Shown here piece by piece: positions 1 through 64,000 of a DNA stretch of 64,000 bases (the first letter of the stretch is position 1; each line of letters begins with the position of its first letter). The DNA is from Methanoplanus sp. FWC-SCC4 (GTDB taxonomy: Archaea; Halobacteriota; Methanomicrobia; Methanomicrobiales; Methanomicrobiaceae). The translations under genes were made by a program, and so were the position numbers. The DNA is taken from contig NZ_CP043875.1 in the NCBI RefSeq assembly GCF_032878975.1, positions 1,728,370-1,792,369 on the forward strand, read 5' to 3'. Below the pieces are notes generated by a model that saw nothing but the letters and a program-made list of their open reading frames with translations, was not told the DNA's origin and did not search any database.

Positions 1-35
1 GCAGTCGCCGTTATTTTAAAAATATTCAGCGGTTT

Positions 36-347
36 TTAGTTACCGGCACCCCCTTTTCCAAAACAGTCCCACTCATCAGGACTTATTTTTAAACCGGTTC
101 TGGAATTAAAAAACCCGAAAACAGCCGTCACCCAGTAGAACCCGAACATTACAACCATGTAGATATTCTCAGTGAATGCACCCTCAAGAATCCATATCAG
201 GTTCCCGAAAATCCAGCACAAAAAACCTGCACTCCGAATCTTAGAACTTTTCGCAGCGACAAAAAGAGCACCGGAGATCCCTAAAAGAACCGCTGCACTC
301 ATCATTGGATCTGGAAGTGTGATGTTGCTTAAAAACTCAATTGTCAT
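36..347 (-). CDS. Small three-helix membrane protein, unknown function
   Basis: A 103-residue protein with about three hydrophobic segments (roughly residues 17-33, 41-58 and 63-80). I do not recognise a named family with confidence. Its middle resembles the 93-residue protein at 37095-37376 in the integrated virus: both have an R-x-AG-[FY]-x2-W-x2-GN-x2-W core followed by x-FT-x-NI and a final helix. Two copies in two accessory blocks suggest a family that travels on mobile elements. It points away from the primase operon, so it belongs to a different transcript. Confidence 0.6.
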   Translation of the reverse strand: MTIEFLSNITLPDPMMSAAVLLGISGALFVAAKSSKIRSAGFLCWIFGNLIWILEGAFTENIYMVVMFGFYWVTAVFGFFNSRTGLKISPDEWDCFGKGGAGN

Positions 348-666
348 GGAAAATATGATTGAACTTCCTGACTTTTAGGAGAAACCCGTGGAGTGTGAAA
401 GTGAACAGAATATTTTATACTCTCACATTCAAACTCCCCCCCTAAACTTTAAATCACCAAAATCAGACAGAATAATTAAGCGCTGGGAAATGCCGGGAAC
501 AATGACGACCGGGATTTAACATTTCTTTTAGTGACGACCAAATCCCCGCGGATTTCCAAAACGCCGTCTGAAAAAGGTTTGCAGAAAACTGTTGACTAAC
601 AGAAAACAAAAAACAGAAAAAACCGCTGCAAACCATTGCAAAAACACCACGACTTTAGGTGAGACC
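348..666. other. Non-coding leader region before the primase operon
   Basis: No convincing gene. It holds a 9-bp inverted repeat, GGTTTGCAG at 576-584 and CTGCAAACC at 626-634. The TTTGCA core occurs three times within 65 bp (578-583, 627-632, 637-642). The same core recurs as TTTGCAC in the 3' part of the primase gene, so this may be a second binding region for the same initiator or an autoregulatory site. TGACGACC occurs twice, near 502 and 533. A ggtgag ribosome-binding site precedes the ATG at 667. Confidence 0.5.
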
Positions 667-924
667 ATGCAGAAACATCCAAGAAAAGTGACAAAGGAAG
701 ACATCGAAGCCTTTGAAAAGCAGTATCCCGCATACGGAAAGATCGGGAAAGCAATGCTCGAAGCAGGCATATGGTGTCTTGTTGAATCGAAAGAAGACAA
801 ACAGAAAGAAAAACACGGCAGCCAGAATCAGAATAAATATCACAGCACCCTGACCCGGACCGCCAACATAAATCTGTCTGGACAAAAGATAAATCATCCC
901 ATCCCTGCGGGGGTGAAAAACTAA
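667..924 (+). CDS. Small hydrophilic protein, first gene of the primase operon
   Basis: An 85-residue charged protein; function not recognised. I chose the ATG at 667 because a ggtgag site lies just upstream; the frame is open from 592, and the added residues look non-coding and lie inside the repeat-bearing leader. Its stop codon abuts the next ATG (TAAATG), so translation is probably coupled. The position at the head of a replicase operon fits a small accessory or regulatory protein, but nothing in the sequence proves it. Confidence 0.6.
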   Translation: MQKHPRKVTKEDIEAFEKQYPAYGKIGKAMLEAGIWCLVESKEDKQKEKHGSQNQNKYHSTLTRTANINLSGQKINHPIPAGVKN

Positions 925-1182
925 ATGACAGCCTCCAAAAAATCCACAGATACTGCCGGAAACAGAACCGGAAAAACAACAGGAAAAGCCACTGGAAATA
1001 ACAAAAAAAGCTCAAAGAGATATCCGCTATACCTGATCGCCCGTGCCATCTCTGAAGAGATTCACACAAAAGGCGACAGCATAGAGGCAATCACTGTAAC
1101 AAGAACGGCAGGGCACACCTACAAAGTGGAAACAGAATTCCGGGAAACACCCGGTGCAGCCGGAGGAAACAGGAATGAATGA
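925..1182 (+). CDS. Small basic protein in the primase operon
   Basis: An 85-residue protein with a Thr/Lys/Gly-rich, probably disordered first third and a short folded-looking second half. It starts directly after the previous stop, behind ggggtg. The next gene starts at 1175, inside its last codons, an operon-type overlap. No family recognised; the basic N-terminus could bind DNA, which is speculation. Confidence 0.6.
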   Translation: MTASKKSTDTAGNRTGKTTGKATGNNKKSSKRYPLYLIARAISEEIHTKGDSIEAITVTRTAGHTYKVETEFRETPGAAGGNRNE

Positions 1183-1534
1183 ACCATCCTGCGGATCAAT
1201 CCGCACCGGAATGCAGGGAAGGCTTGACATCCAAATCGAAGACGAATTCTTCTACATCATCCCCGAAGATGTCAGAAACCTGATCTTCTACGGAAGATCA
1301 GCCCCGGTTTTCAGATCCTGCACCGAAAAAAAGGACGAATGGGCAGAGATATTCGCAACCGAAATCTCCGGCCATGTTGCCATAAACACAGCCGGAAGAG
1401 CAGTTGAATTCATCACAACAAAAGGCTGCTTCATAATCCCGCTCTTCTCACTCCAGAAGGTCGCAAGGGGAGAAGCGGTTTCCGCACCGCTCTTTCAGAT
1501 ACTGCCTGATCTCAGGGGAGGCGTATTCCTTTGA
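1175..1534 (+). CDS. Hypothetical protein upstream of the primase-helicase
   Basis: A 119-residue soluble protein. The ATG at 1175 is preferred over the open frame from 1154 because a ggagg site (about 1162) is correctly spaced. It overlaps the preceding gene by 8 bp. Its stop overlaps the TTG start of the primase gene (TTGA), so the four genes 667-4587 look like one translationally coupled unit. No motif recognised. Confidence 0.65.
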   Translation: MNEPSCGSIRTGMQGRLDIQIEDEFFYIIPEDVRNLIFYGRSAPVFRSCTEKKDEWAEIFATEISGHVAINTAGRAVEFITTKGCFIIPLFSLQKVARGEAVSAPLFQILPDLRGGVFL

Positions 1535-4500
1535 ACCGTAAACAGGGGAATGAAACAGGAGAGAAGGAAAGCATTCCCGCAGCGGAGATAAAAAAGACTC
1601 TCTCCGTTCTTTTTGAAAAAAGGGATGTGGTTGAGATCCGGGCAATCGGGGATTTTTCAACCCACAGCGGATACTTTGACGACCACAGCCTTCTCGCAGA
1701 AAAGGCTCAAAATATCGACAGACTCACCGATGTCTCCGGCGTCTACACAACACTAAACAAGGTAAACCCGGCACTCCTCTCAAGACGTGCAAACAGAATA
1801 CGGATGAAACTCTCAAAAAACGATCCCACAACCGCGGATTCCGACATAATAAGAAGGAGATGGCTGCCGGTTGACCTTGATCCGGTAAGGCCGAGCGGCG
1901 TTTCATCATCCGATGGGGAGCACAATCTTGCACTGGAAAAGGCGGCAAAGATTAAGGAATGGCTCTCAGAAGAGGGATTCCCCGAACCTGTCCTTGCAGA
2001 CTCCGGCAACGGTGCACACCTTCTTTACCGGATTGACCTTGATAACAGCGGGGAATCCACAGAACTTGTGAGGCAGTGCCTTGAGGTCCTCGACACATTC
2101 TTCTCAGATGTATCCGTCCATGTGGACACGGCCAACTTCAACGCTGCACGAATCTGGAAACTCTACGGAACAAAGTCCAAAAAGGGCGATGACACACAAG
2201 ATCGCCCACACAGGACCTCAAAGATTATTCTGGCACCAGAAAAGCGGCAGGTTGTCCCTGTTGAAACCCTTAAAAAACTGGCCTCCCTCATGCCGGACGA
2301 ACCGGAGACTAAAACGCCCCCTGCCTTCCGCAGCGGCGGGGGGACCGGGAACAAAAACGGATTTACCAACGGCACGGGCAAAGGCGGAAATATCAATCTT
2401 GGCGAATGGCTGGCAGGAAACAACATCGGAACAAAGTCTGTCAAACCGTGGAAGGGCGGGACAATGTACACCCTTTCAGAATGCCCCTTCTCCGATGAGC
2501 ACAGAGACGGTGCTTTCGCAATCCAGTTTGAGTCAGGTGCAATCTTTGCCGGGTGTCACCACAACTCATGCGGAAACGGTGTGCAGCGGTGGCCTGAACT
2601 CCGTGCCATGTATGAAGACAGGTCTGCCGGAAGAAAGGAAAAACCGGCAGGAGTGAAAGCCGGAAGAGAGCATAAGCAAAAGAGGCAGGAAATTAAAGGA
2701 ACCTCTCTTTTTTCCGATGAAATCAGGGAGAAGGCGAACGCAATACTCAGGGAAGGAGATCCCCTTCAGTTCATGCTTGAGACCTTCGCAAGGCTCCATG
2801 TGGGCGACCGGACTGTCGCCGAATGCCTGATAATGTCGGTTGCATCGCAGTCAGTTGAGAACACTAAAGGTCTGCATGTATCGGTATCCGGAAACTCCGG
2901 CAAGGGAAAGTCACATGCATGCAACTCAATGTTAAAGCTCATACCTGAGGACTACAAGCTGAGCGGAACAGTGAGTGACAAGGCACTATACTATAACCCC
3001 GACCTTCAGCCAGGAACGGTCTTTCTCTTCGATGATGTCAGCCTCTCCGATGATCTTCAGGAGATCCTGAAGTCTGCAACTGCAAACTTCTGCGACAGAA
3101 TCGAGCACCAGACGCTGACGACCGACAGGCAGCTTAAGATATGCAGCATCCCGGAGAGGTGTGTCTGGTGGCTTGCAAAGGTGGAGTCGGTCGGCGATGA
3201 TCAGGTGATGAACCGCATGCTGACAACGTGGATTGATGATTCGGCAGAGCAGGACGAGCGGGTCCTTCTGCATATAAGAAAGACGGAAGCCTCGGAGAAT
3301 ATTGTGAGCACTGAGCCGGAGGAGGCAGAGATCTGCCGCTGCATGTGGGCAATTCTAAAGGAGGAGACAGTTTATGTTTCAATCCCGTTTGCGGAGAAGG
3401 TACAGTTCTCAAGCTCTGCTAACAGGCGCAATCCGGCAATTCTTTTTGACCTGATTAAGTGCCATGCCCTTTTGTTCAGAATGCAGCGGGAGAGGTTTGG
3501 TTCAGGCGGGAGAACGGCCGATGCCGGACAGGAAGAGAGTCTTCCTGCCATCCGTGCGGAACGTGATGATTTCCGGGCAGCAGCAAGGATTTATTCGGAG
3601 ATTAACGGTGAGAGCGGCGGGCAGGAGACGAAACTTACGAAGAATGAGGCCGCTGCTTTAAAGACCATATGCAAAATGGGCTGGGGTGTTGTTACCATCA
3701 GTATGCTCCAGGATGCAATGGGGCTTTCATATCATCAGACAAGGAGGATCTTTCAGGGCTATACAAACGGAGGAAATTTGTATTCAGGTCTTCTTGAGAA
3801 GTGTCCGGCGATAAGCTTCATTGACGCTACTGTTTCACATGAGGTGGATGGCTGCATGGTCCGCCGGAGAGAGAACCAATTCTCGTTTAACTATGAGGTA
3901 TACCACAGGTGGAACTCAGGAAGTGTGGTATGGATTTCTGAAGGAGGAGAGCGTTGTGATGATGACAAAAACGGCGGAGATGATGAAGGTAATGATTCAG
4001 AAGGCGAAGGTGAAGGCAAAGATGTTGGAGGGGATTCCTCCCCAACAGAACCTTCTGACGTTTGCACATTTGCACCATGTTTGCACCCGTTTTGCACTTC
4101 CAAAGTGCAAATTAAAAGACCGGCAATCTGCGAAGCTTCAGGCAATCCATTAGTAAATGATGAAAAGCTTCTCTCTAATAATAGTAGTTTGCACCGATTT
4201 TCAGGAACGGAGAAGGGGTCTGTTGCACTAACCTCTCCGGGTGCTTCTGTGTGTGTTTCCAAAATCAGTGCAAACAAGAGTGATAAAAAGCCGTGTAAAG
4301 TCGCAACCGTGGAAAGGAGCTGCATGAGCACGCCGTTGGTTTGCACTACTCCGGTGCAAGTCAGTGTAAACCAGTGCAAAAGTGCAAACGAGAGTGGTTT
4401 CACTCATCCGCTGCCGGGAGTTATGAGTGCAGCGGATTTTGAGAGGGTGAGTGTTGATCTCGGCCGGTGTGGTCTTTGTGATGAAGGTAAGGCTTTGTTC

Positions 4501-4587
4501 AGGTCTGGTGAGTTGAAGCTTGTGATTTGTGAGAGGTGTTACGGGAGACTTTTGAGGGAGGAGAACGGGAGGAGTGGGATTTTATGA
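1531..4587 (+). CDS. Plasmid/virus-type primase-helicase (replicase)
   Basis: A 1018-residue replication protein starting at TTG. Residues about 90-250 resemble an archaeo-eukaryotic primase (PrimPol) domain: an acidic 'LPVDLDPVRP' strand, 'SGNGAHLLYRIDL', and a late 'ARIWKLYGTKSKKG' motif. Residues about 305-355 form a Cys/His module ('CPFSDEH...GCHHNSCG'). Residues about 440-590 are a P-loop ATPase with 'SGNSGKGKSH' and an 'FLFDDV' Walker B. A winged-helix-like part follows. From about residue 830 there is a low-complexity linker whose DNA carries the TTTGCAC repeats, and the protein ends in a CxxC...CxxC finger ('CGLC', 'CERC'). It should unwind and prime the element's own DNA. Domain calls are by eye; a replicase role is likely. 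Confidence 0.85.
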   Translation: MNRKQGNETGEKESIPAAEIKKTLSVLFEKRDVVEIRAIGDFSTHSGYFDDHSLLAEKAQNIDRLTDVSGVYTTLNKVNPALLSRRANRIRMKLSKNDPTTADSDIIRRRWLPVDLDPVRPSGVSSSDGEHNLALEKAAKIKEWLSEEGFPEPVLADSGNGAHLLYRIDLDNSGESTELVRQCLEVLDTFFSDVSVHVDTANFNAARIWKLYGTKSKKGDDTQDRPHRTSKIILAPEKRQVVPVETLKKLASLMPDEPETKTPPAFRSGGGTGNKNGFTNGTGKGGNINLGEWLAGNNIGTKSVKPWKGGTMYTLSECPFSDEHRDGAFAIQFESGAIFAGCHHNSCGNGVQRWPELRAMYEDRSAGRKEKPAGVKAGREHKQKRQEIKGTSLFSDEIREKANAILREGDPLQFMLETFARLHVGDRTVAECLIMSVASQSVENTKGLHVSVSGNSGKGKSHACNSMLKLIPEDYKLSGTVSDKALYYNPDLQPGTVFLFDDVSLSDDLQEILKSATANFCDRIEHQTLTTDRQLKICSIPERCVWWLAKVESVGDDQVMNRMLTTWIDDSAEQDERVLLHIRKTEASENIVSTEPEEAEICRCMWAILKEETVYVSIPFAEKVQFSSSANRRNPAILFDLIKCHALLFRMQRERFGSGGRTADAGQEESLPAIRAERDDFRAAARIYSEINGESGGQETKLTKNEAAALKTICKMGWGVVTISMLQDAMGLSYHQTRRIFQGYTNGGNLYSGLLEKCPAISFIDATVSHEVDGCMVRRRENQFSFNYEVYHRWNSGSVVWISEGGERCDDDKNGGDDEGNDSEGEGEGKDVGGDSSPTEPSDVCTFAPCLHPFCTSKVQIKRPAICEASGNPLVNDEKLLSNNSSLHRFSGTEKGSVALTSPGASVCVSKISANKSDKKPCKVATVERSCMSTPLVCTTPVQVSVNQCKSANESGFTHPLPGVMSAADFERVSVDLGRCGLCDEGKALFRSGELKLVICERCYGRLLREENGRSGIL
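4061..4388. repeat. Iteron array TTTGCAC/GTGCAAA inside the replicase gene
   Basis: Exact TTTGCAC occurs at 4061, 4069, 4080, 4091, 4188 and 4340. Its complement GTGCAAA occurs at 4105, 4268, 4374 and 4382. Near matches lie at 4223 (TTGCAC) and 4354 (GTGCAA). The copies at 4091 and 4105 face each other as an inverted pair, and 4061/4069/4080/4091 are spaced 8-11 bp. A given 7-mer on either strand is expected about 0.04 times in this length. The encoded stretch is a Cys/Ser/Thr-rich linker without obvious fold, as expected if the DNA rather than the protein is selected. Best read as binding sites for an origin-recognition protein. Confidence 0.8.
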
Positions 4588-5996
4588 ATGGTTTGGAAAC
4601 TGGAAAAACTGTCTTAATTAAAAAGCCTTATTGCCAGTCCGGGCAGAATATTTACCAGCAAAAAGTAATGACAAAACCATATATTGCACTTGATATGTTC
4701 TCCGGTGCCGGCGGCCTTACCGAGGGTTTTATCCGGCAGGGATTTGAATTTGCAGGCCACATAGAGATGAATGAAGATGCTTGCAAAACCCTTGAAACAC
4801 GCCTGATATATCATGAACTGATGAGATCAGGAAATAAGAAAATATACGGAGATTATTATAGGGGGATAATCAGCAGGGATGAATTCATCAAGTGTGCAAA
4901 AGACTGCGGTGCAGGGGAAGACCTGATTATTAATGAAGCAATCAGTGATGAAACTGAATTGGAAATCAAAAAGAAGATAAAAAAATATCTCAGGGATAAC
5001 TTTAACGGAAAAAAAACCGTTGATGTAATTATCGGAGGTCCGCCCTGTCAGGCTTACTCCATGGCCAGACGCGGTAAGGAAAATAAGGCAGAAAAAGACG
5101 ATCCAAGGAACTTTCTGTATGAACATTACATCAGTTTCCTGAAAAAATTCAAGCCAGATTTCTTTGTTTTTGAAAATGTGCCGGGGATTCGCACAGCCAA
5201 AAACGGGACAATTTTAAAAGATATCTTTAACAAATGTGATGAGGCCGGCTATAATATTGATGCAGATACTCTAACTGCATCTAATTTTGGCGTCCTTCAG
5301 AATCGCAAAAGGATAATTATAATCGGGTGGAAAAAAAACTGTAAAACCTGCTTTTATCCAAAATTTGAAGAAAAAAAACCTACAGGGCATGTATGGAACA
5401 TCCTCAGCAATCTGCCGAAACTTCAGGCAGATAAATCAAATAAAGAATTAAGGGGAACTGATGAATTCCAGCCATACCCTGAAGGAGTCTCTCTAAAATA
5501 TCTTAAAAAAAATAAGCTTAAGGGAAATTTTGGCGGTATAAGACATCACGAAGCAAGAATGCACAATGATCGTGACAGGGAGATATATCGTGAAGCCATT
5601 AATCAATGGAATAACGGAAAGGTACGCCTGAATTATAACAATCTTCCTGAAAAACTGAAAACCCATAGATTCCGCAGCGGATTTGTTGACAGGTTCAAGG
5701 TAGTTGACGGGAGAGGATATTCACATTCTGTCATTGCCCATATAGCAAAGGACGGCCATTATTTTATTCATCCGGACATCGAACAGGCAAGATCTCTCAC
5801 AGTAAGAGAAGTTGCAAGACTTCAGTCTTTTCCGGATGATTATTATTTTGAAGGAAACCGCGGGGCAAAATACACACAGATTGGAAATGCAGTACCTCCG
5901 CTGATGGCTGATGGAATTGCAAAAGAAATTAAAAAAATGATTGATGCCGAAAGGGAGAGGAATCACCCTGAAGAAAGAACAAAGGCTGAAATCTGA
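4584..5996 (+). CDS. DNA (cytosine-5) methyltransferase
   Basis: A 470-residue C5 methyltransferase. Visible motifs in order: I (DMFSGAGGLTEGF, S-adenosylmethionine binding), IV (GGPPCQAYS with the catalytic Cys), VI (FENVPG), VIII (QNRKRIIIIG), IX (SLTVREVARLQSFP) and X (GNAVPPLMA). A target-recognition region lies between VIII and IX. The ATG at 4584 overlaps the replicase stop as ATGA and follows purine-rich gggagg-like sequence; an internal ATG at 4668 directly before motif I is an alternative. It lies next to a Vsr endonuclease and a GHKL ATPase. Inferred role: the modification enzyme that marks self DNA for the defence system downstream (the DrmMII role in class 2 DISARM). Confidence 0.92.
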   Translation: MNGLETGKTVLIKKPYCQSGQNIYQQKVMTKPYIALDMFSGAGGLTEGFIRQGFEFAGHIEMNEDACKTLETRLIYHELMRSGNKKIYGDYYRGIISRDEFIKCAKDCGAGEDLIINEAISDETELEIKKKIKKYLRDNFNGKKTVDVIIGGPPCQAYSMARRGKENKAEKDDPRNFLYEHYISFLKKFKPDFFVFENVPGIRTAKNGTILKDIFNKCDEAGYNIDADTLTASNFGVLQNRKRIIIIGWKKNCKTCFYPKFEEKKPTGHVWNILSNLPKLQADKSNKELRGTDEFQPYPEGVSLKYLKKNKLKGNFGGIRHHEARMHNDRDREIYREAINQWNNGKVRLNYNNLPEKLKTHRFRSGFVDRFKVVDGRGYSHSVIAHIAKDGHYFIHPDIEQARSLTVREVARLQSFPDDYYFEGNRGAKYTQIGNAVPPLMADGIAKEIKKMIDAERERNHPEERTKAEI

Positions 5997-6007
5997 GTTC
6001 TGTTTTT

Positions 6008-6421
6008 TCAGAAAGATGATTTAATACTGTTATTTATTTTTTTAATTATTAAATCAGGATTTTTCCTGACCTCATGCTCCCAGAATCTTAAAACAGTCCA
6101 GCCCGAATCCTCAAGCTCTTTTGTGATTTTCTTATCCCTCTCAACATTTCCATTTATCTTATTCATCCAGAATTCCGTATTTGTCTTAGGTTCGCGGAAA
6201 CACTCAGGGCATTTGTGCCAATAACAACCGTCAATGAAAACCGCAATTTTGTATTTTGTAAAGGCGATGTCAGGCTTTCCGGGAAGGTCATAATGAATCC
6301 TGTATCCACGGATGCCGTTCTCCCAAAGCATTTTCCGGATTTTAATCTCCGGTTTTGTGTCTTTGCTCTTTATTGAGGACATATTTCTTTTTCGCTGCTC
6401 CGGAGTCAGGACGTCGGTCAT
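6008..6421 (-). CDS. vsr: Very short patch repair (Vsr) endonuclease
   Basis: A 137-residue protein of normal Vsr length. It begins 'MTDVLTPEQRKRNMSSI', has 'GKPDIAF' with the metal-binding Asp and 'DGCYWHKCP' with the conserved His/Cys cluster, and ends with the typical 'GWTVLRFWEHEV' motif. Vsr enzymes nick T:G mismatches produced by deamination of 5-methylcytosine and are commonly paired with C5 methyltransferases. The methyltransferase lies 11 bp away on the other strand, converging with it. In defence islands Vsr-fold nucleases can also act as the restriction component; sequence alone cannot separate repair from restriction. Confidence 0.92.
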   Translation of the reverse strand: MTDVLTPEQRKRNMSSIKSKDTKPEIKIRKMLWENGIRGYRIHYDLPGKPDIAFTKYKIAVFIDGCYWHKCPECFREPKTNTEFWMNKINGNVERDKKITKELEDSGWTVLRFWEHEVRKNPDLIIKKINNSIKSSF

Positions 6422-6540
6422 TTCAGATTTTTAATTTGGGATGGATTATTATAAATATTGGTTGTAAATTGCAAAAAAGCAAATAGGAATATTTTTCTAA
6501 AAACATACCAATTTTTGATTAAGCTTTTTTGGGGAAAATA

Positions 6541-8052
6541 ATGGGTAAAAAATTGAAAACAGAAGAGATACTACCATCTGCAAGAAGAACAATGAGTGCA
6601 TTCAGGAATTTCGGGTACACATTCAGCAGCGCTGTTGCGGAAATTGTTGACAATTCAATAGAAGCAGGTGCAAACGAAGTAAATATCAATATTAATTTTG
6701 ACGGATCAGATTCATGGATAACCATTGCCGACAATGGTCAGGGGATGGGATTAAAGGAAATTACCGAAGCAATGAGGTATGGAACCGAACGCAAATATGA
6801 TTCACAATCTCTCGGTAAATTCGGAATGGGACTGAAAACAGCTTCCCTGAGTCAGTGCAGATGTCTTACTGTTTCAAGCAGAAAGAGTCTGAATACACCA
6901 TATATTACCGGCTTATGCTGGGATTATGATCATATCCAGAAAACAAACAAATGGCAGGCAATCAAATTAAAAAACACCGAACTAAACAGGAAAGTAAGAA
7001 AACCGTTAATGAAAAACACAGGGACAGTCGTGATGTGGGAAAGGCTGGACCGTATAGCAGAACTCGAAAATCCTGACGGAAAAAGAGGAGAAAAACGCCT
7101 TCTAAAAATGGTTGAAGATCTTGAATTACATCTGGGAATGGTTTTTCATAAATATTTATCAGGGGAAATCAAAAGAAAAAATTTAAAGATTTGTATTAAC
7201 GGAGAAAAAGTCAGACCATGGGATCCTTTCGTCAGAACTGAAGAAAAGCTGGATATTCTCAATCCGATAAAAATACCTGTTAAAACAGATAAATCAGAGG
7301 CCCATGTTATTCTTGAACCGTTCATCCTCCCAAAAAAATCAGATTTTTCATCAGATGCAGCATTTGAATCCGCATCAGGCCCGCATAAATGGAATATGCA
7401 GCAGGGTTTCTACATATACAGATCAGGCCGTATGATTCAGAGCGGGGGATGGAACAGGATTCGTGCTTCAGATGAACATACAAAATATGCAAGGGTTATG
7501 ATCGATTTCCCTCCGGAACTTGACGAAATGTTCAGCATTGATGTTGCAAAAATGCGGGCAAAAATCCCCCTGCAAATCCGAGATTTAGTAAAAAAAGAGA
7601 CCGAAAAAGTTGTGGGAAAAGCGAAAAGAGCCTATGGCGCTGATATGAATACAAAACTGAAACGAAAAATATCAGAAGTGATAAACTCAGATGAAATAAA
7701 AAAAGAAATCTGTAAAACCAACAACATCCCAAAAATTGAAAATAATTTTCCTAAAAACACCTCTGAAACAGGCGGGGAAGTCATAACATCATCAACCCAT
7801 GCAGATCCACTTCCTGTTGCAATTAATTCTACAATAAATCAACTGGATGTAACAATTCCCGTTCAGTTTCAGGAAATATATGAGACAGAAATACCTGATG
7901 ATGAATATTTCAGACTATTAAGGGCAGTATATGATGTTTTAATGGAGTATTCTGATTCTGCAGAAAAAAAGGTTTTAAAAGAGGTTTTCACAAGAATACC
8001 CCAATTTGAAGAAAATGTCATTGCAAAGAATTCTTATATAGAAACAATATAA
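6541..8052 (+). CDS. MORC-like GHKL ATPase
   Basis: A 503-residue protein whose first 200 residues carry the ATP-binding motifs of the gyrase/Hsp90/histidine-kinase/MutL superfamily: 'AEIVDNSIEAGA' (about residue 33), 'IADNGQGMG' (about 62) and 'GKFGMGLKTASLS' (about 90). There is no kinase phospho-acceptor domain. The rest matches the general layout of prokaryotic MORC-type ATPases found in restriction and defence neighbourhoods. The ATG at 6541 follows gggg at 6531; a TTG at 6529 is in frame but less likely. It lies beside a C5 methyltransferase, Vsr and DrmA/DrmB genes. Likely role: an ATP-driven DNA clamp or switch in the defence complex (inference). Confidence 0.85.
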   Translation: MGKKLKTEEILPSARRTMSAFRNFGYTFSSAVAEIVDNSIEAGANEVNININFDGSDSWITIADNGQGMGLKEITEAMRYGTERKYDSQSLGKFGMGLKTASLSQCRCLTVSSRKSLNTPYITGLCWDYDHIQKTNKWQAIKLKNTELNRKVRKPLMKNTGTVVMWERLDRIAELENPDGKRGEKRLLKMVEDLELHLGMVFHKYLSGEIKRKNLKICINGEKVRPWDPFVRTEEKLDILNPIKIPVKTDKSEAHVILEPFILPKKSDFSSDAAFESASGPHKWNMQQGFYIYRSGRMIQSGGWNRIRASDEHTKYARVMIDFPPELDEMFSIDVAKMRAKIPLQIRDLVKKETEKVVGKAKRAYGADMNTKLKRKISEVINSDEIKKEICKTNNIPKIENNFPKNTSETGGEVITSSTHADPLPVAINSTINQLDVTIPVQFQEIYETEIPDDEYFRLLRAVYDVLMEYSDSAEKKVLKEVFTRIPQFEENVIAKNSYIETI

Positions 8053-8148
8053 TACCCAATATGGAAATTGATTTATATTATTAATAATGTAACCAAGCTT
8101 GCAAAAAGTAATAGAATATATCTGACAATAATATATATTAACTTTATA

Positions 8149-8574
8149 ATGGGAATTCAGGAAGAAGATTTGGATGAAATAAGAAGAAAAATACTAAGTA
8201 AACCATTTAGCAAACGCTCAGATGAAGAAACTACATTAATTAGAGAGATTGAAAGAAAAAGGAAAATTGAAGAAGATAAAACCAAACTTGAAAAATATAA
8301 AATTAATAAGGCTAATAAATACGGAAAAGAAAAACAAAAAGTTCAGAATACTAAAAATATGATGAAAAGGACAAAATTTAGAGAATTTGATTTAATAAAA
8401 GATACATTTGAAAAAAGGTTAGGGTATAAATTAAAAATTGGTGAAATTAATACATTAAGAAAAGTCATAGGTGACAAATATATATATGACATTAGCATTG
8501 AAGAAATTTCAACTCTTTGTACTCATATTCAAAACCTTAAAACTAGATATGGTAGCGGTAAAACTATAACATAA
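8149..8574 (+). CDS. Lysine/glutamate-rich coiled-coil protein
   Basis: A 141-residue highly charged protein, mostly helical, in a strikingly AT-rich stretch. The ATG at 8149 begins the charged sequence; the open frame from 8068 adds hydrophobic residues from AT-rich DNA and is unlikely. It follows the GHKL ATPase gene by about 95 bp on the same strand. No family recognised. The base composition differs from its neighbours and suggests separate acquisition. Confidence 0.5.
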   Translation: MGIQEEDLDEIRRKILSKPFSKRSDEETTLIREIERKRKIEEDKTKLEKYKINKANKYGKEKQKVQNTKNMMKRTKFREFDLIKDTFEKRLGYKLKIGEINTLRKVIGDKYIYDISIEEISTLCTHIQNLKTRYGSGKTIT

Positions 8575-8583
8575 TTATTTACC

Positions 8584-8700
8584 ATGAAAAACAATGGAAC
8601 GATTAAAAGAGAAATATTTACAGATCCTGAAAATTTTAAAGATAAAGATCTTGAAGAAAAATTTAATAAAAAACAAAAATATTGGGGATCAAATTATTAA
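8584..8700 (+). CDS. Possible 38-residue peptide
   Basis: A short frame from ATG 8584 to TAA 8700 encodes a charged peptide ('TDPENFKDKDLEEKFNKKQ' near its centre) that reads more like protein than the overlapping longer frame from 8594. It starts 10 bp after the previous stop. No clear ribosome-binding site. It could be a real small protein or a gene remnant in this AT-rich patch. Confidence 0.3.
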   Translation: MKNNGTIKREIFTDPENFKDKDLEEKFNKKQKYWGSNY

Positions 8701-8725
8701 AAATACGCTATTTTCCTCTCAAATT

Positions 8726-10381
8726 CTATTTAACCGAAATAAAAATAAGCATTGTTCTTGCCCTTGTTATCCCGACATACATCAGTTCATCAGCCGAATA
8801 AAGTTCAGGAGATACAATCAGAATTATTACACTGCTCTCAAGACCTTTGAATCTTCGTACAGAATCCGCACATATAAACCCTTCAGCGGACTTTCCAGCC
8901 TCGACGGTTATAATATCGCCTATCTTTCCGGAAGGAATTATGGATTTAATCTCTGAAGAAGAAGATGCAAGAACTGCAATATCCTCAGGAAAAATTTTTT
9001 CATTTTTGATAAGATCATATACACATTTTTCAAGTGTTTTACGGATTTCAGGATAAGCAGGCTTTGTTTCAAAGTATTTTATATCAATTCCGAAAGGTCC
9101 TTCGGAAGTAACAACCGGACCTGTGTAATATTTCTCAGATTCACTAAATATTTTTTGAGTGTTTCGGAGATTTCTTGACAAAGTAATTGGAGATTTTTCG
9201 AAATCTTCGGGCACATGATATAATGAGTCGTATATTTTCTGATTTGTATCAAGAAAAATTCTTGCAGTACCCGAACCATCCACCACGAGTGTTTCAATAA
9301 GTGCATCGGTCCATTCCCTGTAAAAATCCTGGCCCTCGTCAATAATAATCACATCAAAACGTGACAGTTTCCCTGTTTTGAATGCTTCTTTCAGAAGATT
9401 GGGATAAACATGCCTGAATAAAATATCATCAGGTATATTCCGGGGAATTTCAAGTCCGGCCTGCAGGGCTGATTCATAACAGAGTCTGTGAAATGTAGAT
9501 ACCAAGATATTTTTTTCATGTGAAAGCTTTTTTTGGAGATTTTCTGCAAGAGGGCTGTTATAGCAGGTTAAAAGAACCCTTCTGTTTTTACCTGCACATC
9601 TTATAGCCTCTTCAACAGCAATGATAGTTTTTCCTGTTCCCGCTGCCCCATAAACCGCAATTTTCTTTATATCCGTCATCATCTCAAATAAATGAAACTG
9701 CTGCTGCGTCTGATATAATATGGCCGATTCATCATCCCTGATCATGGTTCCTTCAGGATAATGAAGCTGAAAAGGTCTTGCAAGAAGATCCTCAAGTGCT
9801 TCTATCCCGTCATCACCAAGTGGATTTTCACCATAGCTGGATTCACTCTCTGCATTCATCATACCATGAATCCATCCGGCAAAATCAGTCTCAAATTCGG
9901 ATGTAAAACAGAAAATGTCAAGAGGAGCATCCATCCCAAGATCTTCCTCCGGCATATAGGAATGAGGGAGAACCACACCGTGGGCCGCTCTTATTCTACG
10001 TGCTCTCCAGAAAGAGGATTTGTTAAGCTTCTTGAGAATCTGGTATTTGGAATTTGTTGCCTGACGAACGGGATTTTTTATCCGGTGGTTGAAACCATAT
10101 CTGTCTTTTGTCTTCCAAGTTTCTGTCTCAGGATCATATGAAACAGCCCCGCCTTTTACTTCAACTGAAAGAATACCATAATCCCTGTGTGCCACAAGAA
10201 AATCGCACTCGCCGTCAATTTCCTCACCAAATCTGCTCAGGCCAAGCCAAGGTCTTGAATAAAAAACAACATATGAATCGTCCAGCTCTTTCTCAAACTT
10301 TTCGAAAACCTTTATTTCTGTACTTCTCAGGATATTTTCCCTTACATCAGACGGTACAACCGCCGGCCACATTTTTGCCAT
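8726..10381 (-). CDS. NERD nuclease-related domain fused to UvrD-like helicase
   Basis: A 551-residue protein. The N-terminal ~150 residues look like a NERD domain: 'GECDFLVAHRDYGILSVEVKGG' carries the Asp and ExK-type residues of a restriction-endonuclease-like fold. A superfamily 1 helicase follows with Walker A 'GAAGTGKT' (about residue 243), 'IIIDEGQDF' (about 345), 'STFHRLCYES' and a C-terminal 'EFICAD...RRFKGLES...YVGITRAR' region. It abuts the DrmB-like gene (start at 10381, DrmB stop at 10382-10384), so it is the last gene of a four-gene operon. Likely role: DNA unwinding plus cleavage in the defence system; nuclease activity is inferred. Confidence 0.85.
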   Translation of the reverse strand: MAKMWPAVVPSDVRENILRSTEIKVFEKFEKELDDSYVVFYSRPWLGLSRFGEEIDGECDFLVAHRDYGILSVEVKGGAVSYDPETETWKTKDRYGFNHRIKNPVRQATNSKYQILKKLNKSSFWRARRIRAAHGVVLPHSYMPEEDLGMDAPLDIFCFTSEFETDFAGWIHGMMNAESESSYGENPLGDDGIEALEDLLARPFQLHYPEGTMIRDDESAILYQTQQQFHLFEMMTDIKKIAVYGAAGTGKTIIAVEEAIRCAGKNRRVLLTCYNSPLAENLQKKLSHEKNILVSTFHRLCYESALQAGLEIPRNIPDDILFRHVYPNLLKEAFKTGKLSRFDVIIIDEGQDFYREWTDALIETLVVDGSGTARIFLDTNQKIYDSLYHVPEDFEKSPITLSRNLRNTQKIFSESEKYYTGPVVTSEGPFGIDIKYFETKPAYPEIRKTLEKCVYDLIKNEKIFPEDIAVLASSSSEIKSIIPSGKIGDIITVEAGKSAEGFICADSVRRFKGLESSVIILIVSPELYSADELMYVGITRARTMLIFISVK

Positions 10382-12247
10382 TTACAGATCCCTTAAAATA
10401 CCCCTGAAATAACCGGAATCAGGGTTGTCATGGTGCCCGACAAGCATCCCTCTGTCAAGGAAGCGGTTAAATTCCTCACAAGAAGTCTCCGGTGCCATGC
10501 AGCAACCGTGACAAGAAGCAATTGAAAAACTCTCAGGAACTGCCATCATCCCTGTAATACACAAGGGATCTGATGAACACCACTCCATTGATTTAATTGC
10601 TGAAATGATCGTTGGTTCTATCCGTTTTGACTCCCCCTGTCTCTGAAGCCCACCAAGTGTCCCGTCAGAATCCGGACTTGAAGTGTATATAAGAAAACCA
10701 GCCATTCCTTCTGAAACCGGAATATCTTCACATATATACAGTCTTTCTCTGAGAGAAGCTGTTGAATATCCACATTCAAGTGTAAGCTGCCTCATCAATG
10801 CGTGTGCAAATGTATGAATCAGCAGAAAACGTGGAGTTATTGTTTTTGTTGGAACAGTACCAGGATATTTTTTGCTCCATTCCTCACCCATTTTACGGTT
10901 CAGATCATATGCTTTTTCACAGACAAAATTATCATTTTCCCAATTTCTAAGACTGTCTTTATTGAATTCAATAAAAACACCCTCTCCTCTTACCTCAATA
11001 GCCGGAAGCCAGTCTTTTTTTGTATTTGACAGGGGTGAAATATTTACATCATCCTCATCCCCTGGAGGTTTAATCCTTGTAAAGCCCCTTAATGCACGGA
11101 CCTCTCTTAAACGAACCGCACGTACGATTCTGCTGAAATAAGGTTGCAACATTTCTGGAACGGATTCATTTCTTATCTCAAATTCTCCCGGTTCACCGGT
11201 TGCTGCAGTGTTAATTCCAGAAGTGAACTTCAGATATTCCTCATCTCTGAGTTTTTCCGGAATTATCCTCTCATAAAGAACCTTTCTATGTTCAATAGCC
11301 TTTACAAGTCCCTCAGGAGTCATATGAAGAGATTCGAGAGTTTTCTTAAGGCTTCCTCTGGAAAGCATTTTGACAAAAGCCACTCTGTCATCATCATCGG
11401 CATTGATTATGTCATTCCAGTAAGTTCCTATTTCCTCACGAAGTTCATCCGACCACGGGGGGATGCTCAGGGCCGATTCGATTACAGGGAAATAAAGATT
11501 TGACGCACCACGCTGCATTACCCGCGGTGTCAGGTCACAGTCCTCATACGAGCCATATAGCCACGGCCTTCTGCCGGAACAGGAATACCCCGCAAGTGCA
11601 TTAGCTCCAAAAATTCCTTCAAGCGATCTAGAGGCCCTGCAGTCCGGACAAGTAAGAATTAACCCACCAAGACCTGCTCCTTTTGATTCGAGTTTTAAAA
11701 AACCCTTTTTTTCTTTGTTTTTACAGCCTTCTTCATGCCTGACCCACCAGTGCCACGGGAAATCATCCAGATGCCCTCCCTCGCAGGCTATAACAAACCT
11801 GACCGGAACAACATATGCCTTATCCCCTCTGCCAGATCTTTTATTAGAACAGGAAGCACAATACAAGCCGGCTTTCCCAGGGTCCTCCATCCACATGTCT
11901 GCAGTCCCGATATTATTACAGTCCGGACATTGTAACCAGCCGGGAAATCTTACGGCAGAAATAGCTTTGTCGGATTTTCTGTTTCCAAAGTCAAAAAAAT
12001 CATCGTTCACAACTGGAGGAAGCCGAAATCCACGGACTCCAAGTTTTTTCTGAAGTCTTTCCTCAAAAATTACCTGTTCGTTCTTAAGACCTTCGGGTTT
12101 GAAATCCCAGTCCCATGAGTCCAGACCGGAAATTACAGCAGATATTGCAGCGTCTCCTGATCTGAAGTCAACCACAGAACCGGGACCATGCGTCATAAGA
12201 ACAGCACTTCTTCTTAGTTTCCCAAGACTATAAGCCATACTACTCAT
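10382..12247 (-). CDS. drmB: DrmB-like DUF1998 protein
   Basis: About 621 residues. The N-terminus ('LRRSAVLMTHGPGSVVDF') matches the DrmB opening signature. Several cysteine pairs follow ('CPDC', 'CASC', 'CPDC', then 'CHGCC' near the end), and the C-terminal third carries the DUF1998 pattern ('HTFAHALMRQLTLECGY', 'FLIYTSSPDSDGTLGGL'). DrmB is a core DISARM component that, with DrmA, binds DNA and blocks incoming phage DNA. The start is either ATG 12247, overlapping the DrmA stop, or ATG 12238; both sit behind ggga. Tight overlap with DrmA supports one complex. Confidence 0.88.
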   Translation of the reverse strand: MSSMAYSLGKLRRSAVLMTHGPGSVVDFRSGDAAISAVISGLDSWDWDFKPEGLKNEQVIFEERLQKKLGVRGFRLPPVVNDDFFDFGNRKSDKAISAVRFPGWLQCPDCNNIGTADMWMEDPGKAGLYCASCSNKRSGRGDKAYVVPVRFVIACEGGHLDDFPWHWWVRHEEGCKNKEKKGFLKLESKGAGLGGLILTCPDCRASRSLEGIFGANALAGYSCSGRRPWLYGSYEDCDLTPRVMQRGASNLYFPVIESALSIPPWSDELREEIGTYWNDIINADDDDRVAFVKMLSRGSLKKTLESLHMTPEGLVKAIEHRKVLYERIIPEKLRDEEYLKFTSGINTAATGEPGEFEIRNESVPEMLQPYFSRIVRAVRLREVRALRGFTRIKPPGDEDDVNISPLSNTKKDWLPAIEVRGEGVFIEFNKDSLRNWENDNFVCEKAYDLNRKMGEEWSKKYPGTVPTKTITPRFLLIHTFAHALMRQLTLECGYSTASLRERLYICEDIPVSEGMAGFLIYTSSPDSDGTLGGLQRQGESKRIEPTIISAIKSMEWCSSDPLCITGMMAVPESFSIASCHGCCMAPETSCEEFNRFLDRGMLVGHHDNPDSGYFRGILRDL

Positions 12248-15200
12248 TACTCCCTTCATTAAGATTTTTAAGACCCCTACGTAATTTAAAAGGAGTTGAA
12301 GTCTCAACACTTCTCATATTGTTCATAACAGGCCATGCCTTCCCAGGGCTTCTTCCTGTTGCCCGTTTTGTTGCCGCTGCTTCTGCATCCTGAAGCAGTG
12401 ACTTTTCCTGCTCTCTTCTGTTCAGATAATACTCAGGAGACATTTTCCGCCATTCTTCCAGATATTTCCCGAGTTCCGCTCCCACCTCTGTTTCAGAGCT
12501 GTCAATGGATTTCGCACGGGATACAATATATCTGATAATTCCTTCAGTTTCTTCAAGACTTTTTTCTGAAAATTCAGGTTTTTCTGACATACCTGTTGCC
12601 AGATGCCTAACAAGAGAGACTAGTACAGCTCTTAATGCCCGGTCTCGGCTCCTTGAGGCAAAAGGCGTGACACTTGTTGCCTCAACGTCGCGGTAAAGCG
12701 TATTATGCCATGTAACAAAGGTTTCATATCTTGATCTGTCCCTTACTTTAGCATTATTAAGTACAGAAATCACAAGTCCCGGAACTTTGCCTCTTCCTAC
12801 CCTGCTTGTTGCCTGAATATATTCAGAAATACCTTTTGGCTGTCCGTCAACAACCATCAGGCCAAGACGTGGAATATCAACTCCCACACTGAGCATATTT
12901 GTTGCAAGTATAATGTCAATGACATCATCTTCTCCTGCTTTTATTGCAAGACCTTCAAGCATATCCCTGACCTCATCCTGTGATCTTCTTGAAGTCAGTT
13001 CCTCTATTCTTTCCGGATAACCTTTCCCTTCTTTCCTCCGCTCAGCTATGACAGAAATGCTATCACTGACATCATCCTGCATTAGAACAAGAGCCCCTCC
13101 AAGTTCCCTTAAGGAATTAAAGTATGTCACAAGTGTCCAGTATGGATCGGCAAGTCTGATATCAGCAATACCAGATCTTGCAGACTGAACAAGTGAAGCA
13201 GATACTGCCTGAAGGGTAAACTTGTTTGAGCGTCCTGCCGTTGTCACCGCAGCATAAAATCGCCCAGGTGCATCATTGTCAATGACCGCAAACCCTGAAT
13301 CTCCCGCATCAATTCCCGAAGGAGGAAACTGACAAGTGTCCCTATCAAAAAGTGCACGAATCTGATCATCCGCCCGTCTTATGGTCGCAGTTGATCCAAT
13401 AATTTTAGGTCGCCTGTCGTTGCGGGTAAAAAGCCTGTCAACAGCAACCTCATAGAGGCCCGATACTGTCCCAAGAGGTCCGGATATCAGGTGCAGTTCA
13501 TCCTGAACAATGAGATCCGGCGGATTATTTATGTCAATACCAAACAATTCCTTTATTTCACTTCTTCTTACAATCTGGGCAAATTTGTCCACGGTTCCAA
13601 TAAGAAGTGTCGGGCAAACTGAATATATATCAGAATCAACGGTGTAAACAGGCAGAGGTTTACTCTCATTATAGAGAATACAGTCACAATTATTACACCG
13701 GACATTTATTCTTTTATTCTTTTTATCATCAGTCCAGTTCAACTTTCTTCCACAGGCGGGACAATTCAGAAGTTGCTTAGGAGATGCAGCCGTTTTTTCA
13801 TCGCCTCTGCCTCCGCCAAAAGATCCTTTTGCTTCTTCATAATTGTTGGGTGTTGCACCGCCCCCCACCCAGAGACCTATGGAAAAAGGCACATTTCCAA
13901 GTTTTTTATAATTATTATAACCTGTTTTGCCACGTCTTATCGCCTCACATGCAAGCATGAGAGCAGCAGATCTTGTGAATTGCTGTGTTGTAAGAAGTCT
14001 GAGAGTATATCTCATTACAGCCGCAACGCCGGCCCCTTCATCAGGATCATCGCGGGATAACCTGCGGTAAAATGTAATAAATGCAATAAGTGCCAGATAA
14101 GCCTCTGTTTTCCCTCCGCCTGTGGGAAACCATAAAAGATCCATCACATTTCTGTCAGGGTGGCTGCTGTCTGCAACTGATTCCGCCGACAACAGAATAA
14201 ACCCAAGCTGAAATGGTCTCCACTTAAAAGGAGCTTCTTTGGATCTTTCCTTATTCCATGAGTGTTGCAGAACTATTGCCTGATTGGCAAGCCGGAATGC
14301 CTCAGCCATTACAGGATCACCTGCAATTCTTATAGCTCCGGCTTTCATTCTTTCCATAACCTTCAGACAGTTTTCAAGGTTTTGTTCCGCATCTACCTTA
14401 TATAAAGATTCTATTTCACCGACTTCGGATTTTTTTGATGCTATCCATTCATGATAAAGGATAGGAAGTTTTAACAAAATCTCCTTCATTTCGTCATCTG
14501 GGGCAGAGGACAATAAATCAGCAGAAAGCGGATTAGCAGACGAATTACCTTCAAGTTCCCTGAATATCTCATGCCCCAGAGGACTCGTTGCCTTCACTTT
14601 AACTTGTGGAACCCACGAGGTTTTAACAAAAAGTGCATGATTTTTGTTTTTCTGATCTTCTTCCCACTCTGCAGAACAGGTGTGTCCTGTTGCAAATTCC
14701 AGTGAATTCCTATAGAGTAACGCAGTTGATCTTTCCTCATCGTCCTTTCCTGAAAATGGAAGAACATCTGAAGAAGGTCTTGGAATCAGTTTAGTATTGC
14801 CTGAAGGCCATATTTTGATCTCGGTCTGGAAAAGTGAGGCTTCCTCTGTGGCAATGCGGCCTGAAGACCTGTCTGTTTTTCTTTCGTTTAGCAATGTAAC
14901 CGTTGAAAGAAAAACCCCTCCTCTGTAAATTGTTCTGATATGAAGATAAACCCCCTGAGGACCGCCAAACTTTTCAAGGCTTATTTTTTCAGATATGGAA
15001 CCATAAAGAGAAACAGGGATATCCTCAAGAATATAAGGATTTCTTTTCCACAAGTGTTTTTTTCTCTCCTTGTCAGCAGATTCATCTTTTTTGACTTCTG
15101 TTATGCGTTCATATTCCGCAAATGACACAGATACCAATATAGAAGGATCTTGCCCATCCGATGAAACAGAAAATGAAACCCCTGCAACTGAAGGGCGGTT

Positions 15201-15437
15201 CATTGAAGATGCGGATATTTCTTCATCAGAGCCGTCACTGCCGTCATCCCCTGAAACTCCGTCTGCTGCCGACTTCTCATCCTGATTTTCATCAAATCGT
15301 GTCTGACCGGGCCACAAAATCCCTGTAAGATAGACATCCGAGGGTTTGGAGTCCAGAATTTCATCTTCTTTGTAAGGGCCGATAAGATCCTCTTTCAGCC
15401 TTTTTAGTAACAATTCGCGTTCATTTTCAGATATCAT
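12240..15437 (-). CDS. drmA: DrmA-like SF2 helicase
   Basis: A 1065-residue helicase. Walker A is 'WFPTGGGKTEAYLAL' (about residue 433). The Walker B box is the DEAH variant 'VQDELHLISGPLG' (about 642), characteristic of DrmA-type helicases. A zinc-ribbon-like CPAC...CNNC sits between them. Motif VI is 'ATSRVGRGKVPGL' (about 875). DrmA is the DISARM core helicase. It is the second gene of the operon, 14 bp after the double helicase, and overlaps drmB. The first ~400 residues are divergent, with an acidic Ser/Asp-rich stretch near residues 55-80. Confidence 0.9.
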   Translation of the reverse strand: MISENERELLLKRLKEDLIGPYKEDEILDSKPSDVYLTGILWPGQTRFDENQDEKSAADGVSGDDGSDGSDEEISASSMNRPSVAGVSFSVSSDGQDPSILVSVSFAEYERITEVKKDESADKERKKHLWKRNPYILEDIPVSLYGSISEKISLEKFGGPQGVYLHIRTIYRGGVFLSTVTLLNERKTDRSSGRIATEEASLFQTEIKIWPSGNTKLIPRPSSDVLPFSGKDDEERSTALLYRNSLEFATGHTCSAEWEEDQKNKNHALFVKTSWVPQVKVKATSPLGHEIFRELEGNSSANPLSADLLSSAPDDEMKEILLKLPILYHEWIASKKSEVGEIESLYKVDAEQNLENCLKVMERMKAGAIRIAGDPVMAEAFRLANQAIVLQHSWNKERSKEAPFKWRPFQLGFILLSAESVADSSHPDRNVMDLLWFPTGGGKTEAYLALIAFITFYRRLSRDDPDEGAGVAAVMRYTLRLLTTQQFTRSAALMLACEAIRRGKTGYNNYKKLGNVPFSIGLWVGGGATPNNYEEAKGSFGGGRGDEKTAASPKQLLNCPACGRKLNWTDDKKNKRINVRCNNCDCILYNESKPLPVYTVDSDIYSVCPTLLIGTVDKFAQIVRRSEIKELFGIDINNPPDLIVQDELHLISGPLGTVSGLYEVAVDRLFTRNDRRPKIIGSTATIRRADDQIRALFDRDTCQFPPSGIDAGDSGFAVIDNDAPGRFYAAVTTAGRSNKFTLQAVSASLVQSARSGIADIRLADPYWTLVTYFNSLRELGGALVLMQDDVSDSISVIAERRKEGKGYPERIEELTSRRSQDEVRDMLEGLAIKAGEDDVIDIILATNMLSVGVDIPRLGLMVVDGQPKGISEYIQATSRVGRGKVPGLVISVLNNAKVRDRSRYETFVTWHNTLYRDVEATSVTPFASRSRDRALRAVLVSLVRHLATGMSEKPEFSEKSLEETEGIIRYIVSRAKSIDSSETEVGAELGKYLEEWRKMSPEYYLNRREQEKSLLQDAEAAATKRATGRSPGKAWPVMNNMRSVETSTPFKLRRGLKNLNEGSNE

Positions 15438-15451
15438 TTCTAAACACCCTA

Positions 15452-18400
15452 TCAGTTAAAATAAATTGTCGGGAAGCCCGAAATTATAGGAGCAGGCATT
15501 ATTCCACTTTCACACCAGGGATAATGCAGTGTTTCTGCAATACTGTCATCAGGAGGAACAACAATTGTGCGGAGTCCGAATATGTGGAGATGTTTAAAAA
15601 ACGAAGGGGTCGTAGTATATCCTTTCCAAAGTGTTGATCTTGCCTTGAATATATCATTATTTACACCTTTTGAAAGAACAGCAACTGATCTTTTCCTGAG
15701 AGCATAAATGTCTGATGAATCCAAATTACTGATTTTAATTCCATCTGGATTTCCAAGAGCAATTCTGTATGTATAATCTGATTTGTAATCCCTCCATGCA
15801 AATGCATCTGCCAGATCACTGGAAATATTCATCATAGTTTTTATATTGGATTCAACATCTTCAGGAAGTTCAAAATAAGACTTACCTGAAATACATTCTG
15901 CCGAAATATCATTTTCAAGTCCAATCTGTACCTGTAAAGCATTTCTTTTATTTTTTACATGACCAAAAACACGCGGACAGTTGTTGACTGAAAGAGTATA
16001 TGTCTGATATCCTCTGCCATGAAGAAGCCTTTCCCTTGCCCTTGTAGCGGCAACAAAAAATACTCTTGCCTCCTCATCATAGTCAATATTATTCCATTTT
16101 TGGATTTCAGGAATAATAAGGCGTACTTCCTTTGTCTCCCTTCCTTTTGAGGCATGAATGGTACTCAGTACCGGTCCTGAACATCCAAATTCGGGATAAC
16201 ATATACCCGCCGGCGGTCTCTGAGCACCCAGACGGATTCTTAAATCAGTCATACTTACACGTGTCGCCGATTTTCCGCTTAATCTGTTGATCATATCCCA
16301 GGCTTTTTCAGAGTCGGATACTTCAAAGGAGGTTCCGGAGATTCTCTCATCCCAGAGTTCAGTAAACACATTTTTTTTCAGATTTTCTTCTGTGAAATCA
16401 TTAAGTACAATACCTACCCATGGAAGAATACATACCGGAAGACCTGACATCCTCAGACGGTGATCTGTTTTGGTGAAGGCCGATGCCCTGAGAACCTCCG
16501 CTTTTTTTCTAAAGAGAACAAAACAGTCATCGTCATCAAAATCTCCGACTCCCATGCCTTTAATTTCCTCTGAATTTGACAGAATATCATCTCTGACAGC
16601 GGTAAATTTTTCAGCACCTCTGTTTTGATCCAGAACCTTTAGCCTGGTGTCATGGAATATTTTACACAAACCCAATGATTTAGTACGATGAATTTTTTCA
16701 AGTTTTTTCCGAGAAAAAATGTCAGGATAATTCTCTTTAAGAATCCCTGTGAGTATTTTTCCGGATTGTTTACTTTCATCATTATTTTTCTCTGCAAAGC
16801 CGTAAATAGCCTGGGCATCATCAGAGAATACAGATATTCCGGCATCTTCAGACATGTGATCGATTATTGAAAGAATTAGTTCACTTCTCGGACTGACAAT
16901 GTCCTGGGCTTCATCTATTATGAGATGACGGATATTATTTTTGATGTAATCGGCCTCATCACCATCTTCGTTTATTTTCTGTGTCAGCTTTTCAATTGTG
17001 TCCTCATATGATCCTGTAAGTGAAGCCGCATCATCAAATCCTGAGTGTATATTCCAGGCATGTGAATCAAGTGTTGCAATTCGGATTGAGTAAACATCAT
17101 CCGGATTATCAAGATATTCACTAATACGGCTTTGGATTTCCTTCACAGCCGTTCGTGTAAAACTGACCAGCCAGACACGGACCGGACTGATACCCCCCCT
17201 GTCTATGAGCCATGCAACACGGGCACATGCAACAGCTGTTTTACCGGTTCCCGGTCCGGCATCCACGATAATTCTCTCTCCAGGTCTGGTTTCAATTATC
17301 CCTTTCTGGTAAATGTCAGGAAAACCGCTGTATTCATTATAATCTTCACCGGTTGTGCTCTCATCTGTATTTATTCCCGAATTACTCTGCAAATCTCCTT
17401 TAGAGGTTACTTCATCAGCACAAGGATTTGTTTCCGGCCTCTGAACACACGTAGCTCCCTCTTCCGAGGCATTAATCACGATTTTTGGCGGGATGACTTC
17501 CTCCTTAATTTTAGCTGCAGAGCCTCCATCCATGTCTTTCCGGAGCCTTTTTAAAAACATTTTTAACTTATCTTTAGTAAGATCACCCACATTCTGCAGA
17601 CTGAATATTTCAGATATTGTTTTTTCACATCTGGGGGAAGTCACTGTGAAATCAGGATTACCCTTTTCTCCCGTAACAAAATCAGATTCATGGTTTTTTA
17701 CCTGAGGAATCGTAGGAATTATTATTTTGTCAGATCGTGTCGGCGAAACGGTATTAGGTGCAACTGCAGATAGTTTTTCTATATCGTTCACAAAGGAAGG
17801 AACCTTTATCTCTGCGGCCGGAACTACAATCCGGCCTGATTCAGAACCAGTATGAGTTTCAGGCGCTTCTTTTGTGCCCTTTGTTTGGGAAGGACTCTTT
17901 TTTATAAAAGTAACTTTGTGGTTTTCAACAACAGAGGGATCTGAATTTAATTCTGCTTTTTCTATGGTTCCATCACACACTTCTGGCTTTAACAGTTCAC
18001 CAGTCTTTTCGATACAGGGGAAAAAGATTGTTCCGTGCTTATCAAGTGCCATTTCAGGAAGCGGCACATATTCAGAGTTCTCTTTTTCAATTGTTTTAAG
18101 AGCATTTTTGAACAGGTTCGCAAGTTTAACCGGATCACGGCCGCAGAGAATTAGAATGTACCATGCCCTGCTAAGATTGAGAAACTTTCCTTTTTCAACA
18201 CTGATTTCAGAATTCACCGTGGCATGGGCTGTCCGAATAATATCCTCCCACTGCCTGTCTGTTAATTCTTCTCCAGGGAATATCTGAAGAATACCTGGTA
18301 TTCTTCTGACAGCAGTATAACTAAACTCCTCAATAGCCGATTTAAAATTAAAAGTGCCGGTATTTCCGGAGAACTCTTTGTTTTCATGAGACAATCTGAA

Positions 18401-20452
18401 GAATCTCTCGGCTTCGCCCTGGTATTCAGCAAGTTCAGAGTCTTTCCACTCGATATTCAGGTCAAGACCCATATGAAGAGCTGAAGATTGTACCCACGCA
18501 AGATCATCAATAAAAAGCTCGGCGTCCATTTCCTCTACGTAAAAAGAACGTTCGGGGATAGCCACAAGCTGGTAGAATGTTGGTTTTTTATTTCCGTCTT
18601 TTCTTAAAACACGACCCATACGCTGGATTAACTGAAGTCTGGATTTTGTGAAGGCTAAATTTATTCCAATATCTGCAGATTTGATGTCAATTCCCTCATT
18701 GAGCATGTCGGCACCGATTAAAATTCCGGTCTCTACAGCGATGAATTTGTTAACAATATCTATAGGTCTCTCTTTTATCTGGGAATGAATGACAAAGACA
18801 TTTTCAAAATATTTTTTCAGTTCACGTCCTACAAAATTACAGCTTTCGATATTCATCAGAAATATGACGATTTTATGCTTATTACCAAGACTTTTCGCCA
18901 ACTCTAAAGCTTTTTCAAGGCGTGGCTGAGATGTATGTATTATTTGTCTTCTCTTGAGAACCAGGGCCTGAAGAGCCTTCCACTGATCAGGTAATGCTTT
19001 TCCGGTGAGACGGGCTCTTTCACAGAGATAAATAAAATCTCCGAGACTTTTTATTGAAAAACCTTTTTTGTTTGTAATGTGCAGGATCGTGCCCTTATCA
19101 TTTCGGACATAATTGAAACTTTTTCTGATCTTTCCGGATATCTCTAAAAAATCGGCCTGTTCTTTTATGTCAAGATATACCGGATGTACAACCCACGAAA
19201 ACTCAGGAATTATTCCGTCTTTCAGAGCCTGAAGAATAGGATATTCATATACTACCTTTGCAAGTTCTTTTGATATGGTCTGTCTTTTATAAGGATCCCC
19301 CAGCTGGGCAGTCAGGCCTAAAAGCCACTTATGGTTTACTGCAAGTGCCTCTCTGTATTTTAATCCACGCATATGATGAACTTCATCAATAATAAGCAGA
19401 TCTGTACTGTATTCTAAGGGCCTCCGTATTATTGTCTGAATAGTCTCAAAACGAATTGTAATTGAATCAGCTGATATTCCTGTTTTATAGGATTTGCCTG
19501 ATTCAGCAGGGATACCCATTTTTTTGATTATTTCCCTTCTCCACTGGTTCAGTATGACAGTTGAGTGGCAGGCTACGAGAACTTTTTTTCCTTTTACTGA
19601 ATGCAGGCTTTCTTTCCAAAGTTTTTCAATGGCCATCATCCCTACAGCCGTTTTTCCCGTTGCAGTTGCCATTTCGACAACACCATAATGGTTTGCCTCT
19701 TCCCACATGGAAACGGCCTTTTCCTGATGTTTCCAGGGGATTAACATCATCCGGGGTTGTCCTGCAATCTGCATTGCTGTTTTTAAGTCTGTTCTGGAGA
19801 TGATGTCCATTAAATTAAAAAGAAATTCCCGATCTTTTATTATAAAAAAAAGTTCAAGGAAAAAAAGTCCGCTTCCTGCTTCAAATGTGGTTGCAACACG
19901 GTCAATTATTTCCGGTCCTGAAAATTCAAGAGGAGTTTTTCGTTTTTTGTCTTTGCTTATATTAACAATGATTTTTTTAAGAATATTGTTTATTATTGCA
20001 ATATCTGCTGATCCATGAATGCCTGTTTTTGTATGTGACACATTGGATATCAGATTGTTTGTTACTTCAAGAAACCGGCCAAACAGTTCTTTTGTCTCAT
20101 CATAATAATCAGGGTTATCACTTATCGGATTATAAACGGATTCAGATTTTATTCTGGATTCCAGAATAGTAAAAAAGTGGTCACTGTACCAGTTTCTAAG
20201 TTTTCTGTGTTCTTCCTTAAAGTCAAGCCCCAGTAAAGGAACAAACCTGTATCCATCCTGCCTGTAATAACTGTACTGCAGAAGTGCATCATCGGCGTAA
20301 AAAAAACCCGTATAAGGATCTTTCAGATATTTATCTGCGAAATCCTTAAAATCCGGTATGTCTCTTTGGCAATTATTTTTTCCGGAGAGGCAGACACGAC
20401 AAAGTCCCATATCCGTTGCATCTCTTACGCCACATTTAGTGCAACGGACCAA
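15452..20452 (-). CDS. Double helicase: SF2 (DEVH) plus SF1 (UvrD-like) in one chain
   Basis: A 1666-residue protein. It begins with a CxxC...CxxC zinc finger ('CTKC', 'CRVC'). An SF2 helicase follows with 'ATATGKTAVG' (about residue 262), 'LIIDEVHHMRG' (about 353), 'GLTAQ' and 'QRMGRVLRKDG'. Residues about 820-1030 are a Pro/Ser/Thr/Glu-rich linker. A complete SF1 UvrD/PcrA-type helicase follows: 'DAGPGTGKTAVA' (about 1063), 'HLIIDEAQDI' (about 1180), 'STIHASKGRE' (about 1430) and 'VAATRARERL'. It is the first gene of the defence operon, transcribed from the 20453-20666 gap. Two opposite-type motors in one chain are unusual. I know no established name for it. Confidence 0.85.
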   Translation of the reverse strand: MVRCTKCGVRDATDMGLCRVCLSGKNNCQRDIPDFKDFADKYLKDPYTGFFYADDALLQYSYYRQDGYRFVPLLGLDFKEEHRKLRNWYSDHFFTILESRIKSESVYNPISDNPDYYDETKELFGRFLEVTNNLISNVSHTKTGIHGSADIAIINNILKKIIVNISKDKKRKTPLEFSGPEIIDRVATTFEAGSGLFFLELFFIIKDREFLFNLMDIISRTDLKTAMQIAGQPRMMLIPWKHQEKAVSMWEEANHYGVVEMATATGKTAVGMMAIEKLWKESLHSVKGKKVLVACHSTVILNQWRREIIKKMGIPAESGKSYKTGISADSITIRFETIQTIIRRPLEYSTDLLIIDEVHHMRGLKYREALAVNHKWLLGLTAQLGDPYKRQTISKELAKVVYEYPILQALKDGIIPEFSWVVHPVYLDIKEQADFLEISGKIRKSFNYVRNDKGTILHITNKKGFSIKSLGDFIYLCERARLTGKALPDQWKALQALVLKRRQIIHTSQPRLEKALELAKSLGNKHKIVIFLMNIESCNFVGRELKKYFENVFVIHSQIKERPIDIVNKFIAVETGILIGADMLNEGIDIKSADIGINLAFTKSRLQLIQRMGRVLRKDGNKKPTFYQLVAIPERSFYVEEMDAELFIDDLAWVQSSALHMGLDLNIEWKDSELAEYQGEAERFFRLSHENKEFSGNTGTFNFKSAIEEFSYTAVRRIPGILQIFPGEELTDRQWEDIIRTAHATVNSEISVEKGKFLNLSRAWYILILCGRDPVKLANLFKNALKTIEKENSEYVPLPEMALDKHGTIFFPCIEKTGELLKPEVCDGTIEKAELNSDPSVVENHKVTFIKKSPSQTKGTKEAPETHTGSESGRIVVPAAEIKVPSFVNDIEKLSAVAPNTVSPTRSDKIIIPTIPQVKNHESDFVTGEKGNPDFTVTSPRCEKTISEIFSLQNVGDLTKDKLKMFLKRLRKDMDGGSAAKIKEEVIPPKIVINASEEGATCVQRPETNPCADEVTSKGDLQSNSGINTDESTTGEDYNEYSGFPDIYQKGIIETRPGERIIVDAGPGTGKTAVACARVAWLIDRGGISPVRVWLVSFTRTAVKEIQSRISEYLDNPDDVYSIRIATLDSHAWNIHSGFDDAASLTGSYEDTIEKLTQKINEDGDEADYIKNNIRHLIIDEAQDIVSPRSELILSIIDHMSEDAGISVFSDDAQAIYGFAEKNNDESKQSGKILTGILKENYPDIFSRKKLEKIHRTKSLGLCKIFHDTRLKVLDQNRGAEKFTAVRDDILSNSEEIKGMGVGDFDDDDCFVLFRKKAEVLRASAFTKTDHRLRMSGLPVCILPWVGIVLNDFTEENLKKNVFTELWDERISGTSFEVSDSEKAWDMINRLSGKSATRVSMTDLRIRLGAQRPPAGICYPEFGCSGPVLSTIHASKGRETKEVRLIIPEIQKWNNIDYDEEARVFFVAATRARERLLHGRGYQTYTLSVNNCPRVFGHVKNKRNALQVQIGLENDISAECISGKSYFELPEDVESNIKTMMNISSDLADAFAWRDYKSDYTYRIALGNPDGIKISNLDSSDIYALRKRSVAVLSKGVNNDIFKARSTLWKGYTTTPSFFKHLHIFGLRTIVVPPDDSIAETLHYPWCESGIMPAPIISGFPTIYFN

Positions 20453-20666
20453 CTCTCAAATCCCCTTTATAAATAGATATGATTATCGTGAATTTATTTC
20501 CCCCAAAAAAACTGCCTGTCGACATAATTAATATCTCGTTTATTTTTGATTAATTATAATTAAAATTGACAATTTTCACCATTAATCTTTCGATTTTTTT
20601 CTAAAAAAACATACAGGACAATTAAAAAGGAACATTTCATTCCTTCGGAAACTATTTTGGAAAAAT

Positions 20667-21779
20667 TCACCCCCTAACCTCCACATAACTCATCCTCCCG
20701 TGAACCCCGTCCCTTCTCACAACATCAACAAGCCGGAGCTCCTCAAGTTTTTTGATATACTCAAAAAAGTAGGTATAGCCAATATTCAGCTCATCCTTAG
20801 CACGCCGCTGCACCTGACCTGAAGTAACACCGTCCGTATTTCCCCGATCCGCTGCCTCACGGTTCATCTCACCGATAAGATCAAAAAGATGTCTCTCACC
20901 CGGCTTCAGAGTCTTAAGAGTCTCATTCACATGAACATCTTTTGAGAACGTAAACGCCTGATTCACATCCCCTTCCGTAACAGAAGTTCTTGCATCATTC
21001 TCAGCACTCATCACCGATCTTCTGATAAGGTCAAGACCAACACGGAGATCCCCTGTCTTCATAGAGAGGTCAACGATATAATCAAGGATATCTCCGGAAA
21101 TGACATTCGGATAAACACCCTGAAAAATTCTGGCCTGATAAATATCGTGCATTTCTTCAGCCGAATAAGGCGGAAAATATACCTCAGCCGGCCGGAATGA
21201 TGACAATACACCTGCATTAAGACCGGCAGAAAGATCCCTGTGAACATCTGAAACAATTGCAAATATTCCCACACGGACACCCTCATACTCCTGATGAAGT
21301 CGAAGGGCCGTGAAAAGTGTCGTGTTCATTGCATCCCGGTTCTGAATGTAGTTCACATCATCAAGGCAGAGGAGAACAACCCGTTTTTCCTCTGCAATTT
21401 TCTTTGCAGCGGCTGAGACAAGATTGTTGTAGGACAGTCCTGCCGGTGCCGCCCTGACTCCTGAAACTTTCTGATAAACCTTTGAAAATATGGAAAACGG
21501 GGTCCTGTCTATCTGGCAGTTGACATAAACCGCTGCAAGTCTTTTTGTGTATCCTTCCGCTTCTGAAAACAGCCGCCTGACACATGATGTCTTCCCCGTT
21601 CCCGGAAGCCCCCTGCAAACTGTGTTTACCGGCGAACAGCCCGTTAATGCCGGACGTAGATTATACGAAAGCTCCTTTATCTGTTCATCCCTGAATAAAA
21701 ATCTGTCAGGTATGTAGTCTGATTCAAATGTCTGAAGATCTTTGAATAATGTCTGGTCCCACTGTAGCAACTGGTTCAT
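20667..21779 (-). CDS. Orc1/Cdc6-type replication initiator ATPase
   Basis: A 370-residue AAA+ protein with Walker A 'GLPGTGKTSCVRR', Walker B 'VVLLCLDDVNYI', a sensor-like 'FAIVSDVHRD' and a C-terminal winged-helix region, the layout of archaeal Orc1/Cdc6. It binds origin repeats and loads the MCM helicase. It sits between the defence operon and an integrase, so it may be the initiator of a mobile element rather than of the chromosome. The 180 bp upstream (21780-21960) are AT-rich, but I could not find convincing origin-recognition boxes. Start ATG 21779. Confidence 0.9.
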   Translation of the reverse strand: MNQLLQWDQTLFKDLQTFESDYIPDRFLFRDEQIKELSYNLRPALTGCSPVNTVCRGLPGTGKTSCVRRLFSEAEGYTKRLAAVYVNCQIDRTPFSIFSKVYQKVSGVRAAPAGLSYNNLVSAAAKKIAEEKRVVLLCLDDVNYIQNRDAMNTTLFTALRLHQEYEGVRVGIFAIVSDVHRDLSAGLNAGVLSSFRPAEVYFPPYSAEEMHDIYQARIFQGVYPNVISGDILDYIVDLSMKTGDLRVGLDLIRRSVMSAENDARTSVTEGDVNQAFTFSKDVHVNETLKTLKPGERHLFDLIGEMNREAADRGNTDGVTSGQVQRRAKDELNIGYTYFFEYIKKLEELRLVDVVRRDGVHGRMSYVEVRG

Positions 21780-21960
21780 ATTTTCAGGTGATATCTGTGG
21801 GGAAATAAAAGGTTACGGGGTTTACTTTCATACCGCACGCATAGGATTTATGGTCTCATTAAATTGGATATATTCAGCGGGTTAAAAGGCGCACTGTGAA
21901 TAAAAAATAGAGAATAATTTGATGGTTTTTCAAGTTTTGTGTTTTCCCGTGTGCATATTA

Positions 21961-23190
21961 TTAATGTGCGTTTGTCTTCATCCTCTCTTCAATAATCTCC
22001 TCGATCATTCTCTTTAGAATTTCAGGGTTGGTGTTAACATCCTTTGCCATCTCTTCGATTGTGTCCTGTGCATCCTCGGTGAATGACACTCCGCAGTGGT
22101 TGCAGAATTCCGCTTTTGGCGGGTTTATTGTCATGCATTTGGGGCACATGAGCGGCTCAAGTGCATGGGTTTCCTTCTCATCCTTTGGTACAATCCCGTA
22201 ACTTCCAAGAACCTCGCGGTCAATGTCGCCTCCGGTAAGATGAGCGTATGTCTGAAACATTGGTGTGTTGATGTTTCCCCACATCATGAGTTTGATTACG
22301 GATTCGTTCATGCCTTCGTTTATCAGGTGGGTTATTCTGCTGTGCCGGAAGATGTGCGGGGTTATGTGTTTTTCAACTCCTCCTCTTAGTGCAACTCTCC
22401 TGATTATTTTCACTGTTGTGTCATATGTAAGAGGATCTTTTCGGTGCGTTATGAATGCGAGTGAGTCTCCCTTCGGTTCAAAGGGGTAGTCCTGACGCCA
22501 TGCAGAAAGGTAAGGTTTTGCCATTACAAGACGGACATACCGCTGCGTGCTGCATTTTGTATCCTCGATTGTCAGAATCACACCATATTCGTCAAATCTT
22601 ATCCTTCCCCATGTCAGGCATCCCAGTTCACTTATCCTGCATCCTGATTCATAGAGAACTGATATTAATGCACGATCTCTTGAGGTCAGACACCCCCGGA
22701 TAATTGACTCTATGTCCTCTTTTGAGAGCATCTGGTCCGGGCGTTTTGTGGTTTTGTCGGCACGGGGAGGTTTTATCTTCTGGATCTTCTCTTTTGGAAG
22801 ATCTGAATAGCCGTTTTCTATCATCCAGAGAGAGATTCTTTTAATAAACATTACATAATCATGAACTGTGTTGATCTTGTAAGGTCGTCCCCTGCTGGTT
22901 TTCGCAGATTTCAAATTGGAAATTGCTTTGTAGATGTCGGATAATTTTGCTTCCCTGTAAGGACAGATGAATCGTCTCCAGTTTACAAGAGTGTATATTA
23001 TCTTGTTTTTTCTAATAAGACCAATGTTCTGTGATGCCTCGAGTTCAGCTATGAATTCATAGATGAGATCAATGTCATCCTGTGTTAGCCTGTCTTCTCT
23101 CATTGCCATTTCAAAAGATTTGTCTGGACGGGCAGAACTGACCTTATGAAAATTTATTTCATTCCGGGTGGGTGCTGTGATACTTCCCAT
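21961..23190 (-). CDS. Tyrosine recombinase/integrase with C-terminal zinc ribbon
   Basis: A 409-residue XerC/D-like recombinase. An N-terminal SAM-like DNA-binding part precedes the catalytic domain, which shows 'YESGCRISELGCL' (first Arg), 'HIFRHSRITHL' (HxxR) and 'FQTYAHLTGGD' with the nucleophilic Tyr. A CxxC...CxxC zinc ribbon ('CPKCMTINPPKAEFCNHC') follows. The integrase at 30240 has the same added zinc ribbon. It probably mobilises or once mobilised the block on its left. No tRNA or obvious attachment repeat is visible next to it (23191-23222 checked). Confidence 0.9.
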   Translation of the reverse strand: MGSITAPTRNEINFHKVSSARPDKSFEMAMREDRLTQDDIDLIYEFIAELEASQNIGLIRKNKIIYTLVNWRRFICPYREAKLSDIYKAISNLKSAKTSRGRPYKINTVHDYVMFIKRISLWMIENGYSDLPKEKIQKIKPPRADKTTKRPDQMLSKEDIESIIRGCLTSRDRALISVLYESGCRISELGCLTWGRIRFDEYGVILTIEDTKCSTQRYVRLVMAKPYLSAWRQDYPFEPKGDSLAFITHRKDPLTYDTTVKIIRRVALRGGVEKHITPHIFRHSRITHLINEGMNESVIKLMMWGNINTPMFQTYAHLTGGDIDREVLGSYGIVPKDEKETHALEPLMCPKCMTINPPKAEFCNHCGVSFTEDAQDTIEEMAKDVNTNPEILKRMIEEIIEERMKTNAH

Positions 23191-23222
23191 GAAAGAAAGT
23201 TCATATTAGGGACATATAAAGT

Positions 23223-25631
23223 TTAGGCGGGGGATTTGGACATGATTGGGGGATTCCTCAATGCGGATTTTCTTAAAAAGTCGTTTTCATCCACATTTAG
23301 GCTTTCACAAAGTCCTGCAAGTGAACAGATCTCGTTAAATGTAGTCTTAGAATAGATCTCATCTAAAGAGATTCCATAATGATCAACAAAACCCGCAAGT
23401 GAGATTTTTTTACCCGTATCCAACTCAAATGACTTTGCAATTTCAACAAAACGCTTTTTGTTGTTCCATGAAGCCTTAATATTTTCAAGAACCTTCTCAC
23501 GTGCAACTTTCTCAAGATGGATATAGCATCCTTTCGGAAGAGAATATACATCATCTTTAATCTGTTTTTTAATAGAAGTCCTGTTAGAAGATGTCAATGC
23601 TAAAAGACGAGTATCAAATCTAAAATTAATATTCTGTCTTCCTACAAAATCCAAAACGGTCAAACACTCTTTCCCATCACAAAGACGCAGACCCCTTCCA
23701 AGCTGTTGTAAAAATACTGTGAGGCTTTCTGTCGGTCTTAAAAATAAAACGGTATTGATCTCAGGGATGTCAACTCCCTCATTGTACAGATCAACTACGA
23801 ATATGAAATGTATCTCTTTAGAGACCAGTTTCTTTTGAACAGAGTTTCTCTCATCTTTAGGACTTTTAGAGTGAAGGCATGCGGACATAATTCCAAGACT
23901 GTTGAATGAATCAGCCATATACTTTGCATGTTCAATACTCACACAAAATCCAAGTCCTATTACATCATCGATATTTGTGACATATGTTTCAATTCCTTTA
24001 ATTATCTGAGATATACGCCCATTATTTCCAATATAAAGACGGGATAATTCTCCTCTGTCATATCCCCCTCTCTTCCATGCAATAGAGTCCAGATCAACAG
24101 TATCAGATACCCCAAAATAATGAAAAGGGCAGAGCAATTTTCGATCAATTGCTTCAGGGAGTCTTATCTCAGCAGATACCTTTCCGTTGAAGTATGAGAG
24201 GACATCAAAATTATCCATCCTCTCCGGTGTTGCAGTGAGACCAAGAAGTATCTTAGGCGTGTAGTATGAGAGAAGTTTTTGGTAAGATGGTGCTGCTGCA
24301 TGATGAAACTCATCAACAATTATCATATCATAATAATCAGGAGGTGTGAATTCAGTCAAATCCTTACTATTAAAACTCTGAATAGAAATAAACAGATTTT
24401 CTAAGTCCTCTGGCTTGCAATTTCCTACAAGGAGCTCTCCAAAGTTTGAGTCCTTTAACACACCTCGAAACACAGAGAGACTCTGCTTTAATATCTCCTC
24501 ACGGTGTGCAACAAAAAGAAGTCTTGGCTGATATCCCAGTTCCTTTTTCAGATTTTTATAATCAAAAGCAGAAATTACAGTCTTTCCTGTACCTGTTGCA
24601 GAAACGAGCAGATTTCTGTAATTCCCATGAACTTTTCTGTCTGCCTCAAGCTTTTCTAAAATTTCTCTTTGATAGTCATATGGTTTTATGTCAAACGGTG
24701 TGATATCTCCAGATTCCTTGTAATACTTCTCGCTTAAAAGAGCATCAGCCAGAGTTTTTGCATCTTCTGGAGAATACGTTTTAAATTCAGAATCATTCCA
24801 ATACGACTCAAAAGTGGCTTCAACTTTTTTTAAGAGATCATAGGTATCTTTCTCTGTAATTTTTACATTCCATTCAAGACCACTTGTGATGGCAGGATTT
24901 GAAAGATTTGAAGAGCCAATATATGCAGTTGAAAAACCGGTTTTGCGATAGAAAGTGTAGGCTTTTGCATGAAGTCTAGTCCTCTTTGTATCATATGACA
25001 CCTTAACTTCAGTATTATCAAGGGATTCAAGAAATTCAACCGCCTTTATGTCTGTTGCACCGGTATACGATGTGGTAATTAATCTTAATTTGCCTCTTTT
25101 TGAAAACTCCAAAAGTTCATCTTTTATCAACCTAATCCCACTCCACTTAACAAAAGAGACCAGAATGTCAATTCTATCAGCCGACTCAATCTCAAGTCTG
25201 AGCTCGTTTAGCATACTCGGCTCAAGGGCTGAGCCCGTAAAAAGACTGCTCTTTGAAATTGAAGTCTCAGGTCTGGATATTTTCTTTTGACTAATAGACG
25301 GGTAATCCATCTTATCAAAAAGAGATAGAAGTATTTCACCATTCTTTCCAATAAGACAATGATTTAGTGAATCTTCTTTTGTTTCTTCTGCAAGATACTT
25401 AATCAGATTATTACAGACAGAAATCTGTTTTTCAAGAGTTCCATCTTTTTCTTTTATGTATCCAAGTGAAGTCCTTATAATAAGGGAAAGATAATCTGAA
25501 AGAATTTTTTGAGAGTCATCTTTATCTATTCTCTCCTTTTCAACCAACTTTGAATCAGAATCTGCTGATTTCAGTTTTTCGGAGATATAATTATTGATGA
25601 TCTGCTCATAAATCCCATCAGAAAGAGGCAT
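23223..25631 (-). CDS. PLD-family nuclease fused to SF2 helicase
   Basis: An 802-residue protein. The first ~120 residues are a divergent leader. Residues about 150-270 form a phospholipase-D-type nuclease domain ('TRLHAKAYTFY' followed by 'IGSSNLSNPAI'). A DEAD/DEAH helicase follows: 'SATGTGKTVIS' (about 345), 'MIIVDEFHHAAA' (about 440), 'LGLTATPERMD' and 'FLQQLGRGLR'. This PLD-helicase layout is common in restriction and defence loci. It points the same way as the integrase, 32 bp downstream of its own stop. It could be an accessory of the DISARM-like system, replacing the PLD protein DrmC, or an independent system. Confidence 0.88.
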   Translation of the reverse strand: MPLSDGIYEQIINNYISEKLKSADSDSKLVEKERIDKDDSQKILSDYLSLIIRTSLGYIKEKDGTLEKQISVCNNLIKYLAEETKEDSLNHCLIGKNGEILLSLFDKMDYPSISQKKISRPETSISKSSLFTGSALEPSMLNELRLEIESADRIDILVSFVKWSGIRLIKDELLEFSKRGKLRLITTSYTGATDIKAVEFLESLDNTEVKVSYDTKRTRLHAKAYTFYRKTGFSTAYIGSSNLSNPAITSGLEWNVKITEKDTYDLLKKVEATFESYWNDSEFKTYSPEDAKTLADALLSEKYYKESGDITPFDIKPYDYQREILEKLEADRKVHGNYRNLLVSATGTGKTVISAFDYKNLKKELGYQPRLLFVAHREEILKQSLSVFRGVLKDSNFGELLVGNCKPEDLENLFISIQSFNSKDLTEFTPPDYYDMIIVDEFHHAAAPSYQKLLSYYTPKILLGLTATPERMDNFDVLSYFNGKVSAEIRLPEAIDRKLLCPFHYFGVSDTVDLDSIAWKRGGYDRGELSRLYIGNNGRISQIIKGIETYVTNIDDVIGLGFCVSIEHAKYMADSFNSLGIMSACLHSKSPKDERNSVQKKLVSKEIHFIFVVDLYNEGVDIPEINTVLFLRPTESLTVFLQQLGRGLRLCDGKECLTVLDFVGRQNINFRFDTRLLALTSSNRTSIKKQIKDDVYSLPKGCYIHLEKVAREKVLENIKASWNNKKRFVEIAKSFELDTGKKISLAGFVDHYGISLDEIYSKTTFNEICSLAGLCESLNVDENDFLRKSALRNPPIMSKSPA

Positions 25632-25931
25632 ACAATAAAATTATGACAGGTTTATAAAAAAAGCTGTCCAAATAAATTTGAATTTTTTCATTGCATAAAA
25701 CCAGGGTCTTCAACAAAACTTATCATTGCATTTGCTAAAAGCGCCGTAAAAATGCTTTAAAAATTATAATAGCAGATCTCTCAGGATCATTTCACGATCA
25801 TTAATTGGACGTTAAATTTCAATCCTGCTTTAAATATAAGTTTTATTTGAGAATATTCTGGCAATATAAAACACAATATTTATTACACGCCGGATATATC
25901 AGACATATATAGAGAATTTGGGGGTTCATAA
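25632..25931. promoter_or_regulatory. Intergenic region with promoter of the REC-PAS gene
   Basis: No gene in these 300 bp. A TATA-like 'catatataga' near 25903-25913 lies about 25 bp before the ATG at 25932, and ggggg at 25919-25923 is a plausible ribosome-binding site. The remainder is AT-rich spacer that also serves the reverse-strand PLD-helicase gene starting at 25631. Confidence 0.5.
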
Positions 25932-26777
25932 ATGGAATATTCTGACAAACAAATATCAATACTATATGTTGACGATGAAGCCCTGCTTTTGGATCTCACA
26001 AAACGTTATCTGGAAAAAACAGGAGATTTTTCAGTAGAAACTGAATCATCGGCAAAAAACGGGTTAAAAAAGATTAAAGAAAAGAAATATGATGCCGTCA
26101 TATCAGATTACAAGATGGCTGATATGGACGGCCTCGAATTGCTAAGAACAATACGTGATGAAGGAAACAACATACCATTTATAATATTCACCGGCAGAGG
26201 CAGGGAAGAGGTTGCAGTAGAGGCACTAAACGAAGGGGCTGACTACTACCTTCAAAAAGGCGGAAAGCCCAAAGTTCAGTTTGGGGAACTTCAAAACCTT
26301 GTCAGGCAGGCCGTTGCGAAAAAAAAGGCAGAGTCTGAGCTTCTTGAACATCAGCAGCGGTTGGAAGAAATCATAAATTTCCTTCCGGATGCCACCTTTG
26401 CAATTGATAAAGAAGGAAAGGTTATTGTATGGAACAGGGCAATTGAAGAGATGACAGGAATTCCGGTTTCTGAAATGCTTGGGAAAGGTGAATATGAATA
26501 TTCGGTTTACTTCTATGGGAGACGTCGCCCTATGCTGATTAATCTCATTCTTGATAATGACCTTAAGAATCAATATTCATATCCGAATATAAACTCTAAA
26601 AACGGTGACAAATTGTACACAGATATCTTATTACCCAATTTCCGGAATAATGAAGTATATATGTGGTTTATTGCATCCCCGCTCTACAGTCAGGAAGGGG
26701 ACATAACAGGTGCAATAGAATCAATTAGGGATATTACACACATTAAACTGATGGAAAAGGCTCTCGGGGATAATTAA
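25932..26777 (+). CDS. Response regulator with C-terminal PAS domain
   Basis: A 281-residue protein. A receiver domain occupies residues 1-125: acidic pair 'DDE' at about 15-17, phospho-acceptor Asp in 'AVISDYKMADMDG' at about 58, and a late Lys in 'YYLQKGG'. A short helical linker and one PAS domain (about 140-275, 'NFLPDATFAIDKEGKVIVWNRAIEEMTG') follow. There is no kinase or DNA-binding output domain, so it should act by protein contact or phospho-transfer with partners encoded elsewhere. REC-PAS proteins are frequent in Methanomicrobiales. Monocistronic, followed by a convergent gene. Confidence 0.9.
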   Translation: MEYSDKQISILYVDDEALLLDLTKRYLEKTGDFSVETESSAKNGLKKIKEKKYDAVISDYKMADMDGLELLRTIRDEGNNIPFIIFTGRGREEVAVEALNEGADYYLQKGGKPKVQFGELQNLVRQAVAKKKAESELLEHQQRLEEIINFLPDATFAIDKEGKVIVWNRAIEEMTGIPVSEMLGKGEYEYSVYFYGRRRPMLINLILDNDLKNQYSYPNINSKNGDKLYTDILLPNFRNNEVYMWFIASPLYSQEGDITGAIESIRDITHIKLMEKALGDN

Positions 26778-26838
26778 AGACACCGGCACACAATAATTTC
26801 CCCCGTTTAATCAGGAATGAATTATTTGAAGACAGTCC

Positions 26839-27954
26839 TCAGATTACTTTTTTCTCCGACATAGGATCATCATAGTCATCAAACCACAGTGCTTCGGTAT
26901 TTCTTTTAAAACTCATAAATTTACCAATATTCTCCGGGTCTGCCGCCTGATGGTATTTCATGTATGTCATATTGTCATCAATCCCGACAACAGCAATCTT
27001 ACCGGATTTATGTGACATTGCATATGTAAACCTCTTTGAAAGCCCCGAGCATCTCATTTTTGCCTTTTCAAGGATAAAATACGCCTCTTCGACAGGTACA
27101 ACAAAATGCCTGTCCCCAAGCGTAGGCCTGCACTGAAAGATATAGTACGGTGCAACGCCGATGAATGATAATTTCCGCAGCAGTTCTGCCATTGTGTCAG
27201 GGTTGTCATTAATTCCATTGAGAACAGGAGTCTGGTTTGCCAGTATGGCACCTGCATCCTGAAGGATATTTACGGCTTTTATTGCCGGTTCTGTTAGTTC
27301 ACGGGGATGATTGAACTGGGTTATTATGTAGATCTTTTTTTCATCAGCCGAATATTTTCTGATAACCCCGGAAATCAAAGGGTCATTTATTATTCTGTAC
27401 GGGTTGTATGCCGGAACTTTTGTTCCAATACGGATTATCCGGACATGATCTATTTCCCTGACCCGGGCAATTATATTTTCAAGCTGTTTTGTTGAGAGAA
27501 ACATCGGATCCCCACCGCTTAAAAGGACGTTGGTTATCTCAGGATGGGATGATATGTAATCAATATCTTTTGAGATATCCCTCGCAACTTCCCTGCTTTC
27601 ATCCATAAACAGCCTTTTCCTAAAACAGTAACGGCAGTATCCGGCACACATGTCACTTACAAGAAGAAGTGCGGTCTGTTCGTATTTATGCTCCATACCG
27701 GGTGCAACAACATATCCGGATTCTTCAGATGCGTCAAGTTTCCCCCAGTTCTCAAGTTCAGCCGGGTCTGGAATTACAATTTTTCGTATTGGATCATCTT
27801 GGTCTTCCCAGTCTATAAGGGAGAGGTAATACTCGTTTGTCCTGAATGCAAATTTTTTTGAGACATCCTCAAGGGCACTTTTTTCTTTTTTTGAAAGACC
27901 ACTGACCTTATTTATGTCTGTAATATATTTCGGCTGATACATCGGTTTGATCAT
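26839..27954 (-). CDS. KamA-family radical SAM protein (lysine 2,3-aminomutase-like)
   Basis: About 371 residues with the radical SAM cluster motif 'CAGYCRYCF' (about residue 99) and the KamA-type 'LLSGGDPMFLS' and 'TQFNHPRE' motifs. The family moves the amino group of lysine from C2 to C3; in methanogens the product is acetylated to the osmolyte N-epsilon-acetyl-beta-lysine. No acetyltransferase (AblB) gene lies beside it, so substrate and role are uncertain; a KamA paralogue is possible. I chose ATG 27954 rather than the open frame to 28008 because a TATA box sits about 26 bp upstream of it. ATG 27942 is also possible. Confidence 0.85.
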   Translation of the reverse strand: MIKPMYQPKYITDINKVSGLSKKEKSALEDVSKKFAFRTNEYYLSLIDWEDQDDPIRKIVIPDPAELENWGKLDASEESGYVVAPGMEHKYEQTALLLVSDMCAGYCRYCFRKRLFMDESREVARDISKDIDYISSHPEITNVLLSGGDPMFLSTKQLENIIARVREIDHVRIIRIGTKVPAYNPYRIINDPLISGVIRKYSADEKKIYIITQFNHPRELTEPAIKAVNILQDAGAILANQTPVLNGINDNPDTMAELLRKLSFIGVAPYYIFQCRPTLGDRHFVVPVEEAYFILEKAKMRCSGLSKRFTYAMSHKSGKIAVVGIDDNMTYMKYHQAADPENIGKFMSFKRNTEALWFDDYDDPMSEKKVI

Positions 27955-27971
27955 CTGATGATGATAGATAA

Positions 27972-27988
27972 TGGTATTTATATATTTT
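27972..27988 (-). promoter_or_regulatory. TATA box of the KamA-like gene
   Basis: The reverse strand reads aaatatataaatacc. Its centre lies about 26 bp upstream of ATG 27954, the usual archaeal TATA-to-start distance, so the transcript may be nearly leaderless. Confidence 0.55.
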
Positions 27989-28154
27989 TGAAGACCGGAA
28001 ACCAGCAAGGAAAAACGGACAAAATATCATCAACATTTCATCTTCAATAAAAATAAACAGTACAAATTTCAGGATGAAAAAATTTTTTGGCAGTAAATAT
28101 TTTAGCCATATAAAACTACAAACCCTCTTTAATTCAGGAAACAGGGGGAAGAAA

Positions 28155-28901
28155 ATGAAATTAAAATTATTTTTACTGATAATCACTGCCTATTTTTTGA
28201 TTTTATCGGCAGGCTGTACCGTTCAGGAAGATTCGGCGATTCAGACACCAACACCGACAGTTGTACAAACAGAAATTATTACAGAAGGATATACCGATGT
28301 CAGCCCTTCAAAAGCAAAGGAGATGATTTCAGACGAAAAGGTTGTAGTTGTCGACGTTTCCCCGGTCTGGTCATCAGGACACCTGCCCGGAGCGATAAAT
28401 ATGCCGCTTTCAGCAATCAATGATGAGATTAAATATCTAAGTTCTGATAATGATTATCTGATTTACTGTCACTCAGATTCTGCAAGCATAGAGGGGGCGG
28501 AAACATTTGTTAATAACGGATTCACCCCGGTTTACAGACTTGATGGAAATTACAGGGCATGGACTGATGCAGGGTATCCGGTGGAATATCCAAAGTACAT
28601 AAACGTCACGGCAGAAGATGCAAAAAGCATGATGGAGACTGATTCACGTCTTGTAATCGTTGACGTTTCTCCTCTTTATGATCAGGGTCATATCCCTGGT
28701 TCTATAAGTATTCCCTTAAGTGATATCGAGACCAAAATTCAAATGCAGGACAAATCAGCCCATTATCTGATATACTGCCACTCGGATTCTGCAAGCATAG
28801 AGGGAGCAGAAACATTTATGAATTCCGGGTTTAATCCGGTGTACAGACTTGAGGGAAATTTTAAAGCATGGACTGATGCAGGATACCCTGTTGAAATTTA
28901 A
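28155..28901 (+). CDS. Lipoprotein with two tandem rhodanese domains
   Basis: A 248-residue exported protein. The signal peptide ends in a lipobox 'ILSAGC', so it should be membrane-anchored. Two rhodanese domains follow, each with the active-site loop 'YCHSDSASIEGAETF' containing the catalytic Cys and each ending '[YF][RK]AWTDAGYPVE'. The two domains are so similar that recent internal duplication is likely. Rhodaneses transfer sulfane sulfur; an extracellular or surface role is implied by the signal. Start ATG 28155 is supported by gggggaag upstream; the longer frame from 28074 is not. Confidence 0.88.
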   Translation: MKLKLFLLIITAYFLILSAGCTVQEDSAIQTPTPTVVQTEIITEGYTDVSPSKAKEMISDEKVVVVDVSPVWSSGHLPGAINMPLSAINDEIKYLSSDNDYLIYCHSDSASIEGAETFVNNGFTPVYRLDGNYRAWTDAGYPVEYPKYINVTAEDAKSMMETDSRLVIVDVSPLYDQGHIPGSISIPLSDIETKIQMQDKSAHYLIYCHSDSASIEGAETFMNSGFNPVYRLEGNFKAWTDAGYPVEI

Positions 28902-29086
28902 ATACCAACCTTTTTTATAATTATCAGAATTTTAGGTTTGAAATGCTATAAACAAATTATCAGGTCCGGGATGATGAATCACAAAGTGATTTACATGGCA
29001 GGCAGTGATGAGAACAAAGTCTTCGCAGAGGGTTTCCATAGATAAATCAAATATAATTAAATAATTCAAATAGTAATTACATCTCA

Positions 29087-29266
29087 ATGAGCAATCCTGC
29101 TATAAATAAAAAGTGTGATTTATGTGAAAAGAAAGCCATCGGCATGCAGATCCTGGGATGCGTACAACAGACTGTCTGCGAAGAGCATGCTGAAAAAATA
29201 CTGATTGCAATGAAGCCCGGAGAGAGTAAAAACTGTGGAGCCTGCTATTATGTCAGGTACGAGTGA
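29087..29266 (+). CDS. Small zinc-finger protein (59 residues)
   Basis: ATG 29087 to TGA 29266. It has CxxC (residues 10-13), a Cys at 25, C..EH near 31-34 and a C-terminal CGAC, a pattern suited to one or two zinc sites. Not recognised as a named family. It is isolated, with AT-rich DNA on both sides. Confidence 0.55.
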   Translation: MSNPAINKKCDLCEKKAIGMQILGCVQQTVCEEHAEKILIAMKPGESKNCGACYYVRYE

Positions 29267-29509
29267 AAAATAGGTTCTGGGTGATAATGGTTCTACTCAC
29301 AATAACCTGCACAAATTTCCATATCTAATACTTCTTTTTGGTTCCAGTGTGATATTTCGCTGTAAAGGTTTCATATGCGACATTCATAGGGCTATAAACC
29401 TAAAAAAGCACCTTGAAATACCCGCCATTTCCATTGAATACGCATAGCGCCGAAGTGCACGGCTCAGCCCAAACAATTTTAATAAAGATGATAATAGAAT
29501 ACTCTTACT

Positions 29510-29818
29510 ATGGAAAGGCCAAAAATTCCTGAATCTAAAGTGAGGGAGTTTTGTAAAAAATGGAATATTCGTGAATTTTATATTTTTGGCTCATATCTTA
29601 GTGATAACTTCTCAGATGAAAGTGATATCGACATAGTAGTTTATTTTAATCCGGGTGACGAGCCTTCTCTGATAACCTTTATTAAAATCGAAGAGGAAAT
29701 TGAAGAGATTCTTGGAAGAAAGGTTGATTTAATTACAAAAAATGCTCTGATCTCCGGAAGAAACCAGATTATCAAAGATTCAATATTAAACTCAATGGTA
29801 CCGGTTTATGTTACGTGA
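29510..29818 (+). CDS. mntA: MntA-type nucleotidyltransferase antitoxin
   Basis: A 102-residue minimal nucleotidyltransferase with the GSx10DxD signature ('GSYLSDNFSDESDIDI'). In HepT/MntA pairs this enzyme adds AMP groups to a tyrosine of the HEPN toxin and silences it. Its last codons overlap the HEPN gene by 11 bp, so they are co-translated. Located just outside the left end of the integrated virus-like element. Confidence 0.9.
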   Translation: MERPKIPESKVREFCKKWNIREFYIFGSYLSDNFSDESDIDIVVYFNPGDEPSLITFIKIEEEIEEILGRKVDLITKNALISGRNQIIKDSILNSMVPVYVT

Positions 29819-30128
29819 CAAAGCATATATTGAAGATATTTTAATAATGGCAAAAGACGCCGTCAGTTTCATTGAAGGATTATCAAAAGAGGATTTTTCT
29901 AAAGACCTCAAGACCCAGTATGCAGTTATCAGATGTCTTGAAGTTATAGGAGAAGCCGCAAAGAAAGTATCAGACAAAACAAAGATGAAATATGATATTC
30001 CCTGGCCCCAGATTGCAAAAATGCGGGATCTCTTAATACATTCATATGGGAAAGTGGATTATACCGAAGTATGGATTACGGCAAAAAATGATCTTCCTGA
30101 ATTAATTAGGATTCTTGAATCAAAATAA
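29808..30128 (+). CDS. hepT: HepT-type HEPN toxin (predicted RNase)
   Basis: A 106-residue DUF86/HEPN protein. The RX4HXY motif is intact ('RDLLIHSY', about residues 75-82): Arg and His form the RNase site and the Tyr is the residue modified by MntA. It overlaps mntA and ends 21 bp before the tRNA-Leu 3' remnant. The pair may protect against plasmid loss or act in defence. Confidence 0.9.
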   Translation: MLRDKAYIEDILIMAKDAVSFIEGLSKEDFSKDLKTQYAVIRCLEVIGEAAKKVSDKTKMKYDIPWPQIAKMRDLLIHSYGKVDYTEVWITAKNDLPELIRILESK

Positions 30129-30148
30129 ATTTTTACCAAAACCAAAAA

Positions 30149-30203
30149 TGCGAGGGGAGGGAGTCGAACCCGCGAACACCTGCGTGAGTGGATCTTGAGT
30201 CCA
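30149..30203 (-). pseudogene. 3' half of a tRNA-Leu(CAA) gene, cut by the integrated element
   Basis: Read on the reverse strand: anticodon loop CTCAAGA with its 3' stem, a variable arm (CAC/GTG), a T arm (GTTCGA loop), an acceptor 3' strand CCCTCGC and discriminator A. The sequence upstream in tRNA orientation is not a tRNA 5' half. The matching 5' half (acceptor GCGAGGG) lies at 47830-47871. The T stem shows one C-T mismatch, which may reflect decay after loss of function. Confidence 0.85.
30190..30203. mobile_element. Left attachment core (attL) of the virus-like element
   Basis: The 14 bp GGATCTTGAGTCCA are repeated exactly at 47830-47843. They correspond to the anticodon stem-loop of tRNA-Leu(CAA), a known target position for tyrosine recombinases. 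The integrase gene begins 36 bp further in. Confidence 0.85.
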
Positions 30204-30207
30204 AAAC

Positions 30208-30216
30208 ATATTATAA
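30208..30216 (+). promoter_or_regulatory. TATA box of the integrase gene
   Basis: ATATTATAA centred about 28 bp before ATG 30240 and only 5 bp from the attachment core. No Shine-Dalgarno site is present, so a nearly leaderless message is likely. Because the box lies inside the element it is kept in both integrated and excised forms. Confidence 0.5.
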
Positions 30217-30239
30217 CGAGTAGACCCAATTTAAAAAAT

Positions 30240-31376
30240 ATGGTTCAGCAAATTGATATTTCACGGATGAAAATAAGCGATATCAATAAAGAATATCTAA
30301 AATCCTTTGAAAGGAACCTGAAACTAAAAGGACGAAAACAAACCACAATAAGATCCCATCTGATCCGGACATCACAATTTTTGAAACAAACAGATGATTA
30401 TAAAGAAATCTCTAAAGAAGAGATCGAAGATTATTATTTGACAATATCAAAGGAGAAAAGCACCCATACGGTATGGGGTGAGATTCTCAGCCTTAAATTA
30501 CTGGCAAAACACATTATGCCGGAACGAACAGAAGAACTATTCAGAGATTTAAAACCCAAAAAGCCTCGGAATGGCAGAAAGGAAATGCCACAATGGGAAG
30601 ATATCAAAATAATTCTTGAATATGAATCAAATCCTCGTGATAAAGCGGTCATTATGCTGTTATGGGATTCAGGGTTAAGAATTTCAGAACTTACAGCCCT
30701 TACAATCGGAGACATAACCTATCTTGAGGATTCTGCTGTTGTGCATGTGAGGGATGGGAAAACAGGTCCGAGAGATGTTCCTATTATTGATTCTCTCCCC
30801 TATATTCAACGGTGGATAGAATACCACAATTTTAAGGATGATCTTAAATCTCCCCTTTTCAATACAACACGCCTTAAAGGAAATGCCAGGGTTCAGGTGA
30901 ATGAACCTTTAAGCTCCAAAGCTATTGAAACCAAACTTAAACATCTTCAAAAAGTATCAGGCATTAAAAACCCTGTCAACCCCCACGCAATACGGAAGGC
31001 AGCTGCAACCCGGTTAGCCCAACTTTTCATTAATGCTGAACTTGAGGTCCTTATGGGATGGGTTCCGGGTTCTCAGGTTGCCAACCAGTATTATATCAGA
31101 GTCAGTCCGGACACACTGTTGAAGAAAAAAAGAGCAGCAGCAGGTATTGAGGAACCCGAAGAGCAGGAACAAACAGACCAGCCCCGGAAATGTCCTCGTT
31201 GCAGAACCCTAAACGCCTTTGATGCTGTCAGGTGTTCATACTGTAATTTGATATTAGATCCCAGACTCGCAGTCGAACTAAAACATAAAGAAGATGATTT
31301 ACAAAAGAAAATTGAAAAACTCCTTAACATTGAATCAGTCATGGAAGAATACATAAAAGAAATAAAAAAACCTTAA
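30240..31376 (+). CDS. Tyrosine integrase of the virus-like element
   Basis: A 378-residue recombinase. N-terminal core-binding domain about residues 10-90. Catalytic residues: Arg in 'WDSGLRISELTAL', HxxR in 'PHAIRKAAATRL', Tyr nucleophile in 'ANQYYIRVSPD'. A CxxC...CxxC ribbon ('CPRCRTLNAFDAVRCSYC') and a coiled coil end the protein, as in the integrase at 21961. It should insert the element into the tRNA-Leu anticodon loop. The frame is open from a TTG at 30195 inside the attachment core; ATG 30240 is preferred because of the TATA box. Confidence 0.9.
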   Translation: MVQQIDISRMKISDINKEYLKSFERNLKLKGRKQTTIRSHLIRTSQFLKQTDDYKEISKEEIEDYYLTISKEKSTHTVWGEILSLKLLAKHIMPERTEELFRDLKPKKPRNGRKEMPQWEDIKIILEYESNPRDKAVIMLLWDSGLRISELTALTIGDITYLEDSAVVHVRDGKTGPRDVPIIDSLPYIQRWIEYHNFKDDLKSPLFNTTRLKGNARVQVNEPLSSKAIETKLKHLQKVSGIKNPVNPHAIRKAAATRLAQLFINAELEVLMGWVPGSQVANQYYIRVSPDTLLKKKRAAAGIEEPEEQEQTDQPRKCPRCRTLNAFDAVRCSYCNLILDPRLAVELKHKEDDLQKKIEKLLNIESVMEEYIKEIKKP

Positions 31377-31395
31377 AATTAGTTTTTATTTTAAG

Positions 31396-32349
31396 CTACA
31401 TACCAAAAATCGTTCTAAAAAATACCACTACCTGATTTATGATATCTTTATTTTCCCCTTCTGCTTTTTCAATATATGAAGGCATTTCTGTTTGATTTGC
31501 GGTCGATATTGGGTAATTCGTAGTAGTTACTTCAGTTGTAGGTTTTAAAGATGCAGTCGGTTCAGTCATCGATTTTGTGACTTCCGGCGTTACATTTTGT
31601 AACATTTCTTCAGGGGTGCTTTCCGGGATTATCTCTTCTGTTGCCTCAGTTGTAGATTGTTGAGTTAAAACTGGTGTTGGTGTCTCTGTAGGAACCGGGT
31701 TTATCATAAACATCCCTTTAGAATAGGTATCATCAATACTGGGTTTATTAATGTAATTAACAATAATGTCACAAAGCTTTTCTCCGGTTATGCTACCAGA
31801 AATAGAATAGCTGTCTCCTTCTGATGTTTTTATCTGATTGTTATAATACCAAACATCATAATCAGCAGAATAATAAGGATGCTGTATTAAATAGCGATAA
31901 ATCCCACTTTCAAGATTATCATTAATATAAAATTTATATCTAAAAGAACCATCATTCTGAATCTTTAAAATAACCGGAGAACCGGAATCACCAACATAAC
32001 CCGGTTTAATTTTTCCGGTCGGTGAAAATATCCATAACATATTATTAGTAGTGCTTCCACCGTCAGAAGTTCCCCAAATTTCAATAGTTTCCCCGTAATT
32101 GACATTTGCAGTATTATCATCTGTCGAAAGAGTTGTCCTGACTGATGCAGTATGAAGATTTTGCCCTGAATAATAAGATTCTTCAGTCTCATTTAATGAT
32201 AATTTCATTCTTTGGTAATCATCTACATCAAGCGCCCCATCTTCAAATAAATCTTTTAAACTACCCAATGTAACATAGCCGCTTTCAGCGTTTGCACCAG
32301 ACACCAAGAAAAGCATAACTAAAAAACAAAAAATAAGTTTAATCCTCAA
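31396..32349 (-). CDS. Secreted protein with SHOCT-like motif and Thr/Pro-rich stalk
   Basis: A 317-residue protein. The signal peptide ends at 'SGANA'. Residues about 27-52 form a SHOCT-like short helix pair ('LKDLFEDGALDVDDYQRM'). A beta-rich domain (about 65-205), a Thr/Pro/Glu-rich stalk (about 220-285) and a C-terminal amphipathic helix ('IINQVVVFFRTIFGM') follow. The late-operon protein at 41479 has the same plan. Convergent with the integrase and in the same orientation as the RHH gene behind it. Could be a surface or superinfection-exclusion protein; unproven. Confidence 0.7.
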   Translation of the reverse strand: MRIKLIFCFLVMLFLVSGANAESGYVTLGSLKDLFEDGALDVDDYQRMKLSLNETEESYYSGQNLHTASVRTTLSTDDNTANVNYGETIEIWGTSDGGSTTNNMLWIFSPTGKIKPGYVGDSGSPVILKIQNDGSFRYKFYINDNLESGIYRYLIQHPYYSADYDVWYYNNQIKTSEGDSYSISGSITGEKLCDIIVNYINKPSIDDTYSKGMFMINPVPTETPTPVLTQQSTTEATEEIIPESTPEEMLQNVTPEVTKSMTEPTASLKPTTEVTTTNYPISTANQTEMPSYIEKAEGENKDIINQVVVFFRTIFGM

Positions 32350-32370
32350 TTCTAACCATCCCCTAAAAAA

Positions 32371-32661
32371 TTATTTTTTAATTTCCAAATTTTGCAGAAT
32401 TTTTGTAATAACTGCTAAATCTTTCTTTATTTCTTTCAAATCCTCCTCATGCTTTTGTAGCATTTTCCTTTCATCATCTGTCATAGATTCAATTTTTTCT
32501 TCATGATCAGATTGTAAATTATTGAAATAATCTTTGCAAATTTTTACAATAACCTTACTTGCAGAATCTTCATTTAATCGGTTTTTTTCAGACTCTAAAA
32601 GAGAAAGTTCAGACTTTGTAAAGTAAACAGCTATACGATTATTGCGTTTTTCAGGAGGCAT
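32371..32661 (-). CDS. Ribbon-helix-helix regulator with coiled-coil tail
   Basis: A 96-residue protein. Its start ('NRIAVYFTKSELSLLESEKNRLN') fits an RHH DNA-binding domain, followed by a Glu/Lys-rich helical tail suited to multimerisation. It reads away from a divergent promoter region that contains four copies of one 15-bp site (32669-32760), the expected operators. Likely controls early genes or the choice between dormancy and replication. Confidence 0.7.
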   Translation of the reverse strand: MPPEKRNNRIAVYFTKSELSLLESEKNRLNEDSASKVIVKICKDYFNNLQSDHEEKIESMTDDERKMLQKHEEDLKEIKKDLAVITKILQNLEIKK

Positions 32662-32668
32662 TGAATAA

Positions 32669-32760
32669 CATAATTTAGCATAAATAAATAATAGTTCTGA
32701 TGTGCTAAATTATGCCAAATTAGCACAAATTATATAAGCATTAATTGTGCTATATTATGC
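32669..32760. promoter_or_regulatory. Four-copy operator array in the divergent early promoter
   Basis: A TGTGCTAAATTATGC-type site occurs at 32701-32715 and 32746-32760 (TGTGCTATATTATGC). It occurs in the opposite direction at 32669-32683 (cataatttagcataa) and, shorter, at 32717-32727 (AAATTAGCACA). The last copy ends one base before ATG 32762, so bound protein would block that gene. An AATTATATAAGC TATA-like element lies between copies. The RHH protein encoded at 32371 is the obvious candidate ligand. Confidence 0.7.
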
Positions 32761-32761
32761 T

Positions 32762-32953
32762 ATGTCAGAAAAAGACATAGTCATTAGATTATCAGGAACT
32801 ATAAACCCTGAAAAAGAACCGGAACTGGCAGAAGCTACCAAAGAGCTTCTGAAAATTTACAATGTGAGCAACCTATCAAAAGAAGGAATACGCTGTCTTG
32901 CACGCCGCGAGGGCCTTTTACCCAGTATCGTTAAGGGGAGTGCACCAGCGTGA
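32762..32953 (+). CDS. Small protein, first gene of the early operon
   Basis: A 63-residue hydrophilic protein, start ATG 32762 directly behind the operator array (a frame from 32747 would run through the operator). It ends in overlap with the next gene. Helical second half 'LSKEGIRCLARREGLLPS'; no family recognised. Confidence 0.55.
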   Translation: MSEKDIVIRLSGTINPEKEPELAEATKELLKIYNVSNLSKEGIRCLARREGLLPSIVKGSAPA

Positions 32954-33159
32954 GTTCTATAAATGCCGGAAATTCACAGCCCTGTTTTGTATCAATTCTA
33001 ACACCAGAACAGATACAAAACATGCAGGAAACCGCAGGAACACCAGATAAATTATTGGATGATCTCTCTTTCACATCACGTAAGATGGTTATTGCTGTCA
33101 GGCATGTTCTCGACAAAATGAACATTCAATGGAGAAGTGAAGAATGTCAGATAACTTAA
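32950..33159 (+). CDS. Small hypothetical protein, early operon
   Basis: A 69-residue protein starting at GTG 32950, which overlaps the previous stop (GTGA). It overlaps the next gene by 16 bp. Mostly helical; no motif recognised. Reality is supported by the overlap chain rather than by homology. Confidence 0.5.
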   Translation: MSSINAGNSQPCFVSILTPEQIQNMQETAGTPDKLLDDLSFTSRKMVIAVRHVLDKMNIQWRSEECQIT

Positions 33160-33356
33160 AGAAAAAACAAAATGTCAGCCTTAAAGTTTCCACAGCCGCC
33201 AAGCACAAGGAACAAAGGACTGACGATATAATTGACGCGGATAAGACATATAAAACTTTGTCCTATTCGACAATGGATGTTGCCGGTAAATCGCTCTTTT
33301 ATAGGACGGCTGCATGCAGGCCGGCTAATGAAGATATGATACGGGGGTGCTGCTGA
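33144..33356 (+). CDS. Small basic hypothetical protein, early operon
   Basis: A 70-residue protein with a basic N-terminal half. It overlaps the previous gene and its stop abuts the next ATG at 33357. A gaagtga sequence upstream could serve as ribosome-binding site. Function unknown. Confidence 0.5.
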   Translation: MSDNLKKKQNVSLKVSTAAKHKEQRTDDIIDADKTYKTLSYSTMDVAGKSLFYRTAACRPANEDMIRGCC

Positions 33357-33578
33357 ATGGCAGACTCCGAAATAAAAAAATGGAACCGGAAGAAAGCTCT
33401 GGCAAAACAGGCAAAAGAAACCAAAAAAAATACAGTCCCGATCATAATCCCTAAAGATGTTACATACCGTCAGGATCAGATTAAAACTATTCTTAAAAAA
33501 TCCGGTGTTCGTGCACCCTGGAATCTCCCTGTAAGAGAACTCTACGCTGTAAGAGCAATCCGCCTGGGGGCGATCTGA
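33357..33578 (+). CDS. Small basic hypothetical protein, early operon
   Basis: A 73-residue, Lys/Arg-rich protein, possibly nucleic-acid binding. It starts immediately after the previous stop, and its TGA overlaps the ATG of the next gene (TGATG). No family recognised. Confidence 0.5.
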   Translation: MADSEIKKWNRKKALAKQAKETKKNTVPIIIPKDVTYRQDQIKTILKKSGVRAPWNLPVRELYAVRAIRLGAI

Positions 33579-33958
33579 TGAGCGGTATCACGTCTGGTCT
33601 GACTGCACTGCATGACAACCGGCAGAACTGGAAAACAAAATTTCTGTCAGAATTGATCGAAACCCTGCATAAATGGGAATTTGCCGAATCAATTTTTGTA
33701 TATCAGATCTGGAAAAGTTCTTGTGGTGATTACTACTGCCGTCATTACAGCGAAAATGATAAGCACAGGCATATTTATGCCGTTCATCAGGATCACCGGC
33801 CGGTAAACCACCTTATACCCGACATCACAGACATAGCCAACAAATACAATGCTGTTCTCTTAGACTTTTACAAACCGCAGAACATTCCAGATCGGTATTC
33901 AATCCGGGCATATCGATATGATACCGGCTATTTTGCATTATCCATAAATCAGGAGTAA
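33578..33958 (+). CDS. Hypothetical protein upstream of Rep
   Basis: A 126-residue soluble protein. It contains paired histidines ('CRHYSENDKHRHIYAVHQDHRP'), which might bind metal, but no known motif is clear. It overlaps the previous gene and ends 5 bp before the TTG start of the Rep gene, so it is in the replication operon. Confidence 0.55.
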   Translation: MSGITSGLTALHDNRQNWKTKFLSELIETLHKWEFAESIFVYQIWKSSCGDYYCRHYSENDKHRHIYAVHQDHRPVNHLIPDITDIANKYNAVLLDFYKPQNIPDRYSIRAYRYDTGYFALSINQE

Positions 33959-33963
33959 GGGCT

Positions 33964-35760
33964 TTGTCACTCAAAAAGATAGCCGACAGGCTCTATACTA
34001 CTGCAAGTGATGAAAATATTCAAAAGTATCCATCACTTCTTAATGAAGACTATCTAACGCTCTCACAGTTCGTATTCACACGGTCAGATGGTGTATCAAT
34101 AGATCTCTGGCCTCTCTTCTTACGTGATGTCAATATAGGGATTATAGCAGAGACCATAAGAATTGAAAGATATGCAAAACATCAGCAGTGTATTGAGAAG
34201 CCCAAAAATGAAAAGAAAGGCACACAGCGCCCCAGTGCAGAATACTTCAGATTATATCGCTTTATTAAAAAGCTCGAAGGTAAGGAATATCTTAAATCTC
34301 AAAAAGGCGTTTTAGACCTAGGTTTTGGTGATCGCCCGTCAATTTGGTATAGGCTTACTAAAACCGGGTATAACTTGACCCTGCAGGTGCAAAACTCAAA
34401 CCGTTTTGCAAAGAGGGTTAATTCCTCTCAGATTGATAAACAAAGGAACCAAACGCCAGAGAACCAAAAAGAGATACCGCAATGGATGAGATGGCCGAAT
34501 AAAACGAATCCTCTCCGCATTTGCGCAATCAAAAAAATGAACTCTCTGCCAACAAGCACCGGCCTTTTCTGGAATACCCGGGAACATGGCGGGTCATTAA
34601 ATCCCGAACTTGTCAGGCAGCTTAACAAAATAGATTCTGATTATTGCGATTATCTTCATGAAATCGAAGACAAAAAAATTATTCTCACTCCCCGGGATGA
34701 TCCTGATTCAACATATCACACGCTCGATTATGTCACTCGTTTTAACTGCAATTCCCGGAAATATGCTAACCTCGATACATTCCGGGACAAGTGGAAAGAG
34801 GCAGAAGAATATTACGAATCAGGTATTTTTGTTACACTCACAACAGACCCAAAACTATTCCCTAATCTCTGGATGGCTAACCGGCACATGGCTGTAGCGT
34901 GGAATGCTTATTTATCCCTGATTACACGCCGCCGGAAGACTGCATTAAAAAAACACTTTTATCAAAAATATGCTCTTGACAAATACGGTTCACCAGATAG
35001 CCGATTAACCCGGGAAGAAAAAGCAAAGGCAAGAGAACATTACGAAGAACAAATAGAAACCCTCTCATTCAGACCCCGATATGTTGCAGTTAATGAATTC
35101 CAGAAAAACGGTTTAATCCACGTTCACGCGGTATTTTTTGACATCGACAATTTAGACGAATATCAGTTAAGCAAAGACTGGAACCGGTTAGGTCAGGGAC
35201 GTATTGTAGATGTCTGCAAAATTCAGAAATCAGGCCCGGATTCATGGAAATGGAAAAACGGAAAACCAAATGATGCCGGGCAGATAGAAGATCCAAGAAA
35301 ATACCTGAAAAAATACCTTAACAAAATCATCTACAAAAACGAAGGATATCATTTATACTGGTCAATTAACAAGAAATTTTTCCTTTGTTCTCAAAGGATG
35401 CAACCCGAAAAACTCACACCTGAAATGATAAAAGCCAGGGCACAATACCGGCGGGAACTTGCAAGAGTGAAAGCCGAGATCGGCCCTGGGGCATATTGGA
35501 CTTTTGCCGGTTGCCTGCCTTCCGGGCTAATCCCTGATTTTATCAGCCAAAGAGCAGAGAAGAAAAAATACTATCCAGTGCCGGAATATGTCATTCCGAT
35601 ATCGGCCGGGCCGGTAAAAGACCTTCAGGAAATGAAGAGATCTTCCCCGGTCAAAGAGAAACCGCCGGACTTTGTATCTGCTGCTCAACTCTATCGTGAC
35701 ATGCAGCAGGCAGCCGCCACACCGACAACGGGAGGAATGAGCATAGCCGACTTCATGTAG
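33964..35760 (+). CDS. rep: HUH-type rolling-circle replication initiator (Rep)
   Basis: A 598-residue protein starting at TTG 33964 behind a weak site. It shows the three rolling-circle Rep motifs in order: motif I 'FVTLTTDP' (about residue 288), motif II 'GLIHVHAVFF' (HVH metal site, about 385), and motif III 'KYLKKYLNK' (YxxKY type with nicking Tyr, about 445). The ~270-residue N-terminal part is helical and may bind the origin. Such proteins nick the double-strand origin and form a 5'-phosphotyrosine. It implies single-stranded or rolling-circle intermediates for the excised element. The gene ends in a terminator hairpin. Confidence 0.85.
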   Translation: MSLKKIADRLYTTASDENIQKYPSLLNEDYLTLSQFVFTRSDGVSIDLWPLFLRDVNIGIIAETIRIERYAKHQQCIEKPKNEKKGTQRPSAEYFRLYRFIKKLEGKEYLKSQKGVLDLGFGDRPSIWYRLTKTGYNLTLQVQNSNRFAKRVNSSQIDKQRNQTPENQKEIPQWMRWPNKTNPLRICAIKKMNSLPTSTGLFWNTREHGGSLNPELVRQLNKIDSDYCDYLHEIEDKKIILTPRDDPDSTYHTLDYVTRFNCNSRKYANLDTFRDKWKEAEEYYESGIFVTLTTDPKLFPNLWMANRHMAVAWNAYLSLITRRRKTALKKHFYQKYALDKYGSPDSRLTREEKAKAREHYEEQIETLSFRPRYVAVNEFQKNGLIHVHAVFFDIDNLDEYQLSKDWNRLGQGRIVDVCKIQKSGPDSWKWKNGKPNDAGQIEDPRKYLKKYLNKIIYKNEGYHLYWSINKKFFLCSQRMQPEKLTPEMIKARAQYRRELARVKAEIGPGAYWTFAGCLPSGLIPDFISQRAEKKKYYPVPEYVIPISAGPVKDLQEMKRSSPVKEKPPDFVSAAQLYRDMQQAAATPTTGGMSIADFM

Positions 35761-35772
35761 TCGGCTTTTTTT
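35745..35772 (+). terminator. Hairpin and T-run at the Rep stop codon
   Basis: AGCCGAC (35745-35751), an 8-nt loop, GTCGGCT (35760-35766), then a T-run. The perfect 7-bp stem includes the last codons of rep and its TAG. It should end transcription of the early/rep operon before the next gene set at 35800. Confidence 0.75.
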
Positions 35773-35799
35773 GAATTTGAATAAAGGAGAGTTTAAGAA

Positions 35800-36018
35800 A
35801 TGTTAGGAAATTTAAAAGAATTTGAAGTATGGGAAGGAGATCATTACAAATTGGTAAAATCCTTTGATACAGTAACTGAAGCAAAAAGAGAATCTAACCG
35901 GTTAAACCAGATCCACAACAGGGATTATTTTGTTCGTAAAAATGATCCTGATGGATCTAAAAAGACATGCGTTGGCCCAAAAGGCCGTGACGGGTTGTAT
36001 ATTATGGAGGATGAATAA
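35800..36018 (+). CDS. Small hypothetical protein after Rep
   Basis: A 72-residue charged protein with a good ribosome-binding site (aaggagag) upstream of ATG 35800. It begins a new run of closely spaced genes after the Rep terminator. The pattern 'EVWEGDHYKLVKSFDTVTEAKRE' looks like a compact alpha/beta fold; no family name. Confidence 0.6.
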   Translation: MLGNLKEFEVWEGDHYKLVKSFDTVTEAKRESNRLNQIHNRDYFVRKNDPDGSKKTCVGPKGRDGLYIMEDE

Positions 36019-36020
36019 TC

Positions 36021-36548
36021 ATGGATTCAATCCTAATGTCAATAAAACCGGAATATGTAAGAAAAATAGAATCCGGTTTAAAATTATATGAATTTAGGAG
36101 AGTAATATTTACAGAAATTTCAATTCCTAAATTTACAACATATCTTAAAGGAAAACCGCATTACACCTATAATTCTAACGCAAAACCTGTTATCATTTAT
36201 GTTTATGAATCTTCCCCGGTTCAGGCTGTAACAGGCTGTATTCAATGCGAAGAGGTGATCGCAAATTCCCCTAAAAAATTATGGGAATTATTTTCAAACC
36301 ATGCAGGGATTTCAGAGAAGGATTTCTTTAATTATTTCAAGTTCAAAAAAGGCAGATATCCCGCAATTAATACAATAGATATAGGATTTGCTCTTAAGAT
36401 AAAAGATTATCAAGTATTCAAAAATCCTATTTATTTAAAAGATATTTATGTCGACCGTGCCCCCCAAAATTTCCAATATTTACGCCATTATCAGAGGGAA
36501 GAACTGAATGACATTCTTTCAAAAGCTGAACAGGGGGAACAACTATGA
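36021..36548 (+). CDS. ASCH/PUA-like domain protein
   Basis: A 175-residue protein. The start 'ILMSIKPEYVRKIESGLKLYEFRR' is the typical ASCH opening (a ligand-loop Lys followed by a YExRR strand). ASCH domains are PUA-like folds that bind RNA or modified nucleotides. In a virus it could recognise modified bases or interfere with host RNA processes; the methyltransferase at 37389 in the same gene run is notable. It overlaps the next gene by 4 bp. Confidence 0.7.
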   Translation: MDSILMSIKPEYVRKIESGLKLYEFRRVIFTEISIPKFTTYLKGKPHYTYNSNAKPVIIYVYESSPVQAVTGCIQCEEVIANSPKKLWELFSNHAGISEKDFFNYFKFKKGRYPAINTIDIGFALKIKDYQVFKNPIYLKDIYVDRAPQNFQYLRHYQREELNDILSKAEQGEQL

Positions 36549-36808
36549 CAGAAAATTATGGCGTATGGGATGCTATGGACTGTTATTTTGAATGGTTCAA
36601 AACCCCGGAAGAAGCTGAAAAATATCTTAATACCATTCTGGAAGAATACCGGAAAGAAGGCGAATGCCCTGAAGAACTGGAAGATTTTTTCATCTTTGAA
36701 AAAACTCATGAGCTTATTTTAGGGGATTATCTCATTGAAAACGAAGAGATAACAAGCATTGATCTAAAAATCTCCAAAATTAAAAAGGAGACTGAATACG
36801 GGGTGTAA
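36545..36808 (+). CDS. Small acidic protein
   Basis: An 87-residue, strongly acidic protein (ATGA overlap with the ASCH gene). Small acidic virus proteins are often DNA mimics such as anti-restriction or anti-CRISPR factors. That is only suggested by composition and by position in an early-type gene run. Confidence 0.55.
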   Translation: MTENYGVWDAMDCYFEWFKTPEEAEKYLNTILEEYRKEGECPEELEDFFIFEKTHELILGDYLIENEEITSIDLKISKIKKETEYGV

Positions 36809-36810
36809 TC

Positions 36811-37098
36811 ATGTTAAATATTACTAATGATCTTAAACTGCCCGGAAATCTTCAGGGTATCAAATTTGATTATATGATAAGTCTGATGGAATATGCCTTT
36901 ATATTCAGTCCTTTCATGGCAGAACTCTTTCTTTTCAAATTTATAACTGATATTTCCAACTTACAACTAAACGGGATCAGCATAATTGAAATACAGGAAT
37001 TAGAGCATCAGACATTCTTAACCGGAATTTTTGATCAGATAGACCAAGGACAGAATTATATCAGACAGAAATATTATTCAATGGAGGTCGCACAATGA
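36811..37098 (+). CDS. Hypothetical protein
   Basis: A 95-residue protein with a central hydrophobic stretch ('YAFIFSPFMAELFLFKF'), possibly membrane-associated. It starts 2 bp after the previous stop and overlaps the next gene by 4 bp. No family recognised. Confidence 0.5.
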   Translation: MLNITNDLKLPGNLQGIKFDYMISLMEYAFIFSPFMAELFLFKFITDISNLQLNGISIIEIQELEHQTFLTGIFDQIDQGQNYIRQKYYSMEVAQ

Positions 37099-37376
37099 TC
37101 GCCCTCTTAGCACTTTTACAAACTCCTGCGATGCTGTTAGGTATTATAGGCGCTGTTCTCACCGTCAGTCACACAAGAACACACAGAAAAGCAGGTTATT
37201 GTTCCTGGGTAATAGGAAATACACTCTGGTTTATTTCGGGCATTTTTACGGGCAATATAAACCTGATAATACAGTTTGGTTTCTTCGCTCTTCTGGCCGT
37301 TCAGGGTATCAGCATAAACAGAGAATCTCGAAAGAATATGGATCCCCCGCATTGCGGAATTGTCAATTTAACATAG
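37095..37376 (+). CDS. Small three-helix membrane protein, homologue of the one at 36-347
   Basis: A 93-residue protein with three hydrophobic segments. The middle ('AGYCSWVIGNTLWFISGIFT') parallels 'AGFLCWIFGNLIWILEGAFT' in the protein at 36-347. Overlaps the previous gene; a ggagga site follows its stop for the methyltransferase. Function unknown; the fold could be of the small PnuC/SemiSWEET-like kind, which I cannot confirm. Confidence 0.6.
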   Translation: MIALLALLQTPAMLLGIIGAVLTVSHTRTHRKAGYCSWVIGNTLWFISGIFTGNINLIIQFGFFALLAVQGISINRESRKNMDPPHCGIVNLT

Positions 37377-37388
37377 GAGGACAAGGTC

Positions 37389-38327
37389 ATGATTGAAAAA
37401 GAGCAGGTCTGTGAACTCTTCTGCGGCGCCGGCGGAATGGGTCTCGGGTTCTCCAGATTCTTTGATATCTCCTATGCTGTAGATTTCAAAAAGCAGGCTG
37501 TAGAGACTTACCAAAGTAACCATTTTGAAACCCAGGTCAGGCAGCAGGACGTCAGGGATATAACCGGCTGCTATCATGACTTTGACGGTCTTACCGGAGT
37601 AATCGGAGGGCCTCCATGCCAAGGCAGCAGCATCATGAATACAAAACGCTGTGCAGACGATCCCCGCAATGCCCTGATGTTTGAATACATGCGGTTAGTC
37701 GATGAGATCCGGCCGAGATTCTACGTTATGGAAAACGTCCCGGGAGTCTCCAAAAAAATAAAAGAAGATGTCATAAAGCTTGGAAAAATGGCAGGCTATG
37801 ACGTAAAATCAATCTATCTCAATGCTGCCGAATACGGAGCAGCACAAACCCGGAAGAGGTGGATTGTTGTAGGAACTCGCGGGAAGAGTTGGCATATGCC
37901 CGGGACGCAACCGGCAAAAACTGTCAGGGAAGCATTCTCTGATATAAATGAGAATTGGGGTTTAATGCAGTCCTCAGAAAAGACTCTGAACAACCTGAAA
38001 AATTCAACGTCTATGGAATGGACTCCAATGACGAAAGGAGGGAAGTTTAAACATTTAATCCGGCTTGATTTTGAAAAGCCATCTCCTGCAGTTGTCAATG
38101 TAAAAAAAGTGTATATGGTCCATCCTACAGAAGACCGCAATATCTCATTAGCAGAGGCCGCAGCCCTGCAGGGATTCCCGCCCGGGTATCAGTGGAAAGG
38201 AACAGAATCAGAGATAGCACAAATGATCGCTAATGCCATGCCTGCAGAGCTTGCAGCATCTATTGCGGGCTCATTCTCAACACATCAGGCAACTGTTCAG
38301 ACCGAATTAATCAGAGGTATAACATGA
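37389..38327 (+). CDS. DNA (cytosine-5) methyltransferase of the virus-like element
   Basis: A compact 312-residue C5 methyltransferase: motif I 'ELFCGAGGMGLGF', IV 'GGPPCQGSS' with catalytic Cys, VI 'MENVPG', VIII 'AQTRKRWIVVG', IX 'LAEAAALQGFP', X 'IANAMPAELA'. No endonuclease partner lies beside it, so it is an orphan, probably self-protection against host restriction. It is not a close copy of the 470-residue enzyme at 4584 by length or motif detail. A ggagga site precedes ATG 37389. Confidence 0.92.
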   Translation: MIEKEQVCELFCGAGGMGLGFSRFFDISYAVDFKKQAVETYQSNHFETQVRQQDVRDITGCYHDFDGLTGVIGGPPCQGSSIMNTKRCADDPRNALMFEYMRLVDEIRPRFYVMENVPGVSKKIKEDVIKLGKMAGYDVKSIYLNAAEYGAAQTRKRWIVVGTRGKSWHMPGTQPAKTVREAFSDINENWGLMQSSEKTLNNLKNSTSMEWTPMTKGGKFKHLIRLDFEKPSPAVVNVKKVYMVHPTEDRNISLAEAAALQGFPPGYQWKGTESEIAQMIANAMPAELAASIAGSFSTHQATVQTELIRGIT

Positions 38328-38367
38328 CAAACACGACATTGTCGTTATACACTAAGAGGTGAATGAA

Positions 38368-38568
38368 ATGAAGGAATTTACTAAAGACGAAAATGAAATT
38401 ATCTGGAATTTAGTAGGGGATGAAATTAAAAGAATTTCAGACAATTTCTACAAAATAGAGAAATTTGAAGAAATTAAAGAAAAATTGTCTCAATTAAAAG
38501 ACATAGAAAGCAAAGCAGGATCAAACATGCAACATCATTCCATCATTAGCCAGGAGGAAAAAAGATGA
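38368..38568 (+). CDS. Small charged helical protein
   Basis: A 66-residue Glu/Lys-rich protein. ATG 38368 follows aggtga; the stop overlaps the next ATG as ATGA. No family recognised. Confidence 0.5.
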   Translation: MKEFTKDENEIIWNLVGDEIKRISDNFYKIEKFEEIKEKLSQLKDIESKAGSNMQHHSIISQEEKR

Positions 38569-38729
38569 AATGTGAAAATTGCGGGGCATCTCCTGCAGAA
38601 CTCACCCCTATTGAAGTTACAGGGGGTAAAGAAATTGAAATGGGATTATGTGAGGCATGCATTGAAGATCTAAATACATACGGAGAGTTCACGCATGGCA
38701 AATATATGGACTGGTCTCAAGGGGAGTGA
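38565..38729 (+). CDS. Small two-CxxC zinc-finger protein (54 residues)
   Basis: ATG 38565 to TGA 38729. It carries CENC at residues 3-6 and CEAC at 29-32, a four-cysteine zinc site. It follows aggagg and overlaps both neighbours by one to four bases, so translation is coupled. Possibly nucleic-acid binding. Confidence 0.6.
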   Translation: MKCENCGASPAELTPIEVTGGKEIEMGLCEACIEDLNTYGEFTHGKYMDWSQGE

Positions 38730-39016
38730 TGAAGATGATGAAAAAAGTTGATTTAATTTTATTAATTACAGCTATTGCAGCCATTATTGCATTATTGTTT
38801 GGATTGCCATCTATCATCAGTTTAATAACTGATAGCGGATGTGATGATGAGATTTGCCATGATGCATGGAAGGTCGGATATATAGACGGAAGGTTTTCAT
38901 TACCTCCCCATGACGATGTTTTGCCTAAATTCCAAACTTGTTATGATGATGGATATTTAGAAGGCCTAAATAACCCCTATGAGGATGACAACATCAGCCA
39001 GGAGGACAACTCATGA
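38729..39016 (+). CDS. Single-pass membrane protein
   Basis: A 95-residue protein with one strong N-terminal membrane helix (about residues 8-31) followed by an acidic domain with cysteines. ATG 38729 overlaps the previous TGA; GTG 38726 is also possible. Overlaps the next gene (ATGA). Confidence 0.55.
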   Translation: MKMMKKVDLILLITAIAAIIALLFGLPSIISLITDSGCDDEICHDAWKVGYIDGRFSLPPHDDVLPKFQTCYDDGYLEGLNNPYEDDNISQEDNS

Positions 39017-39207
39017 CTCTGTATTTTTGTAATGGAAAAGACATTACAGAAAAGATAAATGCCTGCAAAGGTTGTGATGCTCTTAGAATAGAATTTCAAG
39101 CATGCAATGATTTAAAAGGTTTCATAGATTGTGCGGAGAAATGCCCTCGTGGAAAATGGGAAGTTAAGAGTAACAAGATGAGCCAGGATGGTGATCCTAA
39201 TGATTAA
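39013..39207 (+). CDS. Small cysteine-containing protein
   Basis: A 64-residue protein with six cysteines in loose pairs ('CKGC', 'CNDLKGFIDC', 'C'), perhaps a zinc-binding fold. Overlaps both neighbours. Function unknown. Confidence 0.5.
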   Translation: MTLYFCNGKDITEKINACKGCDALRIEFQACNDLKGFIDCAEKCPRGKWEVKSNKMSQDGDPND

Positions 39208-39547
39208 CAATAATCCAATTATTGATAATGCAATCCTAAAAAAGATAAAAATGCCATTGTCATATTATTGTGAATTTCAGTTTTATGTCTTATATCGGCG
39301 GCTAATATGCTGTAAGACTGGCAAGCATAGATTTGTATTTGTCGAGGAGGATGATCAGAAATTCTGTTCTTTGCAACCCGGAAATTATTATTGTCAGGAT
39401 TGCGGAAAAAAAGCCCCTCCATCAGAAATTTTTGCATATTATAACTCAGGTTCAGACGTTTGGGGAACTGAAGAATATGATGAACTGATGATGAAAAGGG
39501 TTCTGATTAAAGGGGCTTGTAAATTCAGCCAGGAGAAAAACCTATGA
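39200..39547 (+). CDS. Putative zinc-ribbon protein
   Basis: A 115-residue protein with CxxC-type elements ('CCKTGKHRF', 'YYCQDCGKK'). ATG 39200 lies behind ggtgat; ATG 39188 is an in-frame alternative. It overlaps the following gene by 4 bp. No family name. Confidence 0.5.
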   Translation: MINNNPIIDNAILKKIKMPLSYYCEFQFYVLYRRLICCKTGKHRFVFVEEDDQKFCSLQPGNYYCQDCGKKAPPSEIFAYYNSGSDVWGTEEYDELMMKRVLIKGACKFSQEKNL

Positions 39548-39753
39548 GTAGAATGCTCTTTAATTATTTGGTATATATCTACGACAAATTAGGTGATTTT
39601 CTTGAAAAAATTGCTGAAAAAATGTGTGAATATATGATAAAAGGAATATTCCTGCCTTTAATATTCATTATAACAATGCCTGAAAAAATAAAAGAGAGAG
39701 TCGCAAAAGCTCGCGAAGAAAACGAATTAATATTTGCTAATGATGTGAGGTGA
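39544..39753 (+). CDS. Small membrane-associated protein
   Basis: A 69-residue protein with one hydrophobic helix ('YMIKGIFLPLIFIITMP') between charged helices. ATG overlaps the previous stop (ATGA). Function unknown. Confidence 0.5.
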   Translation: MSRMLFNYLVYIYDKLGDFLEKIAEKMCEYMIKGIFLPLIFIITMPEKIKERVAKAREENELIFANDVR

Positions 39754-39758
39754 TATCA

Positions 39759-39956
39759 ATGTATGAAGTTCTAAATTTACCCGGTTTTCTGCAATCAAAA
39801 GAAGCAGATTATAAAAAACATTCCGAGTTTATCAGAAAATTTTCTGAAAGGCTGCATTATGAGCTTGGGGCACTCCTTCAATATGTTTCCATATATTCTT
39901 ACATTCTTTCGATCATGTTTCAGTTAAAAATCATGGGAGCTAACAAAAATGATTGA
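39759..39956 (+). CDS. Small hypothetical protein, last gene of this run
   Basis: A 65-residue protein with a hydrophobic, aromatic-rich second half. ATG 39759 follows aggtgat; a GTG at 39750 is in frame. It ends facing the reverse-strand RHH gene at 39974, so the run stops here. Confidence 0.5.
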   Translation: MYEVLNLPGFLQSKEADYKKHSEFIRKFSERLHYELGALLQYVSIYSYILSIMFQLKIMGANKND

Positions 39957-39973
39957 AATAAAAAATGACAATA

Positions 39974-40267
39974 TCAAAATCCTTTCATCATCCCTTTACT
40001 TTGCAACATATCTGACAATGACAGATTAATAACATCAGACATATCCAAAGGCCGAACCCGGGCCCCGTCAGGTTCAAGAGCGACCAGGAGAACTGGCACA
40101 CCGTATATATTACAGAACCGTTGCACGGAAATATTCATAGTATCGCTTTTTTCAAGCTTCTGTTCACTGAATATATCCAAAAACTCTTTTTCAATCCGGA
40201 CGGAAGAAGAGACTCTATTCTTCTTTTCAATTCCTAAAATTCTACTGAGGGCGGCTGTTGGTTGCAA
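39974..40267 (-). CDS. Ribbon-helix-helix-like regulator controlling the late operon
   Basis: About 97 residues from a TTG start at 40265-40267. I chose this over the open frame to 40378 because a perfect GGAGG lies 9 bp upstream and because the extra residues would be encoded by the operator-like region. 'NRVSSSVRIEKEFLDIFSEQKLEKSDTMNISVQRF' spans an RHH-like fold (about residues 20-52). It is divergent from the coat gene across a region with two palindromes (40311-40324, 40358-40372). Likely represses or activates virion genes. Confidence 0.6.
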   Translation of the reverse strand: MQPTAALSRILGIEKKNRVSSSVRIEKEFLDIFSEQKLEKSDTMNISVQRFCNIYGVPVLLVALEPDGARVRPLDMSDVINLSLSDMLQSKGMMKGF

Positions 40268-40310
40268 AGTTTGGTTCCTCCTATAGTAAGTGAGTACTAA
40301 CAGTATGTGA

Positions 40311-40372
40311 AACCCGTTCGGGTTATATATCGTTATTGCACGAGCTAACATATTAAAGTTACATTGTGTAAC
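40311..40372. promoter_or_regulatory. Late divergent promoter with two palindromes
   Basis: AACCCGTTCGGGTT (40311-40324) is a perfect 6-bp stem with 2-nt loop. GTTACATTGTGTAAC (40358-40372) is a GTTAC-N5-GTAAC site that recurs at 47619-47633. A TTATATATC TATA-like element lies between them at about 40323-40331. The coat gene starts at 40404. These are good operator candidates for the regulator at 39974. Confidence 0.6.
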
Positions 40373-40403
40373 ACTCATTTACATCGATGAGGTGATCTGG
40401 TAG

Positions 40404-40751
40404 TTGTCTAACGATGTAATCGAGATCGGCGGTAAGCTTGAAGACTGGGAACCCGCCAAAGCAGAATCTCGTTTCTCAGTCTTCAAACGCAAACTTGGCT
40501 TAAAAGCCGCAGTAGCAGCAACCGCAGGCGCCGGTCTTGTCGCCTCAGCATCTGCTGAAACAACTGAATCAATCAACTGGACTTCAATCATAGAGATGAT
40601 TAACGGTGCAGCCGGCATATTCCCGTCAATCGGAAATATGGTCATCAACATCGCCCCCGTGCTCATTCTCTTGGGTGTCGTCGGGTTCGTGTTAATGTTC
40701 TTCAATTCCATCCTGGATGCGGTAAGGGGAGCATTCAATATATTCAAATAG
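40404..40751 (+). CDS. Candidate major coat protein (small membrane protein)
   Basis: A 115-residue protein starting at TTG 40404 behind gaggtgat. An unusually long basic N-region (to about residue 33) precedes a signal-like Ala-rich helix ending 'ASASA'. The mature part would be about 63 residues: acidic start, long hydrophobic helix ('IAPVLILLGVVGFVLMFF'), then a short basic end. That is the charge plan of filamentous phage pVIII and of membrane-embedded coat proteins of archaeal viruses. First gene of the late operon, as expected for the most abundant virion protein. Inference from layout only. Confidence 0.55.
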   Translation: MSNDVIEIGGKLEDWEPAKAESRFSVFKRKLGLKAAVAATAGAGLVASASAETTESINWTSIIEMINGAAGIFPSIGNMVINIAPVLILLGVVGFVLMFFNSILDAVRGAFNIFK

Positions 40752-40761
40752 GAGGCAAAAG

Positions 40762-41136
40762 ATGAAATCCACATCAAGCATCCTCCTTTTAACTTTACTA
40801 TTCTCAATGATTCTTTGCCCGGCAGCAATGGCAGCCGAAGACGACATAAAGATCACATTTACGGACCTTGACTTCAACAAAAACACTGAAATCATAGTTT
40901 ATGACGGCACAGGCGAACTTATCAAAGAAACCAACACGTCCGGCACAATCTCGTTAAACTCGTCCTATTCTTACCTTTTCGTATTCAAACCATCTGAGCA
41001 GACATGGTTTCAGAATCCGCTTAACTCACTGGAATTCCTGAGTGTTCAGATGCCAACTTACATCGCATATGCGCTATGGTTCGCGGTAATTTTAGGAAGT
41101 ATCGTAATAGTAGGAAGAATTTTCAAAGTATGGTAA
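40762..41136 (+). CDS. Exported protein with C-terminal membrane anchor
   Basis: A 124-residue protein: signal peptide to 'AAMAA', a small beta-rich extracellular part, and a C-terminal transmembrane helix ('YIAYALWFAVILGSIVIVG') with a basic tail. aggagg precedes ATG 40762. Likely a minor virion membrane protein. Confidence 0.6.
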   Translation: MKSTSSILLLTLLFSMILCPAAMAAEDDIKITFTDLDFNKNTEIIVYDGTGELIKETNTSGTISLNSSYSYLFVFKPSEQTWFQNPLNSLEFLSVQMPTYIAYALWFAVILGSIVIVGRIFKVW

Positions 41137-41150
41137 AAGGAGGCTAAAAA

Positions 41151-41492
41151 ATGTCTGAAACAAAAATAAAACCAAAATATAAAAGTTTTTTCACACGAAA
41201 AAACAAAGAACCGGAAACCGAACAGGAAAAACAAAAAAACGCTGAAGAAATTTGCAAATCTTTTAAAGCCATGGCAGTTTTTTCAGTGATATTCTCTGCA
41301 GTATTTGGACTAAAAGCAATGTACTTTGACTCATCAGACTTGTATGAATTGATAGATAGCACATTTATAACGCTAATGTTCCTTATACTAATGCTATTCT
41401 GTCATTTCTCATATATGTCAGTCAAAACACACTGGATTTTAAGAGAAAAAATCAACAGCTTATCAAAGGGTGAGGGAAATGAAATTCTCTAA
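41151..41492 (+). CDS. Two-helix membrane protein
   Basis: A 113-residue protein with a charged N-terminus and two transmembrane helices (about residues 40-58 and 75-95). aggagg precedes its ATG; it overlaps the next gene by 14 bp. Function unknown, late-operon context. Confidence 0.6.
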   Translation: MSETKIKPKYKSFFTRKNKEPETEQEKQKNAEEICKSFKAMAVFSVIFSAVFGLKAMYFDSSDLYELIDSTFITLMFLILMLFCHFSYMSVKTHWILREKINSLSKGEGNEIL

Positions 41493-42042
41493 ATTTACCT
41501 TCATCAGTTTGTTGTTTTTGTGTATGCTTATAGCAGTCCCGGCAGCAATGGCAGTCGGTAACGAGACAGCAAATACAACCATAAACAGTTCTGAAAAAAA
41601 GCACGGGGAGAGCGGAGAAGTTAATCCTGTGACTCTTGCGAAACTACTATCCGACGGTGTAATTAATGAAGATGATTATAACCGGATGATCGCCACAGTT
41701 GTTGAAAATGAACAGGCAAAACAACAGCAGATCGAAAACACAACCACTCCAACTCCTGACCAAACGGTAACCCCTACAGCAGAACCAACACAGGCAGCTA
41801 CACCGGAACCAACAGAAGAGAGCATCCCGGAGGAGCAGACACAAGAAACACCCGAAGCCGAAACCTTGCCTGAGTCTGAACCCGCAGAAGTGCAGGCCAT
41901 GCAGGTTTTAGAAACAGTATCAGAAGTTCAGGACACGGCGACAGAAACAAAAACAACAAGTGAACCGGCGGAAACCGTAACAGTTGAAAAAGGGCTAATT
42001 GAACAGATAATAGCCGCCTTACAGGGTCTTTTAGGAGTCTGA
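41479..42042 (+). CDS. Secreted SHOCT-like/Pro-Thr stalk protein, partner of the one at 31396
   Basis: A 187-residue protein: signal peptide ending 'AAMA', a SHOCT-like motif ('LAKLLSDGVINEDDYNRM', about residues 53-70), a Pro/Thr/Glu-rich stalk (about 90-165) and a C-terminal amphipathic helix ('LIEQIIAALQGLLGV'). The 317-residue protein at 31396-32349 has the same order plus an inserted beta-rich domain. ATG 41479 follows ggtgagg. Probably a surface or virion component. Confidence 0.65.
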   Translation: MKFSKFTFISLLFLCMLIAVPAAMAVGNETANTTINSSEKKHGESGEVNPVTLAKLLSDGVINEDDYNRMIATVVENEQAKQQQIENTTTPTPDQTVTPTAEPTQAATPEPTEESIPEEQTQETPEAETLPESEPAEVQAMQVLETVSEVQDTATETKTTSEPAETVTVEKGLIEQIIAALQGLLGV

Positions 42043-42046
42043 AAAG

Positions 42047-43966
42047 ATGAAAAAAACCCTGTCCGTTTTTTTACTGCTCTTAATCTGCCTGATCCCCGGA
42101 GTTATGGCTCACGGTTTTGAAAATGATCTGTCTGGGTGGTCTCCGTCATCTGATTTTGCAGATACGGCCAGTGCAAGCGCTCAGGGTTTTATTAACGTAT
42201 TTACAGATGCACACACCGGATCTAAATCCTGTCAGATTACAGCCTATGCAAAAAACAGCCAGTATTACACTGTAACCCTCGAGACAGCAAGCCCGGTAGA
42301 CCTCACCAGTAAATCTACTCTTTCATTCTATCAAAAAACTTATCAGATAATCCAGAACGGCGGAACTGAAAAAGGATGGGTGGAAATTGACGGCACTAAA
42401 GTATGGGAGATGATCAACGGGGCAAATTATGCATCGTGGACTTTAAGAGAAATCGATGTTTCCGGATACACCGGCACACACACGTTAGCATTCAAAACTA
42501 CCGCAGTAGCAACCAGCACATCTGAAGAAAAATACTCCTGGCTGATTGATGATGTAGCACTTGACGGAACATTGATCCCGCCTGCATATGCTCAAAGAAA
42601 ATTTCATGTAACAAGCACAGGTGATAATTCACCCGTAAATGGGGCAACGGTCAGTATTACAGATTCGGGATGGACAAAAACAACAGATAGCAACGGAGAT
42701 ACAACTTATTTTGATGCTCTGGCATCATTACATACATACAGTTATACTGTGTCAAAAACAGGCTTTGAGACAAAAACCGGCAGTTTCACAACAGGATCGG
42801 GAGATAGTGCAACAGTAACAGTATCATTGACCCCATTAACCCCGGTTGACTTCAGTGCATGGAATTATTATAAAGATATTACTTATTCAGGCAGTAGCGA
42901 CACAAACAAGCAGGTAAAAATTATTATTCATAGAGAATCCGGCACAGATTCAACTGCAACTGAACTGGATGGATTAGATCGGGTTTGTCATATTTACATA
43001 GATCCTTCAAAATGCAAAGATGATTATTCAGATATCAGTTTTGCAACTACTGATGATTACATTCTCCCACAATGGAGACAGGACGATTATACGACATCAC
43101 AGGCAGTATTCTGGATAAAACCCGCAAGCTTAACAGGCACTGTAAGAATGTATTATGGAAATGCCGGGGCGGTATTGAGGTCATCGTCATCAATTTTTAT
43201 TGATTATATAGGCCCAACAACCTCTCTGTATACAGGTACATCAGGCACATCATATGATATATCCAACACAATATACGAGGGTTATGTAAAAATTACAAAT
43301 CCGGGTAATATATTGATTGGCAGTTCTGATCTAGGAACTTATATTAGCCCGGCCAATAAAGCAGTAGAATTTGTAATTGATTCATCAAATTTATTTATAT
43401 ATTCCTTTTCATCTCCATCCACGTATACCGGTCAATCAGTATCTCAAAATTATTTTGATGGGCAATATCACCGTTTATCTGCTGTTAATCGTCAAAGTAC
43501 TGTCTCGGGATATGTTGACTCATCAAGAATAGGATCTGAAATTAACACAAATATTGCTACCGGAAATGTGTATCTTTTTGCTACATCATCCACAGGCACT
43601 CCTTCATTTGAGCAGAAATGGGCATTTGTTAGATCAGCAGTTTCGACAACACCCACTGCTGTAATAAGCACCGAACAGACAACAGGTGCAGCAACCCCGA
43701 CACCCACACCAACACCAACGCCTACGCCGACTGAAACCGCAACACCCACACCCACGCCTACACCAACACCCACAGAAACAGCAGTGCCAACACCGACAAC
43801 AACCCCGACCCCGTTACCCTCAATAGAACCGCCATCTTACAGCAGCAGCATTACAACACACCATCAGGCGGCTGAAGCTGCTCTCGAGGAATCATACGAG
43901 ATAATCCCTGCATTTTACATGTTAATGATATTGCTCTTTATGATGGCGGTCTTCAGGAGGAAATAA
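42047..43966 (+). CDS. Spike-like surface protein with DUF2341 domain and C-terminal anchor
   Basis: A 639-residue protein. Signal peptide 1-21; a jelly-roll-like region (about 22-180, 'FENDLSGWS...'); a carboxypeptidase-regulatory-like beta domain (about 185-265); a DUF2341 domain (about 267-370, 'WNYYKDITYSGSSDTNKQV'); a further beta region; a (TP)n-rich stalk (about 548-605) and a C-terminal membrane helix ('FYMLMILLFMMAVFRRK'). This is the architecture of a receptor-binding spike displayed on a membrane virion, or of a cell-surface adhesin. Position between small membrane proteins and the ATPase favours the spike reading. Confidence 0.7.
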   Translation: MKKTLSVFLLLLICLIPGVMAHGFENDLSGWSPSSDFADTASASAQGFINVFTDAHTGSKSCQITAYAKNSQYYTVTLETASPVDLTSKSTLSFYQKTYQIIQNGGTEKGWVEIDGTKVWEMINGANYASWTLREIDVSGYTGTHTLAFKTTAVATSTSEEKYSWLIDDVALDGTLIPPAYAQRKFHVTSTGDNSPVNGATVSITDSGWTKTTDSNGDTTYFDALASLHTYSYTVSKTGFETKTGSFTTGSGDSATVTVSLTPLTPVDFSAWNYYKDITYSGSSDTNKQVKIIIHRESGTDSTATELDGLDRVCHIYIDPSKCKDDYSDISFATTDDYILPQWRQDDYTTSQAVFWIKPASLTGTVRMYYGNAGAVLRSSSSIFIDYIGPTTSLYTGTSGTSYDISNTIYEGYVKITNPGNILIGSSDLGTYISPANKAVEFVIDSSNLFIYSFSSPSTYTGQSVSQNYFDGQYHRLSAVNRQSTVSGYVDSSRIGSEINTNIATGNVYLFATSSTGTPSFEQKWAFVRSAVSTTPTAVISTEQTTGAATPTPTPTPTPTPTETATPTPTPTPTPTETAVPTPTTTPTPLPSIEPPSYSSSITTHHQAAEAALEESYEIIPAFYMLMILLFMMAVFRRK

Positions 43967-43967
43967 A

Positions 43968-44945
43968 ATGAATTTCAAAATTCTCTCTGTTTTATTTCTT
44001 CTTTTGCTGATTATTGTAGCTCCTGTATCTGCAAAAGATGAAATTTGGTTTTTCAATACAGATGATTTCACCGCTACTGCAACGGATACAATGATGATCC
44101 AGAGCATCCGGGCTGAAAATCTCCATGAAGGCACCATTCAGAGATTCGTTTTTGATAGCTACGGAGAAGCCTATAATCTGGAAATTAAGAGTTATCCTAA
44201 AGACTGGGGGTGGTGGAACTTTGACGCAATTTGCACCTACCCCGACGGCAGCACACAGACACAGCATTTAGAGAAATTTGCGCCGATTTCATTTGATTAT
44301 GACATTAACATTCAGTCATACTGGTTATATGGAGAACTGGCATGGGAAACGAATATCTATGTTACTCTGTCGCCTCTTTCAATTGAAAATTATCGACAGA
44401 TCCCGATAGATGATACAACTTACCCCGAGGGTTACCCGGCTGTTAGATATCAGCCATTAGCCTTCAGTTATATCCAGGGAATATCTAATGACATTTTTGA
44501 AAAAGTCACCGTTTATTATGTAAATGCTGAGGAATTTGAAAAGATAAAATCCGGAGATATTACACTTCCTTTCATTGAAGGAGTCGGGGATCTTTTCGCC
44601 TGGACTTGGGAGATGGTTCTAGGCGGAATATCTAAAATTCCATACGTAGGTCAATTCTTTGTAACAGTTCTTCAGATTGCAGCAATATTCATTGAAGAAG
44701 CTATATTCTGGATAAATTTGTTGTTTATCCAAAACTGGGCATTATTCATAATGACAATGGAATTTTTTGTGATTGGTGAAGCGATTTACAGCACCAGAAA
44801 TTTCATGAAATTATTGACAAGATTTGTTGATAATAATGTAAAAATTTTTAAATTCTTCACTTGGCTCGCAACATTAGCTATTGACTTAGTTTTGAAATTC
44901 GTTGATGCAGTCGCTAAAATCATTCAGGCTTTAAAGCCTATTTAA
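43968..44945 (+). CDS. Exported multi-pass membrane protein, late operon
   Basis: A 325-residue protein: signal peptide to 'PVSA', a ~180-residue extracellular domain, then several hydrophobic segments from about residue 205 to the end, some possibly amphipathic. It follows the spike gene by 1 bp. Probably an assembly or membrane-fusion component; no family recognised. Confidence 0.65.
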   Translation: MNFKILSVLFLLLLIIVAPVSAKDEIWFFNTDDFTATATDTMMIQSIRAENLHEGTIQRFVFDSYGEAYNLEIKSYPKDWGWWNFDAICTYPDGSTQTQHLEKFAPISFDYDINIQSYWLYGELAWETNIYVTLSPLSIENYRQIPIDDTTYPEGYPAVRYQPLAFSYIQGISNDIFEKVTVYYVNAEEFEKIKSGDITLPFIEGVGDLFAWTWEMVLGGISKIPYVGQFFVTVLQIAAIFIEEAIFWINLLFIQNWALFIMTMEFFVIGEAIYSTRNFMKLLTRFVDNNVKIFKFFTWLATLAIDLVLKFVDAVAKIIQALKPI

Positions 44946-44963
44946 ATTTTTGAGGTATTGAAC

Positions 44964-45116
44964 ATGTCACGTTTTGAAATTCTTATCAGAGAAAGAGGAA
45001 AGCCGGTCTTAACCGCAAAAGCCGAGCAGATAGAAATCTGCAAAGAAAAGTTCGAAAACAGATTCAACGAAAAATACGGAGGCGGAATAAATGTCAATCA
45101 GAACAAAACTCAGTAA
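44964..45116 (+). CDS. Small 50-residue protein
   Basis: ATG 44964 to TAA 45116, preceded by tgaggt. A charged, Lys/Glu-rich peptide. It overlaps the next gene by 26 bp. Tight packing suggests it is real; function unknown. Confidence 0.45.
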   Translation: MSRFEILIRERGKPVLTAKAEQIEICKEKFENRFNEKYGGGINVNQNKTQ

Positions 45117-45609
45117 AGGGGAAAATGTCGAATGCATGATAATTGAAAACGGAGGACGATCAATCCGCCGGGACGGAGTCATGCAGCATGTCGGAGATAT
45201 TCTCAATGATGATTTCCTTCAGGAAGCTTATGCGGTCGTAACAAAACCGCTTCTAAGCTTCAAGAAAAAAGGTGGTGGCATACCAGTATATCTAATAGAC
45301 AGAAACGCAGGAGTAACCGTTTATCTGGAAAAAGAAGAAACCGGAAAAACTCAGAGATTAAAGTTTGAATCTACCCCTGAAAATCCAATTGACATTACAA
45401 TAAACGGTAAATCCTTTGCAGGGTGGACAACAGTATTCGAAAGAGCAGAATCCGTTATTAAAATAAAAACAAATGCCTCACTCGTAGGAAGAGCGATAAA
45501 ATCCGAACTGCTCAGAGATCAATTCTCAGCCCCTCTCTCCGGCCGTGAAAAAATGATCATGTTGCTGGTAGGAATCATCATAGGCGGAGTAATCGGCCTG
45601 ATGTTTTAG
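45091..45609 (+). CDS. Tail-anchored protein, late operon
   Basis: A 172-residue soluble domain with a single C-terminal membrane helix ('IMLLVGIIIGGVIGLMF'). A ggaggcgg site precedes ATG 45091. It should face the cytoplasm (no signal peptide) and could link the membrane to the packaging ATPase; inference. Confidence 0.6.
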   Translation: MSIRTKLSKGENVECMIIENGGRSIRRDGVMQHVGDILNDDFLQEAYAVVTKPLLSFKKKGGGIPVYLIDRNAGVTVYLEKEETGKTQRLKFESTPENPIDITINGKSFAGWTTVFERAESVIKIKTNASLVGRAIKSELLRDQFSAPLSGREKMIMLLVGIIIGGVIGLMF

Positions 45610-45618
45610 GGGGATAAA

Positions 45619-46005
45619 ATGTATCCAAATACACCAAATCAACCCACACAGCCTTTACTCCCGCCTGAAATTCTTAGGTTCCAGAAAATGGATCTGATGC
45701 TCGGTGAAGGAACAGACTACGAACCCCTGGCACATCTATCACAGGAGCAGATAAAGACAATCGAGCTTTACAAAGCATTTCATCAGCATTTGATTCAGGG
45801 AGGAGTAGAAGACGGTATCGATATTATAATCACATTCCTTGAAGGTTATAAACATCTCTCTCCCAGTGTTGACCGTTTAGGTCGGATGGAAATTGCCGGA
45901 ATGCTCAAATCAGCACCAAGTTATCAGTTATTCCCGGAAAAAGAAAAAGAAGACGACATCACAAAAAAATCGCTCTTAGATAGATTATTTGGAGGCAAAA
46001 AATGA
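45619..46005 (+). CDS. Soluble helical protein, late operon
   Basis: A 128-residue protein with a Pro-rich N-terminus and helical remainder. It starts 9 bp after the previous stop behind aggggg and overlaps the next gene (ATGA). No family recognised. Confidence 0.55.
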   Translation: MYPNTPNQPTQPLLPPEILRFQKMDLMLGEGTDYEPLAHLSQEQIKTIELYKAFHQHLIQGGVEDGIDIIITFLEGYKHLSPSVDRLGRMEIAGMLKSAPSYQLFPEKEKEDDITKKSLLDRLFGGKK

Positions 46006-46403
46006 AATCAACAAAACAAATTACTCTCTCGTATCTCCTTGCATTCGTAAACCTTCTAATGATTAAATACTCGGATTCACCGATTCACAGCAAAGTAAAC
46101 ATGCTATCTGTTAATCTGAAACTCATTCGTGCAGTTCTCAGAGAAGATATGAAAAAAGAGCAAATACTCAAAAATAATCTCGATGAACTTAGCAAAAGAA
46201 TAGAAACCCTCAGAAAAGAGTATTCGACCTCTTATGAACTCAGCTATATCTATGCAGCATACAACGAACAGCAAAGAGCAGAATTTGAAATCAGGATTTA
46301 TGACATTCTGGAAGACTTGTATTTCTACATTGAGGAATACAGCCTGATAAATGAAAAGACTTACGGAGAAGTGGAGGCTAAATCATGGACTTTACCGGTT
46401 TAG
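46002..46403 (+). CDS. Coiled-coil protein, late operon
   Basis: A 133-residue mostly helical protein with a heptad-like stretch (about 45-75, 'KKEQILKNNLDELSKRIETLRKE'). Overlaps both neighbours. Function unknown; possibly scaffold. Confidence 0.55.
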   Translation: MKSTKQITLSYLLAFVNLLMIKYSDSPIHSKVNMLSVNLKLIRAVLREDMKKEQILKNNLDELSKRIETLRKEYSTSYELSYIYAAYNEQQRAEFEIRIYDILEDLYFYIEEYSLINEKTYGEVEAKSWTLPV

Positions 46404-46618
46404 AATCGGAAATATTACAAATGAATTACTCACAGGTTGCACAGGCAGACCTCTTATCTAATCATGCAGACCAGATAATCGACCTGACAGATCCAAACGT
46501 CTTAGTAACAACATACGGCGACCTTGGATTAATGATTCTCATTATCGGCTTAATCTGCCTGATATCCGGATATTTAATAGGGAGTATGCGAGATGTCGAC
46601 TACGGCAAACCGGAATAA
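46385..46618 (+). CDS. Small single-pass membrane protein, late operon
   Basis: A 77-residue protein with one C-terminal membrane helix ('LGLMILIIGLICLISGYLIGSM'). Its start overlaps the previous gene by 19 bp behind ggaggct, and its end overlaps the ATPase gene by 26 bp, so the three products are probably made together. Confidence 0.55.
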   Translation: MDFTGLESEILQMNYSQVAQADLLSNHADQIIDLTDPNVLVTTYGDLGLMILIIGLICLISGYLIGSMRDVDYGKPE

Positions 46619-47594
46619 GAAGAGTTCCACAATAGGAATACTTGTAAATCAGTTCTGGAAACGCCCCGGGCAGCACGGATTAGAAATAGGCACGACAGGA
46701 ACCGGAAAAACTCAGGGACTAGTCTATCTCTTAGACGGCCTGGTTAAATGGTCTCCAAAATCATGCCTGGTATGGGTTGACACAGGGAAAACTTCTGAAA
46801 TGCTTCTCCTGTCAAAATTCCGTCCTCTTAACTTGCTAATTCCGGAAGGGTGCGACATCATAGTGAAACCTGCCGAAGGTGCAGACATTGATATCAAAAA
46901 AACCTATATCACAAGTTATGCAGATGTCTGGCATCATCTCGACCCCGACCGGATTAACGTCATATCATTTTACAGGTTCGTTCGTGACCATTCAGTCAAT
47001 GCCAAAGTGGTTTCAAAAATCTTTCGTGAACTAATCAACATGGCTTATGACTACCATCTGCCTACACCGCTTGATATCTTCATTGATGAATTTCAGTTTA
47101 TCGCTCCCGCTAAGCACATAGCACAAAGTTATGACCATTACCTCGCCGGAATGGATGTTGTATCCTCCCTTTATACGATGAGATCCCTTAAGGTTCGGTT
47201 TGTGGCTGCAACACAAAGTCTGAAGGTCATCAACCCTGCCGCCCGGGACTCATTCCCCTGGTATTTCATCAGAAGGGGATCTATATTCATGGAAGGGAAA
47301 CTTGCCCGCTTTAATGAGCTATGGGCACAGATACCAACAAATAAAGCTTTCATAGGTCTTCCTTCCCGAGATTTTGGAGATGATAGAATAGCCATGCCCT
47401 TTTACGGAGATGGGGAAGAACTCGGCTATGTATATTACAAAGGGATTCTGAAAATCAAAAAAGAAAAACCAGAGACAACAGAAACAGAGGAAGAAGAGAG
47501 CGAAGAAAAGACAGTCAAGTTTAAGAAAAAATCCGGAAAAAGAAAAGAAAGTCAGGAAATTGAATTCATCATACAGGGTGAGAATTATGCCTGA
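46593..47594 (+). CDS. HerA/FtsK-superfamily ATPase (morphogenesis or packaging)
   Basis: A 333-residue P-loop ATPase with Walker A 'IGTTGTGKTQGL' (about residue 31) and Walker B 'LDIFIDEFQFIAP' (about 157), then 'RFVAATQSL' (sensor-like) and an 'IRRGSIF' region. The C-terminal tail is Glu/Lys-rich. ATPases of this type drive DNA packaging, secretion or virion release (compare VP8-type proteins of pleolipoviruses and pI/Zot of filamentous phages). It is the last gene of the late operon. Confidence 0.75.
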   Translation: MSTTANRNKKSSTIGILVNQFWKRPGQHGLEIGTTGTGKTQGLVYLLDGLVKWSPKSCLVWVDTGKTSEMLLLSKFRPLNLLIPEGCDIIVKPAEGADIDIKKTYITSYADVWHHLDPDRINVISFYRFVRDHSVNAKVVSKIFRELINMAYDYHLPTPLDIFIDEFQFIAPAKHIAQSYDHYLAGMDVVSSLYTMRSLKVRFVAATQSLKVINPAARDSFPWYFIRRGSIFMEGKLARFNELWAQIPTNKAFIGLPSRDFGDDRIAMPFYGDGEELGYVYYKGILKIKKEKPETTETEEEESEEKTVKFKKKSGKRKESQEIEFIIQGENYA

Positions 47595-47618
47595 GCTAAA
47601 GAGTTCTTAAAAAATAAG

Positions 47619-47633
47619 TTACAAACTGTAACG
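47619..47633. promoter_or_regulatory. GTTAC-N5-GTAAC palindrome
   Basis: GTTACAAACTGTAAC. The same half-sites with the same 5-bp spacing occur at 40358-40372 in the late promoter. Candidate binding site of the element's own regulator or integrase accessory factor. Confidence 0.45.
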
Positions 47634-47653
47634 AAAATAAGCTTCTGCCTGAA

Positions 47654-47677
47654 GCAGGGATGCTTGACCATCCCTGC
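47654..47677. terminator. Perfect hairpin downstream of the ATPase gene
   Basis: GCAGGGATG (47654-47662), 6-nt loop, CATCCCTGC (47669-47677). A 9-bp GC-rich stem placed between convergent late operon and tRNA gene. It could end transcription from either side, although no long T-run follows directly. A rolling-circle origin hairpin is an alternative. Confidence 0.5.
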
Positions 47678-47706
47678 AAAGGCTGTCTTTCTCCGAAAAA
47701 ATGAAA

Positions 47707-47789
47707 TGCGAGCGGCAGGATTTGAACCTGCGAACTTCTACAAGATCGGATCTTGAGTCCGGCTCCTTTGGCCACTCGGAAACGCTCGC
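47707..47789 (-). tRNA. tRNA-Leu (anticodon CAA) carried by the element
   Basis: A complete class II tRNA: acceptor GCGAGCG/CGCTCGC fully paired with discriminator A, D arm TCC/GGA with GG in the loop, anticodon loop CTCAAGA, variable arm CTT/GAAG, T arm GCAGG-TTCAAAT-CCTGC. CCA is not encoded. The top anticodon-stem pair is C-A. It differs from the disrupted host tRNA in acceptor, D, variable and T arms, so it is not a copy of it. It lies inside the attachment repeats. Confidence 0.92.
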
Positions 47790-47815
47790 CCTCTTTTTTT
47801 GCAAAGGTTTATTCA

Positions 47816-47827
47816 CCATTTTATAGG
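47816..47827 (-). promoter_or_regulatory. TATA box for the element's tRNA-Leu
   Basis: Reverse strand CCTATAAAATGG, centred about 33 bp upstream of the tRNA 5' end. It lies inside the element, 3 bp from the right attachment core, so the tRNA can be transcribed from element DNA alone. Confidence 0.6.
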
Positions 47828-47829
47828 CA

Positions 47830-47843
47830 GGATCTTGAGTCCA
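47830..47843. mobile_element. Right attachment core (attR)
   Basis: GGATCTTGAGTCCA, identical to 30190-30203. A 13-bp version (without the last A) also lies inside the element's own tRNA at about 47748-47760. Confidence 0.85.
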
Positions 47844-47871
47844 CCGCCGTTGACCACTTGGCTACCCTCGC
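47830..47871 (-). pseudogene. 5' half of the disrupted host tRNA-Leu(CAA)
   Basis: Reverse strand: acceptor GCGAGGG, TA, D arm GCC/GGC with GTGG loop, anticodon stem GTGGA and loop CTCAAGA, then TCC. Downstream the sequence becomes element DNA, not a tRNA 3' half. It pairs in every respect with the 3' half at 30149-30203 (acceptor 7/7, anticodon stem 5/5, variable arm CAC/GTG). Confidence 0.88.
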
Positions 47872-48150
47872 AAACATTTTTTTAAAATTGCACTACTCTA
47901 TTACACTTTCATGAATTTAAAAGGTAACTTTTGAAATCAAAAAACCCGCTGCATAAAAAACATTTCCGGCAGAATATATATTCTCATATTGCCATTAGAC
48001 AGATATTGAAATTTCAACAAAATCCAAAAATTGCTGACATTTCAAAAATCCGGGAATCATTAATTAAAATTAACTAAAAACGGAACTGACTTTGAAATAA
48101 TTAAAAGAAGAATTAAAAAATAAGGGGGGAACAGCATCAGCTGAAAAATT

Positions 48151-49197
48151 ATGGGAGAAATTAATTCGGAGAGTTATTCTAAAAAATATAATGAAAACAA
48201 AATCACAAAATATCCAAAATTCAAAATCCCGAAAATTGTCATAAGCCGCTGCATCGAACACGATCCCGTCAGATACAACGGCAGCATGGTAAAAAGCGCA
48301 GAGGTTGAAGTCCTCAAAAAGTTTGTCGAATTCATCCCCGTCTGCCCGGAGATTGAAATCGGTCTCGGTGTCCCGAGAGAACCGGTCAGAATAGTCAGAA
48401 TAAATAAAAACGACCGCCTGATACAGCCGGCGACAGGAAGGGATTTAACAGTCGAAATTAACAGATTCTCTGAAAACTTCCTCTCTTCACTCACCTCCGT
48501 TGACGGATTCATACTAAAAAACAAATCCCCGACATCAGGGATGGCAAATGCATATGTCTACCCCGGACCGGACAAGGCAAACTCAATAGACAAAAGAGCC
48601 GGATTCTTTGGCGGTGCTGTTCTTTCAAAATTCAAAAATTACCCCGTTGAAGACGAAGGAAGAATCAAAAACCACAGAATACGTGAAAACTTCCTGACAC
48701 GGATATTCATGCTCTCAGAACTAAGGGACGTTGAAAAATCCGGAAAATACAGCCGGCTTTCCGCCTTCCATCACAAAAACAAGACACTTATTCAGGCATA
48801 CGACCAGAATTACCTGAAAATTCTCGGAAACATAGCGGCAAACAAAGAAGAACTCACATTCAGTGAATCAGTTAAAAATTACCGCAAAAATCTTCTTACT
48901 GCAACAAACGACCCCGTATCATACAAATCAAACATTAATGCAATGATGCATGCATTCGGACAGATCTCAGGAATACTAAATAAAGAGGAGAAAGAATTCT
49001 TCCTTGAAAATATCAGGGCATACAAAGACAATCTCCTCCCGGCAATAGCATTAAAAAACATCCTGAAGACATGGATTGTGAGAGACGATAACAACAGTCT
49101 AACCGGGCAGACATTTTTTGAGCCTTACCCAAAAGAGATCACATTCTACATGGCAGAAGAGATGGAAAGGGGAAAAGAATATGCAGTAATCAGATGA
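48151..49197 (+). CDS. DUF523/DUF1722 (YbgA-like) protein
   Basis: A 348-residue protein. The N-terminal half carries the DUF523 signature ('ISRCIEHDPVRYNG', 'FIPVCPEIEIGLGVPREPVRI'). The C-terminal half is a DUF1722/YbgA domain ('LSAFHHKNKTLIQAYDQNYLKILG'). These proteins often accompany DNA photolyase or repair genes; the molecular role is not established. First chromosomal gene right of the virus-like element. ATG 48151 assumed. Confidence 0.85.
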   Translation: MGEINSESYSKKYNENKITKYPKFKIPKIVISRCIEHDPVRYNGSMVKSAEVEVLKKFVEFIPVCPEIEIGLGVPREPVRIVRINKNDRLIQPATGRDLTVEINRFSENFLSSLTSVDGFILKNKSPTSGMANAYVYPGPDKANSIDKRAGFFGGAVLSKFKNYPVEDEGRIKNHRIRENFLTRIFMLSELRDVEKSGKYSRLSAFHHKNKTLIQAYDQNYLKILGNIAANKEELTFSESVKNYRKNLLTATNDPVSYKSNINAMMHAFGQISGILNKEEKEFFLENIRAYKDNLLPAIALKNILKTWIVRDDNNSLTGQTFFEPYPKEITFYMAEEMERGKEYAVIR

Positions 49198-49244
49198 CAC
49201 TGCCAGTGTTTTTATAAAACCACCGCCTTTAAAAGAATATCCGC

Positions 49245-50432
49245 ATGACACCCGTTCCTTTAGAGAGTATAGAATTTCAGCTCGCTCTCATGCTTTTAAT
49301 CGCTGTCGGAGGATATCTTGTCGCAGCATATATCCACCAGTCGGCAGTCGTCGGGGAGATCATACTTGGACTAATAGTCGGCCCGAGTTTCCTTGGACTA
49401 ATAACCTACACCGACTTTGTCAGTGCACTTGCACACATGGGTGCAATCATCATGCTGTTTGTGATAGGATTTGACTTTCATTTCAAAGACCTGCTTAGAT
49501 TCCCGTATTTTATCATCGGAGCATGCGGGGTTATACTCCCGTGGATTCTGGGATTCCTTGCAGCCGAACTTTTCGGATACCCCGTAGAAGGGTCGTTTTT
49601 CATCGGTGCGGCACTTACGGCAACAAGCATCGCAATAACGGCCAACGCCTTAAAAGAGATGGGGAAACTCCACACAAACATCGCAAACGCAATAATAGGA
49701 ACTGCGGTGATAGACGACATACTCGCCCTGGTTGTCCTTTCAGTGACAATCGACATCGTATCCGGTTCGGCTGAAACATTTGATATAATATTGTCCATAA
49801 TCAGACCCGTTTTCTTCATAGTCATTGCAGCCCTGACAGGTCTTTATGTCGTCGACAAAATCATAGTTAAACTTGACAGCTCGGAAATAGCATTTAAATT
49901 CCCCGAATTTGTATTCCTCTTCGGGCTCTGCATCGCTTTTATCTATGCCCTTGCAGCTGACTTTTTTGGAATATCACCGATGATAGGAGCATTCATAGCC
50001 GGCGTATCAATCAACAAGGTATCGCTAAGAAACAGTCTCAGCATAAAAAAAGGCTCAGAATACCTCTACATACCCTTCGCATCGATATTCTTCATCTCAC
50101 TCGGAGTCCTTGTAGACCTGCATGAAGTTACAAAGGCAATAGTTCCCTTCATAATAGTGCTGACAATAATAGCGGCACTCTCAAAATTCATCGGATGCAG
50201 CATCCCTGCAAAACTGCTTGGAATGGACAGACATGACTCTCTTGTAGTAGGTGCGGGGATGATTCCAAGAGGAGAAATGGCAATGATAATCGCCCTTATC
50301 GGACTTTCAATGGGCATAATGGGCCAGGATGCATTCATATCAATTATAATGGCAAGCCTTATCTGCACAATAATGACGCCTCTTCTTTTAAAAGACTGGC
50401 TTTTCCGTGAAAAACACGAGTATCCGAAATAA
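49245..50432 (+). CDS. CPA2-family cation:proton antiporter
   Basis: A 395-residue integral membrane protein with about 11-12 hydrophobic segments. It has the Kef/NapA-type motifs 'GYLVAAYIHQSAVVGEIILGLIVGP', a central 'GTAVIDDILALV' with the paired acidic residues that bind the ion, and a late 'GMIPRGEMAMI'. Exchanges Na+ or K+ for protons across the cell membrane. There is no TrkA-N regulatory domain. The ATG follows a short AT-rich promoter. Confidence 0.9.
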   Translation: MTPVPLESIEFQLALMLLIAVGGYLVAAYIHQSAVVGEIILGLIVGPSFLGLITYTDFVSALAHMGAIIMLFVIGFDFHFKDLLRFPYFIIGACGVILPWILGFLAAELFGYPVEGSFFIGAALTATSIAITANALKEMGKLHTNIANAIIGTAVIDDILALVVLSVTIDIVSGSAETFDIILSIIRPVFFIVIAALTGLYVVDKIIVKLDSSEIAFKFPEFVFLFGLCIAFIYALAADFFGISPMIGAFIAGVSINKVSLRNSLSIKKGSEYLYIPFASIFFISLGVLVDLHEVTKAIVPFIIVLTIIAALSKFIGCSIPAKLLGMDRHDSLVVGAGMIPRGEMAMIIALIGLSMGIMGQDAFISIIMASLICTIMTPLLLKDWLFREKHEYPK

Positions 50433-50453
50433 AATTAAAAAAAGTAAAAATAT

Positions 50454-53400
50454 TTACATAAAGTCCGCAAGACCGAGCTGTTTTTCAGGAGGCTCACCGA
50501 ATGTCGACAAAACCGACATGCTCAAAACCTCAACCCTCTGTTTTGTGTACTCGGATACATCGTAATCCTCACACATCCTGATTGACATATCAAGATACTT
50601 CTTGACAGAACCCTCGTGGACTGTCTGAATAACCTTGTTTCCACATTTGCATTTCCCCGCAAGAGGCATCCTTCTGTACTTTGAATTGCACTTTGTGCAC
50701 CGGAGAGTCTGTTTTGAAAAGGAATTTAGATTGCCCATTATATCACGGAGAAAATGCGTTTTTAAAACCCTTTCAGCTACATCGCTCTCATCCACCGCCC
50801 TTATTTTCCTTCCAAGCTCAAGTTCGGCCTCAAGCTTGTCAATCATGCTTGTAAGGGTATTGTAAGACGAGATAAGCGGCCCTGCGGAGATATCGGAGGT
50901 GTCATGCGTAAACATGATTCCCTCATACTGTCCCGGTGTCCCAAGCCGGAGATCGACATGATCGATCTCCTTTTCAATATCCTTTGGATGTGTATATTCA
51001 AGCGCTGCAAGATACATCTTCAAAGGATAGGCAGGGCATGCATCGACATTATGACACTCACCGTCAACCTCGGCAGGATCAATCTTCCTTGTCAGAACAA
51101 GCGGTGCATCCATCGATCCTCCCCTTGTCTCAGGCAGAAATGCCTTTGAAAAATTGATCAGACCGTCTAAAAGAAGCATTACACAATCCTCATCACCATC
51201 ACACTGGCCGGTAAATATGCCGTTTGCAGAGAGATTGTGATCAGTATCAACAGTGAGGCAGTAGACATAATCCTCGGCAGACTCAAGAATCTCACGACTT
51301 ACTATCCTGTCCGTAATCATCGCACCGCCTTCGGAACAGGGAACGAAGTCGCCCTCTTTTAACTCAAGGGCCTTCACCTTTCTCTGATATGAGAGATCAC
51401 AGACAAGCATGGCATGCTCCGGTGTGACTGTGACAGATTTGCCCCTGTAAGTCTCAAACCTGATAAGAGTGGCAGGGGATTTGTGAACTGAAACGGAAGT
51501 GACTCTGCGAAGCCTCAGTGCACCGTTAACGTCAATTGACTGAACCCAGTAAGTCTTTTTGGGATCAGAATAGTAAGTCCCGACTCTGTCAATCTCTGTT
51601 CTTCCCACATCAAAATTCTCAAGAACAAACCTTGATATCGGCAGCTCCTCCCACTTCTCACCGTCAAACACAGTCAGAAGAGTAGATCCCTCAAAGCAGT
51701 TCCTCCTCTTAGCGGCATGGAAATAGGGATGGCCATAACCGACATGGGCTTTTGAAAACCCGAGAAGCCTTACCAGAACACCTGCACTCGTATGCGGGGC
51801 AAGTCCCATTAAAAGCTGGCCGACAAGATCCTCTTTCTTCTGGGCTTTGTAAAAAGGCTCCATCCCGTAGAGCTTTACAAGCATCTCGTCGATAAAACCG
51901 GCCACACTGACGAGCCATTCCCCGCAGTCATAGGAGACCAGAATATCCTGACATTTGAGCTCAAGGATCTGATCATTACTTTCAAGAGGATTTCCGTATA
52001 CATCCACTGGATAGCCAAGCTCAACCAGTCTCTCCCACGAAACACCGATCTCCCTCGGTCTGAAATGTGTGAGCGGAAGATCGATCATATCATACCTGAC
52101 CGTTCCGTCCTTGAACACGTAAAGGTCCTTTGAAGCCCTTAATACAGCTTTTTCAAGAGGCTCGACACACCTCTCCTTTGACATCAGACCCTTTACACCC
52201 TTGCAGAGCTGAATACCCGAATCCCTCAGGCCGAGATGTTCAAGGGCCTTTTGGTACTCGTCTTTTACGTCAATTTTAAGCTCCTGCATACAGACACCGT
52301 CTGTGTTGCAGGCAGGGCAGACACCGTTTTCAGTTGCACGTCCGCATCTCGGGCACAGGAATACGGCTTTTGTGTGCCCTCCGCACTCGCATCTGTTACG
52401 GAAGGTTTCCTTGCCGCAGACCTCACATCTCCTAAGACCGATCTGTGCCTTTACAATACCGCCCTGACGGTTTTCCTTACTCTTTGAGGCCTCCTGAAAT
52501 GACCTTCGTGAACCGCCCTCATCTCCGACAGGGAATATTCCGTGCGGCGGGGGGCTCATCTTCCTTGCCTTTGATTTCCCCGGACGCCCCATCCTTCCGC
52601 CGATTCTGGTTCCTGCCTTTGAACGCATCTTAAAGCCGGAGAGATGCATAACCATATCCATCGGATCGTCTGCTTTTAGGGAGTCCCATTCCGGCTTTTT
52701 TTCAAGCGATGTGGTAAGTCCCAGGCATTCCAGGAGAACAAGCGGGTTTTCAATTACAACTTTCCCGTCCCTTACTTTGTGAAGAACCAGAATCTCTTCC
52801 AAAATAGGTTTCCCTGCACCATCAGCAGGGAGAGTCAGAATTCCATCTCTAAACTCCCCGTGATCCATGACAAAATCAGAGAGCTCTTTTATCTCACTGC
52901 ACTCAAGATCATCCCAGAGGAACATGTAGTCGGGGTGGAGAAAGATCCCTTTCCGTGCCATTTCAATTGCTTCTGATTCATTCAGGGGCCTGCTTTTGCC
53001 ACCCTCAAGAATCCACCACTCATGACAGTAGACTCCGGGGGCAAGAGGATGGTTGTTCTCAAGAAATTCCCCGAAACTAACAAGCATCTCACCGACATCA
53101 ATGATTTCCGCGATGCTGTTCATCAAAGGGAGAGCCTCTTTTGCCGAATCAATCCTGACAACATCACCGTTCAGGAGTTTTAGTGTGGGCCCTTCTATTG
53201 TATCCACAGGAACAACACCTGCAGCTTTTCCCGGCCTCTCAACCTTCATCTGAGTCCCTACGGCAAGGAAATCACCAAGAAGGTGGAGGGTTGCAGGGTT
53301 AAAACCGGCGGCTGCAAAACCGGTGTTCCTTGATCTTCCGTAACGAAGCCTGAAACCCCCCTGTCTCATAGGATAAGAAAAAACCGGCCTTCCACCGATT

Positions 53401-54323
53401 AAATCACGGATATACTTGTCTTTTGGCTTGATCTTCGGGCCGTCTTTTTTCTCCTCATCATCATCGCTGCTCTTGGAAGCCGCTCCGGAAACAAGCACAT
53501 CAAGCCATTCCCAGCCCTCCATCCTGACTTTTCTGACAATCTTCTGAATTTTCGGAGCTTTAAGACCCATACCCTCGGCAACGACAAGCGCCATACCACC
53601 CCTTACGGTGTTTGTCTCAACCCTCTCAAGATTCCTGTAACCTGATACCTCAACCCTCTCTGTCGGCTCACCTTCCACACATACAGGGCAGTTTCTGATA
53701 ATATGCCTTAGATCATCATCGGAAGGGAGATACTGAAGACTAAGGATAGAGTTGTATTTTTTTATCTCCTCAACATACCTCTCGACCTCTTCCTCACGGG
53801 GTATGTAGCGGTTCATTCCAAGACCCTTCCTGACATAATCCCCGACAAGAACCGAGAGTGCCTGGGCCGTTCCTCCGGCACTTCTGATAGGCCCTGCATA
53901 ATAGATCTTCAGGTATTCCGTTCCGTCGTCGTTTTTGCCGATGCCGATTTTTCCTATTCCTTCGGTAGGCGCCGCTACCACACCTTCGGTTAAAAGCGCC
54001 ATTGACGCACGGATTGCATGATCAAGAATCTCTTCCTTTGTATCCTCACCAAATCTTTTTGCAATGAAGTCGTCTCCGATTTTAAGCGACACTTCCTCAC
54101 GGGACATCTGCTCGCCAAGCTCACGCAGACGGACTGCAACCCCTTTGTAGCCCAAAAGCGCCTCCACCCTGTCGGCGAGATCACTTGCTATTGGAACCTC
54201 AACATCAGTACGCGGATCATACCCCTTAGAACGCGCCCCCTTTGCAATCCCTATTGCTTCATTAAGGCCGTCCTCTATTGATTTGAAATATTTTTCCATC
54301 TCCGGTGAGGCCTGAATATCCAT
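50454..54323 (-). CDS. polC: DNA polymerase D (Pol II) large subunit DP2, intein-containing
   Basis: A 1289-residue precursor; about 1124 residues after intein removal, the normal DP2 size. Typical features: '[24 protein letters not shown]', a long zinc-binding region ('[18 protein letters not shown]', '[16 protein letters not shown]') and the catalytic '[15 protein letters not shown]' motif, which is formed only after splicing. The C-terminus ends '[10 protein letters not shown]', like a PCNA/DP1-interacting tail. Replicative polymerase of Euryarchaeota. Monocistronic on the reverse strand. Confidence 0.95.
51204..51698 (-). other. Mini-intein in DP2 (165 residues), C-terminal Gln
   Basis: Begins at Cys (codon 51696-51698, '[10 protein letters not shown]') and ends '...GIFTGQ' before Cys of CDGDED. 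Splicing blocks are visible: A at the N-terminus, B ('VTPEHAMLV' with Thr-x2-His), F ('[18 protein letters not shown]') and G ('GIFTGQ'+C). No homing-endonuclease domain. The last intein residue is Gln, not the usual Asn, as reported for Pyrococcus Pol II inteins. It interrupts the catalytic Asp motif. Confidence 0.92.
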
Positions 54324-54543
54324 GGTTGATTATTATGTTCTGCATCAAAGATATAGGCATTTGATAGAGCAGACCAATATAAATCAAAACCATGCGATTT
54401 TTACGTAAACAGGCTTTTGCTAAAAATAACCACAAATCAGGGAATATTTTTAATAAAACGGGGCAGACAAAAATTTACAAAGAATTGTAATATATCAGAA
54501 TTATAAGAATTAATATCAAACAAAAAGGGGATTTTTAAGTAAC

Positions 54544-55269
54544 ATGTTCAATATTCGCGCCTTTTCAATTGGAAAAGCACACGAAGAGGTTATAAAATCA
54601 ATATTAAAGCACGGAGTGTATATCCTGACAGAAGACGGGGAAAAGACACTTGAACTCCCGGAACCGCTCAATATCCATGTGAACAATCCCTTCGCCGACT
54701 ATATGATAAGCCCTTACAACATGTTCGGTGAAGGAGCAATGAAACAGTATGTCCATGATCTGTTAAACGGAACCGACAGCGAGTTTGTATATACCTATCA
54801 TGACCGCCTTTTTGACTATCCGCTCTCAAAAGGGGATGGATTTGTCGGAGACGGTGACGGAAAAGGCATTGATCAAATCGCCTACATCATTGAAAAACTA
54901 AAAACAGAACCAAATTCAAGAAGGGCGGAGGGAATTACATGGTTCCCCCCAAAAGACACAAATTCCAACAACCCTCCCTGCCTTCAGAGAATCCAGTGCT
55001 TTGTCAGGGACAACAAACTTAACATGCATGTTGAATTCCGCTCAAACGACATGCTCTCTGCTCTTGGCGCAAACATGTACGCACTTGTTCATCTGCAGAA
55101 AATGATTGCAGATGAACTCAGTGCAGAAATGGGCTGGTATTCCCACACCTCAGTCTCGGCACACATGTACTATGAAAGGGATCATGAAGAGCTGATGAAA
55201 TACGTTAAAGGGCTCGGACTTATGGATTCCCTGAGACACTTTGATTCGGGCGAACTGATTTCAAAATAA
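54544..55269 (+). CDS. thyA: Thymidylate synthase, archaeal type
   Basis: A 241-residue enzyme with the active-site Cys in 'NNPPCLQRIQC' and the downstream nucleotide-binding pattern 'VEFRSNDMLSALGANMYAL' typical of ThyA. It methylates dUMP to dTMP; methanogens are thought to use a pterin cofactor other than folate. Shorter than bacterial ThyA, as usual for archaeal versions. Start ATG 54544 behind agggga. Confidence 0.93.
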   Translation: MFNIRAFSIGKAHEEVIKSILKHGVYILTEDGEKTLELPEPLNIHVNNPFADYMISPYNMFGEGAMKQYVHDLLNGTDSEFVYTYHDRLFDYPLSKGDGFVGDGDGKGIDQIAYIIEKLKTEPNSRRAEGITWFPPKDTNSNNPPCLQRIQCFVRDNKLNMHVEFRSNDMLSALGANMYALVHLQKMIADELSAEMGWYSHTSVSAHMYYERDHEELMKYVKGLGLMDSLRHFDSGELISK

Positions 55270-55388
55270 ACCTTCGAAATCTCTTTTTTTTAAGACGTTC
55301 ATTGGAAATTATTTTTCAGGCACCCGTTTTATGAAAATGACAGCATCATTTTCAGGAAAATAAAAAATAAAAATTTAGTTTGCAAATA

Positions 55389-55910
55389 TTACTTCTCAAG
55401 CACTTCTTCCACAGCATCAGGCGCATTTGAACAGAGTTTTTCAAGTGTTATAACCGCACATCTGTGTGCTGTATCCTTTGGTTCTGTTTCGCTGATAAAC
55501 CGGTTGAGCTCTTCAACAGAATCCTCTCCTATTCTGACAAGAGCCCTGGATGCCAATCCGCGTGTAGGCCCGTCATCTTCTAAAAATACCTCAATAAGAG
55601 GTTTTACAGCAGGCTTTCCTATCCCTGCAACCGCTGCTGCCGCATACCTCTTTACATTATCATCAGGGTATGTCTTTAAAAGAAGCATGAGGCTGTCAAG
55701 TGCAGGTTCACCAATCCTTGCAAGTGCCGATGCCGCATACCAGCGTGAGTCATTATCGGTTTCTGAACTTAGAAGTTCACATAACGCATCCACGGCATCT
55801 TCCCCTGCATCAGAGAGAAATGTCACCGCCGCTCTTTTCTCTTCAAGTTCCCCGCTTTTTATGAGCTCAATATTTTTTGTAATATCTTCTTTTGATGTCA
55901 TGCTATTCAA
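55389..55910 (-). CDS. HEAT-repeat protein
   Basis: A 173-residue all-helical protein of about four to five PBS-lyase-type HEAT repeats, each with an 'RxxAAxALxxIGxPAxxxL' pattern (for example 'RYAAAAVAGIGKPAVKPLI'). Likely a protein-interaction scaffold. The start is ATG 55910 or 55901. No operon partners. Confidence 0.88.
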   Translation of the reverse strand: MNSMTSKEDITKNIELIKSGELEEKRAAVTFLSDAGEDAVDALCELLSSETDNDSRWYAASALARIGEPALDSLMLLLKTYPDDNVKRYAAAAVAGIGKPAVKPLIEVFLEDDGPTRGLASRALVRIGEDSVEELNRFISETEPKDTAHRCAVITLEKLCSNAPDAVEEVLEK

Positions 55911-56272
55911 TTCCTGATTTCTATTTTGACCTTACGCATATAATTTATCTTCACTTTGACATCATGCACCGGGATGGTACTAAGAGACATTTGGTATTAT
56001 CCTCCCCGCCATCTCTTAAAATTTGAATAAAATGTATTTTTTGTCACTTTAGAATGAAAATCCAGTGAAAGTGTGATTAAAATCACAACGTGATTTTCAT
56101 AGACTGACATTATCTTAGGGCTACATACAAAATTAAAATTGACACAATACAAAAATAATTGTATTATCCCGCTTTTTTACAAATTGAAACGATTTTTGCA
56201 AATATAGTGCCAAATAGATATATATTATAAACACAGTAATATGCATATTTCAAACAACGTCAGGTGATTAAA
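55911..56272. other. Intergenic region with a perfect palindrome and promoter
   Basis: No gene. GTGATTAAAATCAC at 56073-56086 is a perfect 14-bp palindrome, with a further half-like GTGATTTTC just downstream, so an operator is plausible. A strong TATA-like run (atatatattataaac, about 56218-56232) and aggtgatt at 56262 serve the small gene at 56273. Confidence 0.5.
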
Positions 56273-56458
56273 ATGACAGGATACGCAAAACTGAATGAAA
56301 AAGAGATTAAGGGAATAAAGGAATGTGAAGATGAAATGGGAGTTATAATGGTTGCATACGAAAAGACATCTCCTGTTGCAAAGCTTACGGAATCACAGAT
56401 TGAAAAGATAAAATCCATTGAAGCTGAAACAGGCTTAAAGCTTGTTGCATACGAATAA
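56273..56458 (+). CDS. Two-repeat 61-residue peptide
   Basis: A small protein built of two tandem ~27-residue repeats, each 'AKL-x-E-x2-I-x2-IK-x2-E-x-E-x-G-x5-VAYE'. It follows a good ribosome-binding site and a strong TATA box, so probably well expressed. Predicted helix-strand units could form an intertwined dimer. Not recognised as a named family. Confidence 0.7.
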   Translation: MTGYAKLNEKEIKGIKECEDEMGVIMVAYEKTSPVAKLTESQIEKIKSIEAETGLKLVAYE

Positions 56459-56531
56459 GCCAAAAAATATTATTAATTCTTTTTTATTTTTTAATTAACA
56501 GCCCGGCACAACATCAGAGAATTAATAATTA

Positions 56532-56885
56532 ATGCTGATATATTTCCTTAAGGTTATGTTCTCTGATGCTGCGAATGATAACAACATTCAGGAAATCCAG
56601 GAAAAAGGCGAAATAAAAACAATTGAAGCGTACGTATCCGGCCAGGTTCAGGGGGTCGGTTTTCGTGCATGCGCAAGGAAGATCGCACTTGGCCTTTCTC
56701 TTACCGGTGAAGTGATGAACCTTGATGACGGAAGGGTTTACCTTGTTGCAACAGGTGAGAATGTCATTCTTGAAAAATTCATCTCCTCCCTGTATGAATG
56801 CCCGAGAGCATATTTACGGGAAATCTCCTGCAATGAAATTACAAAAAAAGAATTCAGTGATTTTACAATCCTTAGAAATATCTGA
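56532..56885 (+). CDS. acyP: Acylphosphatase
   Basis: A 117-residue protein with the acylphosphatase signature 'YVSGQVQGVGFRACARKIA' (catalytic Arg) and 'GEVMNLDDGRVYLVATG' (catalytic Asn). It hydrolyses acyl phosphates such as acetyl phosphate. The first ~25 residues extend beyond the usual ~92-residue domain; an ATG at 56556 is an alternative start. Confidence 0.9.
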   Translation: MLIYFLKVMFSDAANDNNIQEIQEKGEIKTIEAYVSGQVQGVGFRACARKIALGLSLTGEVMNLDDGRVYLVATGENVILEKFISSLYECPRAYLREISCNEITKKEFSDFTILRNI

Positions 56886-56979
56886 GATGAGATAACTGAA
56901 ATTTCCGGCTGATAAGATAAAAACGATTTTTAATCCGCTTCGATATAACCGGGAAATTTTTAATTAAGAGATAAATTTT

Positions 56980-57912
56980 TTAGTAACTTATATTAAGAGA
57001 GCTGCCTGAAACTATCGAATCATAGTAGAAAGAAACATTCTTTTCAATGATATTCTGATCAATCGAATTCCTGATACCGTTCGTCAGGACTTTTATTATA
57101 TCATCGTCAAGGTGGCAGCGCTTTGTACCGGATTCATAATGATCTGATGTCAGATATTCTCTTGCAACGGAAAAGACAACCGAATCCACCATTCTTGCCT
57201 TCAGTGGATCGATTAAATCCTGGACAAGAGATCTCTTTCCGGTTGAGAGTATCCCGATATCAGTATCAAGATGGGCGCCCACAACAGAAACAGAGCAGTT
57301 TCCAAACAGCATGGCATAGCCGAGTGAAAGCATCGAATTTACAGGATCATTGTGAGGCCTCTCTGTTCTCCGCCGAAAACCATGGGCAGGGTTTATACTG
57401 CGGGAAATTATCTCATAATACATGTCTGAAGACAGCCTGTGAATGCGCCTTAACTCATCCATTTTTATCAGATATTCTATATCCTCAAGCATTTTGCTAA
57501 GCAGTTCGTCCTCGCCCTGATAGTATATGGAACGTCCCATCTCGGCGGATGCCTCTTCAATCATCAGTATACGTGACATAATTGAAGATTTCACTATCTC
57601 GCAGGCACTTTTATATCCGGGACTCTTCATCTGCCTGCTTCTTAGTTCCTCATCCGGATAACTCCCGTAAGGACGCATTATTGAAAGCGGGGTGCCGTCT
57701 GGATCAAAAAATGATATTGAAGAACCGTTCCTTAAAAGGTGTGTAACTGCTGATGTGTGAAGATTGTGACCTCCAACCACAAGCAGATGATTCACTGATG
57801 ATAAAGGCAGTTCTTCTTCCACACCCTTCTTACGAATTACAAGAGTAGTGGAAGTTGCTTTTATATGACCTCCAAAACCGGCGATTATATGCCAGGGCAC
57901 TGATTCTTTCAT
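56980..57912 (-). CDS. cas1: Stand-alone Cas1-family protein, catalytic residues altered
   Basis: A 310-residue Cas1: beta-rich N-terminal domain ('LPLSSVNHLLVVGG', 'GSSISFFDPDG') and helical C-terminal domain ('RPHNDPVNSMLSLGYAMLFGN', 'SLVQDLIDPLKARMVD'). By eye, the metal-binding Glu position ('RIHRLSSDMYY') holds His158, and the His of the usual 'GFxH' motif is Ser223 ('GILSTGK'). The two Asp (232, 235) remain. No cas2, effector genes or repeats are nearby, nor a PolB/casposon. It may be a non-integrating DNA-binding relative. The region matches the 'Cas1-solo' concept known from methanogens. Confidence 0.88.
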   Translation of the reverse strand: MKESVPWHIIAGFGGHIKATSTTLVIRKKGVEEELPLSSVNHLLVVGGHNLHTSAVTHLLRNGSSISFFDPDGTPLSIMRPYGSYPDEELRSRQMKSPGYKSACEIVKSSIMSRILMIEEASAEMGRSIYYQGEDELLSKMLEDIEYLIKMDELRRIHRLSSDMYYEIISRSINPAHGFRRRTERPHNDPVNSMLSLGYAMLFGNCSVSVVGAHLDTDIGILSTGKRSLVQDLIDPLKARMVDSVVFSVAREYLTSDHYESGTKRCHLDDDIIKVLTNGIRNSIDQNIIEKNVSFYYDSIVSGSSLNISY

Positions 57913-58339
57913 TTTGACAAACCCTTAAAAGTGAAATCTAATTAATCTATTTTATTTCATTAATCAATACATTAAGCAATCGTTTTGAAGTGCCGGTAAA
58001 CCACTCGGAACAAAGATATAAATCAATTAATTTCCAGAAAAGAAAAGCGCAGGACTTTTTTTATATACACGCATATAAATTACACAAAATATCAGGTTTG
58101 ATTTAAATAAAACCCCGGGATAATCCAAAAAACCATAATATTTCAGCCGGCCGGCTCTTTGCAACTGTGTATATTAACAAAAGAATCAAAATGATGGCAC
58201 ATTTTATCCAGCCAGGGCAACGGGATTAAATTTACCCATTTAACAAAGAAAAAAGATATATTTTGGCGTAAATATCCACCGCATCTTTACAAATTCAAGT
58301 CATAAAAGCTAAATCAAAACCTTTCCTAATAACTTTCTG
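57913..58339. other. Intergenic region between cas1 and the ABC operon
   Basis: No gene and no CRISPR-type repeats seen. It contains a perfect 12-bp palindrome AGCCGGCCGGCT at 58145-58156 and AT-rich, TATA-like runs (for example 'agatatatttt' near 58253) that probably drive the binding-protein gene at 58340. Confidence 0.5.
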
Positions 58340-59170
58340 ATGAACAATAAGTTTTCTGGTGTTCTTATTATTTTACTGGCTGTAATGGCAGTCGCCTTTG
58401 CCGGATGTACCGGCAGCCAGCCGGTTGACAACACCGCCGGAGAGACAGCCGGCAGCGAACAGGGAGCAGTTGAAAAAACAACATATATTATTGGAATTGA
58501 CGGGGAATACCCACCATACGCTTCCATTGACAAAGAAGGAAAAGTAACAGGATTTGATGTTGAATCCGCAAAATGGGTTGCAGAAAATCAGGGATTTGAA
58601 GTTGAGTTCCAGCCTCTTGCATGGGACGGAATCATACCTGCACTTCTTGCAGGAAAGATCGACATGGTCTACTCCGGTATGACAATCACTCCGGATCGCC
58701 TCGAAAAAGTTAACTTCACAACCCCTTACCTGAAGGTTGACCAGGGTGTGGCATTCCACAACGACTCTGACCTCACACTTGATGATTTCAAGGCAGGAAA
58801 GGCAGTTGTAGGTGCACAGAGGGGAACAACAGGTTCAATCTGGGTTGAGAAAAACCTTATTGAGACAGAACTCATCACAGAAGACCAGTTAAAATACTAC
58901 GACAACTTCCCAAGCGTAATTACAGATCTTCAGAACAAGAGAATTGATGCTGCAATTTACGATGTTCCTTCACTTGCTGCGGCAATCGAAGAGAAACCAA
59001 TCGAAATCCGCGGTCAGATTGACACAGGAGAAGTCTACGGTGTTGCTATCAGAAAGGATGACACAGAGCTTCTTGAAAAGATGAATGACGGTATAAACAA
59101 CTTAATGGACGACCCCGCATGGCAGGTTCTTCTTGAGAAGTACAGCCTTGTCGGAGCATCTCCACGCTGA
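58340..59170 (+). CDS. Polar amino-acid ABC transporter, substrate-binding lipoprotein
   Basis: A 276-residue family 3 solute-binding protein. Signal peptide with lipobox 'AFAGC'; ligand-binding motifs 'GIDGEYPPYASIDKEGKVTGFDVE' and 'DMVYSGMTITPDRLEKVNFTTPY'. It captures a polar amino acid outside the membrane and delivers it to the permeases encoded next. First gene of the operon 58340-61482. A second, similar binding protein is at 62894. Confidence 0.92.
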   Translation: MNNKFSGVLIILLAVMAVAFAGCTGSQPVDNTAGETAGSEQGAVEKTTYIIGIDGEYPPYASIDKEGKVTGFDVESAKWVAENQGFEVEFQPLAWDGIIPALLAGKIDMVYSGMTITPDRLEKVNFTTPYLKVDQGVAFHNDSDLTLDDFKAGKAVVGAQRGTTGSIWVEKNLIETELITEDQLKYYDNFPSVITDLQNKRIDAAIYDVPSLAAAIEEKPIEIRGQIDTGEVYGVAIRKDDTELLEKMNDGINNLMDDPAWQVLLEKYSLVGASPR

Positions 59171-59330
59171 TTATACTGATTCTAAGTTACAATCCTGAAG
59201 GGCAAATATCAAAACCCTTCAACACTAATTTTAAAATGCAGACTTTATCAAAAAAGTGCATTCCGGTCAGATGAACTTCATTACCGGTACTGAATAAATT
59301 TACAGGCTTTAAGCCTGTCAGGGAATAAAT

Positions 59331-60011
59331 ATGGACGTATTTTTAATACTTATAGACTGGTTTCCATATCTGCTCTCAGGAATCATGGTTACGCTTGGTC
59401 TTGTTGCAGCTGCGCTTATAATCGGAATCCTCCTCGGCCTTCCAATGGCAATCGGGCAGGTTTACGGCAGCAGACCACTTAAAGCAGCAATAGGCATATA
59501 TGTATGGTTTTTCAGGGGACTGCCCGTTCTTCTGCTTCTTTTCATGTTCTATTTTACCGTATTCCCGCTTTTGAATCTGGATGTCCCTGAGTTTTTTGTC
59601 GGCGCAACCGTACTGGGCCTTCGTGGCGCGGCGTATCAGTCACAGATATTCAGAGGAGCAATACAGTCCATCAGCGAAGGGCAGATGACTGCTGCACGTT
59701 CTCTTGGAATGAGCAGGATGACAGCAATTAAAACGATTATAATTCCACAGGCAACACGCGTTGCACTGCCGGGCTGGTCCAACGAGTATCCCAACATACT
59801 CACCGATTCCGCAGTGTGTTATGCAATAGGAGTTGCCGAACTTCTAACAAGAACATCCCAGATTGTTGCTCAGACCTATATTACAATGCCAATCTACCTT
59901 GCATGTGCAGGAATTTTCATTCTTCTCAACTATGCCGGAATGATTGTAATAAGAAAACTTGAAGAGAGAGTTGCAATACCGGGCTTTAGCGGAAACAGTG
60001 GAATGGTGTAA
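59331..60011 (+). CDS. Polar amino-acid ABC transporter permease (1)
   Basis: A 226-residue HisM/GlnP-type permease with about five membrane helices and the EAA loop '[21 protein letters not shown]' that docks to the ATPase. It follows the binding-protein gene by 160 bp and ends 4 bp before the ATPase gene. Confidence 0.92.
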
Positions 60012-60015
60012 AAAA

Positions 60016-60813
60016 ATGGCAGATGACGATTATACATTAAAACCTGAAGATCTTCAGAAAACAAACAGCGAATACATATTAAGAGTTGAAGATATTCATA
60101 AAACCTATAACGACTCGGAAGTCTTAAAAGGCGTCTCCTTTAACGTCAAAAAGGGTGACACGATAGTTTTCATAGGTCCTTCGGGAACCGGTAAGAGTAC
60201 ACTTTTAAGATGCATCAACCAGCTTACACTGCCGGAGAAAGGCAGAGTATGGCTCAGGGATGAGGAAGTCACCAACTCAGGCAGCAGAATAAATTATTTC
60301 AGACAGAAAATCGGAATGGTCTTTCAGAATTTCTATCTGTTTGATCACCTGACGGCTGTCAGAAATGTTGAGATAGCGCTCATAAAAGTAAAGGGAATGG
60401 ACCCAAAAGCAGCAAGGGAAAAAGCACTTTACGAACTCCGCCAGGTAGGAATGGAGGAGTGGGCGGATCACTATCCGGCTGAACTTTCAGGAGGACAGGC
60501 CCAGCGTGTTTCAATCGCCCGTGCACTTGCAATGGAGCCTGATGTTATTCTCTTTGACGAACCAACATCAGCACTTGACCCCGAACTTACAAGAGAAGTT
60601 CTTGAGGTCATGAAGAAGCTTGCACAGGAAGGGATGACAATGCTTGTCGTAACACATGAAATGGGATTTGCAAAATCGGTTGCAAACGAGATAATTTTCA
60701 TGGAAGGCGGAAAAATTCTTGAAACAGGAACACCTGATGAAATACTCAATAACCCGACATATGAAAGGACAAGAAGTTTCATCGGGCAGTTTGGTGGACT
60801 TACAGGAGACTAA
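60016..60813 (+). CDS. Polar amino-acid ABC transporter ATPase
   Basis: A 265-residue ABC ATPase: Walker A 'GPSGTGKST', Q-loop '[10 protein letters not shown]', signature '[15 protein letters not shown]', Walker B '[12 protein letters not shown]', H-loop 'VVTHEMGFA'. ATG 60016 gives the usual N-terminus; an in-frame start at 59959 would overlap the permease. Followed after 6 bp by the second permease gene. Confidence 0.94.
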
Positions 60814-60819
60814 AGACAA

Positions 60820-61482
60820 ATGGACTCTGATTTCCTCTTCAATATACTGCTCCCCGCATTACTAAACGGTCTGATAATAACCCTGCAGCTGATACTGCTT
60901 GCAGCACCTTTCGGACTGACTTTCGGGATACTGATAGCAGTTGGAAGAGTGTACGGCGGGAAGAGCATAAACCTTCTTTGCAGGCTTTTTGTCGGTTTTG
61001 TAAAGGGATGTCCCCTGATTCTTCTCTTGTTCATTCTGTACTTCGGCCTGCCGTCAGTTGGGATATATCTCTCAGCGTTTATGGCTTCCATAATAGGTTT
61101 CATCTGCTGTAACAGTGCATACAACTCAGAATACATAAGAGGAGCGATACTCTCTGTAAAGGAAGGTCAGCTTGTTGCCGCAAGCGCTCTTGGCATGACA
61201 AAAAGGCAGGCAATAATTCATATTGTTCTTCCCCAGGCACTAAGACGTGCAATACCGGGTCTTTCAAACGAGTTCATATATCTAATCAAGTATTCGTCAC
61301 TTGCATACATGATCACATTAATAGAGCTTACAGGTGCAGGGAAACTTGTATTCTCAAAATACTTTGAGCCTGACGTATTTCTGATGATTGGTGTAATATA
61401 TCTGGCACTTGTCACAATCACAACATTTTGTGCCAGCATGCTTGAGAAAAAATATGCAGTGCCCGGAACTGCCCAGCGCTGA
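60820..61482 (+). CDS. Polar amino-acid ABC transporter permease (2)
   Basis: A 220-residue permease paralogous to the one at 59331, with EAA loop 'AASALGMTKRQAIIHIVLPQA'. The two permeases probably form a heterodimeric channel, as in HisQM. Ends the operon; an AT/T-rich stretch (61483-61560) follows. Confidence 0.92.
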   Translation: MDSDFLFNILLPALLNGLIITLQLILLAAPFGLTFGILIAVGRVYGGKSINLLCRLFVGFVKGCPLILLLFILYFGLPSVGIYLSAFMASIIGFICCNSAYNSEYIRGAILSVKEGQLVAASALGMTKRQAIIHIVLPQALRRAIPGLSNEFIYLIKYSSLAYMITLIELTGAGKLVFSKYFEPDVFLMIGVIYLALVTITTFCASMLEKKYAVPGTAQR

Positions 61483-61637
61483 AAACATAAATTTAAAAAA
61501 AATATTTTTTCAAAAAAATTTACATAAATATTCTGAGACATTTCTGATTTTATTTTGTTATCCTTTCATTTTTTTACCGGAGTGGTGTTCAACCAATTTC
61601 CGGACTTTTGGAGAAATTTAAAAAATTATATTTTTGA

Positions 61638-62672
61638 TTACTCTTTCTGCCGGGCAATCAGAGAAACTCCAAAGATGCCGGCAATCACCATGAGAGGCAC
61701 AGCAATCTTTGGAAACTCAGGAACCGGTTCGGGCATCGGCTTAGGTGTTGCTTCAATTTCTCTTATCACAAGACTGAGAGCTTCTCCTGCGGAAACCCTG
61801 ACAAAATCTGTTCCATCGGGGACACCACTGCACTGACCGTTGCCATCATCTCCCCACGCAAAAACAGAACCATCAGAACTTAACGCAAGGCTGTGAAAAC
61901 CCCCTGCAGAAATATCCCTAAAGCCGATACCAACAGGGGCATCACTGCACTGACCGTTGCCATCATCCCCCCACGCAAAAACAGAGCCATCAGAACTTAA
62001 AGCAAGACTGTGACCTGAACCTGCGGAAACGGCCGTAAATCCATTACCCACAGGAGCGTCACTGCACTGACCCCAACTGTCATCTCCCCACGCAAAAACA
62101 GAACCATCAGAACTTAACGCAAGGCTGTGATAATATCCTGCAGAGACATTCGTAAATCCGATACCAACAGGAGCATCACTGCACTGACCGTTGCCATCAT
62201 CCCCCCACGCAAAAACAGAACCATCAGAACTTAAAGCAAGGCTGTGAAAACCTCCTGCAGAAACATCCCTAAAGCCGATACCAACAGGGGCATCACTGCA
62301 CTGACCGTTGCCATCATCCCCCCACGCAAAAACAGAACCATTGGAACTTAACGCAAGGCTGTGAAAAAATCCTGCAGAAACATCCGTAAAGCCGATACCA
62401 ACAGGGGTATCACTGCACTGTTTCCAGTCATCATCTCCCCACGCAAAAACAGAACCATCAGAATTTAGCGCAAGGCTGTGAAAAACTCCTGCAGAAATAT
62501 CCGTAAATCCGATACCAACAGGGGCATCACTGCACTGGTCCCTGCCATCATCTCCAAAGACCACAATCTCTCCTGATTCTGCCGATACCGGTATTATCAG
62601 AAAAATAAAGAACAGGACTAAAGATAACACTATCCTGATTGCAGTTTTACTGAAATCTGTTGATTTTCTCAT
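61638..62672 (-). CDS. RCC1-repeat surface protein with PEF-type sorting tail
   Basis: A 344-residue exported protein. Signal peptide to 'PVSA' from the ATG at 62672; the longer frame to 62855 is not supported. It has about seven 39-residue RCC1 repeats ('CSDAPVGIGF-x-[DN]-[IV]-SAG-x3-HSLAL-[SN]-S-[DN]-GSVFAWGDD'), enough for one beta propeller. A Pro-rich spacer and 'PEFPKIAVPLMVIAGIFGVSLIARQKE'-type tail follow, a PEF-CTERM-like archaeosortase signal. Surface display is likely; the ligand is unknown. Confidence 0.85.
   Translation of the reverse strand: MRKSTDFSKTAIRIVLSLVLFFIFLIIPVSAESGEIVVFGDDGRDQCSDAPVGIGFTDISAGVFHSLALNSDGSVFAWGDDDWKQCSDTPVGIGFTDVSAGFFHSLALSSNGSVFAWGDDGNGQCSDAPVGIGFRDVSAGGFHSLALSSDGSVFAWGDDGNGQCSDAPVGIGFTNVSAGYYHSLALSSDGSVFAWGDDSWGQCSDAPVGNGFTAVSAGSGHSLALSSDGSVFAWGDDGNGQCSDAPVGIGFRDISAGGFHSLALSSDGSVFAWGDDGNGQCSGVPDGTDFVRVSAGEALSLVIREIEATPKPMPEPVPEFPKIAVPLMVIAGIFGVSLIARQKE
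61810..62560. repeat. 117-bp tandem repeats coding for RCC1 blades
   Basis: The DNA repeats every 117 bp with very high identity (for example 'ccccccacgcaaaaacagaa' and 'actgcactgaccgttgccat' recur). Near-identity at DNA level implies recent duplication or gene conversion, so repeat number may vary between strains. Confidence 0.8.
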
Positions 62673-62893
62673 AAAATACCCCCCTGAAATAATCACAGTT
62701 TTGACTTCCAGATATCCTGCATAATAGTAAGAGTTTGCATGGCAAAATTTTAAAAACCCGATTTTAAAGCAATCGTAAAATAAAAATCTGAAATGTAATA
62801 AAACCGGAATAATCCCGAATCTCATAAATATAGAGAATTTAAGAGAAAATAACAAAAATCAAAAAAAGGGTAAATAATTATTTTCAGAATACC

Positions 62894-63697
62894 TTACTCA
62901 AGTTTGTATTCTGCAATAAGCTCATTCCAGTACGGGTCAGCCATTAATTTGTCAAGACCTTCGTTCATTGTGTTTAAGAGCTCAGTGTCAGTCTTGCGGA
63001 TTGCAATACCGTATTCCTCATCGGTGTCGATAGTGCCGAGCTTGACTACGTCTTTGCCTTTGATAGAATCAATAAGGACAGGTGTGTCATACATTACAGC
63101 ATCTACACGGCCGTTCTCAAGTTCAGTTACTGCAAGCGGGAAGTTCTCGTAGAGTTTTAAATTGTCCTCGGGAAGTTTGCCTGTCTCAACAAGGTTTCTT
63201 GAGATCCAGTCGTGTGCAGTACATCCTCTCTGTACACCGAATACAACCTTTCCTTCAGTTACATCGTCCATTGTGACTGAGGAGCCATTCTTAACAGCTA
63301 CTGCCTGGTTTACAACCCAGTAAGGCTTTGAGAAGTTGACTTTGTCAAGGCGCTCGGGTGTGATTGTCATTCCGGAGTAAACCATGTCAATCTTTCCTGC
63401 CTCAAGTGCAGGGATAATACCGTCCCATGCCATCGGCTGGATTTTAACATTGAATCCCATCTCGTTTGCGATCCACTTCACTGACTCAACATCAAAGCCC
63501 TGTGCATTTCCGTCCTTGTCAATAAATGAATAAGGCGGATATTCCCCGTCAATACCAACAATGTATGTGACTTTTTCTTCCTTCACATCAGTGCCGTTGT
63601 CTTTTACAGCAGGCTGATCAGTACCTGTACAGCCTGCAAAAGCGACTGCCATTACAGCCATAACCAAAAGAACTGCAGCCAGAATTTTACTGTCCAT
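62894..63697 (-). CDS. Second polar amino-acid binding lipoprotein
   Basis: A 267-residue family 3 solute-binding protein with lipobox 'AFAGC', closely similar to the protein at 58340 ('GIDGEYPPYSFIDKDGNAQGFDVESVKW'). The ATG at 63697 gives a standard signal peptide; the frame is open to 63754. No permease adjoins it, so it probably shares the transporter encoded at 59331-61482 and widens its substrate range. Confidence 0.9.
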   Translation of the reverse strand: MDSKILAAVLLVMAVMAVAFAGCTGTDQPAVKDNGTDVKEEKVTYIVGIDGEYPPYSFIDKDGNAQGFDVESVKWIANEMGFNVKIQPMAWDGIIPALEAGKIDMVYSGMTITPERLDKVNFSKPYWVVNQAVAVKNGSSVTMDDVTEGKVVFGVQRGCTAHDWISRNLVETGKLPEDNLKLYENFPLAVTELENGRVDAVMYDTPVLIDSIKGKDVVKLGTIDTDEEYGIAIRKTDTELLNTMNEGLDKLMADPYWNELIAEYKLE

Positions 63698-63882
63698 ATT
63701 GAGAATTTTGTGTTTAGTTAATATATAGAACTTCTGAAAATAAACCGCAATCATATTTTTTTAAAAATACAGGGATATCTGTCACAATCCTGAAAATTTA
63801 AAAAATCACGGCTTTAATTTACGCCGCATAAGATCAATCAAAATATTCATGATATGCTATAGCATAACATAGTAAGAGCACA

Positions 63883-64000
63883 TGTTCTGGAACAAAGAGA
63901 TAGAAACACTAAAGGGAAAATCACTTGACGAGCTTCAGGGAAAACGTCTCCGCTGGACAGTAAAACAGGCGGAAAATGTACCTTTTTTTAAGAAAGCGCT
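63883..64000 (+). CDS. Phenylacetate-CoA ligase family protein (5' part)
   Basis: Only the first 39 codons are in the window. The start 'MFWNKEIETLKGKSLDELQGKRLRW...VKQAENVPFFKKA' matches the conserved N-terminus of PaaK-type AMP-forming aryl-CoA ligases common in methanogens. Truncated by the window edge. Confidence 0.75.

What the first reader, a model, noticed from the sequence alone, without database searches (positions are those of the whole stretch)
31396..42042. Two secreted proteins of the element share SHOCT-like motif, Pro/Thr stalk and C-terminal amphipathic helix
The products of 31396-32349 and 41479-42042 share an L-x2-L-[FL]-x-DG-x3-x-DDY-x-RM motif right after the signal peptide and similar terminal helices, though one is near the integrase and the other in the late operon. 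SHOCT motifs are usually cytoplasmic C-terminal tags; here they follow a signal peptide. They may bind each other, one perhaps blocking the other (superinfection exclusion).
Basis: partly seen in the sequence, partly recalled or inferred. Interest (0 to 1): 0.5.

Follow-up and report, generated by a model that had tools for sequence, protein, structure and literature searches.

The report
Provirus protein carrying host S-layer domain
A virus integrated in a methane-producing archaeon encodes two secreted proteins built on the same frame, and the one beside a small regulator gene carries a domain related to the host's own surface coat, so it may help block other viruses, though this is untested.

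Summary
Proteins A (31396-32349, minus, 317 aa) and B (41479-42042, plus, 187 aa) share a significant 37-residue SHOCT-like helical hairpin near the mature N-terminus, a Pro/Thr stalk and a C-terminal helix. In the host genome the SHOCT model (E<=0.1) and a profile of the C-terminal tail (E<=1) match only these two. They look like paralogues or module-swapped relatives. The tail is not specific to them: secreted proteins elsewhere in the order end the same way. A is the only gene behind a small putative regulator gene facing the early genes; in two related elements that place holds unrelated genes (membrane proteins; a GHKL ATPase and others). B is absent from its slot in five related late operons, and a hairpin profile finds no third member in 21 other stretches. 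Best reading: A is cargo, a surface protein that mimics or masks the S-layer (superinfection exclusion or lysogenic conversion). Direct A-B binding through SHOCT is weakly supported. Expression, location and function are inference.

The parts
31396..32349 (-). Protein A, 317 aa: signal peptide (1-21, by eye), SHOCT-like hairpin (28-56), S-layer-type domain (64-217), Pro/Thr stalk (about 218-285), C-terminal helix (296-315)
31699..32160 (-). S-layer-type domain of A (residues 64-217), homologous to positions 497-653 of the MEMAR_RS02690 S-layer glycoprotein family
   Evidence: NF041431 E 4.1e-14
32371..32661 (-). Small putative regulator gene (96 aa; read by eye as ribbon-helix-helix, no Pfam hit over cut-off), 21 bases upstream of A and probably co-transcribed
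   Evidence: weak homologue at the same place in L076 (26%, E 8.5e-4)
32662..32773 (.). Divergent intergenic region and start of the first early gene, with repeated operator-like motif (TGTGCTAAATTATG, TGTGCTATATTATG and inverted copies)
32747..32953 (+). First early gene, facing the putative regulator; kept at this place in L074 (58%) and L076 (51%)
41479..42042 (+). Protein B, 187 aa: signal peptide, sequon-bearing spacer (about 27-46), SHOCT-like hairpin (50-87), Pro/Thr/Glu stalk, C-terminal helix (172-185)
30195..31376 (+). Tyrosine recombinase (integrase) of the element
   Evidence: PF00589 E 1.9e-19
40404..47594 (+). Late operon: small membrane protein (candidate coat protein, my label), further membrane proteins, B, DUF2341 adhesin-like protein, ATPase
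   Evidence: related late operons in L070, L072, L074, L075, L076
30189..47842 (.). Integrated element, bounded by core GGATCTTGAGTCC in a split tRNA-Leu(CAA) gene

Best explanation
A and B are relatives built on one secreted frame: signal peptide, SHOCT-like helical hairpin, Pro/Thr stalk, C-terminal helix. B is encoded among the late genes and is probably on or near the virion or its exit site. A is encoded behind a small putative regulator gene, probably expressed while the element is dormant, and inserts an S-layer-type domain into the frame. The most likely action is at the cell surface: A is secreted, held near the membrane by its C-terminal helix, and places its S-layer-like domain in or under the host's coat, where it masks, mimics or disturbs the surface that incoming viruses need (superinfection exclusion, or more widely lysogenic conversion). 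Shown by sequence: the shared frame, the S-layer homology, the gene order, the exchangeable slot. Inferred: expression in the dormant state, surface location, the S-layer as receptor of these viruses, and any effect on infection.
For: Shared frame: 0 of 5000 shuffles; in the host genome PF09851 at E<=0.1 matches only A and B, and the tail profile (built from A, B and the L078 protein) at E<=1 matches only A and B there. The two best non-self hits of an A+B profile in 232 genomes are Pfam-confirmed C-terminal SHOCT domains (L092 E 0.0016, L093 E 0.0275; 32.4 and 34 bits to PF09851). S-layer domain: NF041431 E 4.1e-14 in A; the host's full-length member scores 999.7 bits and lies 8-11 kb beyond the window. 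Model of A: hairpin 28-36/42-56 and a beta-rich domain with block-mean pLDDT 90-95 from residue 131 to 220. Slot: the facing early gene is kept in L074 and L076 (58 and 51%), while the genes behind the small gene differ: a GHKL ATPase (PF02518 E 2e-23) and two unassigned genes in L074, small membrane proteins in L076. Operator-like repeats between the two operons. Literature: an S-layer glycoprotein as likely receptor of HFTV1 and, as cited there, of HRPV-6 (PMC9973310, passages); a small S-layer-like protein proposed to hide the receptor (Hlac_3088; PMC10544981, passages).
Against: No expression, localisation or infection data. A's domain is far from the host's copy (29%) and its branch was too long to place in the tree, so a recent capture from this host is not shown and mimicry may be loose. 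A lacks the rest of the S-layer protein and its PGF-CTERM end. No other provirus found carries A. Neither the window's small gene nor those of L074 and L076 has a regulator family hit, and PADLOC names no defence family for A or for the three genes behind the small gene in L074. Host genes with free-standing S-layer-type domains exist (e.g. L078:16571-17614), so the domain alone does not imply a viral purpose.
Confidence: 0.4

Rival explanations
1. A is lysogenic-conversion cargo with a host benefit (adhesion, coat repair, protection) and no role in excluding viruses.
For: Variable slot with unrelated genes in L074 and L076; S-layer-type domains occur in many host proteins of the order, some of them short.
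Against: A shares its whole frame with the late-operon protein B, which a purely host-serving gene would not need.
Confidence: 0.22
2. Both A and B are virion or egress proteins (surface fibres or spikes), A being an accessory one with an Ig-like part; the place of A next to the small gene is incidental.
For: B lies between membrane and adhesin-like genes of the late operon; a common frame suggests a common location.
Against: A is on the opposite strand from the late operon, 21 bases behind the small gene and 8 kb from the first late gene; five related late operons lack B and no stretch read holds another hairpin protein.
Confidence: 0.18
3. One reading: A and B bind each other through SHOCT or the C-terminal helices, A blocking B of incoming particles.
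For: Highly significant shared hairpin with the same helix-turn-helix spacing in two models, B's at low overall confidence.
Against: SHOCT self-association was tested elsewhere and not seen (PMC3581485); the tail is not pair-specific; no second pair found; no complex could be modelled here.
Confidence: 0.12
4. The hairpins are convergent short amphipathic helices, and A and B are unrelated.
For: Both score below Pfam's cut-off; a similar-looking short motif is seen by eye in the integrase of L074.
Against: 0 of 5000 shuffles; both ends shared by the same two proteins and by no other protein of the host genome at the thresholds used.
Confidence: 0.06

Closest known systems
MEMAR_RS02690 family S-layer glycoprotein (NF041431; host member with DUF3821 and PGF-CTERM)
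   Same: One domain, profile positions 497-653, E 4.1e-14
   Different: A has no hit to DUF3821 or PGF-CTERM and scores 52 bits against a cut-off of 600
SHOCT domain (PF09851)
   Same: L-x2-L ... DG-x-[IL] ... D-D-Y core and helix-turn-helix; best non-self hits of the A+B profile are Pfam-confirmed SHOCTs
   Different: Below cut-off; after a signal peptide and N-terminal rather than C-terminal
Hlac_3088 of Halorubrum lacusprofundi (PMC10544981, passages)
   Same: Small surface protein borne on a mobile element, resembling an S-layer protein, proposed to hide the virus receptor
   Different: Haloarchaeal, with a PGF-type C-terminus, on a transposon; its role is also untested there; SHOCT not mentioned in the passages seen
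Secreted protein L078:11816-12553 beside the integrase of a related element (G194)
   Same: Signal peptide, Pro/Thr stalk and the same C-terminal tail
   Different: Different globular part (read by eye as Ig-like, no Pfam family over cut-off), no SHOCT-like hairpin

Membership tests
SHOCT (PF09851) | Score over Pfam's cut-off (27 bits) | tested here: not met
   13.4 and 12.6 bits
SHOCT (PF09851) | Profile relation to accepted SHOCT domains | tested here: met
   Two best non-self hits of the A+B profile in 232 genomes (E 0.0016, 0.0275) are SHOCT over the cut-off (32.4 and 34 bits); the E-values themselves are weak
SHOCT (PF09851) | Two short helices around a DG turn | tested here: met
   A 28-36/42-56, B 50-58/64-87 in models; pLDDT falls to 46 in residues 51-60 of A; B folded without an alignment
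SHOCT (PF09851) | Predominantly C-terminal position | tested here: not met
   N-terminal here; N-terminal exceptions are in print (PMC3581485, section 12)
EF-hand / dockerin-type calcium loop | EF-hand loop pattern (simplified, recalled) | tested here: not met
   Pattern absent in both segments
MEMAR S-layer glycoprotein (NF041431) | Whole-protein score over 600 bits, DUF3821, PGF-CTERM | tested here: not met
   52 bits; no such hits in A
MEMAR S-layer glycoprotein (NF041431) | Homology over one domain | tested here: met
   E 4.1e-14 over residues 64-217
Superinfection-exclusion surface protein | Secreted, encoded in a dormancy operon | tested here: inconclusive
   Signal peptide by eye and operon position; no regulator family hit; expression unknown
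Superinfection-exclusion surface protein | Blocks infection of the cell | not testable with these tools
   needs infection tests
Named archaeal virus family of the element | Relationship to classified viruses | tested here: inconclusive
   ATPase and the 325-aa late protein: no match in the phage collection; ATPase and candidate coat protein: none confirmed in IMG/VR contigs

The most novel reading that the evidence does not exclude
A provirus has put a piece of its host's S-layer onto the frame of one of its own late surface proteins and makes it while dormant, so that lysogens display a decoy or altered coat that incoming related viruses, which would use the S-layer as receptor, bind or fail to pass.
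Probability: 0.25. Interest if true: 0.75.

Novelty: new variant of a known kind. Interest (0 to 1): 0.5.

Why it matters
In the papers I read, little was known of how archaeal viruses enter and exclude each other at the cell surface. A provirus gene with an S-layer domain names a single gene to delete or express. The shared frame of a cargo-slot protein and a late protein also gives a testable case of a virus reusing one of its own surface parts.

Tried and rejected
Direct relatives: none confirmed in IMG/VR contigs with A, B, the S-layer-domain alignment or the hairpin profile; no match of A or B in phage records or of A in plasmids. B's search of 232 genomes listed 16 matches in 15 genomes at E<=0.01, the own one included; of these I read four loci, L034, L035, L036 and L048, which were Pro/Thr or repeat matches, no relatives; the others were not read. 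A scan of the genome collection with the hairpin profile confirmed nothing (61 pattern matches). EF-hand or dockerin loop: pattern absent. PADLOC: no family for A; for B a weak match over residues 13-148 (PD-T4-6, E 0.0025), taken as compositional. NCBIfam hits of B (best E 3.4e-4 against cut-offs of 150 and more) were likewise taken as stalk matches. Solved structures: no sequence relative for the S-layer-type domain (best E 0.16); the fold search gave GlgE, Ig-like and other beta-sandwich matches with query TM-scores of 0.25 or less in PDB and 0.27 or less in the viral library among those listed. Tree of the domain: A's branch ran to the program's limit, so no origin is claimed. Tail as a pair-specific mark: rejected; the first expression for it was written from the three sequences it then found, so its 3 hits in 1842 ORFs are no independent test. 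The adhesin search gave partly Pro/Thr matches and was not used.
Full report
The observation. The ORFs 31396-32349 (minus, here A, 317 aa, TTG start) and 41479-42042 (plus, here B, 187 aa) are as stated. Their mature N-terminal parts align without gaps over 37 residues (score 68; shuffle mean 20.4, sd 3.7; 0 of 5000 as high). SHOCT is the best Pfam hit of each, below the cut-off. Two further results support a SHOCT relation. In the host genome PF09851 matches only A (E 0.018) and B (E 0.084) at E<=0.1; 30 candidates were scored there. A profile made of A and B alone, searched in 232 genomes, finds apart from itself first the C-terminal ends of an ion channel (E 0.0016) and of a zinc-ribbon protein (E 0.0275), both SHOCT over Pfam's cut-off. 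The remaining matches were weaker (E 0.058 to 0.49), and I did not read most of them. Models show helix-turn-helix with the same spacing in A (28-36, 42-56) and B (50-58, 64-87); B was folded without an alignment and at low confidence overall (mean pLDDT 59.7), A at 69.3.

What was missed. Residues 64-217 of A match the MEMAR_RS02690 S-layer glycoprotein family (E 4.1e-14, positions 497-653 of 819). A full-length member (825 aa, 999.7 bits) lies in the same chromosome, 8-11 kb beyond the window. A search of the order with A found matches in 149 of 232 genomes at E<=1e-4, the own genome counted; the listed matches other than A itself mostly cover residues of this domain. In an alignment of A with 44 of the 80 loci kept from named genomes, G86, G93, W106, G149, Y151, Q156-H157-P158, D165 and D206-D207 are invariant in all 45 rows; the scan that found those loci used a pattern holding QHPM, so the invariance of QHP is partly by construction. 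Identity to the host's copy is only 29% and the tree could not place A, so when and whence the domain came is open.

The element. A 17.6 kb element lies between two copies of GGATCTTGAGTCC at 30189-30201 and 47830-47842. It has an integrase, early genes with a rolling-circle-type Rep (PF23343 E 5.6e-8), and a late operon with small membrane proteins, an adhesin-like protein (DUF2341 E 2.6e-9) and an ATPase named by eye from weak hits. Searching 232 genomes of the order found ATPase relatives in 10 (E<=1e-6) and relatives of the small membrane protein in 6 (E<=0.01), the own genome counted in both. Reading these loci gave related late operons in L070, L072, L074, L075 and L076; L077, L078 and L079 are more distant, and others are remnants or were not read in full.

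Gene order. A follows a 96-aa gene by 21 bases, facing the early genes across 85 bases; operator-like repeats fill that stretch and run into the early gene's start. I read the 96-aa gene as a ribbon-helix-helix regulator by eye; Pfam does not confirm it, nor the genes in its place in L074 and L076, and for the one in L072 gives only an Arc hit below cut-off (E 0.0039). The facing early gene is kept at 58% in L074 and 51% in L076. Behind the small gene, L074 has a GHKL ATPase (PF02518 E 2e-23) and two genes without Pfam family at E<=0.01, with a methyltransferase on the other strand beyond (PADLOC MTase_II E 9e-117); PADLOC names no defence family for the first three. L076 has membrane proteins, one with a Tetraspanin hit exactly at the cut-off. 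L072 has, behind its small gene, three genes, the last a likely lipoprotein by eye. So the place of A looks like a cargo slot. B's slot, between a secreted small protein and the adhesin-like gene, holds no B in L070, L072, L074, L075 or L076; in L070 a run of 100 N lies in the adhesin just after its signal peptide, so an insertion there cannot be fully excluded. A profile of the hairpin finds only A and B in 1842 ORFs from 22 stretches, the window's element included. By BLASTP A's S-layer part also matches the host S-layer protein in L084 and L078:16571-17614.

The tail. The C-terminal 13 residues before the last one to three fit [IL]-x-Q-[IV]-x3-[FL]-x2-[IL]-[FL]-G in A, B and the secreted protein beside the integrase of L078. 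A profile of the three matched 72 of 232 genomes at E<=1, where chance matches are expected, and 12 at E<=0.001, the own and G194 counted. Of 17 loci that I then screened, 11 held an ORF ending in a similar tail; 7 of these begin with a signal-peptide-like stretch by eye, 4 have cut or doubtful starts. It is therefore a tail of secreted proteins of this order, not a mark of the pair; in the host genome itself only A and B matched.

Mechanism. Most likely A acts at the cell surface in the dormant state, by presenting an S-layer-like domain that masks or mimics the coat. An S-layer glycoprotein is the likely receptor of HFTV1 and, as cited there, the S-layer that of HRPV-6 (PMC9973310, passages), and a small S-layer-like protein has been proposed to hide a receptor in a haloarchaeon (PMC10544981, passages). 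The HFTV1 paper itself found no superinfection exclusion for that virus at the attachment step. Nothing here shows expression, location or effect. Direct pairing of A and B is possible, but the published SHOCT self-association test was negative (PMC3581485, abstract and section 12).

Novelty. Eight text searches showed me no paper reporting a provirus-encoded S-layer domain in methanogens; I saw listings, passages of six papers (PMC3581485, PMC9973310, PMC13107129, PMC12934983, PMC10544981, PMC6393860) and, of the first, also the outline with abstract and one section. Most subscription papers are not in that library, so this is a limited statement. I file it as a new variant of a known kind: a mobile-element surface protein that resembles the host coat.

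Noticed in passing
window 30150-30201, 47707-47789, 47830-47871: The element splits the host tRNA-Leu(CAA) gene at the anticodon stem-loop; the halves lie at its two ends, and an intact tRNA-Leu(CAA) lies inside the element. GGACTCAAGATCC occurs exactly only at these three places in the genome, and among six loci scanned ARAGORN finds a CAA tRNA only there (in the two overlapping loci that hold the element's gene), so the provirus may supply the host's only copy; a copy with a more different stem is not excluded.
   Followed up: partly
L233-L235, L237, L239-L243, L246, L247: A C-terminal tail of the type QI-x3-F-x2-[LI]FG at the end of ORFs in 11 of 17 loci screened; NCBIfam gives no sorting-signal hit for A, B or the L078 protein; possibly an undescribed anchoring or sorting tail.
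   Followed up: partly
L074 (G000:C1:838000-857999): A second related element in the same genome with a GHKL ATPase and two unassigned genes in the cargo slot and a methyltransferase beyond.
   Followed up: partly
L070 about 6700-7150 and L076 13414-14919: Two elements of one genome (G120) share the same adhesin N-terminal sequence as far as compared by eye, as if the receptor-binding gene had been swapped or copied.
   Followed up: no
L078 11816-12553: Secreted protein with stalk and the same tail as A and B, beside the integrase and small regulator-like genes (by eye) of a related element.
   Followed up: partly
window 29510-30128: Nucleotidyltransferase-like and HEPN-like gene pair (by eye, not scanned) directly outside the left end of the element.
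   Followed up: no
window 37389-38327: Cytosine DNA methyltransferase in the early region (PADLOC MTase_II E 4.3e-69); its neighbours were not searched for a restriction enzyme.
   Followed up: no
window 28453-28895: Two 134-base direct repeats, 83% alike, in a likely lipoprotein gene read by eye as a double rhodanese.
   Followed up: no
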